Shown piece by piece: positions 1 to 33,580 of a stretch of 33,580 bases of DNA (the stretch's first letter is position 1; each line of letters starts with the position of its first letter). The position numbers and the translations under genes were made by a program. Source of the stretch: a virus; IMG/VR virus record IMGVR_UViG_3300027770_001992, positions 1 through 33,580 of that record. The stretch is one strand, 5' to 3'. The notes beneath the pieces were generated by a model. It was not told where the DNA came from. It made no database searches and worked only from the letters and a program-made list of their open reading frames with translations.

Positions 1-17
1 AACTAAATCATACTAAT

Positions 18-233
18 ATGACTAAAACAAATAAAACAAACAATGGCCGCAAGGTCTCCACACTCGTCAAGGGTTCTACTTATGAACTTTCTTTTTCTCG
101 CCCTGTCAAGGGTGTCAAGAGCGAAAGCACTCATCTAAATGTTACGGGATTCAATCCTACCACTGGTGAAGTCAACAAGGTTCGCCTTGATGGACGCGCT
201 GTTGCTGCATTGCGCCGAGTTATTGCCAAGTAA
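18..233 (+). CDS. small basic hypothetical protein
   Basis: A 71-residue, strongly basic protein (many Lys/Arg, few acidic residues) that I do not recognise. It has a Ser/Thr/Asn-rich, Lys-rich N-terminus, a middle with alternating hydrophobic residues that suggests beta strands, and a C-terminal helix ending in basic residues (ALRRVIAK). The charge would suit nucleic-acid binding, but no known motif is visible, so that is inference. The ATG at 18 is the first in frame. The stop codon lies in the loop of a small inverted repeat (222-229 with 236-243), and a good intrinsic terminator follows at 262-290, so this is probably the last gene of a unit that begins outside the window. Confidence 0.7.
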   Translation: MTKTNKTNNGRKVSTLVKGSTYELSFSRPVKGVKSESTHLNVTGFNPTTGEVNKVRLDGRAVAALRRVIAK

Positions 234-243
234 TATTGGCAAT
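222..243 (+). repeat. 8-bp inverted repeat over a stop codon
   Basis: Bases 222-229 and 236-243 are perfect reverse complements with a 6-base loop holding the TAA of the upstream gene. No T-run follows, so it is not itself a classical terminator. It lies just upstream of the true terminator at 262-290 and may protect mRNA 3' ends or be chance. Confidence 0.35.
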
Positions 244-261
244 CAAAGGTTATAAATCAAA

Positions 262-290
262 ATCCCACGGCAAACACCGTGGGATTTTTT
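262..290 (+). terminator. intrinsic terminator
   Basis: A perfect 9-bp GC-rich stem (262-270 with 277-285), a 6-base loop and a run of T after the stem. It ends the gene at 18-233. The next start codon (295) lies only four bases after the T-run, an arrangement seen again at 3334-3371 and 26988-27026. Confidence 0.9.
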
Positions 291-294
291 CTAT

Positions 295-498
295 ATGAAA
301 AATAAACCTCTTACAAAAAAACAACGTAAAGATTTGATTTCTGCTTGGGTAGGAATGAATTGTTTATGTGCATATCTAAAAGATTACAAGACGAAGCCTG
401 AAAATTTCGGTGTTAAATTTGACCTATATACTTATGCCAAAGACATACATAAACGCCTCGATTCAGTTATACTCAACGTTGACGACTTCGATTTGTAA
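295..498 (+). CDS. hypothetical protein
   Basis: A 67-residue protein, not recognised. It begins with a basic helix-like segment (KPLTKKQRKDLISAW), has two cysteines in a short hydrophobic stretch (MNCLCAYL), and ends acidic (VDDFDL). The ATG at 295 sits directly behind the T-run of the terminator at 262-290, with no room for a Shine-Dalgarno sequence, so translation would rely on read-through RNA or a start without SD. It is followed at 506-533 by a promoter-like element for the RNA ligase gene. Length and composition look coding, but there is no family evidence. Confidence 0.6.
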   Translation: MKNKPLTKKQRKDLISAWVGMNCLCAYLKDYKTKPENFGVKFDLYTYAKDIHKRLDSVILNVDDFDL

Positions 499-505
499 AT
501 AATCC

Positions 506-533
506 TTGACATTTTATAAAAAGATGTCATAGT
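506..533 (+). promoter_or_regulatory. sigma70-like promoter for RNA ligase gene
   Basis: TTGACA at 506-511, 16-base spacer, CATAGT at 528-533. Only six bases separate the -10 from the GTG at 540, so the expected transcription start falls at or next to the start codon. The same motif recurs before other genes in the window. Confidence 0.65.
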
Positions 534-539
534 AAAGTA

Positions 540-1655
540 GTGAAAATTGACCTACAATCCATAAACCCCGAATCATTCATGGTTCATCAGCACTTTGTTG
601 GTGGGCATGAATGTTTTTTGGTTCAGCCCAAAAATATTGGTGCAACTTGGAATAAAGAGAACCTCATTTATCGCTCTTCATTGTGGGATAAAGATGGGTA
701 TCCTGTGTCGTTGAGTTTTCCCAAGTTCTTTAATTGGGACGAAAAGCCAGACATTTTCCCAGCACCTTCTGATCTAAAAAATGCAAAGTTGATGGAAAAG
801 TTGGACGGTTCTACTTTAATCTTTTCTCGCTATAAGGGGCACACTGTTATTCGCACACGCGGAACTGTTGATGCTCGTAAGCAAGCAAATGGACATGAGA
901 TAGACTATTTGTGTGAAAAGTACAAGAAGTTCATTGTGTACCTCGAAGTGCTAGAAACTAGCAATGAGTCTTTTGTACTGGAATGGTTGAGTCCAACCAA
1001 TCGCATTGTATTGAACTATGGCGACGAACCTGACATGGTTTTGACTGCTGTAATCAATCACAATGATTATTCCTTGATGCGCCAATCTCAATTGGACTAT
1101 TTTGCATCTGATATTAAGCTGCGTCGTCCCCGCACTTTCTCCTACAACTCCGTTGAAGAAATGAAGTCGGCAGTTGAAGTGTTGAAAGACCAAGAAGGTT
1201 TGTGTGTGTATTATAACAACGAACAACAAATTCGTAAAGTAAAAGCCGCATCATATCTTTTTTTACATCGTGCAAAAAGTGAAATTTCTAGTATAGAAAA
1301 AGTCATTGATGTATATATTGATTGGTTTATGGATCGGCACAATCTTTCTCATGAACCAACTGGTTATGTAGAATTCTTTGAATATCTAAACGAGAAGTTT
1401 GACTTTGAAATTGCTACAATGGCAACTGGACACGCTTCACGTATCTGTGATGCTATGAAAGAAGTTCACAAGATTATGAATGCATTGTTTGAGTTTGCAT
1501 CTGCTCGTATGAACATTGCTCGTAATATTGCCGCCAAAGAAATCTTACAAGCATATGGCAGTACAGGCAGAAGTGCAATTATATTCAAGATGCTAGATCG
1601 CAAGACCATCGGCACTGATGATTATAAAAAATTGCTATATCAAGTATTGAAGTAA
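540..1655 (+). CDS. rnlA: T4 Rnl1-type RNA ligase
   Basis: ATP-dependent RNA ligase of the T4 gp63 (Rnl1) family, which seals 5'-phosphate to 3'-hydroxyl RNA ends; in T4 it repairs tRNA cut by host anticodon nucleases. The nucleotidyltransferase motifs appear in order: motif I K87-x-D-G, the adenylated lysine; motif Ia-like RTRGTVDAR at 105-113; motif III LEWLSPTNRIVL near 148-158; motif IV E219-G; motif V K233-V-K235. Length, 371 aa, is close to T4 Rnl1 (374). The GTG at 540 lies almost on the expected transcription start; an in-frame ATG at 579 would remove 13 residues and leave all motifs intact. No polynucleotide kinase/phosphatase partner is in the window. The symbol follows T4 and is by family, not proven orthology. 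Confidence 0.88.
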   Translation: MKIDLQSINPESFMVHQHFVGGHECFLVQPKNIGATWNKENLIYRSSLWDKDGYPVSLSFPKFFNWDEKPDIFPAPSDLKNAKLMEKLDGSTLIFSRYKGHTVIRTRGTVDARKQANGHEIDYLCEKYKKFIVYLEVLETSNESFVLEWLSPTNRIVLNYGDEPDMVLTAVINHNDYSLMRQSQLDYFASDIKLRRPRTFSYNSVEEMKSAVEVLKDQEGLCVYYNNEQQIRKVKAASYLFLHRAKSEISSIEKVIDVYIDWFMDRHNLSHEPTGYVEFFEYLNEKFDFEIATMATGHASRICDAMKEVHKIMNALFEFASARMNIARNIAAKEILQAYGSTGRSAIIFKMLDRKTIGTDDYKKLLYQVLK

Positions 1656-1661
1656 AAACAC

Positions 1662-1690
1662 AGGGCTTGACTTTATATAGTTCAAGCCCT
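1662..1690 (+). terminator. hairpin overlapping a promoter
   Basis: A perfect 9-bp stem (1662-1670 with 1682-1690) and an 11-base loop just after the RNA ligase stop codon. There is no T-run behind it, so it is only a possible terminator or mRNA-end structure. Its left arm contains the TTGACT and its last base begins the TATACT of the promoter at 1667-1695. Confidence 0.5.
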
Positions 1691-1695
1691 ATACT
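1667..1695 (+). promoter_or_regulatory. sigma70-like promoter
   Basis: TTGACT at 1667-1672, 17-base spacer, TATACT at 1690-1695, upstream of the gene starting at 1726. It coincides with the inverted repeat at 1662-1690, so the same bases could end one transcript and start the next. Confidence 0.55.
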
Positions 1696-1725
1696 ATTGC
1701 ATATTATAAATATACTTATTACTAT

Positions 1726-2235
1726 ATGATTAAACTACTAAGAGAGAAATATGAATTGCTAAGAGAAAGTAAATTGTTTTCTGAACTGAAGGCAGTGGCT
1801 TCACATAAGACAGATCTTCTTACATCCAAGATGTGGATTTTACCAGACGGTAAGCCTGTGTCTTTAGATCAGTGGCATTACAGATGGTTGCAAAATAATC
1901 CAAAAATTGCATTGAAGTATGGATTGGATGTTAAAACTTTGCCAGATGAAGAACAGCCTGTACGTGTTGCTGCATTAAAGAAAGGATTTTTTCGCGTCAA
2001 TTATGAGTACAACTCTGGGACTATTACAATTGAAGGATTGTCTTCAAAGTATCATAAAAAAATCAAAGATGCTATATTTGTAATTGCGATTGACAATATT
2101 AGATCAATTGATCGCATGAAATTGACACTAATGAATGAAACACTAACAAAAATTACCAGAGCGGAAGAAGCCACATTGTTCACATACAGAAGTGAAGAAG
2201 AAAAACTCGCCGCAATTGAAGATATTATCAAATAA
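1726..2235 (+). CDS. hypothetical protein
   Basis: A 169-residue protein of unknown function. The N-terminal 20 residues form a charged amphipathic helix. A central segment (around 36-58) has an aromatic-rich pattern (MWILPDGKPVSLDQWHYRW) that looks like a conserved phage domain, but I cannot assign it. A C-terminal region rich in Ile and charged residues follows. The ATG at 1726 is preceded by a plausible promoter and a roughly 30-base AT-rich leader without a clear Shine-Dalgarno sequence. The gene is followed after seven bases by a small gene at 2243, probably on the same mRNA. Confidence 0.75.
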   Translation: MIKLLREKYELLRESKLFSELKAVASHKTDLLTSKMWILPDGKPVSLDQWHYRWLQNNPKIALKYGLDVKTLPDEEQPVRVAALKKGFFRVNYEYNSGTITIEGLSSKYHKKIKDAIFVIAIDNIRSIDRMKLTLMNETLTKITRAEEATLFTYRSEEEKLAAIEDIIK

Positions 2236-2242
2236 ACAATAT

Positions 2243-2434
2243 ATGACAAAAACAAAAAATTATGTTGAAAAAGCAGCAAAGCGTTTGGTGGTTGGTGACA
2301 AAGTGTTGAGTGCGTCGGGAAAAACACTAACAGTGTCATTGATTATAAATAAAGGAAATAAAACTATTATTCTGTTTGACGGCGACATGGAAGTTGATGT
2401 TGATCCACATCTTCAACTCAAAGTTTTACAATGA
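2243..2434 (+). CDS. small beta-rich hypothetical protein
   Basis: A 63-residue protein from the ATG at 2243; the frame is open further upstream, but only with the non-ATG or less likely start inside the preceding gene. After a basic N-terminus, the segment VVGDKVLSASGKTLTV followed by alternating hydrophobic residues and an acidic FDGDMEVDVDP turn suggests a small SH3-like or Hint-like beta fold. The resemblance is structural guesswork. Its last codons overlap the next gene by ATGA (2431-2434), which suggests translational coupling. Confidence 0.6.
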   Translation: MTKTKNYVEKAAKRLVVGDKVLSASGKTLTVSLIINKGNKTIILFDGDMEVDVDPHLQLKVLQ

Positions 2435-2619
2435 CACTGCAAAATGTTATAGATAATCTAAACAATACTATATTGGGCAAACAAGAATTGCTTGATATAT
2501 TGATTAATCATGCAAAAACCGAATCAAGTGCAATAGAAGTTCTTAAAATAAACATTGGAGAGTTGAGATGTATTCGAGAAGATTTACTAAAAGTAAAAAT
2601 ACCACAACAAGCATCTTGA
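2431..2619 (+). CDS. small helical hypothetical protein
   Basis: A 62-residue protein with a regular heptad-like pattern of Leu/Ile and charged residues throughout, so mainly helical and probably coiled-coil. Not recognised. Its ATG overlaps the stop of the previous gene (ATGA), and a strong promoter-like element for the HNH gene starts right at its stop codon, so it closes the 1726-2619 unit. Confidence 0.6.
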   Translation: MTLQNVIDNLNNTILGKQELLDILINHAKTESSAIEVLKINIGELRCIREDLLKVKIPQQAS

Positions 2620-2644
2620 CTTTTTATAAAAATCCTATCATAGT
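2616..2644 (+). promoter_or_regulatory. sigma70-like promoter for HNH gene
   Basis: TTGACT at 2616-2621, 17-base spacer, CATAGT at 2639-2644, overlapping the stop of the preceding gene. The spacer is nearly identical in its first part to that at 506-533 (a TTTTATAAAA stretch after TTGAC). The ATG at 2659 follows 14 bases after the -10. Confidence 0.65.
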
Positions 2645-2658
2645 TATTGGTATATAAA

Positions 2659-3315
2659 ATGAATGTTATAAATCAACCGGTTTTGTGCTTAAATGGCGTT
2701 TGGCAAGCTTTGGGCACCAAAACAGTCAAAGAAGCTCTCATTGCCATGCTAGGCGGCGAAAAGGGAAATTCTCCTGCTGCTATGGCTATTGACATGGTAT
2801 TTCCAATTGATGCTGACGGCAATGTTGATTGGAACAACCCCGAATATACCCAACCTGTTGGCTGGGAAGAATGGCGAAAGCTTCCAGTTCGTGAATATGA
2901 CTTGGCTATTCACACCTCCAACATGGAGATTCGTGCTCCACGAGTCATTATTCAGCCCAACTATAGCAAAATGCCAACTGTACAGCCTCGTCCAACCAAG
3001 GAAGCAATCAGAAAGCGTGATGGTGGTATTTGTCAATATACTGGCGAAGTTCTAACTTGGAAAGACGGCAACATTGATCATGTTACTCCACGTTCTCAAG
3101 GCGGCAGAAACACGTTTGAAAACATGGTATGGTGTCACAAAGACATCAACAGCAAAAAGGCAGACAAGACGCCAAAGCAAGCAGGTTTGACACTTATTCG
3201 TAAGCCATTTGCTCCCAAGTCTTTGCCCATAAGTTCCACAATCAATGTGGCACATCATCCAAGTTGGGTTCATTTCTTAGACCATGTTACGCATGTGAAA
3301 GAAGTTGTAGCATAA
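2659..3315 (+). CDS. HNH endonuclease
   Basis: A 218-residue protein with a C-terminal-half HNH nuclease domain. The signature runs from RKRDGGICQYTGE (zinc-type Cys and the beta hairpin) through the catalytic IDHVTPRSQGG (Asp-His) to NTFENMVWCHKDINSKK (Asn and His/Lys of the metal finger). The N-terminal ~110 residues are an unassigned domain. HNH proteins in phages are often homing enzymes, but some act in packaging or defence; there is no intron or intein next to it, so the role is open. ATG 2659 was chosen over an upstream in-frame TTG at 2647 because the latter is essentially inside the expected transcription start region. Confidence 0.85.
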   Translation: MNVINQPVLCLNGVWQALGTKTVKEALIAMLGGEKGNSPAAMAIDMVFPIDADGNVDWNNPEYTQPVGWEEWRKLPVREYDLAIHTSNMEIRAPRVIIQPNYSKMPTVQPRPTKEAIRKRDGGICQYTGEVLTWKDGNIDHVTPRSQGGRNTFENMVWCHKDINSKKADKTPKQAGLTLIRKPFAPKSLPISSTINVAHHPSWVHFLDHVTHVKEVVA

Positions 3316-3322
3316 AAAAATA

Positions 3323-3349
3323 TTGACAAATCCAAGGATGTATCATAAT
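3323..3349 (+). promoter_or_regulatory. weak promoter overlapping a terminator
   Basis: TTGACA at 3323-3328 and CATAAT at 3344-3349 with a short 15-base spacer. The -10 spans the end of the left arm and the loop of the terminator hairpin at 3334-3366, so an RNA started here would contain only the right arm and reach the ATG at 3371 with a leader of about 15 bases. Confidence 0.4.
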
Positions 3350-3366
3350 CTGATACATCCTTTTTT
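3334..3366 (+). terminator. intrinsic terminator
   Basis: A perfect 12-bp stem (3334-3345 with 3351-3362), 5-base loop and T-run to 3366. It ends the HNH gene. The next start codon (3371) is four bases after the T-run. Confidence 0.9.
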
Positions 3367-3370
3367 ATTC

Positions 3371-3703
3371 ATGGAATATTTCACACTAACATTATGCATT
3401 TTGCTGATTGCATACTCTGTTCGTTCTTATTATCAAATAAAGAAACTGAATAAGCAACTGCTTGAACAAAATGAAAGTCATAAAAAAGCACTTGCAACGG
3501 CTGGAAATGCAATCACAGATACACTCAAAGTTGCATTTGATCAACTAAAAAAAAACAACTCAGACCACAGTAAAATAAACAGTAAATTGACGGAATATAA
3601 CTCAAGAATACATCGTTTAGAGCAAAACATGAACCGATCTGTGAAAGACGGTTTAAAACAAAAGATAAATTTACAATCTACGGAAGAAAATGAAAACAAA
3701 TAA
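3371..3703 (+). CDS. membrane-anchored coiled-coil protein
   Basis: A 110-residue protein from the ATG at 3371; upstream in-frame TTG starts lie inside the terminator and are unlikely. Residues 3-20 (TLTLCILLIAYSV core) form one hydrophobic segment followed by a basic stretch (IKKLNKQ), fitting an N-in or signal-anchor topology. The rest is a long, charged, heptad-like helix of about 80 residues. No family recognised. Small one-span coiled-coil proteins in phages may be lysis spanins, inner-membrane factors or superinfection-exclusion proteins; the neighbourhood gives no support for any single one. Confidence 0.7.
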   Translation: MEYFTLTLCILLIAYSVRSYYQIKKLNKQLLEQNESHKKALATAGNAITDTLKVAFDQLKKNNSDHSKINSKLTEYNSRIHRLEQNMNRSVKDGLKQKINLQSTEENENK

Positions 3704-3716
3704 TGAAGGACCACGC

Positions 3717-3905
3717 ATGGTAGAATTTGGCAAGTTGGAACTTGGAAACAAGTTTTTTCTTGGAAACCCAGATATACTAACTGAAAACGCTGCATACACA
3801 AAAATAGTTAGCCAAAAGAACAATGAAGGCAAATGGTCAAATGCAAAAAACGCATTTGGTCTTGTTACATTTGTACAATACGACAAAAGGGTATGGAAGA
3901 AATAA
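3717..3905 (+). CDS. small hypothetical protein
   Basis: A 62-residue protein of alternating hydrophobic and charged residues, with FGKLELGNKFFLGN at the N-terminus and FGLVTFVQYDKRVW near the end, suggesting a small beta barrel. I chose ATG 3717 because a good Shine-Dalgarno sequence (GAAGGA, 3705-3710) lies six bases before it. An upstream in-frame ATG at 3690 would give 71 residues and overlap the previous gene by 14 bases. Function unknown. It is followed after one base by the gene at 3907. Confidence 0.65.
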   Translation: MVEFGKLELGNKFFLGNPDILTENAAYTKIVSQKNNEGKWSNAKNAFGLVTFVQYDKRVWKK

Positions 3906-3906
3906 A

Positions 3907-4206
3907 ATGAAAAAGTTTGTGCTAAAACGTGAATATATTTCTGATGTGACAGACACCAAACATATGACATTGAATATGTATGATGGTTCTACCATATCTG
4001 GAATGTCACATGGTACAATTGATCACCCAGAGTTCACAAAGTTGCGTGATATGTTGGAACAACAAGGATATATTAGCACAGAAAGAAGTTGGGTCAACGG
4101 TGACAAAGTGCTCAAACCATTTAGTTTAAATACGCTAAAGTTCAAAATTGGGGAACAATTTCCCTGTGCTGCTGCGTTGGATGTTCGCTTATCTATAAAA
4201 AAATGA
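3907..4206 (+). CDS. hypothetical protein
   Basis: A 99-residue protein from the ATG at 3907, one base after the preceding stop codon; the frame is open upstream, but only over the previous gene. It starts with a beta-type segment (KKFVLKREYISDV), has a TLNMYDGSTISGMSHG turn and a helix around 45-57. Not recognised. The stop overlaps the next gene by ATGA (4203-4206), so it belongs to the 3371-4694 group of small genes. Confidence 0.65.
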   Translation: MKKFVLKREYISDVTDTKHMTLNMYDGSTISGMSHGTIDHPEFTKLRDMLEQQGYISTERSWVNGDKVLKPFSLNTLKFKIGEQFPCAAALDVRLSIKK

Positions 4207-4481
4207 AAATTATAATCAATACTTGTTATGGTGGCTTTGGGCTTTCTAAAAAAGCTCTTGCCCTTTTTAATGAACGTGCTGGTACAATTATTATCTATGA
4301 GCATGACATCGAGCGCAACAATCCTATTCTAGTAGAAATTGTAGAGCAATTGGGAGAAGCTGCCGATGGTGGTCATGCTGAACTTAAAGTTGTAGAGATT
4401 CCTGATGATGTTAAATGGCATATTCATGAATATGACGGCTGGGAAACTATCCACGAAGACCATCGTGTCTGGGGAGATTAA
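4203..4481 (+). CDS. conserved phage protein of unknown function
   Basis: A 92-residue acidic protein. The start MKIIINTCYGGFGLS, the segment NNPILVEIVEQLGE and the end VVEIPDDVKWHIHEYDGWE match, as far as I recall, a small protein found in many unrelated phages and prophages that has no known function. The Gly-rich NTCYGGFG and the final EYDGWE acidic/aromatic element are its most conserved parts. The ATG overlaps the preceding stop by four bases. Function is not inferred. Confidence 0.75.
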   Translation: MKIIINTCYGGFGLSKKALALFNERAGTIIIYEHDIERNNPILVEIVEQLGEAADGGHAELKVVEIPDDVKWHIHEYDGWETIHEDHRVWGD

Positions 4482-4487
4482 TAATTT

Positions 4488-4694
4488 ATGAAGCAAATAG
4501 GCGTAACGCAACTTGATTTAGACAAATCAACATTTGAAGAAGCTCAACAAGCATATGATAATCATATGATAATGGAGTATGCTTCAACCGCCACTGTGGA
4601 AGATTACTTGAAAATTAAAGAAGAAGCTTTAGAAAAAGCCGCCAACATTATTTTAAAAAATCGTATAACCGATGGGTTTATTAAAATTGTGTGA
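4488..4694 (+). CDS. small helical hypothetical protein
   Basis: A 68-residue, mostly helical, weakly acidic protein (EEAQQAYDNHMIMEY, KIKEEALEKAANII). Not recognised. GGGGAG at 4473-4478 is a good Shine-Dalgarno sequence nine bases before the ATG, unlike most neighbours. It is followed by the promoter at 4700-4727, so it likely ends the small-gene unit. Confidence 0.65.
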   Translation: MKQIGVTQLDLDKSTFEEAQQAYDNHMIMEYASTATVEDYLKIKEEALEKAANIILKNRITDGFIKIV

Positions 4695-4699
4695 AGTTG

Positions 4700-4727
4700 T
4701 TGACATATATCCGCACTATTGTATAGT
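4700..4727 (+). promoter_or_regulatory. sigma70-like promoter for clamp-loader gene
   Basis: TTGACA at 4700-4705, 16-base spacer, TATAGT at 4722-4727; the ATG at 4739 follows 11 bases later, giving an expected leader of a few bases. Confidence 0.65.
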
Positions 4728-4738
4728 TGGTAAATAAT

Positions 4739-5212
4739 ATGGCAAAAATAAAAAACGAAGTTGATAAAAAGCCAAAGAATAAAAGTTTATTTGACCACCT
4801 CAATGAAGTGCGTGTGGGAAAAAATCCTAAATACTTTGATACATTGTCTGATGCGGATAAAAAGACTTGGAGTAATTATATGGTATGCAGATTCTTGAGC
4901 ATGCAGATGGACTTTGTTGACAGCATCAATGATTTACAATATTATCAAGACAAACTAACTCCAGAGCAGTTTTATAGAGTTTGTATTGACATTGTACCAA
5001 AAGCAAAAGTATTTGTGCCATATATAAAAAACAGCGGAGAAAAATATAATAAAACTTTATTGACTTTGTTGTGTATGCATTTCAAGGATAGTGAACGCAA
5101 TGTTGTTGAATATATGAGTATCATGACCAACGATGACATTCGCAGTATTGTGCAAAATTATGGATATGACACAGAGCAAATTGAAGAGTTATTGGAAAAG
5201 AGTAAACGATAA
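4739..5212 (+). CDS. probable sliding-clamp-loader small subunit (gp62-like)
   Basis: A 157-residue protein resembling the small clamp-loader subunit (T4 gp62) as found in distant T4-type phages. There, the small subunit joins the AAA+ gp44 tetramer to load the gp45 sliding clamp for the replicative polymerase. The visible basis is the pattern SLFDHLNEV, DTLSDADKKTWSNYMVCRFLSM and a C-terminal helical acidic part; the ADKK-x4-YMVxRFLSM run is the most telling. No catalytic motifs are expected in this subunit. The partner gp44 and clamp gp45 are not in the window. Immediately downstream (three bases) is dNMP kinase, a plausible replication operon. ATG 4739 is preferred over an in-frame TTG at 4727 inside the -10. 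Confidence 0.6.
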   Translation: MAKIKNEVDKKPKNKSLFDHLNEVRVGKNPKYFDTLSDADKKTWSNYMVCRFLSMQMDFVDSINDLQYYQDKLTPEQFYRVCIDIVPKAKVFVPYIKNSGEKYNKTLLTLLCMHFKDSERNVVEYMSIMTNDDIRSIVQNYGYDTEQIEELLEKSKR

Positions 5213-5215
5213 AAT

Positions 5216-5845
5216 ATGCAAACATCAAATAAAAAAGTAGTGGGTATTGGCGGTTGCGCTCGCAGTGGTAAAGATACATTTGCTTCCATTCTTGCATATA
5301 AACTTCAACAGGCAGGTAAATCTGTAAAAAGAATTGCACTGGCTGACCCGCTAAAGTCAGATGTGAATGATTTCTTGATGAAGAATCTTGGCATTTCTGC
5401 CTTCACAACTATTCCAGAAGAAAAATTAATTATTCGTCCTATGCTTGTATGGTATGGCGATGCTCAACGCAAGCGCACAGATGGTAGATATTGGATTGAT
5501 TTGGCCAAGAAGACCATTGATGAAACCAATTATGATTATTATATCATAACAGATGTTCGTTATGATGCATATGAAAAAGACGAGCTATACTTTCTAAAAA
5601 ATGAAGTGAATGGAGTATTGTGTCATATCAGCAAATTTACTTGGGATATTCAATGGGGACACAAAGTATTTGTTCAGCCTGCAAATGAACATGAAAAAGA
5701 AAATGATCCAAAGATTGACGCTGCTGCACATCATTCCATTAAATGGGAACATGTAGAATGCAAACTACCAGAAGATTTGTTGCTTGACACTCAACTAAAT
5801 GCTCACGTGGACAAGTTTATGAATATTTGGGTTCAGAAGCTCTGA
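5216..5845 (+). CDS. deoxynucleoside monophosphate kinase
   Basis: A 209-residue P-loop kinase like T4 gp1, which phosphorylates dNMPs (in T4 dGMP, dTMP and hydroxymethyl-dCMP) to dNDPs. The Walker A loop is GGCARSGKDT at 12-21; the segment LADPLKSDVNDF at 42-53 is typical of the dNMP-kinase substrate region; R-rich MLVWYGDAQRKR and the YYIITDVRYDAYE strand (Walker-B-like, D-V-R) fit the family. Three bases after the clamp-loader subunit gene, likely co-transcribed. Its last 13 bases overlap the 3' end of the minus-strand gene at 5833-6300. Confidence 0.85.
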   Translation: MQTSNKKVVGIGGCARSGKDTFASILAYKLQQAGKSVKRIALADPLKSDVNDFLMKNLGISAFTTIPEEKLIIRPMLVWYGDAQRKRTDGRYWIDLAKKTIDETNYDYYIITDVRYDAYEKDELYFLKNEVNGVLCHISKFTWDIQWGHKVFVQPANEHEKENDPKIDAAAHHSIKWEHVECKLPEDLLLDTQLNAHVDKFMNIWVQKL

Positions 5846-6300
5846 CTTTCTTCTTCATCATCTTCATCATCATCATCATCTTCGTCATCATCATCCTGAA
5901 TCTGACTTTCAAGCTCTTCTTTTAGTTTAACAAAATCTTCTTGTGTCAAACCAAGATCGTTTATGATTGCTGATACCAAGAAAGCAAGTTCTCGCTTGCT
6001 AAATTTTTGAGTTTTTATTCCTTTGCAAAATTTTTTAGTAATGGCAACCAATAATTTTTTTATGTCATTTTCTGGCGTGGGATAAATAATACCAGGTATT
6101 GGATTGCGTTGATTGTGCATGTCAGAGATTTTAGACATTTCTTCTTTCAACATTTTTTTATACTCGGCATCATCCGATGCCACACTTTTTATTAGTGCTT
6201 TTAGCTCGTCAATGTCTTGTTTCTTGACAATTTTTGCAACTGTGAATGTTTTTAGCACACCCGTTTTTTGTAATATGTGCGTGAAAGATTTATTTTCCAT
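5833..6300 (-). CDS. hypothetical protein with acidic tail
   Basis: A 155-residue protein, one of only two clear minus-strand genes here. Residues 1-130 are mostly helical with mixed charge, and the last ~20 residues are almost only Asp and Glu, encoded by a run of GAT/GAA triplets (5849-5897 on the plus strand). Acidic tails can mimic DNA or bind basic partners, but nothing else supports a function. It faces the dNMP kinase gene tail to tail with a 13-base overlap and diverges from the Cas4-like gene at 6366. No clear -35/-10 was found before it. Confidence 0.7.
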   Translation of the reverse strand: MENKSFTHILQKTGVLKTFTVAKIVKKQDIDELKALIKSVASDDAEYKKMLKEEMSKISDMHNQRNPIPGIIYPTPENDIKKLLVAITKKFCKGIKTQKFSKRELAFLVSAIINDLGLTQEDFVKLKEELESQIQDDDDEDDDDDEDDEEESQSF

Positions 6301-6329
6301 CGTTCACAATAAATATACAGTCATTATCA

Positions 6330-6357
6330 TTGACAGATAGTTTTTTTTATGTATAGT
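6330..6357 (+). promoter_or_regulatory. sigma70-like promoter for Cas4-like nuclease
   Basis: TTGACA at 6330-6335, 16-base spacer containing T8, TATAGT at 6352-6357. The ATG at 6366 lies eight bases after the -10, so the mRNA would be leaderless or nearly so. Confidence 0.65.
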
Positions 6358-6365
6358 AGTATTAT

Positions 6366-7373
6366 ATGTCCAATCAATTTCTTGTAGAAACTCCCGATCC
6401 TGTGACGGTTATAACCGAACCCACTCAGCCAGTAAAAAAACTCAAGAATGTGAGTTTCAGTCAATATAGCAAATGGTTAAAATGTCCAATGGATTGGAAA
6501 CTTTCTTATATAGACAAGTTGGCTCCATATGAAGCAAGCATTCATACCACATTTGGTACAGCTATTCATGCTGCATTACAAGAATATCTTCGTTTGTTAT
6601 ATACAGTAGGAACCGCTGAAGCAGATGCTTTGGATGCATTTGGTTTGTTTAAGAAAGAATATGAAGAAGGCTTAAAAGACCTCAAGATTGCTACAGATGA
6701 ACAGCTCAAGTTGACTGAAGATGAAAGAGATATATTGGGCTTGATCACTCAAGATACAGTCAAAGAGTTTGAGAACGATGGTAAAGTTATTCTGGATCAT
6801 ACACTAGCATATGCTCAACGCAGCAAGCATTTTCCAAGTAAAAAATATGAACTTGTTGGTATTGAACTGCCATTGGAAATTCCATTAAAAGGTGGCACAA
6901 TATTATACAAAGGCTTTCTTGACATTGTGCTAAAAGACAAACTGACCAAGAAGGTACTTATTTTAGATTTCAAGACATCAACCAATGGTTGGAATAAATA
7001 TCAGAAGGCAGACAGAACCAAGATTGATCAACTGTTGTTGTATAAACGGTTTTACAATCAAATGTTCAAGGTTCCGATGACTGACATCGAAATTGAATTC
7101 TTTGTTGTAAAACGCAAACTATACGAGGATGTATCTTTTCCACAACAGCGCATTCAACGTATTTCTCCACCCGATGGTAAAATTAGCATGAAACAAGTTG
7201 AAACATCATTCTTGGAGTTTATCAATGCTGGATTTGATGCCGCCGGTGAATATAATAAAGACGGTGTGTTTCCCAAGCAACCCGGCAAAGCCAAGAAGAA
7301 TTGCAAATATTGTATCTTTAAAGAACTGAAGAACGCTGAAGGAAAGTTATATTGTGACGGAAAAGAAAATTGA
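6366..7373 (+). CDS. Cas4/RecB-type PD-(D/E)XK nuclease
   Basis: A 335-residue nuclease of the PD-(D/E)XK superfamily as in RecB, AddB and Cas4. Seen: the N-terminal FSQYSKWLKCPMDWKL element with Cys40; FGTAIHAALQEYL around 63-75 with the metal-binding His68; the core ILDFKTS near residue 200 giving the D-x-K of the active site; a Q-x3-Y helix region (IDQLLLYKRFY); and C-terminal Cys313, Cys316 and Cys330. One N-terminal plus three C-terminal cysteines is the arrangement that holds a 4Fe-4S cluster in Cas4 and AddB. It probably processes DNA ends in recombination or replication; no CRISPR array is nearby. Confidence 0.85.
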   Translation: MSNQFLVETPDPVTVITEPTQPVKKLKNVSFSQYSKWLKCPMDWKLSYIDKLAPYEASIHTTFGTAIHAALQEYLRLLYTVGTAEADALDAFGLFKKEYEEGLKDLKIATDEQLKLTEDERDILGLITQDTVKEFENDGKVILDHTLAYAQRSKHFPSKKYELVGIELPLEIPLKGGTILYKGFLDIVLKDKLTKKVLILDFKTSTNGWNKYQKADRTKIDQLLLYKRFYNQMFKVPMTDIEIEFFVVKRKLYEDVSFPQQRIQRISPPDGKISMKQVETSFLEFINAGFDAAGEYNKDGVFPKQPGKAKKNCKYCIFKELKNAEGKLYCDGKEN

Positions 7374-7458
7374 TAAGTAGTTTTTATATATTAATTTGAT
7401 TTCTTATATATACGGAATGTTATTTTCATATATATGTATATAGGAAAAACAACAACAT

Positions 7459-7668
7459 ATGAAACTAAAATCAAATCACGAAACATCTTTTACCAGTATT
7501 CACATTTTTAAAGACAAATATACTTCATTCAAAGAAGCTGGTGTAAGTAGCGGCATGACACTGCAAAAGTTGGTCAATCGTTGTGTGTATCTATACACCA
7601 ATGATGCTGATTTCAAAAAGAAAATTGACGACACAAATTCTTTACAAATTAGCGGCAGTGCATTTTAA
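7459..7668 (+). CDS. ribbon-helix-helix-like small protein
   Basis: A 69-residue protein whose pattern fits a ribbon-helix-helix fold: a short beta strand (TSIHIFKDKY, about 12-21), a helix with a Gly-rich turn (FKEAGVSSGM), and a second helix (TLQKLVNRCVYLYTND). It may be a DNA-binding regulator. An AGGA sequence about 14 bases before the ATG is a weak Shine-Dalgarno candidate. It stands alone between an 85-base AT-rich gap (7374-7458, where I see no other feature) and the promoter of the glycan island at 7673-7700, so it is a natural candidate for controlling that island. The fold call is by pattern only. Confidence 0.6.
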   Translation: MKLKSNHETSFTSIHIFKDKYTSFKEAGVSSGMTLQKLVNRCVYLYTNDADFKKKIDDTNSLQISGSAF

Positions 7669-7672
7669 TAAT

Positions 7673-7700
7673 TTGACAATAATCAAATTTAAAACATACT
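7673..7700 (+). promoter_or_regulatory. sigma70-like promoter of the glycan island
   Basis: TTGACA at 7673-7678, 16-base spacer, CATACT at 7695-7700; the ATG at 7712 follows 11 bases later. I saw no other clear copy of the motif in the 12 kb down to 19974, so this may drive much of the island. Confidence 0.6.
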
Positions 7701-7711
7701 AAATTTTATAT

Positions 7712-9187
7712 ATGAATAATGGTTATATTCCTCAAAAGGACAGAAAGAAAATTATACTACTTTGCGATGACTTGAGAATGCATTCTGGTATTGCCACTAT
7801 GGCAAGAGAGTTTGTAACTGGACTTGCTGGCAAGTATAATTGGGTTCAAATCGCAGGTTCTGTTCAACATCCAGAAAAGGGAAAGATAATAAATTTGGAC
7901 GGTGCTGTAAATAACAGTGCTGGTATCAGCGATGCATATGTTCGTTTATATCCAGTTGATGGCTATGGCAATCCGGAAATTCTAAATGAAATCATCAAGC
8001 TTGAAAAGCCAGATGGATTGATGCATTTCACCGATCCTCGTTTTTGGGGTTGGTTATATCAAATGGAACGCGAACTTCGTCAAAAGATGCCAATTGGTTA
8101 TTATAGTATTTGGGATGATTTACCCTACCCAATGTATAACAGAGCATTCTATGAGTCTTGTGATTGGATTGGTTGCATCAGCAAACAGACAAAGAATATC
8201 GTAGAAGGTGTGTTGGGTTCTGTTCTCAATAAACCAACAACGGTATCTTATGTACCACATGGCATCAACACCAAGACATTTAGACCATTGACAAGTGAGT
8301 CTGAAGTAAAGGAACTTGTTGTATTAAAAAAGCAACTATTCAAAAAAGATTACAATTATGTTATTTTTTATAACAATCGCAATATTCGTCGTAAGCAAAC
8401 CAGCACAATCATGCTTGCTTATAGAAACTTCTGTGACAATCTAACCAAAGAAGAAGCAGCCAAATGTGTGTTGTTTATGCACACAACTCCATTGGAAGAA
8501 GCGGGCACAGATTTGATAGCATGTAAAACGGCGTTTTGTCCAGATTATGATGTGGTGTTTAGCACAGACAAAGTTATGCCAGAGCATATGAACCAGTATT
8601 ATAATATTGCTGATGTTACAATAAATCTTTCTGACAACGAGGGATTTGGTCTTGGAACGGCGGAAAGTATCGCCGCCGGTACACCAATACTCGTAACAGT
8701 AACCGGTGGTTTGCAAGATCAATGTGGATTTACGGATGAAAATGGTAATCCTGTAGAGTTTGATACAAACTGGGGAACCAATGCAGATGGTAGATACAAG
8801 AATCACGGTACTTGGGTTACACCAATATTTCCCGGTGCAAGAATGGTGCAGGGAAGTATTCCTACACCATATATTCTCGCAGATTATGCTCGTTGGGAAG
8901 ATGCTGCTGTAGCAATGATGCACTGGTATGAAGTTGGTCGCGACAATCGCAAAGATCGCGGACTAAAGGGACGTGAATGGCTCATGAGTTCAGAAGGATT
9001 GAGTTCCGAGAGAATGTGTGAGACTATGGCAGTTGGCATTGACAACATGTTATCAAATTGGAAGGGTAGAGAACGCTTCAACATTCATCGTCATGATGAA
9101 TATGTTGGACACAACATGCCAAACAAAAGTCTTGGATTCATTATTCCAAAGATTGACAGAGCAGAAGCAAAAAACAAATTCAACTAA
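7712..9187 (+). CDS. GT-B glycosyltransferase (GT4-like)
   Basis: A 491-residue GT-B-fold glycosyltransferase. The N-terminal domain begins with a KKIILLCDDLRMHSGIA strand-loop as in GT4 enzymes; a linker region carries YVPHGINTKTFRP, the usual GT4 hinge; the C-terminal domain has LSDNEGFGLGTAESIAAG, the E-x7-E donor-binding motif near residues 309-325, followed by a TGGLQDQ loop. Likely cytoplasmic, transferring an activated sugar; substrate unknown. It is the first gene of the island and longer than many GT4s owing to a ~60-residue C-terminal tail. Confidence 0.85.
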   Translation: MNNGYIPQKDRKKIILLCDDLRMHSGIATMAREFVTGLAGKYNWVQIAGSVQHPEKGKIINLDGAVNNSAGISDAYVRLYPVDGYGNPEILNEIIKLEKPDGLMHFTDPRFWGWLYQMERELRQKMPIGYYSIWDDLPYPMYNRAFYESCDWIGCISKQTKNIVEGVLGSVLNKPTTVSYVPHGINTKTFRPLTSESEVKELVVLKKQLFKKDYNYVIFYNNRNIRRKQTSTIMLAYRNFCDNLTKEEAAKCVLFMHTTPLEEAGTDLIACKTAFCPDYDVVFSTDKVMPEHMNQYYNIADVTINLSDNEGFGLGTAESIAAGTPILVTVTGGLQDQCGFTDENGNPVEFDTNWGTNADGRYKNHGTWVTPIFPGARMVQGSIPTPYILADYARWEDAAVAMMHWYEVGRDNRKDRGLKGREWLMSSEGLSSERMCETMAVGIDNMLSNWKGRERFNIHRHDEYVGHNMPNKSLGFIIPKIDRAEAKNKFN

Positions 9188-9195
9188 AAAATATT

Positions 9196-9387
9196 ATGGC
9201 AAAAGCACTAACAAAAGACGAAGCAAAGACAAAAGTTTACGAGCTAACAAAACAGCTCGCCGAAATTCGCAAGGAGAAAAAATCGGCAAATGTTGATTTT
9301 AAGGATCGCATCAATGACGTGGAAAATGAAATTGAAGCAATCATTGATGAACAAGAAGCCCAGAATACGGCTGGAACAACTCCGTAA
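9196..9387 (+). CDS. small coiled-coil hypothetical protein
   Basis: A 63-residue, highly charged protein that reads as one long helix (Lys/Glu/Ala-rich heptads) with a short TAGTTP tail. Not recognised. It lies between two GT4-type enzymes, eight bases after the first and 23 before the second, so it is co-transcribed with them; it could be a scaffold or partner, but that is only position-based. Confidence 0.65.
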   Translation: MAKALTKDEAKTKVYELTKQLAEIRKEKKSANVDFKDRINDVENEIEAIIDEQEAQNTAGTTP

Positions 9388-9410
9388 TAATAAAAATAAA
9401 AGTTATATAA

Positions 9411-10712
9411 ATGAGTAACGAAATAAAACCAGTTTGCGTAATACAAGGACCAATCGCATCTCGTTCCGGTTATGGTGATCATTGTTTTCAAATTGCCACT
9501 GCACTAATCAACAGTAACAAGTTTGATGTAAAGATCATTCCTATGCGATGGGGTGTATGTCCAAACACAATGCTTGATGATGAAAATGCTCCAATGGTGA
9601 AAGAAATCAAGAGCAGAATCATCAATCAACTATCAGCACAACCAGAGTTGTTTGTTCAAGTATCTATTCCCAATGAGTTCAAACCAATTGGCAAGTATAA
9701 TATCGGTGTAACTGCTGGTATTGAAAGCACGATTCCAAAGGCTGAATGGATGGAAGGAATGAATCGAATGAACCTTAATATTGTTCCATCCAACTTCGCC
9801 AAAGAAGGTTTTGTGAGTGCATCATACACAAAGAAACACGAAAATGGTGCAGAAGAAAAAATTGTGCTCAACAAGCCAATTGAAGTTGCATTTGAAGGTG
9901 TGGATGTGAATATCTACAAAAAGACAATCGAGTCTTCAAAAGAAATTGACACTGCAATTGATGCTATTACAGAAGATTTCTGTTATTTGTTTGTTGGACA
10001 TTGGCTACAAGGAGATTTGGGTGCGGATCGTAAAGACGTTGGAATGCTTATAAAAGTATTCAGTGAAGTATTCAAGAACAAGAAAAAGAAACCGGCGTTG
10101 ATTCTGAAAACCAGTGGTGCAACATTCAGCAAAATGGATAAAACTGATTTGTTAAAGAAAATCAATGAAATAAGAACTCCATTGAATGGAGACTTGCCAA
10201 ACATTTATCTTGTGCATGGTGAGTTGGAGCCAAAGGAATTGAATAGACTATACAACCATCCAAAAGTAAAAGCACATGTAAGTTTTACTCACGGCGAAGG
10301 ATTTGGTCGTCCATTGCTTGAAGCAACATTAAGCGGCAAGCCATTGCTTGCAAGTGGTTGGAGCGGTCATGTTGATTTCTTGCCAGCCGAACTTGCAAAC
10401 TTGTTGCCCGGTACATTGGTCAATATTCCACCAAGTGCATGCAACGACTGGCTAATCAAAGAAGCGCAATGGTTCAATGTAAACTACAGTGTTGCTGCTC
10501 AAAAGTTGGAAGATATTTTTGATAACTATATCAAGTATATTCCAAATGCAGAAAAACTGCGTCAACAAAACAGCGAAAAGTTTACACTTGAAGCAGGAAA
10601 TAAAGTTTTCATGGACATTTTGGACAAGAATTTGCCGACATTTGAAAAGAAAGTGGCAATCACTCTACCAAAGTTCAAGAAAATAACAGCACCAACACCA
10701 GTCACGGGATGA
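9411..10712 (+). CDS. GT-B glycosyltransferase (GT4-like)
   Basis: A 433-residue GT-B enzyme, paralogue-like to the gene at 7712. The N-terminus has GPIASRSGYGDHCFQIA, a Gly/Ser acceptor-domain loop as in GT4; the C-terminal donor site is HGEGFGRPLLEATLSGKP (E-x7-E, around 293-310) followed by SGWSGHVDFL. The substrate cannot be inferred. The gene ends in an ATGA overlap with the next gene (10709-10712), so translation is probably coupled. Confidence 0.85.
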   Translation: MSNEIKPVCVIQGPIASRSGYGDHCFQIATALINSNKFDVKIIPMRWGVCPNTMLDDENAPMVKEIKSRIINQLSAQPELFVQVSIPNEFKPIGKYNIGVTAGIESTIPKAEWMEGMNRMNLNIVPSNFAKEGFVSASYTKKHENGAEEKIVLNKPIEVAFEGVDVNIYKKTIESSKEIDTAIDAITEDFCYLFVGHWLQGDLGADRKDVGMLIKVFSEVFKNKKKKPALILKTSGATFSKMDKTDLLKKINEIRTPLNGDLPNIYLVHGELEPKELNRLYNHPKVKAHVSFTHGEGFGRPLLEATLSGKPLLASGWSGHVDFLPAELANLLPGTLVNIPPSACNDWLIKEAQWFNVNYSVAAQKLEDIFDNYIKYIPNAEKLRQQNSEKFTLEAGNKVFMDILDKNLPTFEKKVAITLPKFKKITAPTPVTG

Positions 10713-11389
10713 AAATAAGTTATTTAGTAACTTGCAAAAATGAGACACTTGAGCTTCTGCAACTGATTGAGAAGCTCAAGACTCATATAGACTTTGTTGC
10801 CCCAAACGATGAAGTCGTTGTATTGGACGATTTTTCGGATAATGAAGACACCAAGAAAATTCTTGCCAAAGCAAAAAGTTATGGGTTCACTGTTGTTCAA
10901 CATGCACTAAACAAAAATTTTGCTGAACATAAAAATTATGGCAGCAAGCGTTGTGTGGGCGACTTCGTGTGTCAAATCGACGCCGATGAATATTTGTTTC
11001 CAAATCTGTTGAATAATATGCACGAAATCATTGATTCAAATCCAACGGTTGAATTGTATAGAGTTCCAAGAGTCAATATTGTACGAGGTGCCACAGACAA
11101 TGATGCCAGAAACTGGGGATGGCATATATCAAAATTACCGGAGTTTGGTGACTTGCCTATTATAAATTGGAATTCAGGAGATTATCAATCTCGTATTTAT
11201 AAAAATAGTTTAAGAATACAATGGCACAAGCCATTGCACGAAACAATTACGGGAGCATCTATTGTGGCAGATCTTCCAAAAGAAATTGATTATGCTATTA
11301 TTCATTACAAGACGATTGATAGACAAAAAGCACAAAACGAGTTCTACAATAAGAACTGGTCAGTAAAAGCCAACATGGGACAAGGATGA
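10709..11389 (+). CDS. GT2-family glycosyltransferase
   Basis: A 226-residue GT-A-fold enzyme of the GT2 type. Seen: start MKISYLVTCKNE, the VVVLDDFSDNE nucleotide-binding strand (Asp40-Asp41), and the metal-binding DAD at 91-93 in QIDADEYLFP. The later HKPLHETI segment resembles the C-terminal part of WaaE/KdtX-like LPS glucosyltransferases. Short but complete. Overlaps both neighbours by four bases (ATGA). Confidence 0.85.
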   Translation: MKISYLVTCKNETLELLQLIEKLKTHIDFVAPNDEVVVLDDFSDNEDTKKILAKAKSYGFTVVQHALNKNFAEHKNYGSKRCVGDFVCQIDADEYLFPNLLNNMHEIIDSNPTVELYRVPRVNIVRGATDNDARNWGWHISKLPEFGDLPIINWNSGDYQSRIYKNSLRIQWHKPLHETITGASIVADLPKEIDYAIIHYKTIDRQKAQNEFYNKNWSVKANMGQG

Positions 11390-12189
11390 TAAGTTGTACA
11401 TTCAACGGTAGGTTGGGAAATCATCTGTTTCCAATAGCCACTGCACTATCTTTGGCAAAAAAATTAGAAGAAGATTGCGTTTTTCCCAATGACTCATATG
11501 CTGGTCATAGAGGCAATGTGAAAGTTGATTTGAGCATGTTCAAATACAACTTTAGTCGTGGTGTGGTCAAAGAAAATACGCAATATAATCATCACGTTGA
11601 TGATTATAAAGAAATACCATTGATCAAAAACACCACTATATCTGGATTCTACCAAGATTATAGATACTTTGATGATATAAGAGATGAACTGTTGAACAAG
11701 TATTTTGTTCCAGCCGACGAAATTTTGGAGAAAATATCCAAGATAGAAATCTCGCCAAATTCATTGGGTGTGTCTGTACGAAGAGGTGATTATCTTATGC
11801 TACAACACAATCATTGTGTGTTGAGTGACAGATACTATTCTGATGCCATAGATACATATTTCCAAGATGCAGATCAGTTGTTTGTGTTTTCTGACGACTT
11901 TACTTGGTGCAAACAAACATTCGGCGAAAGTGCCATATATGTGAATGATAGTATTGGTATGCAGTTGTTTCTTATGACCAAGATGAAGCATTTGATATTG
12001 TCCAACAGCACATTTGCTTGGTGGGGAGGTTATTTGAACAACAATAACGGAAATATCGTGATTCCCGATCCTTGGTATGGTCCGAATTATGATGAAAAGG
12101 GTACAGGATTGATATATCCAAGTTGGAAAATACTAAAGCATGAACGCAAAGTTTATCCTTTCCAAATGACAGAAAACATGTATAATTGA
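11386..12189 (+). CDS. GT11 alpha-1,2-fucosyltransferase-like
   Basis: A 267-residue GT11 enzyme, the alpha-1,2-fucosyltransferase family that takes GDP-fucose. All three family signatures are present: GRLGNHLFPIATAL at 8-21 (usually GRLGNQLFQ), the donor-phosphate motif SVRRGDY near residue 130 (usually H-x-RRGDY, so the first His is replaced), and LSNSTFAWWGGYL near 205-217. Length is typical (~270-300). No GDP-fucose synthesis genes are in the window, so the donor would come from the host or elsewhere in the genome. Fully overlapped by ATGA with the previous gene. Confidence 0.87.
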   Translation: MISCTFNGRLGNHLFPIATALSLAKKLEEDCVFPNDSYAGHRGNVKVDLSMFKYNFSRGVVKENTQYNHHVDDYKEIPLIKNTTISGFYQDYRYFDDIRDELLNKYFVPADEILEKISKIEISPNSLGVSVRRGDYLMLQHNHCVLSDRYYSDAIDTYFQDADQLFVFSDDFTWCKQTFGESAIYVNDSIGMQLFLMTKMKHLILSNSTFAWWGGYLNNNNGNIVIPDPWYGPNYDEKGTGLIYPSWKILKHERKVYPFQMTENMYN

Positions 12190-12193
12190 AGAT

Positions 12194-13099
12194 ATGAAAA
12201 ATATAGTAATCAGTATGTTTGTGTTTCCGTGGGAGATTGATGGTCTTGAAAGAGTGCTTATTGGATTGAAAGAATCGTCGTTCAACATTCATCCAGACAT
12301 AAAGTTTCATTTGTCTATTACATTGGACACAAGCAGCAACAGAATTGATTGGGAAAAGTCTCAAATTCCTTGGTTGATGTTTGCTGACAAGCTTGGTAAT
12401 TTGAAAAAAATATGTGATTGGTGTGAATGTGATTTCGATTATAACACAAACGGAACTGTTGGGGGTTCTGCTGCCAAACGCCGAGTTGACGCACTAAAAT
12501 ACAAAGACAAAGTTGCTGCATATGTATGGTTGGACACTGACATTTTCTTTCCAAAGCATATATTGTATGCATTGTCTACCTTTGTATATGATATGAAAGA
12601 CCAATATTATATAATTACTCCAGAAATCATAAAGTACTGGGATGATTCTTGGAACATAATCACAAACAAGAAGTATATGTCTCAGCCATATAATCACAGA
12701 GATTTCTTTGATATGTTTTCATTGGACAATGAATGTATGAACATGGATGCAACACATCTTGAGCAGATCAATGGTTTCAAGTTTGGCGGTGGTTGGTTTA
12801 CTTGTATTTCACACGAACTTATGCAAAAAGCAACAGTTCCAGAATTTATTGGTGAATATGGTCCGGACGACACGTGGATTACAGCATTTTCGCAAGCATA
12901 TAACGCAAAATATAATAGAATGTTGGTAAAACAACATGTTATGCGAAACATGGTAGTGACTGAAATAGGTTTAAAATATACTGTAGAGAATCATTATAAG
13001 AAATATTTAAACTTAAAAAACGTTGACATAGAAGCACATAAAACTAAGATATGGCAGAGTTTCAACATCGAACTGTCAACTCATCTGAATAAAGTATGA
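12194..13099 (+). CDS. putative GT-A glycosyltransferase
   Basis: A 301-residue protein that looks like a GT-A glycosyltransferase. It opens with a beta strand (KNIVISMFVFPWEIDGLERV) and has a DTD metal-type motif in VWLDTDIFFP near residues 112-121. Further on, FKFGGGWFTCI and EYGPDDTW (acidic pair) fit the acceptor-side loop of GT2-like enzymes. I cannot assign a CAZy family. It begins five bases after the fucosyltransferase and ends in an ATGA overlap with the next gene, so it sits firmly in the operon. Confidence 0.65.
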   Translation: MKNIVISMFVFPWEIDGLERVLIGLKESSFNIHPDIKFHLSITLDTSSNRIDWEKSQIPWLMFADKLGNLKKICDWCECDFDYNTNGTVGGSAAKRRVDALKYKDKVAAYVWLDTDIFFPKHILYALSTFVYDMKDQYYIITPEIIKYWDDSWNIITNKKYMSQPYNHRDFFDMFSLDNECMNMDATHLEQINGFKFGGGWFTCISHELMQKATVPEFIGEYGPDDTWITAFSQAYNAKYNRMLVKQHVMRNMVVTEIGLKYTVENHYKKYLNLKNVDIEAHKTKIWQSFNIELSTHLNKV

Positions 13100-13881
13100 A
13101 TATAACAATTGTTGGTCATGGTCATTTGGCATATATCACGGCAGCGTGTATGGAGCAATTTCACAAAGTGAATGTTGATGAAACTGACATTGAGAAGCTG
13201 CAAGCGTCACAAATTGTTTGGATATGTTATGATACTCCGGTTGATGCTGATGGTAAACCAAGTTCTCAAGTTGTTGTTGACAGATTGAGAAACATATTGC
13301 CAAATGCCGGTGAAGGTACAATTGTACTAGTGTCATCTCAAATTCCAGTTGGCACATGTCGAGAACTTGTTTATGCATTTCCAAAGTTGATCATTGCTTG
13401 TTCTCCAGAAAATCTTCGTCGCGGCAAAGCAATCAATGACTTTATGAATCCAGATCGCATCATTGTTGGGTTGGATGGAAGTGCTTTAACTCAAGCAGAA
13501 GACAGAAAGAATTATGGACTGGCGACCATAGAAGATTTGTTTGCTCCATTGAACAAACCAGTTATTTTTGTTGGTTTGGAGTCAGCGGAAATGATCAAGC
13601 ACGCCATAAATTCTTTTTTGGCTTTGAGCATTGCTTTTATCAATGAAATTTCCGAGGTGTGTGACGCAACACACGCAGACAAAAGCGAAGTGTCAATGGG
13701 ACTAAAATCGGATAAACGAATTGGACCGTTGTCGTATCTAAAACCGGGCGGTCCATATACAAATGATACACTGGGCAGAGAAATTCATACATTAATTGAA
13801 CTTGACAAAAAATTTAATTTAGGATTAAATCTAATTCCATCAATCAAGAAATCCAACGATGAACATCGTAATAACTGGTAA
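13096..13881 (+). CDS. UDP-glucose/GDP-mannose dehydrogenase-like, Cys-less
   Basis: A 261-residue member of the nucleotide-sugar 6-dehydrogenase family (normally about 390-450 aa). Retained: a short Rossmann start (VGHGHLA), SSQIPVGT, SPENLRRGKAINDFMNPDR, and SAEMIKHAINSFLALSIAFINE, with the catalytic Lys and Asn. Changed: the normal GFGGSCFPKD loop reads GGPYTNDTLGRE, so the nucleophilic Cys appears to be Thr (about residue 225) and KD is RE. The C-terminal UDP-binding domain is missing. It may lack the full four-electron oxidation and act otherwise, or be non-catalytic. Overlaps both neighbours (4 and 23 bases). Confidence 0.75.
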   Translation: MNITIVGHGHLAYITAACMEQFHKVNVDETDIEKLQASQIVWICYDTPVDADGKPSSQVVVDRLRNILPNAGEGTIVLVSSQIPVGTCRELVYAFPKLIIACSPENLRRGKAINDFMNPDRIIVGLDGSALTQAEDRKNYGLATIEDLFAPLNKPVIFVGLESAEMIKHAINSFLALSIAFINEISEVCDATHADKSEVSMGLKSDKRIGPLSYLKPGGPYTNDTLGREIHTLIELDKKFNLGLNLIPSIKKSNDEHRNNW

Positions 13882-14602
13882 TAGTGCAGGTATTGGCAAG
13901 ATGTTGACAGACAGACTTGCGGGTAATGGACATGTTGTATATGGATTGTCTCGTTCTTCAGAATATAAATGTGATGTAACCAACTATGAACAAGTTGAAG
14001 ATTGGTCCAGATATTTTCTTGATGCTGATATAAACATAGATGCAGTTGTAACATGCGCGGGAACACAAGGTGAAGTTGGAAAAACATCCAAAACAGATGC
14101 AGCAGCTTGGGCAGAAACCATATCAGTGAATTTAAATGGAACATATAATGCAATTCGTGCATTTTATCCTACTATGGACAAAGCTCGCAGAGCAAAGATT
14201 GTATGTTTGGCTGGCGGAGGTTCTGCCAATGGTCGAGCATATTTCTCTGCTTATGCAGCAGCAAAGACGGCGGTGGTTCGTTTGGTTGAAAGCATATCAT
14301 TGGAAGAAAAAAACTTGGATATAAATGCGGTGGCACCCGGTGCAATAAAAACAAATATCATTGATGGAGCACTCAAAGCAGGACCAACCATAATTGGTGA
14401 AGATGAATACAACAAAGCACTGAAGCAATCTGCGCAAGGAGACGACCCATCTCGTATGCTCAATTTGATTGAATGGTTGCTGTCTGAAAAGAGTGATGGA
14501 ATATCTGGCAGATTTATCAGTGCTATATGGGACGATTGGGAAAAACTTGATAAAGCAACAATGCCTGACGAACTATATAAGCTAAGAAGGAATTTGATAT
14601 GA
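13859..14602 (+). CDS. short-chain dehydrogenase/reductase
   Basis: A 247-residue classical SDR. The cofactor motif TGNSAGIG is at 6-13, CAG at 66-68 (the NAG position), catalytic Ser about 122 and Y132-x3-K136. It oxidises or reduces a hydroxyl/keto group with NAD(P); as the island also encodes an E1-type 3-dehydrase, a sugar ketoreductase role is attractive but inferred. The ATG lies 23 bases inside the previous gene, and the last bases overlap the next start by ATGA. Other possible substrates (fatty acids, other ketones) cannot be excluded. Confidence 0.82.
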   Translation: MNIVITGNSAGIGKMLTDRLAGNGHVVYGLSRSSEYKCDVTNYEQVEDWSRYFLDADINIDAVVTCAGTQGEVGKTSKTDAAAWAETISVNLNGTYNAIRAFYPTMDKARRAKIVCLAGGGSANGRAYFSAYAAAKTAVVRLVESISLEEKNLDINAVAPGAIKTNIIDGALKAGPTIIGEDEYNKALKQSAQGDDPSRMLNLIEWLLSEKSDGISGRFISAIWDDWEKLDKATMPDELYKLRRNLI

Positions 14603-15540
14603 AAATTGGAATACATGTAGATCAATTGGATCATAGAGGTTGTGGCACTGTACCATATGACTATTCGTTGGCGTTACGTGACATTCTTGGTCATGAACCA
14701 TTCATTGTAAGTTCTAAAAAAAAGTCCACACATCCAATGAACAAGTTTGGTGAGTTTGGTTGTTTTTTGTACGAAGAAACATCTGAAATTCCATACATCA
14801 TAGACAAAGAAAAGATAGATTTGTTTTATATGATAAAATATGGCACAGATGATAAGTTGACACCAACAAATTGTAAAACCGGTATTCATTGTGTGTTTCA
14901 GATGCATGAACCGCATGGAGATGTATATGCTGGTGTGAGTGAATGGTTATCAAAATATTTCAAAAAGGAACTGTGGGTTCCTCATATCATAAATCTACCA
15001 AAAACAAATGAAACTCTACATGATGAGTTGGGTCTGCCTAAAAATGCGTTTGTGATCGGAAGATTGGGTGGTTATGAACAATTTGATGTACCAGATGCTC
15101 AAGCGGCTGTTATTGAAGCATTGAACAAGCGGTCAGACTTGTGGGCTATATTCTTGAACACAAAGCCGTTTACAGACCATCCTCGTACCAAGTTCATACC
15201 ATTTCAACCAGAATTGTCATATAAAAGCAAGTTTATCAACACCTGCGATGCTATGGTTCATGGTAGAAGTGATGGAGAAACATTTGGATTGGCAGTTGCT
15301 GAGTTTTCTTCATTCAACAAGCCTGTATTCACTTATGATGCACCATATTGGTGGTATATGCGAGCACACATTGATATGCTTGGCGACAAGGCTTTGAAAT
15401 ATAAAAATAAAGAAGAACTACTTTCGTATTTATTACAAATTGACAAACAGTATATCAATGATGTATACTGGGATTGTTATTCAATCAAATTCTCACCGCA
15501 GAATGTTATAAACAAATTCGAAGCGGTGTATATAAAATAA
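14599..15540 (+). CDS. GT-B glycosyltransferase-like protein
   Basis: A 313-residue protein resembling the GT4 type. The donor half has FVIGRLGGYEQFDV, then GRSDGETFGLAVAEFSSFNKP (E-x7-E, around 228-248), and a short N-terminal half, MKIGIHVDQLDHRGCGTVPYDY. Shorter than typical GT4 enzymes, so the acceptor domain is reduced. It has a real Shine-Dalgarno sequence (AAGGA, 14587-14591) despite the ATGA overlap. The following gene starts immediately at its stop codon. Confidence 0.75.
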   Translation: MKIGIHVDQLDHRGCGTVPYDYSLALRDILGHEPFIVSSKKKSTHPMNKFGEFGCFLYEETSEIPYIIDKEKIDLFYMIKYGTDDKLTPTNCKTGIHCVFQMHEPHGDVYAGVSEWLSKYFKKELWVPHIINLPKTNETLHDELGLPKNAFVIGRLGGYEQFDVPDAQAAVIEALNKRSDLWAIFLNTKPFTDHPRTKFIPFQPELSYKSKFINTCDAMVHGRSDGETFGLAVAEFSSFNKPVFTYDAPYWWYMRAHIDMLGDKALKYKNKEELLSYLLQIDKQYINDVYWDCYSIKFSPQNVINKFEAVYIK

Positions 15541-16359
15541 ATGCCAAATATAATAGAAGCAAAACATGGAAAATTCTTAGTGCTACCCAATGACGCATTG
15601 GGCAAAGCTTTGATTGAAAATCATGACTTTGAGCCTCACTTTTACAATATAGTAAAGAATGTGGTGAAAGACGGAGACACTTGTTTGGATTGTGGAGCTA
15701 ATCTTGGCTATCACACTGTAACATTGTCAAAGTTGGTTGGGCGTACTGGAAAAGTAATTTCGTTTGAGCCATTGAGAATAATTTATCAACAATTAAATGG
15801 TAATGTGTTTCTGAATGACTTGAGAAATGTATATTGCGTCAATGCTGCGATTGGCAATGAAAACAAGATGATTCAGATGGATTTTGTTGATGTGGATGCC
15901 ACACAAATAAACATTGGAGCAACAAAAGTTGGTGTTGGTGGCGACGTTGTTGAAATGATACGCATTGATGACATAATATCAAATGGAGTATCATTCATGA
16001 AAGTTGATGTACAAGGTTCCGAATTACTATTGTTGGCTGGTGCAGAAACTTTGATCAAGAATTCAAGACCAATAATGTTTGTTGAAGTTGAACACGAATG
16101 GCTAACATATTTCAACGAAAGCTCGGAAAGCTTGTTGAATAAACTGTTGTCACTGGATTATATATTGATAAGAATCAATACCGATTATCCGTGTGATCAT
16201 GTTGCCATACCAAGAGAAAAAAAGCATTTGATGGAAAGTATATTGAAAGATGTTGGACATCCAATTGATATCATAGATGGAAAATCTGTATCACTAAAGT
16301 TTGACAGAACCGGAAATCATTGGCATATTCTTTATGGAAGCTACACAGTAAATTACTAA
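15541..16359 (+). CDS. FkbM-family methyltransferase
   Basis: A 272-residue SAM-dependent methyltransferase of the FkbM family, which O-methylates sugars and polyketides. Motif I is LDCGANLGYHT (49-59), followed by GRTGKVISFEP (strand beta2 with acidic end), later FMKVDVQGSELLLLAGAE (the FkbM-typical KxDVEGxE block) and MFVEVEHEW. It starts directly after the previous stop with no intervening base. In this island it would cap or modify glycan hydroxyls. Confidence 0.85.
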   Translation: MPNIIEAKHGKFLVLPNDALGKALIENHDFEPHFYNIVKNVVKDGDTCLDCGANLGYHTVTLSKLVGRTGKVISFEPLRIIYQQLNGNVFLNDLRNVYCVNAAIGNENKMIQMDFVDVDATQINIGATKVGVGGDVVEMIRIDDIISNGVSFMKVDVQGSELLLLAGAETLIKNSRPIMFVEVEHEWLTYFNESSESLLNKLLSLDYILIRINTDYPCDHVAIPREKKHLMESILKDVGHPIDIIDGKSVSLKFDRTGNHWHILYGSYTVNY

Positions 16360-16360
16360 A

Positions 16361-17122
16361 ATGAAGAAAATAACCACAATCATAAACTACTGCACGAATG
16401 ACTATATCTTTCTAAAGCCATGTATTGATGCTGCATTGAAAGTATCGCACAAAGTCATTGTGCCATATTGCACTCATTTTCATGATGGAACCACGCAAAA
16501 TCGAGACTTGTTGAAACAATCTGCGGCAGAAAATCCAAGTGCCGAATTTGTTGAATTTGAGTATGATAAAACCCAATCTTCAAGATGGCACTGCAACGTT
16601 TCCAGAAAAATAGGAATTATGCTTGCACCCGACGACACAGATTATTTTATGTTTTTGGATACGGATGAAATCATTGTACCAAATGAATTCAATGCGTGGT
16701 GGACAGAACAGCGGAGCAAGTTGCTTGAAAGCTATAAATTATCCAATTATTTTTATTTCAGAGACTTCAAGTATCAAGGAAAAGAATGGCAAGACTCTAT
16801 TGCATTGGTAAAAAAGGGAGAATTCACTCAAGACCCATACATATTTCACAATGATGAGCGTTCTGGTGTATTTATTTACGTTCCACAGCATCTCAGAGCA
16901 AGAAACGTGGGATACAATGGTAAGCCGTTCATTCATCACTACTCGTGGGTTCGTTCCAAAGAAACGATGTTGAAGAAAGTTAGTTGCTGGAGTCACAATA
17001 AAGATCAAGATTGGGTTTCTCTCATAGAGAAAGAATTTTCTGCACCATTTCGAGGGATTGATATGGTATTTAACCAAGAATATATCACAGTAGAACCATA
17101 CTTAAACATCAAAATAGAATGA
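16361..17122 (+). CDS. GT2-like glycosyltransferase
   Basis: A 253-residue GT-A-type protein. Seen: KKITTIINYCTNDY (start strand), MFLDTDEIIVP (DTD, residues ~98-108), and a C-terminal IHHYSWVRSKETMLKKV segment; an aromatic His-rich region of this kind often follows the acceptor domain in such enzymes. Donor and acceptor unknown. It begins one base after the methyltransferase stop and ends in an ATGA overlap with 17119. Confidence 0.7.
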   Translation: MKKITTIINYCTNDYIFLKPCIDAALKVSHKVIVPYCTHFHDGTTQNRDLLKQSAAENPSAEFVEFEYDKTQSSRWHCNVSRKIGIMLAPDDTDYFMFLDTDEIIVPNEFNAWWTEQRSKLLESYKLSNYFYFRDFKYQGKEWQDSIALVKKGEFTQDPYIFHNDERSGVFIYVPQHLRARNVGYNGKPFIHHYSWVRSKETMLKKVSCWSHNKDQDWVSLIEKEFSAPFRGIDMVFNQEYITVEPYLNIKIE

Positions 17123-17844
17123 AGATAAATATTTTTGTTAGACACTGCAAGTTTTCGTCAAATTCGGCCAATAAACCAAGACCAGACTGGTTTACCCGCG
17201 AAGGTTGTTTTCACAATCTTATAAACACTCTTGATAAAAACTGTGAACTCACGGTTTCTTTTGATGGCCAAGTGAGTGGAAGCGGGCATTTTATAGAAAA
17301 TGAGATTTACAAAGGAAAATTCAATCTGTTTCAGAAAAAAGGAGGAAAAGATGCACATAGTTTTCTAAACATGATTGAGTATGTCAATAGTCTAAACATA
17401 CCAGACGATGAAGTTATATACTTCACCGAAGATGATTATCTGCATAATGTTGGTTGGGCAGAGTTGATGAGAGAAGCTTTTCATAACATCGACGCGGATT
17501 ATGTCACAATGTATGATCACAACGATAAATATTTTTATCCAATGTATCACGAACTGCTATCAAAGGTCGTATGTACCAAAAACATTCATTGGAAGACCAT
17601 ACCAAATACCACAAACACATATGCATGTCTTGCCAAGACGTTCAGACGCGATTATGCAACGCATGTAAAATATTGTGATTTGGACAGAGGACATTGCCGT
17701 GACTTTGACAAATTCGCTCAATTTGAACAAGAAGGAAAAACACTGATCAATCCAATACCGGGTTATTCCACTCACTGCGAGCCGCAATACATGTCTCCTG
17801 TAATAGATTGGGAGACTGTGTTCAACAAAACTTCAAAACTATGA
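17119..17844 (+). CDS. putative GT-A glycosyltransferase
   Basis: A 241-residue protein with a likely GT-A character: an N-terminal MKINIFVRHC strand, the acidic metal-type triad in YFTEDDYLHNVGW (about residues 101-113), and a His/Glu-rich C-terminus (STHCEPQYMSPVIDWE). I do not recognise the family. It lies between two GT-type genes and the E1-type dehydrase, overlapping each by ATGA, so a role in the same glycan is likely. Confidence 0.6.
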   Translation: MKINIFVRHCKFSSNSANKPRPDWFTREGCFHNLINTLDKNCELTVSFDGQVSGSGHFIENEIYKGKFNLFQKKGGKDAHSFLNMIEYVNSLNIPDDEVIYFTEDDYLHNVGWAELMREAFHNIDADYVTMYDHNDKYFYPMYHELLSKVVCTKNIHWKTIPNTTNTYACLAKTFRRDYATHVKYCDLDRGHCRDFDKFAQFEQEGKTLINPIPGYSTHCEPQYMSPVIDWETVFNKTSKL

Positions 17845-19154
17845 CCACCGACGATAGAAAAAACGAAATTGACAATTTTATAAAACAGATGACCGAGAAA
17901 TACGGCGTCTTGCCAAAGTTTGCACACAATATGGTGGCAAAAGACCCCAAGAGAGTGTATTATTCCGGTCCATACTTTGATGGTAGTGAAATATCGGCTG
18001 CGATTGAAACATTGCTGTTTGGCAAATGGTCTTCTTCCGGTGAAGTTTGTGCGAGATTTGAACGTGAATTTGGTAAGCACATCAACACTAAAAATTCATT
18101 CTTCTGTAACAGCGGTTCAAGTGCTAACCTGTTGCTCATTGCAGCCTGTAAGGAGTATTTCAAGTGGCAAGATGGAGATGAAGTGATTGTATCTGCGGTG
18201 GGATTTCCCACCACGGTTTCCGCATTGGTTCAGAATGGATTGGTTCCGGTATTTATTGATATAGAATGGGAAAGTCTCAATTTTGATTTATCCAAGATAA
18301 AAGAAAAGATCACCGGCAAAACAAAAGCCGTGTTTTTGAGTCCAGTGCTTGGAAATCCACCAGACATGGATGAAATGCTTCAGATCGTAAAGAATCATGA
18401 TATGAGATTGTTGCTCGACAACTGTGACTCACTTGGATCAAAATGGAGAGGAAAATTTCTGAACGAATACTCTATCGCATCCACCTGTTCTTTTTATCCC
18501 GCCCATGAAATCACCACACTGGAAGGTGGTATGGTGTCATCTGACATACAAGAAATCGTGGATTTGGCCAGAAGTTATGGCACATGGGGCAGAGATTGTT
18601 ATTGTGTTGGAGCAGCCAATCTATTGTGCAATGGAACGTGCAATAAACGATTTTCAAACTGGATTCCAGAGTTTCCCGACCTTATCATTGACCACAAATA
18701 TGTATTCAATCGTATTGGATACAATTTAAAACCATTGGATTTGCAAGGAGCAATTGGATTGGAGCAGTTAAAGAAATTAAACTTTATTTGCAACACCAGA
18801 AGTAAAAATCAAGCTGCTATTTCAACATTATTTTTTGAAAATGTGGATGGTGTAAAGTTTCCCAAAGTGTATGAACATTGTGAATGGGTTCCATTCGGCG
18901 TTCCTGTTATCTGCAAAGACAAGCCGCAAAAGCGTCGTTTGGTTGATTTCTTGGAAAAGAATGGAATACAAACACGAAACTATTTTGCTGGCAATCTACT
19001 CATGCATCGTGGATACAAACATTTGGGCAACTACTTGGATTATCCAGAGTCAAACAAAGTGTTGGACCTTGTGTTCTTTGTGGGATGTGCTCCAACAATC
19101 AGCAAAGAAAACCTTCAATATATTGAAGAGGTTCTAAAAACATGGGTAAATTAA
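17841..19154 (+). CDS. rfbH: E1/RfbH-type CDP-4-keto-6-deoxyglucose 3-dehydrase
   Basis: A 437-residue PLP-fold enzyme (DegT/DnrJ/EryC1/StrS superfamily) most like RfbH/AscC (E1), which uses PMP and a 2Fe-2S cluster to remove the 3-OH of CDP-4-keto-6-deoxyglucose on the way to 3,6-dideoxyhexoses. Seen: NSGSSANLL near 90-98; GFPTTVSALVQNGLVPVF; DNCDSLGS; SFYPAHEIT, where His222 takes the place of the usual Schiff-base Lys; and Cys195, 253, 255, 263, an exact C-X57-C-X1-C-X7-C as in E1. ATG 17841 overlaps the preceding stop; an upstream in-frame ATG at 17808 lies inside the previous gene. The E3 reductase and CDP-glucose genes are not seen. Confidence 0.87.
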   Translation: MTTDDRKNEIDNFIKQMTEKYGVLPKFAHNMVAKDPKRVYYSGPYFDGSEISAAIETLLFGKWSSSGEVCARFEREFGKHINTKNSFFCNSGSSANLLLIAACKEYFKWQDGDEVIVSAVGFPTTVSALVQNGLVPVFIDIEWESLNFDLSKIKEKITGKTKAVFLSPVLGNPPDMDEMLQIVKNHDMRLLLDNCDSLGSKWRGKFLNEYSIASTCSFYPAHEITTLEGGMVSSDIQEIVDLARSYGTWGRDCYCVGAANLLCNGTCNKRFSNWIPEFPDLIIDHKYVFNRIGYNLKPLDLQGAIGLEQLKKLNFICNTRSKNQAAISTLFFENVDGVKFPKVYEHCEWVPFGVPVICKDKPQKRRLVDFLEKNGIQTRNYFAGNLLMHRGYKHLGNYLDYPESNKVLDLVFFVGCAPTISKENLQYIEEVLKTWVN

Positions 19155-19972
19155 GCATATTTGGCGGAACTGGATTTGTGGGCAGTAACTTCGTGAAGTT
19201 GAATCCAGACAAATGTAATGTCATAGAACGAGAGAATAATGTTCCAGTTGATCATGATGTGTTGTATTTGATAAGTACAACTCACAACTATCATGTATTC
19301 AGTGATGTTCATCTTGATGTAAATACGAACCTAACAAAACTTCTGAATGTGTTGCCAAATACAAAAGGCACATTCAACTTTGTGAGTAGTTGGTTTTCTT
19401 ATGGTGATGGCTATGGTATAAACTCCACACCGGCCTTTGAACATTCCGATTGCCGACCCAAGGGATTTTATTCCATAACAAAAAAAGCCGCCGAAGATTT
19501 GATGGTGTCATATTGCAAAACATTCAATAAAGAATATCGCATACTACGTTTATGTAATGTTATTGGCGGCGATGTTGCTGCCGGTAAAAAGAAGAACGCA
19601 TTGGAGTTTTTGATTCATAAAATCATAAACAACGAACCGATTGATATATACAAAGGAGACAACTATAGAAACTTTATGCATGTTGAAGATGTGTGTGAAG
19701 CAATCAATCTGATCGCATCCAAGGGAAATATAAACGAAATTTACAACATTGGAACACAGAATAGCCACAAACTGATTGATGTTGTAAATCATGCAATGAA
19801 ACTAACAAAGTCCAAGAGCAAAATAAACTATGTGGATGTGCCAACCTTTCATAGCATTGTTCAAGCTCCCAATTTTTTCATGAACTGTCAAAAGCTGTAT
19901 GACTTGGGATTTCAACCAAAGTATGATGTATACAAGGCAGTTGAAATTATCGTAGCTAAGAACCTATTATAG
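19142..19972 (+). CDS. NAD-dependent epimerase/dehydratase
   Basis: A 276-residue extended SDR of the sugar-nucleotide type. GGTGFVGS at 8-15 binds NAD(P); VSSWFSYGDG around 81-90 holds the catalytic Ser; FYSITKKAAED gives Y110-x3-K114; RNFMHVEDVCEAI (about 180-192) is the usual sugar-binding signature. It likely reduces, epimerises or dehydrates an NDP-sugar, fitting the E1-type dehydrase just upstream (13-base overlap), where a 4-ketoreductase such as an abequose/paratose synthase would be expected. That assignment is inference. Last gene of the island. Confidence 0.85.
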   Translation: MGKLSIFGGTGFVGSNFVKLNPDKCNVIERENNVPVDHDVLYLISTTHNYHVFSDVHLDVNTNLTKLLNVLPNTKGTFNFVSSWFSYGDGYGINSTPAFEHSDCRPKGFYSITKKAAEDLMVSYCKTFNKEYRILRLCNVIGGDVAAGKKKNALEFLIHKIINNEPIDIYKGDNYRNFMHVEDVCEAINLIASKGNINEIYNIGTQNSHKLIDVVNHAMKLTKSKSKINYVDVPTFHSIVQAPNFFMNCQKLYDLGFQPKYDVYKAVEIIVAKNLL

Positions 19973-19973
19973 T

Positions 19974-20001
19974 TTGACTGTTTGGTAAAAATGTTCATAG
20001 T
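19974..20001 (+). promoter_or_regulatory. sigma70-like promoter for Pif1 helicase
   Basis: TTGACT at 19974-19979, 16-base spacer, CATAGT at 19996-20001; the ATG at 20014 lies 12 bases after it. The -10 is also the left arm of a hairpin with the start codon (19996-20016). Confidence 0.65.
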
Positions 20002-20016
20002 ATCTTTTATACTATG
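19996..20016 (+). promoter_or_regulatory. hairpin pairing -10 with start codon
   Basis: A perfect 8-bp inverted repeat (19996-20003 with 20009-20016) and a 5-base loop; the right arm ends in the ATG. RNA from the island reading through would hide the start codon, whereas RNA started at the local promoter (about 20008) lacks the left arm. See finding. Confidence 0.5.
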
Positions 20017-21366
20017 GCAAAAATAACCAACGCCCTGTTCACCAGTTTCAAAGAACTGAATGAGTATAAAAACTTGACGACTCTTCAAAAGAAGTTCTTC
20101 AAGGATTTTTTCTCTGGACGAAATATTTTCTTGACAGGACCAGCCGGAACGGGCAAGTCATATTGTGTAAATCTCTTATTCAAGTTCCTTGATTTGAATG
20201 GAATTTTTTATGCGAAGACTGCTACAACTGGCGTGGCTGCACTAAATATAGGTGGAGTAACTTTACATTCATGGTCTGGTATGGGATTGGCCGAAGAACA
20301 TGGTATGGAACTGCTTGATAAAGTGTCTGAAAATAACAAGGCAGTAAACCGCATCAAGCACAGCAAAGTGCTTATCATAGATGAAATATCAATGGCCAAG
20401 AGTGATTTGGTTGATAAACTGGACATTGTTTGTCAATATATTAGAAACAAAGACAAACCATTTGGTGGTATTCAAGTGGTGTTTGTTGGAGATTTCATGC
20501 AACTACCACCTGTGTTCAAGAATTTTGATGAAGAAAAGTTTGCATTTGATTCTCAAGCGTGGCGTGATGCTAAAGTAAAAACAATTCATTTGACTGAAAT
20601 TGTAAGACAGCATGATGAACCTCATTTTGCCAAGTTGCTCAATGAAATACGAATGGGTTGTGCCAAAGATTTTACATTGCTATTGGGTTGTTTGGATAGA
20701 AAGTTTCCAGATGATGGCATCAAGCCTGTCAAATTGTTTTGTAAAAATATTGATGTAAGCAAATATAACCACGACGAGTTGTATAAAATAAAAAATCAAA
20801 GTAAGTTTTATCATTCATCTGATTCGGGCGGTGATATGTGGCGTCAATTTTTTGATAAGAATTGTCCCGCTCCAACTACACTAGAATTGCGTAAAGGTGC
20901 TCAAGTTATTTTGCTGGTCAATTTGGATACAAAACTTGGATTGGTCAATGGCAGTGTTGGCACAGTGACCGAGGTACATGATACATATGTTGATGTAAAA
21001 TTTGCGTGCGGTGATCAAATTATTGAAACGTATAAATGGGAAATAAAGCAAAACGAGTATGATGCATTGACTGGCAACATGAAAAAGATTGTATTGGCTT
21101 CGCGTTCTCAATTTCCATTGAAACTTGCATGGGCAATCACAATTCACAAAAGCCAAGGTAGCACGCTTGATAGAGCAGAAATTGATATAAGTGAAGCATT
21201 TGCAGATGGACAAGTATATGTTGCATTGAGCAGAGTGCGTAATTTATCTTCACTTAGTATAAAGTCTTTTTCTCCACACAAAATCAAAACAAATAAAAAG
21301 TGTTTGGATTTTTATAACTCGCAAATTGATGAAAAAGAGATAGAGTTCTTTGTTGATGAGGATTGA
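20014..21366 (+). CDS. Pif1-like SF1B DNA helicase
   Basis: A 450-residue superfamily 1B, 5'-to-3' helicase of Pif1/Dda type. Seen: Walker A GPAGTGKS at 42-49; motif Ia AKTATTGVAALNIGG (67-81) and the Pif1-like LHSWSGMG; Walker B IIDEIS at 121-126; motif III VGDFMQLPP at 158-166; motif IV-like ELRKGAQVILLVN; motif V IHKSQGSTLDRAEID; motif VI VALSRVRN. It would remove proteins or structures ahead of phage replication forks. The motif Ia form is closer to Pif1 than to T4 Dda. Its own promoter and the start-codon hairpin separate it from the glycan island. Confidence 0.9.
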   Translation: MAKITNALFTSFKELNEYKNLTTLQKKFFKDFFSGRNIFLTGPAGTGKSYCVNLLFKFLDLNGIFYAKTATTGVAALNIGGVTLHSWSGMGLAEEHGMELLDKVSENNKAVNRIKHSKVLIIDEISMAKSDLVDKLDIVCQYIRNKDKPFGGIQVVFVGDFMQLPPVFKNFDEEKFAFDSQAWRDAKVKTIHLTEIVRQHDEPHFAKLLNEIRMGCAKDFTLLLGCLDRKFPDDGIKPVKLFCKNIDVSKYNHDELYKIKNQSKFYHSSDSGGDMWRQFFDKNCPAPTTLELRKGAQVILLVNLDTKLGLVNGSVGTVTEVHDTYVDVKFACGDQIIETYKWEIKQNEYDALTGNMKKIVLASRSQFPLKLAWAITIHKSQGSTLDRAEIDISEAFADGQVYVALSRVRNLSSLSIKSFSPHKIKTNKKCLDFYNSQIDEKEIEFFVDED

Positions 21367-21372
21367 TAAATT

Positions 21373-21807
21373 ATGACTACACAGAAAAAAGGTTGGTATT
21401 ATTATGTTATAACAGCTTTATGCTTTTTGCATATTGTACTGACTGCTACTGCCATCTGGGCACTGAAGCATCTGTGGGACAATGGGCAGTTGATGACTGA
21501 TTATGTTTCAACTTTAAAAGCGGTATTTACAATATGCGTACAATTTTGGTTTATCGGAGAGATGCTTTGGCATGATTCTGGATATACTATCATAACAACT
21601 ACGGAATATAAATTGTTCAAGTGTAAAGAAAGTGTCAAAGAAGAAGCATTTATGATGTTTGCTGATAGCACAGAAGAATTGGAGTATTTCTTTGAAGTTA
21701 CAGAACCAACCAAAAAGATTCATATTGAAGAAGCAGAAATGACTGGTAAAAGTATTCAAATGAAAGTATTCAACAGAGACAAAGAAGACGTGGAGGGCGA
21801 CAAATGA
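21373..21807 (+). CDS. two-span membrane protein
   Basis: A 144-residue protein with two hydrophobic helices (about residues 9-30 and 45-65; YVITALCFLHIVLTATAI and VFTICVQFWFIGEMLW), then an acidic soluble C-terminal domain of ~80 residues. No signal peptidase site and no known family. GAGGA at 21358-21362 is a usable Shine-Dalgarno sequence ten bases before the ATG. The stop overlaps the next gene by ATGA; as it precedes three GT2 genes, a membrane link to glycan transfer is possible but unsupported. Confidence 0.7.
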   Translation: MTTQKKGWYYYVITALCFLHIVLTATAIWALKHLWDNGQLMTDYVSTLKAVFTICVQFWFIGEMLWHDSGYTIITTTEYKLFKCKESVKEEAFMMFADSTEELEYFFEVTEPTKKIHIEEAEMTGKSIQMKVFNRDKEDVEGDK

Positions 21808-22598
21808 AAACCAAAACAGCGGCGTTTATATTAAATCACAATCTACCTGACTATACAGACATGTTGTATGAGTCGCTAAAGCCATATGAGCGAACTGACT
21901 ATGACTTGTTTGTTATAGACAATGCTTCATCAACTGAAGGAAAGAGCAAGCATACTTCATTTGAGTTGGAAGAGAATGTTTATTTCGGTGGTGGCTTAAA
22001 TGCTGCCATGCAATATACACTTGAAAACAAGCAGTATGATAGTATGATGTTCTTGAGCAATGATCTTACAATTCATCCATATAATTATATATCAACAATG
22101 CGAGAAGAAATGTTTGAGGATGTGTTTGATGATGTGCTTGCAGGAAAGTGGGTAAATAGAGAAATCAAATATGATATTGTATCTCCAACATTCTATAACA
22201 TAGAACCAAATCAACAATGTTTTTGGAAATGTATGCATAGTCGCAACTCTAAAGAAACAAGAAAAGTTGATTATGTTGATTTTCAATGTCCTTTGATTTC
22301 TCGTAGATTACTTGAAGAAGTAAAAGAGATTGATATAGATCTGAAGTATGGTTGGGGACCGGATTTTTACTTTGCTCTTATAGCAAAAAAACTGGGATAT
22401 AATCTTGGAGTAGTTGATAGATGCTGTATATTACATCACAACTCTCTAACTGTGAAACGAGGTGTAGCTGGTTTGGATATACCAACATATTGTAGATTGG
22501 CAGAAGAAGGTATGAAAAACTTCTTTATAAAGAAAAATTTGTGGACAGAATATATTGAACTACGAACCAAAACACAAACTTATGAATACAACAACTGA
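21804..22598 (+). CDS. GT2-family glycosyltransferase
   Basis: A 264-residue GT2 enzyme. Seen: start strand AAFILNHNLPDYTDML, LFVIDNASSTEG with Asp-Asn of the nucleotide site, YFGGGLNAAMQYTLEN (the GGG-x-N element common in rhamnosyltransferases), FLSNDLTIHP (metal motif S-N-D), then GWGPDFYFALIAKKLGY. This profile resembles WcaA/rhamnosyltransferase-type GT2. Donor unknown. First of three GT2 genes here, coupled by ATGA to the membrane protein. Confidence 0.85.
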   Translation: MKTKTAAFILNHNLPDYTDMLYESLKPYERTDYDLFVIDNASSTEGKSKHTSFELEENVYFGGGLNAAMQYTLENKQYDSMMFLSNDLTIHPYNYISTMREEMFEDVFDDVLAGKWVNREIKYDIVSPTFYNIEPNQQCFWKCMHSRNSKETRKVDYVDFQCPLISRRLLEEVKEIDIDLKYGWGPDFYFALIAKKLGYNLGVVDRCCILHHNSLTVKRGVAGLDIPTYCRLAEEGMKNFFIKKNLWTEYIELRTKTQTYEYNN

Positions 22599-22875
22599 AA
22601 CACAACTAGAGTTTGACTTTTTTGCACCAGCACAACTGACATTTGATTGGGCAAATAAAGATACTTATTTGACTACTACCTTTAAGCCAGATTTGACCAT
22701 GACTTTTTATGATGGTAAAAATGTGATTGGCAAGTTGGATTGGAATGATGGCACAATGAAGTTTAGCGGCAGTGTTGATGAAAGTGCTCAACTATTCGTT
22801 GATTGTATTATAAAAAAGCACACTCAAGGCACATTGTTTGACCAAAAGAAAAATAATACAGAGTGGAAATCATGA
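22582..22875 (+). CDS. hypothetical protein
   Basis: A 97-residue protein from the ATG at 22582, which lies 17 bases inside the preceding gene; an in-frame TTG at 22555 is less likely. It starts with Thr/Glu-rich TTTETQLEFDFF, has two beta-hairpin-like stretches (NKDTYLTTTFKPDLTMTFY and KNVIGKLDWNDGTMKF) and a helix ending in FDQKKNN. Not recognised. It ends in an ATGA overlap with the next GT2 gene. Confidence 0.65.
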   Translation: MNTTTETQLEFDFFAPAQLTFDWANKDTYLTTTFKPDLTMTFYDGKNVIGKLDWNDGTMKFSGSVDESAQLFVDCIIKKHTQGTLFDQKKNNTEWKS

Positions 22876-23786
22876 ATATGAACAATGCGTTATATACATG
22901 GGTCGTAAACACATATAAAAGTTTGTGTTATTTGCGGCTCGCGATTGAGTCTATTCGTGAAAATGCTTATTATAAAAATCAACCAATTCTTGTGTATTGT
23001 GAAAATGACACAGACACGCGAGATTGGTTAGCACAACAACCAGACATTGAATATATCTATGAAGAAAATGTTGTTCCTGTTGGTATTGGTGGTGGAGTAA
23101 ACAAAGCAATAGAGCGTGTAAAAACAGAATACTTTTCATTAGTACATAGTGATTTTTATATTAGCAGAAACTATGACAAGCCATTGTTTGATCTTGTATC
23201 TAGCACAGAAAAGCCATTAGTAGCAGGTGCGTGGCGGCTTGAACCAAACATATTCAACAATGTAGATAGAATAGGAACAGTGTTTGCTCCTGTAGAAAAT
23301 GGATTTGGTGTATATCATCACGACTTCTTGAAGAATGAGTTTTTAGATTGGGCAGATGAGTTTGTAAAAACATCAAATGCTCCCGACTTTAGAAAAGTAG
23401 AAGGCGTGTCGTATATGATGCGAACAAAGTATTTTTTAAATAACAGTCCAGTTTTCAATCCAACTTCATACGAAGATATGGACCAAAGTGTTAGAATGCA
23501 GTTAGAAGGATATAATTTTGTTGTAACTGGAAAAGCACTAACTTGGCACTTTGGAGCACGCAGTAGTCATTTTCTTGGACAGCACGACAAACTTACTGGC
23601 ACATCTGATAGACAAAAACAAGGTGAAGCTCGCAACTATCAAAAGTGGTTGAAAATATGGGGAGAGCCACCGTCGTATGACGAAGTAGGTTTTATCAAAG
23701 TATCCGACAATATGCGTGAAATATACAACAAAAATAGAGATAAATACTTGACAGGTGATTATAGCAGTGTCATAAAGGATGTATGA
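22872..23786 (+). CDS. GT2-family glycosyltransferase
   Basis: A 304-residue GT2-type protein. Start strand NALYTWVVNTYKSLCYLRLA, then QPILVYCENDTDTRDWL, the GIGGGVNKAIERVKTEYFSL element, and the metal-type VHSDFYIS (H-S-D) near 90-97; downstream SYEDMDQSVRMQLEGY and a WHFGARSSHFLG segment resemble the C-terminal half of GT2 rhamnosyltransferases. ATG 22872 overlaps the previous stop; an in-frame GTG at 22863 would add three residues. Confidence 0.82.
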   Translation: MNMNNALYTWVVNTYKSLCYLRLAIESIRENAYYKNQPILVYCENDTDTRDWLAQQPDIEYIYEENVVPVGIGGGVNKAIERVKTEYFSLVHSDFYISRNYDKPLFDLVSSTEKPLVAGAWRLEPNIFNNVDRIGTVFAPVENGFGVYHHDFLKNEFLDWADEFVKTSNAPDFRKVEGVSYMMRTKYFLNNSPVFNPTSYEDMDQSVRMQLEGYNFVVTGKALTWHFGARSSHFLGQHDKLTGTSDRQKQGEARNYQKWLKIWGEPPSYDEVGFIKVSDNMREIYNKNRDKYLTGDYSSVIKDV

Positions 23787-24286
23787 AAAATTTAACAGAA
23801 ATTGAATTGCTGAAAGAGGAATTGGCTATGTTCAAAAAGAACAACGAAGAGCTTATTCATCGTTGTAATGCCGCTATTGCCGCTTGGGACGAAGAGCGTG
23901 AGCGTGCTTTGCGTGAAGCAGATAGAGCAATAAAATATAAAGAAAAGTATGAAGATTTGGTGAAAGATATTCGCCTTATCGGAAAACAGATTTTTTGTAG
24001 TACTGGCGGCACATTCGAGAATCATCCACCTGATGCTATTATTGATGCAGCTTTTAGATCGTTAAATGAATCTTGGAAAGAAGAAAAAGAGCATATGAAA
24101 TTATCTCACGACAAAACTTTGGAGTCATTGCGTTATAATGTTGAACGCACAAAAGTGTTTGAGGCACTCGCTGAAATGCTATATAAGGCAGAATATGACA
24201 ATACTGATGGTATTAAGAAGATTTACGAAACTGTAAGAGAGAAATATCCAATTGGAACTTATTGGATGCCTACCAAAAGCGTTTAA
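23783..24286 (+). CDS. coiled-coil hypothetical protein
   Basis: A 167-residue, Glu/Lys/Arg-rich protein predicted to be largely helical and coiled-coil (residues 5-60 and 93-125), interrupted by a short CSTGGTFENHPPD loop. Not recognised. It overlaps the preceding GT2 gene by ATGA, so it is translated from the same mRNA. Helical adaptor proteins of this kind are common small phage genes with unknown role. Confidence 0.7.
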   Translation: MKNLTEIELLKEELAMFKKNNEELIHRCNAAIAAWDEERERALREADRAIKYKEKYEDLVKDIRLIGKQIFCSTGGTFENHPPDAIIDAAFRSLNESWKEEKEHMKLSHDKTLESLRYNVERTKVFEALAEMLYKAEYDNTDGIKKIYETVREKYPIGTYWMPTKSV

Positions 24287-24288
24287 TT

Positions 24289-24471
24289 ATGACACCGACG
24301 GCACAAAAATATTTTGAGTTGTATTATAAACTACAACGCTGTATTGATGAAAATACTATACAAGAAAAATCCAACAAACTGCGGCAGGATATAATAGAGT
24401 ATTATAATAATATGACCGAAAAAGAAAAGCAGTTGATACACATTGTGGGAATAGAACACGACAAGATATGA
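24289..24471 (+). CDS. small hypothetical protein
   Basis: A 60-residue, helical, charged protein starting at ATG 24289, two bases after the preceding stop; an in-frame TTG at 24262 inside the preceding gene is a poor alternative. The segment KLQRCIDENTIQEKSNKLRQ has a coiled-coil pattern. Not recognised. Ends in an ATGA overlap with the next GT2 gene. Confidence 0.6.
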   Translation: MTPTAQKYFELYYKLQRCIDENTIQEKSNKLRQDIIEYYNNMTEKEKQLIHIVGIEHDKI

Positions 24472-25676
24472 AATACAAAACTAAAGATGTAACATTTGTA
24501 ATGCCGTCTTATAATACTCTAAATTATACCTTGATGGCATATAGAAGCCTTCGTGAATTTTATCCAAGTAATGAGATTATTATACTTGATGATGGTAGTA
24601 ATGACGGTACTGTTGATTATCTTGAATCACAAATCAAGTTGGATGACAACTTGCGTATTTGGATAAATACAACAGGGAATATTCTTGGGCATACTATTAC
24701 ATATGACATGGGTATAAAGATGGCAAACAATGCTCTTGTTAGTATCTTTCATAGTGACATGATTTGTGCCAAAAATTATCTTGAGAATATGCTCAAGCAC
24801 TATAAAGAAAAAACGGTGATATGTGCTACACGTATTGAACCAACTGGAATTTACCCAGAAGGTAAAGAAAAGATACTCAAACCATTTGGTATTGAGTTTC
24901 ATGAGTTTAAGAAAGAAGAGTTTACATCGTTTGTATATCAAGAGCAGATTGACAGCAAAGATAAAACGAGCAACGGTATATTCGCACCTTGGTTGGTAAG
25001 CAAAGAAGATTTCCTCACAATTGGTGGGCATGACGCAAAATCATATAGCCCTTTTCCCGAGGAAGATGCCGATTTATTTCTACGCTTTCATCTTGCTGGT
25101 TACAAACTGATACAGAGTAGAGATAGCATGTGCTGGCATTGGATAAGCCGTGGTCACAGAAGTTGGGCAAAGAATGGTGTGGGTAAGGATGATGATATGT
25201 TCAAGTTTTATCAAAATAGAGCACGCCGCAACTATCTTCGCAAATGGCATAAATGGATGATATTTGATAATAATCATCATCCAATAGCACATCCTGTATA
25301 CAACATCGGATTTGTTATCACCGATGTAACTAGTGAAGATTTTCTTCATTTTGTTGAGCCTTGGGCAACCAACATCTTTGTTGATAACATGATTTGTGCT
25401 GAAAGATACATAGCAAAAGAACAACCTACTACTAAGATTGATCTAACCACTCGCATATATAATCATGGCTATATTGAACAAATCAATAATGATATATTGT
25501 TGTATTTCAGTCAAAAGGACTTTATGATCAATGCTAATGAAAACTCAGCAATCATAACTAAACTTAGTGATATTATTTCAGAAGGTGTAGAAGACAATGC
25601 TGAAATGGAACTGGGTATATTCAAATTGAAAACAAAGATTGTAAAAGATATTAGCAAATCACTTATAAAAATATGA
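24468..25676 (+). CDS. GT2-family glycosyltransferase, C-terminal extension
   Basis: A 402-residue GT2 protein with a clear catalytic domain in the first ~270 residues: VTFVMPSYNTLNYTLMA, EIIILDDGSNDGTVDYL (DDGS nucleotide motif), SIFHSDMIC (H-S-D metal site), PFPEEDADLFLRFHLAGY (catalytic-base E/D region) and WHWISRGH. The ~130 C-terminal residues are an unassigned extension of Ile/Asp-rich strands and helices. Substrate unknown. Overlaps its neighbours by ATGA at both ends. Confidence 0.87.
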   Translation: MKYKTKDVTFVMPSYNTLNYTLMAYRSLREFYPSNEIIILDDGSNDGTVDYLESQIKLDDNLRIWINTTGNILGHTITYDMGIKMANNALVSIFHSDMICAKNYLENMLKHYKEKTVICATRIEPTGIYPEGKEKILKPFGIEFHEFKKEEFTSFVYQEQIDSKDKTSNGIFAPWLVSKEDFLTIGGHDAKSYSPFPEEDADLFLRFHLAGYKLIQSRDSMCWHWISRGHRSWAKNGVGKDDDMFKFYQNRARRNYLRKWHKWMIFDNNHHPIAHPVYNIGFVITDVTSEDFLHFVEPWATNIFVDNMICAERYIAKEQPTTKIDLTTRIYNHGYIEQINNDILLYFSQKDFMINANENSAIITKLSDIISEGVEDNAEMELGIFKLKTKIVKDISKSLIKI

Positions 25677-25981
25677 ACTACGATAACTTATTCACTTTTG
25701 TTGTTACACATGTAAAACAACTTGGCGGCAAAGGTCGCGGAGTTGTTATTACACGCAAAACAACATTGGAAGAAATCACTAATATGTTTGATGCTTTTCT
25801 TGTTAGAGAAGAAATAGCCAAACTCATGAAGTTTACTAAAGAAACTTCACCTGAACATCCTAATATGGTTGTATATCGCACAGATGGTTTAGAAGAACAT
25901 ATTGTGTTTGGATTGAGTGAAGCTGGTTGGAAAGATGATTATGGATTGACTCATGATGATGTTGTTGTTAGTGTAGCATAA
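25673..25981 (+). CDS. hypothetical protein
   Basis: A 102-residue protein, not recognised. N-terminal strand FTFVVTHVKQLGGKGRGVVI, a central helix (TLEEITNMFDAFLVREEIAKLM) and an acidic end. Its ATG overlaps the GT2 stop. It may belong functionally either to the GT cluster or to the small-gene/dUTPase group that follows three bases later; the sequence does not decide. Confidence 0.65.
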   Translation: MNYDNLFTFVVTHVKQLGGKGRGVVITRKTTLEEITNMFDAFLVREEIAKLMKFTKETSPEHPNMVVYRTDGLEEHIVFGLSEAGWKDDYGLTHDDVVVSVA

Positions 25982-25984
25982 TAT

Positions 25985-26254
25985 ATGAAATTATTATCAA
26001 TGGAAGATATTGATGCTAGATTGAATAAAATATTACCAGAACTTCCATCAGAAAATGATGTAGAAGCATACATGAAAACATTTGGAATTTCTCGCGTAGA
26101 TGCTGTTCAACTGTGTCGTATTTCAACATATGATCGTAATCATGGGTTGATGAAGATATCTGATACCACAGGCAATGAGTATATGAAAACTCATGCTGAG
26201 TATCTTGAATTGAGCAAAATGGTAGCAGAACACAACAGACAATTAAATTTATGA
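25985..26254 (+). CDS. hypothetical protein
   Basis: An 89-residue, mostly helical protein (MEDIDARLNKIL, VEAYMKTFGISRVDAVQLCR) with a single Cys; a helix-turn-helix is possible in the FGISRVDAVQLC segment but weak. A second in-frame ATG at 26000 is a plausible shorter start. The stop overlaps the dUTPase start by ATGA. Confidence 0.62.
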   Translation: MKLLSMEDIDARLNKILPELPSENDVEAYMKTFGISRVDAVQLCRISTYDRNHGLMKISDTTGNEYMKTHAEYLELSKMVAEHNRQLNL

Positions 26255-26805
26255 AATTCAAATATTATATCAAAAATGTAAAAGGACTTGTTTTTCCGGC
26301 GCGAGCAAATAAAACTGATGCTGGTTATGATGTTATATCAACAAGTCCCGCTAATATTACAGGACAAACTTGGGACAGTAGTAGTGGTAAAACTTATTAC
26401 AAGCGCATAGATTATATTGAATATGAAACCAATTTATATACTCATCCAGCCACCGAAGCAATTGATTCTTGCCAAAGTTCATATTCTATTTATAATTGTC
26501 ATACCGATTTGAGACCACGCAGTTCAATCAGTAAATATAATATTGTGCTTGCCAATTCTGTTGGTCTTATTGATCGTGGATACAGAAATCAAATATTGGT
26601 TCGTTTCAAATATATTTGGCAACCAGAAGATTATTCTATTATAGATGACCTAATTTTAGGTACACCTAATTTGAGCAAATTATACAATATGGGTGATAAG
26701 ATTTGTCAACTACTACCTATGGAAACACATGATATTGAGTTTCATCCAGTAGATATATTGGACAACAATGATCGTGGTGGTGGATTTGGATCTACAGGAA
26801 AGTGA
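26251..26805 (+). CDS. dut: dUTPase (dUTP diphosphatase)
   Basis: A 184-residue trimeric-type dUTPase, which hydrolyses dUTP to dUMP and diphosphate. All five motifs are visible: motif 1 TDAGYD at 22-27, motif 2 RPRSS at 88-92, motif 3 GLIDRGYR at 105-112, motif 4 GDKICQLLP at 148-156 (usually GDRIAQL), motif 5 RGGGFGSTG at 175-183. Longer than the usual ~150 aa owing to an insertion of about 40 residues between motifs 1 and 2. The start overlaps the preceding stop by four bases. It would keep uracil out of phage DNA and supply dUMP. Confidence 0.93.
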   Translation: MKFKYYIKNVKGLVFPARANKTDAGYDVISTSPANITGQTWDSSSGKTYYKRIDYIEYETNLYTHPATEAIDSCQSSYSIYNCHTDLRPRSSISKYNIVLANSVGLIDRGYRNQILVRFKYIWQPEDYSIIDDLILGTPNLSKLYNMGDKICQLLPMETHDIEFHPVDILDNNDRGGGFGSTGK

Positions 26806-26842
26806 TCATTTTCTTTTTTTTAACATATATTTATTATGTGAT

Positions 26843-27004
26843 ATGAGTAAAAATCACGATAGATACAAAGAAGATTATTCAACAATAGACATTGAACAAT
26901 TGGAAGAAATAGACACAGAGAAATTTGAGAAGTTTCGTCCCAAGAATAAAAAGAACATCAAGGGTAAATCAAAAGACAATAGTATAAAAAAAGACGACGA
27001 GTAA
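26843..27004 (+). CDS. small basic/acidic hypothetical protein
   Basis: A 53-residue protein from the ATG at 26843; the frame is open upstream, but the first 25 residues would come from a region overlapping dUTPase with no good start. Acidic helix (DIEQLEEIDTEKFEKF) followed by a very Lys-rich tail (KNKKNIKGKSK). Not recognised. A T-rich stretch precedes it and the terminator at 26988-27024 overlaps its end. Confidence 0.5.
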   Translation: MSKNHDRYKEDYSTIDIEQLEEIDTEKFEKFRPKNKKNIKGKSKDNSIKKDDE

Positions 27005-27024
27005 TATCGGCGTCTTTTTGTTTT
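26988..27024 (+). terminator. intrinsic terminator, possibly bidirectional
   Basis: A 9-bp stem (26988-26996 with 27011-27019) that can extend by two pairs past one mismatch, with T-runs on both strands. It ends the dUTPase unit on the plus strand and could also stop minus-strand RNA from GMP reductase. Confidence 0.7.
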
Positions 27025-27025
27025 T

Positions 27026-27205
27026 ATGAACATCATTGATGACAAGTGTGTCTTTTATTTAGAAATGTTCAGAGATGGACTTTATATAAAATTGTCAGAA
27101 GAACTGCAAAAAGAAAACGCCGCAACAACTGCGACGTTTTGTTATTATTTGGCGAAGTATGAAGGCGTTCACCATTTAGATTTTTTGCGTAAGTTGATAG
27201 GTTAG
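27026..27205 (+). CDS. possible small protein
   Basis: A 59-residue open frame between the terminator at 26988-27024 and the end of the minus-strand GMP reductase gene, overlapping the latter by four bases. It begins MNIIDDKCVFYLEMF and ends YEGVHHLDFLRKLIG; composition and hydrophobic spacing look protein-like. Against it: no Shine-Dalgarno, no promoter, and the GMP-reductase terminator (27106-27140) lies inside it. It may be chance. Confidence 0.4.
   Translation: MNIIDDKCVFYLEMFRDGLYIKLSEELQKENAATTATFCYYLAKYEGVHHLDFLRKLIG
27106..27140 (-). terminator. intrinsic terminator of GMP reductase gene
   Basis: On the minus strand, a 10-bp stem (27131-27140 with 27114-27123) that includes one G-U pair, a 7-base loop, then a T-rich tail. 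On the plus strand the same position is a C-A mismatch, so it works better for the minus-strand gene, whose stop is about 60 bases upstream of it. Confidence 0.65.
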
Positions 27206-28227
27206 TTCCTGATACCATATTCTACTTCGGAGAAATCGCCACCAGCATATGATATGCTGCTCTGTAAACTTTCGGTTATTTCATGTAGTTTTTCTGCATA
27301 TGTCATATTGTTGCATTCAAGTTCAACAACACAACCTTCAACATGAACATTGGCTCCTTTATTCTTTGCCGAAGCACTGCCATAATATACTTTATATGGT
27401 TTAACAATTATTTTACCAGTACCTCTGTTGGAAAGTTCATTTGTTATAATTTCTCTATACACAGTTTCGGCTGGAGAATCAATACATGCAGCAAAGATGT
27501 TTCCTGCCATAACCATAGTTCCACCAGCCACAATTGCTTTGGCAAAATCGCCATTCGTTCCAATTCCACCATCTGCTATAATTGGTTTGGTTGCAATATC
27601 AGCACACTCTTGTATACATGTGAACATAGGAGCACCAAATCCAGTTTGACCATATGTCGTACAAGCTTTTCCAGCCGCAATTCCAACCTTCGTGGCGTCT
27701 GCACCCCAATTCTCCAAATCAACAACTGCACCAGCCGCCGCAACATTTCCAGCAATGATGAATGGTCGTTCATATGCTCCTCTTTTATAAACACTATGTA
27801 AGAACTCAAGCATTTCTTTCATTCTTACGCTGTGCGCGTGTGCTATGTCCAGAGTTAAGAAATCAATCCGCAATTCTTCGTTTATACAATGTTCAATCAG
27901 TTCTGCATCTTCATTTTTGACACCAAGGCTGATGCTGATAGTTTTCCAATTTTCTTTGTTTGCAACTTCAATGAACTTTTTATTATCTGTGTTGGATGGT
28001 GCGGTTTTGTCTGCATTGAAGCGATGCATGATATAAAAATATTCATGTTCACTCATATACTTTGCTTTATCAACATTCATGGTACATTCCATGTTGGCTG
28101 GCACAACTGGTAATTTAAATGTTTTATTACCGAATTTTATAGAAGTATCTGCTTCACTTCGAGAATGAAACTCGCTATAACGAGGCTTTAGAAACACTTC
28201 GGAATAAGAATAATAGGTTTTTGACAT
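27202..28227 (-). CDS. guaC: GMP reductase
   Basis: A 341-residue IMPDH/GMPR-family enzyme, closest to bacterial GuaC, which reduces GMP to IMP with NADPH, releasing ammonia. Seen: SRSEADTSIKFG and LPVVPANM at the start, FYIMHRF, DIAHAHS (128-133), FIIAGNV, GADATKVGIAAGKACTTYGQTGFG with catalytic Cys189, PIIADGGI and SSISYAGG at the end. No CBS domains, so not a typical IMPDH. Two in-frame ATGs (28233, 28227); 28227 is preferred as it lies just past the expected transcription start. The gene recycles guanine nucleotides toward adenine, perhaps matching AT-rich phage DNA. Confidence 0.92.
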   Translation of the reverse strand: MSKTYYSYSEVFLKPRYSEFHSRSEADTSIKFGNKTFKLPVVPANMECTMNVDKAKYMSEHEYFYIMHRFNADKTAPSNTDNKKFIEVANKENWKTISISLGVKNEDAELIEHCINEELRIDFLTLDIAHAHSVRMKEMLEFLHSVYKRGAYERPFIIAGNVAAAGAVVDLENWGADATKVGIAAGKACTTYGQTGFGAPMFTCIQECADIATKPIIADGGIGTNGDFAKAIVAGGTMVMAGNIFAACIDSPAETVYREIITNELSNRGTGKIIVKPYKVYYGSASAKNKGANVHVEGCVVELECNNMTYAEKLHEITESLQSSISYAGGDFSEVEYGIRN

Positions 28228-28235
28228 AATCATTC

Positions 28236-28263
28236 ATACTACACACATCCAAAAAAGTGTCAA
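28236..28263 (-). promoter_or_regulatory. sigma70-like promoter of GMP reductase
   Basis: Minus strand: TTGACA at 28263-28258, 16-base spacer, TAGTAT at 28241-28236. The ATG at 28227 is eight bases after the -10, so near-leaderless, as for plus-strand copies of the motif. Confidence 0.6.
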
Positions 28264-28306
28264 TACATAATAATTTTTGCTCGCTGATTACTATTTATAT
28301 ATACAT

Positions 28307-28741
28307 ATGGCAAAAAATCTAAGAGTATTCAAAGGTGCGGGCTGTCCAGATTTGGACACACAAACTCTTGCTTTGTTGGTCAAGTTCTTAAAGTATGCCA
28401 TCTCAGAGTTGAAATTGCAAGATGTTGAAGTGAAGATACGATTATTGGGCAAGTCGCCAAATGAACCTATCACAACTGGCTGTTATTCACCTCAAAACAA
28501 AACTATATCTACTATATGTGATGGTAGGCATATGATTGATTATTGTCGCACAATTGCTCATGAATTAACTCACATGAAACAAGATGTTGATAATAGAATA
28601 AATGGCAATGAACAAGAGATTGGTGGAGAAATTGAAGATGAAGCCAATGTAATGTCTGGAAGAATAGTAAAGTTTTATATCAAGAATATATTGACCAAAG
28701 AAGATAAACAACATCTTGGTTTGGGATTTTATGGTACATGA
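28307..28741 (+). CDS. putative zinc metallopeptidase
   Basis: A 144-residue protein with a zincin signature: IAHELTHMKQDVD (HELTH, residues ~86-95; two zinc-binding His and catalytic Glu), followed by GEIEDEANVMSGRIV about 25 residues later, where an E is the likely third ligand (gluzincin-like arrangement). No signal peptide. Small phage peptidases of this sort are sometimes called SprT-like or M-type, but I cannot name the family. ATG 28307 is chosen over in-frame upstream starts in the AT-rich promoter region. Ends in an ATGA overlap with a 30-residue open frame. Confidence 0.75.
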   Translation: MAKNLRVFKGAGCPDLDTQTLALLVKFLKYAISELKLQDVEVKIRLLGKSPNEPITTGCYSPQNKTISTICDGRHMIDYCRTIAHELTHMKQDVDNRINGNEQEIGGEIEDEANVMSGRIVKFYIKNILTKEDKQHLGLGFYGT

Positions 28742-28830
28742 TTAGAAAAGTCGTCGAATTTATTAAAAATTTGGCGGAGATTGTTTTGCTGCTTGGGGTG
28801 ATTTTTATTATTGTTTGTACATTTCTATAA
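28738..28830 (+). CDS. 30-residue membrane micro-protein
   Basis: A 30-residue open frame starting in an ATGA overlap with the metallopeptidase gene. It has a charged N-terminus (MIRKVVEFIKNLAE) and one strongly hydrophobic segment (IVLLLGVIFIIVCTFL), like a single-span membrane peptide. The overlap, the composition and a complete stop support it, but its length is such that chance cannot be excluded. Confidence 0.5.
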   Translation: MIRKVVEFIKNLAEIVLLLGVIFIIVCTFL

Positions 28831-28842
28831 AAAGTATATATA

Positions 28843-28870
28843 TTGACTTCATTCTGTGATGTCGTTATAT
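28843..28870 (+). promoter_or_regulatory. sigma70-like promoter
   Basis: TTGACT at 28843-28848, 16-base spacer, TTATAT at 28865-28870 (or TATATT one base later). The ATG at 28890 lies 19 bases downstream. It heads the group of genes down to 31550. Confidence 0.45.
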
Positions 28871-28889
28871 TTATAGTAATAGCATATAT

Positions 28890-29219
28890 ATGAAAAAATC
28901 CGAACTAAAAGCATTGATAAGAGAAGTTGTTGAAGAAGTCACTGGAGGGCATGAATACAAAATCAATATAAGATTTGTGGATGTATATGATCGTCGTAAC
29001 AACGGCGATATAGACATCAATGTAAAAGCAGCCAATGATCATGACGCACAAATCAAGGCAATAGAAGAATTTTGGAAAACACACGACGATTCAAAAATCA
29101 ATATCACTGATGTATTCGTGGATGACGAAAATATTCCATGGGGGCAACACAAAGATGATTGGTTGCCAGGTGGATCAGGAGATCCTGCCCACGACAAAAA
29201 AATTAATGGTGGTGAATAA
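28890..29219 (+). CDS. hypothetical protein (MKKSELKALIREVV type)
   Basis: A 109-residue acidic protein. The N-terminal helix MKKSELKALIREVVEEV is a pattern that, in my experience, begins many unrelated-looking proteins of T4-type phages. The rest carries a beta-rich segment (YKINIRFVDVYD), a helix, and an acidic, Gly-rich tail (LPGGSGDPAHDKK). No function known. Its last bases overlap the next gene's start (29206). Confidence 0.65.
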   Translation: MKKSELKALIREVVEEVTGGHEYKINIRFVDVYDRRNNGDIDINVKAANDHDAQIKAIEEFWKTHDDSKINITDVFVDDENIPWGQHKDDWLPGGSGDPAHDKKINGGE

Positions 29220-29619
29220 AAATGACTATCTCGGTATATTCACAAAAGCCGTATTGAAAAATAAAAGTTTAGCAAAACAAATCATGAACGAGCAATATAC
29301 AACAATGAATATATCAGCAATGATGCCAAAAAGTCATAGTAATGACTCTGTAAGCAGTGCTGATATACAATCATTGTTGCGTGGTCGTTCATTTGGTCAT
29401 CAGAAACAACAAGAAGACAAACCATTTGAAATGAATCCAAGTATTCCAGATTATAATAATACTGATATGCAAGAACTACAAGATTATTGCTCAAAGCGTG
29501 GCATACTTGGTGTGAATTTCAATGGTCGCGATCCAAAATCAATATTAAAAATGCTCAAAGCTAGAATGGGTGACAGAACATCTATCAATGAAACTAAAAG
29601 AGGATTACTAAATGGATAA
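29206..29619 (+). CDS. hypothetical protein
   Basis: A 137-residue protein from the ATG at 29206, 14 bases inside the previous gene; earlier in-frame starts are unlikely. A basic N-terminal helix (DYLGIFTKAVLKNKSLAKQI), a Met/Ser/Gln-rich, probably disordered middle, and a C-terminal SAP-like segment (MQELQDYCSKRGILGVNFNGR, then SILKMLKARMG) that looks like a small helix-turn-helix. The SAP likeness is weak. Overlaps the next gene by eight bases. Confidence 0.6.
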   Translation: MVVNKNDYLGIFTKAVLKNKSLAKQIMNEQYTTMNISAMMPKSHSNDSVSSADIQSLLRGRSFGHQKQQEDKPFEMNPSIPDYNNTDMQELQDYCSKRGILGVNFNGRDPKSILKMLKARMGDRTSINETKRGLLNG

Positions 29620-30535
29620 AATACCAGCATATTACAGTTTTTACACAGAATTGATTACAGAAGGTCATTGTATTATGGCCGATGTTCCACAAAAAGAATC
29701 TATGCTTGAGTTTATCAAGAAGATTCCAAATGAATGTGTGTACGAAGAAGTTGGTGAAAATTATGGCAAAGAAGCCAATCCACATGTAACTGTTATGTAT
29801 GGCTTGAGTCCAATAGAAGAAAACAGAGTCAAAGAATTATTGAATAAAGTACCAAAGAAGATTGTGGCAGAACTGGGAAAAATCAGTAAGTTTTCTAACA
29901 CGGATACTCCATATGATGTATTGAAGATTGAAGTGAAAAGTCCTCACTTGAATAAGATACATGAAATGATTCGCAAGAACTTTGAGAACAATTATAAATG
30001 GCCACAATACAATCCACATGTTACTTTGGCATATGTCAAAAAAGGAACATGCAATGAATATGTTGGTAATAAAACATTTGAAGGTATGAAAGTTATGTTT
30101 GAGACATTTATGTATAGCAACGGTATTAGAGAACTGAATCATGCCGTACCAATGAAGGAATATTATGTTGGTCAATCCGGTGGCTATGGTGGTGGAGCAA
30201 TGGCTGGCGGAGGTGTCGCAGCAAACAATTGGGCAGGTACATTCTCTAGCAATCAAACATCACGCCGCTTACAAAACTATCCAGCACAACGAAAATATAC
30301 ATATACTCAGGGCAATACTATTATTGGTAGTCCATTGTATGGTACTCTCACAGACGATGATTTGATAGATCCAAACTTTACCAAAGATGAAATACGTACT
30401 GGACTGCGTTATGAAATGAAACGCATGGAATATCCAGACAAAGATGTAGCCAAACCAACAGTATTGAAAAATCTTCACAAAAATCCAAAATATTATAGCG
30501 ACTTGGAAATGTACTTTCAATCGGATAAAATTTAA
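29612..30535 (+). CDS. 2H phosphoesterase with C-terminal extension
   Basis: A 307-residue protein. Residues ~15-180 form a 2H phosphoesterase (LigT/2'-5' RNA ligase-like): NPHVTVMYGL with H58-x-T60 and NPHVTLAYV with H136-x-T138, the two catalytic HxT motifs. A glycine linker (GGYGGGAMAGGG, about 190-201) leads to a C-terminal domain with the pattern EIRTGLRYEMK...VAK...KYYSDL, resembling a DUF5661-type motif. 2H enzymes cut cyclic or 2'-5' linkages; phage members include the anti-CBASS Acb1, so an anti-defence or RNA-repair role is possible. AGAGGA before the ATG is a fair Shine-Dalgarno. Confidence 0.78.
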   Translation: MDKIPAYYSFYTELITEGHCIMADVPQKESMLEFIKKIPNECVYEEVGENYGKEANPHVTVMYGLSPIEENRVKELLNKVPKKIVAELGKISKFSNTDTPYDVLKIEVKSPHLNKIHEMIRKNFENNYKWPQYNPHVTLAYVKKGTCNEYVGNKTFEGMKVMFETFMYSNGIRELNHAVPMKEYYVGQSGGYGGGAMAGGGVAANNWAGTFSSNQTSRRLQNYPAQRKYTYTQGNTIIGSPLYGTLTDDDLIDPNFTKDEIRTGLRYEMKRMEYPDKDVAKPTVLKNLHKNPKYYSDLEMYFQSDKI

Positions 30536-30547
30536 CAAAAACAACAT

Positions 30548-31192
30548 ATGAAAAAACTAACAGAACTTGAAATAGGAATGGACACAGAACAAGATCACAC
30601 TCTGGACAAACACGAAATGTGCTCACAGGATACAGACTTGGCCAGAGTAATAGCACAACAACATCTAAAAGATGACAGCAAATATTACAGCAAACTGAAA
30701 GCGTCTGGATTGGATGATATGCCAACAGTTGCAGTCATCCAAGTATCTGCTGAACCAGTTGGTCAAACTTCATTGAACAGTTCTGGATTGGGAAAAGGTG
30801 GAACTGCAACACCACTGAAAACATCCAATATCAAAGCACCTGCCGAAAAAGCAAAAATTGGTGCAAATAAAATTGTCGTGGGCAAAACTCCAACCATGTC
30901 TGGAAATGCTGATCCGCTCGATCATTATTTTGGAGCTGCTATGGAAGAAGGCAAGAACTGGCCATATGATGACGCAGGTAAATTGGAACCGGAGCCAAAG
31001 GCAAAAGGTGATTATCAACCACATCAACATGGCAAATATTCTGACATGGGTGGCGTAGATAATCCTAATGGAGATTTTGGTGATTTTGATGAAAAGCCAA
31101 AACATGGCGGCTATAAAAAAATAAAGCCAAGTGGAGCAGAACGTGGTGGTCGAGATGACCCAGACATTGATACCCCACACATGGGTAGATAA
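30548..31192 (+). CDS. hypothetical protein, disordered C-terminus
   Basis: A 214-residue protein. The first ~55 residues (EIGMDTEQDHT then LARVIAQQHLKDDSKYYSKL) match in pattern the C-terminal domain of the preceding 2H protein, so the two genes share a DUF5661-like module. The remaining ~150 residues are rich in Gly, Lys, Asp and Pro, with repeated KPKH/KIKPSG-type stretches, and look disordered, as in virion-linker or internal phage proteins. Function unknown; the ATG follows 12 bases after the previous stop. Confidence 0.7.
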   Translation: MKKLTELEIGMDTEQDHTLDKHEMCSQDTDLARVIAQQHLKDDSKYYSKLKASGLDDMPTVAVIQVSAEPVGQTSLNSSGLGKGGTATPLKTSNIKAPAEKAKIGANKIVVGKTPTMSGNADPLDHYFGAAMEEGKNWPYDDAGKLEPEPKAKGDYQPHQHGKYSDMGGVDNPNGDFGDFDEKPKHGGYKKIKPSGAERGGRDDPDIDTPHMGR

Positions 31193-31198
31193 TAAAAA

Positions 31199-31372
31199 AT
31201 GAACAGCGACCATATAGACCATTTCTGTTCAGCCATTCAATTGTTGAATGAAGGTGGATCAAAGATCACTGAACCAAATGCCGGTATAACAAGTGATATG
31301 ACTGGTCGTTGGACTATTGGTGCATTTGATACAAGCAAGAAGAATAAAAAAAGAAACACCAGCATTGACTGA
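31199..31372 (+). CDS. N-terminal part of an apparently frameshifted gene
   Basis: A 57-residue open frame, MNSDHIDHFCSAIQLLNEG..., ending with TGA just after an A7 run (31346-31352). Its last residues (RNTSID) look unnatural, whereas the +1 frame continues with a well-formed protein (31317-31550). The best reading is one gene of about 115 residues split by a +1 shift, either by mutation, sequencing error or programmed slippage. Function unknown. Confidence 0.5.
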   Translation: MNSDHIDHFCSAIQLLNEGGSKITEPNAGITSDMTGRWTIGAFDTSKKNKKRNTSID

Positions 31373-31550
31373 GTTGATATATGACAACAATGCTGGTGTC
31401 ATGGAGATTGCTAAGTTTTTCAAGGTTGCTACGCCAGAACAAGAAGACAAATTGTTGAACTTGATGAACAACAACAAAACAAAAGCAGCGTGGAATTTTA
31501 TTGAAGAGGTGTTGGGAATAAAATTTCAAGGTGATGGTCCTTGGAAGTAA
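31317..31550 (+). CDS. C-terminal part of an apparently frameshifted gene
   Basis: An open frame whose first true-looking residues begin around 31350 (KKETPALTELIYDNNAG), followed by helices IAKFFKVATPEQEDKLLNL and KAAWNFIEEVLGI. The only start in frame before that is a TTG at 31317 with no clear Shine-Dalgarno, so translation probably comes from the frame at 31199 by a shift in the A7 run. The GVMEIAKFF and ATPEQ-type helical pattern looks like a small phage protein family, but I cannot name it. Confidence 0.5.
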   Translation: MVHLIQARRIKKETPALTELIYDNNAGVMEIAKFFKVATPEQEDKLLNLMNNNKTKAAWNFIEEVLGIKFQGDGPWK

Positions 31551-31681
31551 GTTGTTATAGATTGACATATTAGATAACATGGTTGATACTGTGTATCAAC
31601 ATGGTTAATATTATCAACAACTGAAAGCGAATATCAAAGCTGTTTGATACTTATATATACAACAATAAAAATAAAGGTTAT
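31551..31681 (+). other. 131-base gap with two hairpins and a promoter-like site
   Basis: AT-rich gap before the gene at 31682. TTGACA at 31562-31567 and GATACT at 31585-31590 (17-base spacer) make a weak promoter match. Two perfect short inverted repeats follow: 31582-31589 with 31593-31600 and 31632-31638 with 31643-31649, and AACATGGTT occurs twice (31577 and 31598). No T-run follows either hairpin. The gap could hold a regulated promoter; nothing else is visible. Confidence 0.4.
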
Positions 31682-31999
31682 ATGTCAAAATATTATGTGA
31701 TAGACTCTACAAAGAAACAAGGTAATAAAAACCCCGTGGTTCTTTTTGAAACAACTGATGGTGTCTTAAAATATCTTGAAGGCATGTGCGAACGCCAATT
31801 CAAGCAAAGCCGAACTGACTATATGAACAATGCAGAAAGCATTGGACACAGTGCAGATGAAAGAACAGGTCGTGCTTTTTATGATTTGATGGAACAATAT
31901 TTCAATATTGGTGTTATTCGCAATGGCAACAGTCCAGTCAAAACCAATATATTTCAAGCCGCCGAGTTTCTAAAGGGTAAAGACGTACACGGCAACTAA
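31682..31999 (+). CDS. hypothetical protein
   Basis: A 105-residue protein: a beta start (SKYYVIDSTKK, NPVVLFETTDG) and three helices ending in FQAAEFLKGKDVHGN. Not recognised. AAAGG seven bases before the ATG is a good Shine-Dalgarno and distinguishes it from the near-leaderless genes. It precedes the helicase gene by ten bases and could be co-transcribed with it. Confidence 0.65.
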   Translation: MSKYYVIDSTKKQGNKNPVVLFETTDGVLKYLEGMCERQFKQSRTDYMNNAESIGHSADERTGRAFYDLMEQYFNIGVIRNGNSPVKTNIFQAAEFLKGKDVHGN

Positions 32000-32009
32000 A
32001 GTATATATA

Positions 32010-33580
32010 ATGGGTGGAGATTCAAATCTTTTTATAAACTGGTCTGAAACCAACAAGGTACAAACCAAATATGGTTCCAAGTGGATGCGTTACTGGGTCA
32101 TACCCAAAGATTATTTAGAAGGCTTTTTTGTATTTTGGAACAACAGCAAAATAAAACTAAAAGCACAAGGCTATAGCATAAGTAAAAATAAACTGGGTCA
32201 ATGGACACTCAATGAGTGGCAAACAAACAAAGCGGATTTTCGTTCCGACTTTGGCAGAGACAACAAAGTTGAGCCATTAATTATACAAAAAGAAAGTACA
32301 CTTCAATCATACACTGTAAAAAATGTCAAAGGATTGAAAGAATTCCAAATACCAAGTGTAGCTAAATTATGTGCCGCCATACTAAAAAATAAAGCAGCAT
32401 TGGATGGATCTGACACGGGTGCTGGAAAAACATATACCGCAGTTGGTGTAGCAAGAGAACTTAATATGGGTATAGCCGTAGTATGCCCTAAAGCTGTTAT
32501 ATATTCATGGAACAAAGTAATCAAGGACCATTTTGGTATGAAGCCAGAATTTGTTCTAAATTATGAGTCTGTTAAAACTGGTAAATATAAAGATATTGGA
32601 GTATGGAAGTCTGTGAGTAAAATAAGCACCCGAGAGTTCTTTCAATGGAACATTCCAAAGAACACTCTTATTATATTTGATGAAAGTCATAGACTAAAAG
32701 GTCATGGTACTCAAAATAGTGAAATTGCAATTGCAGCCAAGAAACAAGGTTATAAAATATTATGTTGTAGTGCCACAAATGCAATAAATCCCATAGAACT
32801 AAAATGTGTGGGACTCATTACAGGATTGTATAAAACAGGCAAGTGGTTGGCTTTTTTACGAGAACATGGATGTGAACAAGGAAGATTTGGTTGGGAATTT
32901 AGCGGCGACAAAGATGTGTTAAAAAAATTACACGCTGATTTATTTTTGGACAGAGGAGTGAGAGTAAGACGCGACGACATCAAAGGATTTCCAGACAGTG
33001 AAGTTATTGCTGAAGCATATAACATAGATGAAAAGTCCCAGAAAGAGTTGAAAGAAGTGTATGAAGAAATGGAAAAGGAACTGAAGTATCTTCAAGCACA
33101 ATGCAAGAACACCAAAGAGTATCAAATAAATAGTATGGTGATCATGTTGAGGGCGCGACAACAAGCCGAACTGATCAAAGTACCATTGTTTGTGGAAATG
33201 GTAGAAGATGCATTAGAAGATGGTATGAGTGTTGTTATATTTGTCAATTTTAGTGAAACTGTAAGAGCACTGTCAAAAAGATTAAACACAAATTGTGTTG
33301 TGTGGGGAGAAAATAAGGGCAATGAACGCGATGTTTATATTGCGGATTTTCAATCAGACAAAAAGAGAGTTATCATAGTCAATATCAAAGCGGGTGGTGC
33401 TGGTCTAAGCTTACATGACCTAAATGGAAACTATCCAAGACTATCTTTAATCAGCCCAACACCTTCTGCTGTTGACTTGCGTCAAGCACTTGGTAGAGTA
33501 TGGAGAGATGGAGGCAAAACCAAATCACTACAAAAAATTATCTTCGCAGCCAACACGGTTGAAGAAGAAGTGTGTGAAAA
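32010..33580 (+). CDS. SF2/SNF2-like helicase (cut by window edge)
   Basis: At least 523 residues, open to the window end. Seen: a Q-motif-like Q113; Walker A SDTGAGKT at 134-141; Walker B LIIFDESHRLKG with DESH at 224-227; motif III CSATN at 253-257; motif V NIKAGGAGLSLHDLNG and motif VI QALGRVWRDGG near the C-terminus. This is a superfamily 2 DNA translocase/helicase of SNF2 or UvsW-like type; the GGAGLSL motif V favours SNF2-like. A ~100-residue N-terminal domain with aromatic residues precedes the core. Start ATG 32010 is the first in frame after the preceding stop. Confidence 0.85.
   Translation, partial: MGGDSNLFINWSETNKVQTKYGSKWMRYWVIPKDYLEGFFVFWNNSKIKLKAQGYSISKNKLGQWTLNEWQTNKADFRSDFGRDNKVEPLIIQKESTLQSYTVKNVKGLKEFQIPSVAKLCAAILKNKAALDGSDTGAGKTYTAVGVARELNMGIAVVCPKAVIYSWNKVIKDHFGMKPEFVLNYESVKTGKYKDIGVWKSVSKISTREFFQWNIPKNTLIIFDESHRLKGHGTQNSEIAIAAKKQGYKILCCSATNAINPIELKCVGLITGLYKTGKWLAFLREHGCEQGRFGWEFSGDKDVLKKLHADLFLDRGVRVRRDDIKGFPDSEVIAEAYNIDEKSQKELKEVYEEMEKELKYLQAQCKNTKEYQINSMVIMLRARQQAELIKVPLFVEMVEDALEDGMSVVIFVNFSETVRALSKRLNTNCVVWGENKGNERDVYIADFQSDKKRVIIVNIKAGGAGLSLHDLNGNYPRLSLISPTPSAVDLRQALGRVWRDGGKTKSLQKIIFAANTVEEEVCE

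Follow-up and report, generated by a model that had tools for sequence, protein, structure and literature searches.

A putative E1-type iron-sulphur sugar 3-dehydrase and its adjoining reductase in a probable T4-like phage fragment

The textbook pathway to 3,6-dideoxy sugars works on CDP-sugars and uses the reductase E3, and we know of no established dTDP linkage for the 3,6-dideoxyhexoses of surface glycans. The 3-deoxygenating enzymes closest to the protein described here are E1 (AscC/DdhC/RfbH; CDP-6-deoxy-L-threo-D-glycero-4-hexulose-3-dehydrase, structure 3bcx), SpnQ of the spinosyn pathway and ColD (GDP-4-keto-6-deoxymannose 3-dehydratase, 2gms). In all of them PMP binds the 4-keto sugar as a Schiff base, a His takes the proton and the 3-hydroxyl group is lost (PMC8987622). 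After this loss ColD proceeds by hydrolysis, whereas E1 and SpnQ carry out one-electron reductions through a 2Fe-2S cluster; the electrons reach E1 via E3, and SpnQ, which acts on a dTDP sugar, via ferredoxin or flavodoxin and their reductases (Fd/FdR, Fld/FldR) (PMC8987622).

The stretch of DNA analysed here (the window) is an entire IMG/VR record, 33,580 bases long, and probably represents only part of a larger genome. Its source was judged to be a T4-like phage because it encodes RNA ligase, clamp-loader, Dda-like helicase and dNMP-kinase homologues; megablast of positions 10000-26000 matched no near-identical known phage. The gene under study, which encodes the protein P0001 (Table 1), is an uninterrupted frame whose start overlaps the stop of the upstream gene as ATGA. 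Comparison with a 94% identical relative in contig L006 gave a dN of 0.042 and a dS of 0.45, and P0001 is therefore under purifying selection.

Table 1 Predicted features of the window; all lie on the plus strand.
Feature	Coordinates	Strand	Basis or remark
Glycosyltransferase, group 1	7712..9187	+	
Glycosyltransferase family 2	10709..11389	+	
Glycosyltransferase family 11 homologue	11386..12189	+	
UDP-sugar dehydrogenase homologue, 261 aa	13096..13881	+	same gene block; no C-terminal domain matched
Classical SDR, 247 aa	13859..14602	+	same gene block
Glycosyltransferase, weak group 1 match	14599..15540	+	below Pfam cut-off
FkbM-type methyltransferase	15541..16359	+	
E1-type 3-dehydrase homologue (P0001)	17841..19154	+	437 aa; NF011936, 3bcx matches
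Codon of Cys195, predicted 2Fe-2S ligand (E1 Cys193)	18423..18425	+	alignment, conservation
Codon of His222, Schiff-base Lys position (E1 His220)	18504..18506	+	alignment with 3bcx, 3bb8
Codons 253-255 (Cys-Tyr-Cys), two predicted 2Fe-2S ligands (E1 Cys251, Cys253)	18597..18605	+	alignment, conservation
Codon of Cys263, ligand in the sequence-only reading, unconserved	18627..18629	+	conservation
Codon of Cys267, predicted fourth 2Fe-2S ligand (E1 Cys261)	18639..18641	+	alignment, conservation, spacing
Extended SDR, 276 aa, probable 4-ketoreductase	19142..19972	+	motifs, alignment with RmlB, locus conservation
Glycosyltransferase family 2	22863..23786	+	
Glycosyltransferase family 2	24468..25676	+	

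Several other features of the window were recorded. The UDP-sugar dehydrogenase homologue matches the N-terminal and central domains only, and this short form is conserved, since several of the contigs L007-L015 carry relatives of about the same length. A promoter scan of positions 7400-26900 gave no excess over shuffled sequences. Further downstream, a long minus-strand gene amid plus-strand genes (27202-28233) encodes a dehydrogenase that appears GMP reductase/IMP dehydrogenase-like (phrog_9582) and is conserved in relatives, and the plus-strand gene at 29612-30535 encodes a 2H phosphoesterase-like protein that matches the anti-CBASS protein Acb1 (Pfam E 2.6e-9), a possible counter-defence gene.

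Active site and cysteine motif

P0001 belongs to the DegT/DnrJ/EryC1/StrS superfamily of Pfam and its top curated family is RfbH (NF011936, E 9e-103). Among solved structures phmmer places Yersinia E1 (3bcx, E 4e-69) and the H220K form of that enzyme (3bb8) closest, with ColD behind them, and homology with a Salmonella-type RfbH extends over the full length at 32% identity. An AlphaFold2 model built from 51 aligned relatives (pLDDT 89.6, pTM 0.89) again gave 3bcx and 3bb8 as the best Foldseek matches, with ColD among the top fold matches; the model is uninformative on cluster geometry, since pLDDT falls below 50 over most of the loop expected to carry the last ligand (residues 258-266 and 268-270). 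The best curated family and the closest solved structure, by sequence and by fold, speak for a plain RfbH/E1 orthologue, which would take host-made CDP-4-keto-6-deoxyglucose and electrons from a host E3 and yield a CDP-3,6-dideoxyhexose. Against such an orthologue, P0001 reaches only 344.3 bits with the curated RfbH model, for which the cut-off is 423.

A sequence-only reading of this DNA had proposed an E1-type dehydrase with His222 in place of the PLP-binding Lys, and its numbering of His222, Cys195, Cys253, Cys255, Cys263 and Cys267 is correct in P0001. phmmer pairs His222 with His220 of E1 and, in the H220K mutant, with the introduced Lys, so that the Schiff-base site carries His and not the catalytic Lys of a working aminotransferase. 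The His is conserved in all 164 sequences compared (90 phage and 74 cellular), a count that is partly selected because one of the scan patterns contained FYPAH. The scan patterns contained none of the cysteines: Cys195 is present in 90/90 phage and 74/74 cellular sequences, and Cys253, Cys255 and Cys267 are each present in 89/90 and 74/74, respectively.

The same reading had assigned the 2Fe-2S motif to Cys195, Cys253, Cys255 and Cys263, at a uniform offset of +2 from E1. The cluster ligands of Yersinia E1, which we take to be Cys193, Cys251, Cys253 and Cys261, agree with the phmmer alignment, and the first three assignments hold. The fourth does not, and the offset breaks at this last cysteine: the loop of P0001 has four extra residues, across which Cys263 falls on Cys257 of E1 and Cys267 on Cys261, and the counterpart of Cys261 is therefore Cys267. 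Conservation rules out Cys263 as a cluster ligand, as this position is Cys in only 14 of the 90 phage sequences and a gap in 69 of the 74 cellular ones, and its X7 spacing is a coincidence. The motif C-X57-C-X1-C-X11-C occurs in 75 of the 77 phage sequences matched by a spacing pattern and the other two have X56/X11, so that X11 precedes the fourth Cys in 77/77; among the pattern-matched cellular sequences the commonest last spacing is X7, which is also that of E1. Sequence, tree and fold together support an E1-type dehydrase that has His at the Lys position and a complete four-Cys motif, and P0001 is very probably an E1-type iron-sulphur 3-dehydrase.

The same data bear on a cluster-free enzyme of the ColD kind, in which glutamate would regenerate PMP and the cysteines would be structural. 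ColD likewise carries His at the Lys position and ranks with the best fold matches, and ColD-type homologues occur in phages (S-CAM7 and the uncultured phage L002). Yet the four ligand cysteines, for which a ColD mechanism has no need, are conserved across the 90 phage and 74 cellular sequences, and in a tree of 158 sequences the ColD-like rows stand on long branches outside the E1 group; we regard this alternative as highly improbable.

Spread and phage clade

The sequence-only reading had called radical 3-deoxygenation in a phage remarkable, which overstates the case. A profile scan of IMG/VR confirmed at least 561 stretches encoding relatives of P0001, and rfbH is listed as a viral auxiliary gene in virome surveys (PMC10653327, PMC11295528). 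Of the deposited phages, relatives at 52-53% identity are found in the Synechococcus phages S-H68, S-B05, RB11-B and S-B43 and in a 642 kb uncultured phage, and the records of S-H68 and S-CAM7 already carry 3-dehydrase annotations. The 642 kb record (LR756502, L002) encodes both a ColD-like (7464-8633) and an E1-type 3-dehydrase (15022-16323), about 6.4 kb apart. A short record of 2,570 bases labelled as a Salmonella phage (OR851175, L173) holds an apparent RfbG fragment and RfbH, and looks like host rather than phage DNA.

In the tree of 158 sequences the sampled phage rows form one clade apart from cellular RfbH (SH-aLRT 100, branch 0.59), and Salmonella-type RfbH falls among the cellular rows outside it. 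The tree was built by a quick method from the best-scoring matches only, so phage E1 genes outside the clade may exist. Two bacterial rows, from a Nitrosomonadaceae MAG and a Prochlorococcus single cell, are nested inside the phage clade. In both, the phage-type E1 and reductase (SDR) form a pair (L020:9180-11323 and L022:3635-5751, respectively) amid bacterial-looking genes. The idea that these nested rows are phage contigs is unsupported: the neighbours in L020 read from sequence as SecD/SecF, Tgt and QueA types, which makes a bacterial location of L020 likelier. The presence of the phage-type reductase in both nested rows, together with otherwise chromosomal-looking neighbours, suggests exchange of the E1-reductase pair with bacteria.

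Reductase partner, sugar nucleotide and electron supply

The gene of the extended SDR overlaps the end of the E1 gene by 13 bases. Alignment with RmlB shows that the protein keeps GxxGxxG and YxxxK and is without the Asp-Glu pair of 4,6-dehydratases, which rules out a 4,6-dehydratase. At a threshold of 60 bits a relative of this SDR is present in 65/90 phage E1 loci, and in 56 of these no more than 100 nt separate it from E1; just two cellular loci have one, those of the two rows nested in the phage clade. From its motifs and this constancy, the SDR is likely to act as the 4-ketoreductase for the E1 product.

Gene context points away from the CDP pathway (RfbF, RfbG and E3) that the sequence-only reading had implied, and towards dTDP-sugars. 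Neither RfbF (glucose-1-phosphate cytidylyltransferase) nor RfbG (CDP-glucose 4,6-dehydratase) was found over cut-off in any of 50 whole E1-carrying phage records, and a search of the window and its relatives for the CDP pathway returned nothing over cut-off. RfbF lies near E1 in 41/75 cellular loci as against 0/90 phage loci. RmlB (dTDP-glucose 4,6-dehydratase) is instead over cut-off in 11 of the 50 phage records and near cut-off in 4 more, and RmlB-like genes at 150 bits or above accompany E1 in 24 phage loci as against 3 cellular ones. In L103 the genes run RmlA-E1-reductase-RmlB, and in L159 RmlB-RmlA-E1-reductase; RmlA is over cut-off in L103 and L104, and the supported clade that contains P0001 also includes L102-L104. 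The window itself, a probable fragment, encodes neither RmlA nor RmlB, and the evidence on the substrate comes from relatives; in the searched contigs of its closest relatives no RmlB was found, and supply by host RmlA/RmlB must therefore be assumed. On this context the substrate of P0001 is probably a dTDP- rather than a CDP-sugar.

That the window lacks the upstream pathway genes, so that the host must supply them, also suits the plain RfbH/E1 orthologue, and RmlB and RmlC near E1 could serve a rhamnose-type pathway while E1 draws on a host CDP-sugar. The contrast between cellular and phage loci in RfbF, the empty searches for RfbF and RfbG and the presence of RmlA and RmlB in phage operons in their place make a CDP-dependent orthologue unlikely, although it stands well ahead of a cluster-free enzyme. 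Some relatives have a further order: in L168 (5720-9783) and L155 (5731-11296) a small gene resembling a cytidylyltransferase-like family of L001 and L003 comes first, then RmlB, RmlC, the reductase and E1, and in L001 and L003 the cytidylyltransferase-like gene, RmlB, RmlC and the reductase are present with E1 further downstream. In these phages a 5-epimerised (L-) 3,6-dideoxy sugar is possible.

The absence of E3 from the window, which had also been pointed out from the sequence, is borne out: the window holds no Fer2 domain, and neither a reductase with the E3-type NAD-binding domain (PF00175) nor a ferredoxin reductase was found in the 50 whole E1-carrying phage records, which include records of 642, 297 and 210 kb, while the controls were positive. 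An FNR-like reductase family lies near E1 in 17/75 cellular and 0/90 phage loci, and a ferredoxin is encoded in 6/50 of the phage records. Certain phages could carry E3 beyond their sequenced part, though 0/50 records had one. Since P0001 has what the cluster route needs and the phages are without E3, SpnQ-style electron supply is the natural reading, and there is good reason to expect that the phage E1 works without a dedicated E3.

The lack of a linked E3-type reductase gene in these 50 records would also suit a sugar aminotransferase that, like SpnQ without its reductase, converts the 4-keto sugar into a 4-amino sugar; in vitro, SpnQ deprived of a reductase does act as a transaminase (PMC8987622). 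However, the His at the Schiff-base Lys position and the conserved cluster motif would then be idle, transamination by the H220K mutant of E1 is only non-catalytic (PMC8987622), and the SDR found regularly beside E1 is short and lacks the dehydratase residues, the kind of partner that a 4-keto product would call for. Such an aminotransferase is, in our judgement, very improbable.

Proposed pathway and comparison with known systems

We favour, with moderate confidence, a PMP/2Fe-2S 3-dehydrase of the E1/SpnQ type in a mostly phage clade, acting on a dTDP substrate and followed by SDR ketoreduction and glycosyltransfer. In this pathway dTDP-4-keto-6-deoxyglucose would be made by host RmlA/RmlB in the present case, and by phage RmlA/RmlB in relatives. 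PMP on P0001 would form a Schiff base with the 4-keto sugar, His222 would abstract the C4' proton and the 3-hydroxyl group would leave, after which the cluster would pass two single electrons to reduce the glucoseen intermediate. These electrons would come from host ferredoxin or flavodoxin, or in some cyanophages possibly from the phage's own. The adjoining SDR would then yield a dTDP-3,6-dideoxyhexose, which one of the phage glycosyltransferases would add either to the virion or to a glycan on the host surface.

The E1-carrying phages are thus likely to produce an uncommon dideoxy sugar destined for a surface. The broader proposition, that phages evolved their own clade of iron-sulphur radical 3-dehydrases for dTDP-3,6-dideoxyhexoses, with electrons taken from ferredoxin or flavodoxin of the host, and that the pair of enzyme and reductase has been exchanged between phages and some bacteria, is advanced tentatively. 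If true, a widespread phage group uses iron-sulphur radical chemistry, without E3, to build a 3,6-dideoxy sugar on dTDP rather than CDP, and a step that depends on host electrons is tied to phage glycan decoration, be it receptor change, superinfection exclusion or virion coating. The genes RmlA-E1-reductase-RmlB would offer a compact operon for in vitro work.

The viral rfbH of the virome surveys shares the gene name, and in their accessible portions it is listed without analysis of motif, partner or substrate (PMC10653327, PMC11295528). A literature search for K12452 in viral context and for phage 3-dehydrases returned nothing. To our knowledge, the following had not been described before: a phage clade marked by X11 in the motif, a reductase that regularly accompanies E1, the dTDP operons, and the lack of E3 and of CDP-pathway genes. 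Among the described enzymes, ColD shares with P0001 the fold and the His-for-Lys change, but it has no cluster and regenerates PMP with glutamate, whereas P0001 keeps the four ligand cysteines. SpnQ, judged from its description, would resemble the phage enzyme in its dTDP substrate, its 2Fe-2S cluster and its use of general ferredoxin or flavodoxin instead of E3 (PMC8987622), and differs in that its substrate is a 2,6-dideoxy sugar. E1 shares with P0001 the His at the Lys position, the fold and four cysteines in the same order (X57, X1); the phage protein differs from it in having X11 rather than X7 before the fourth Cys, in its separate clade and in belonging to phages whose searched E1-carrying records hold no RfbF, RfbG or E3 over cut-off.
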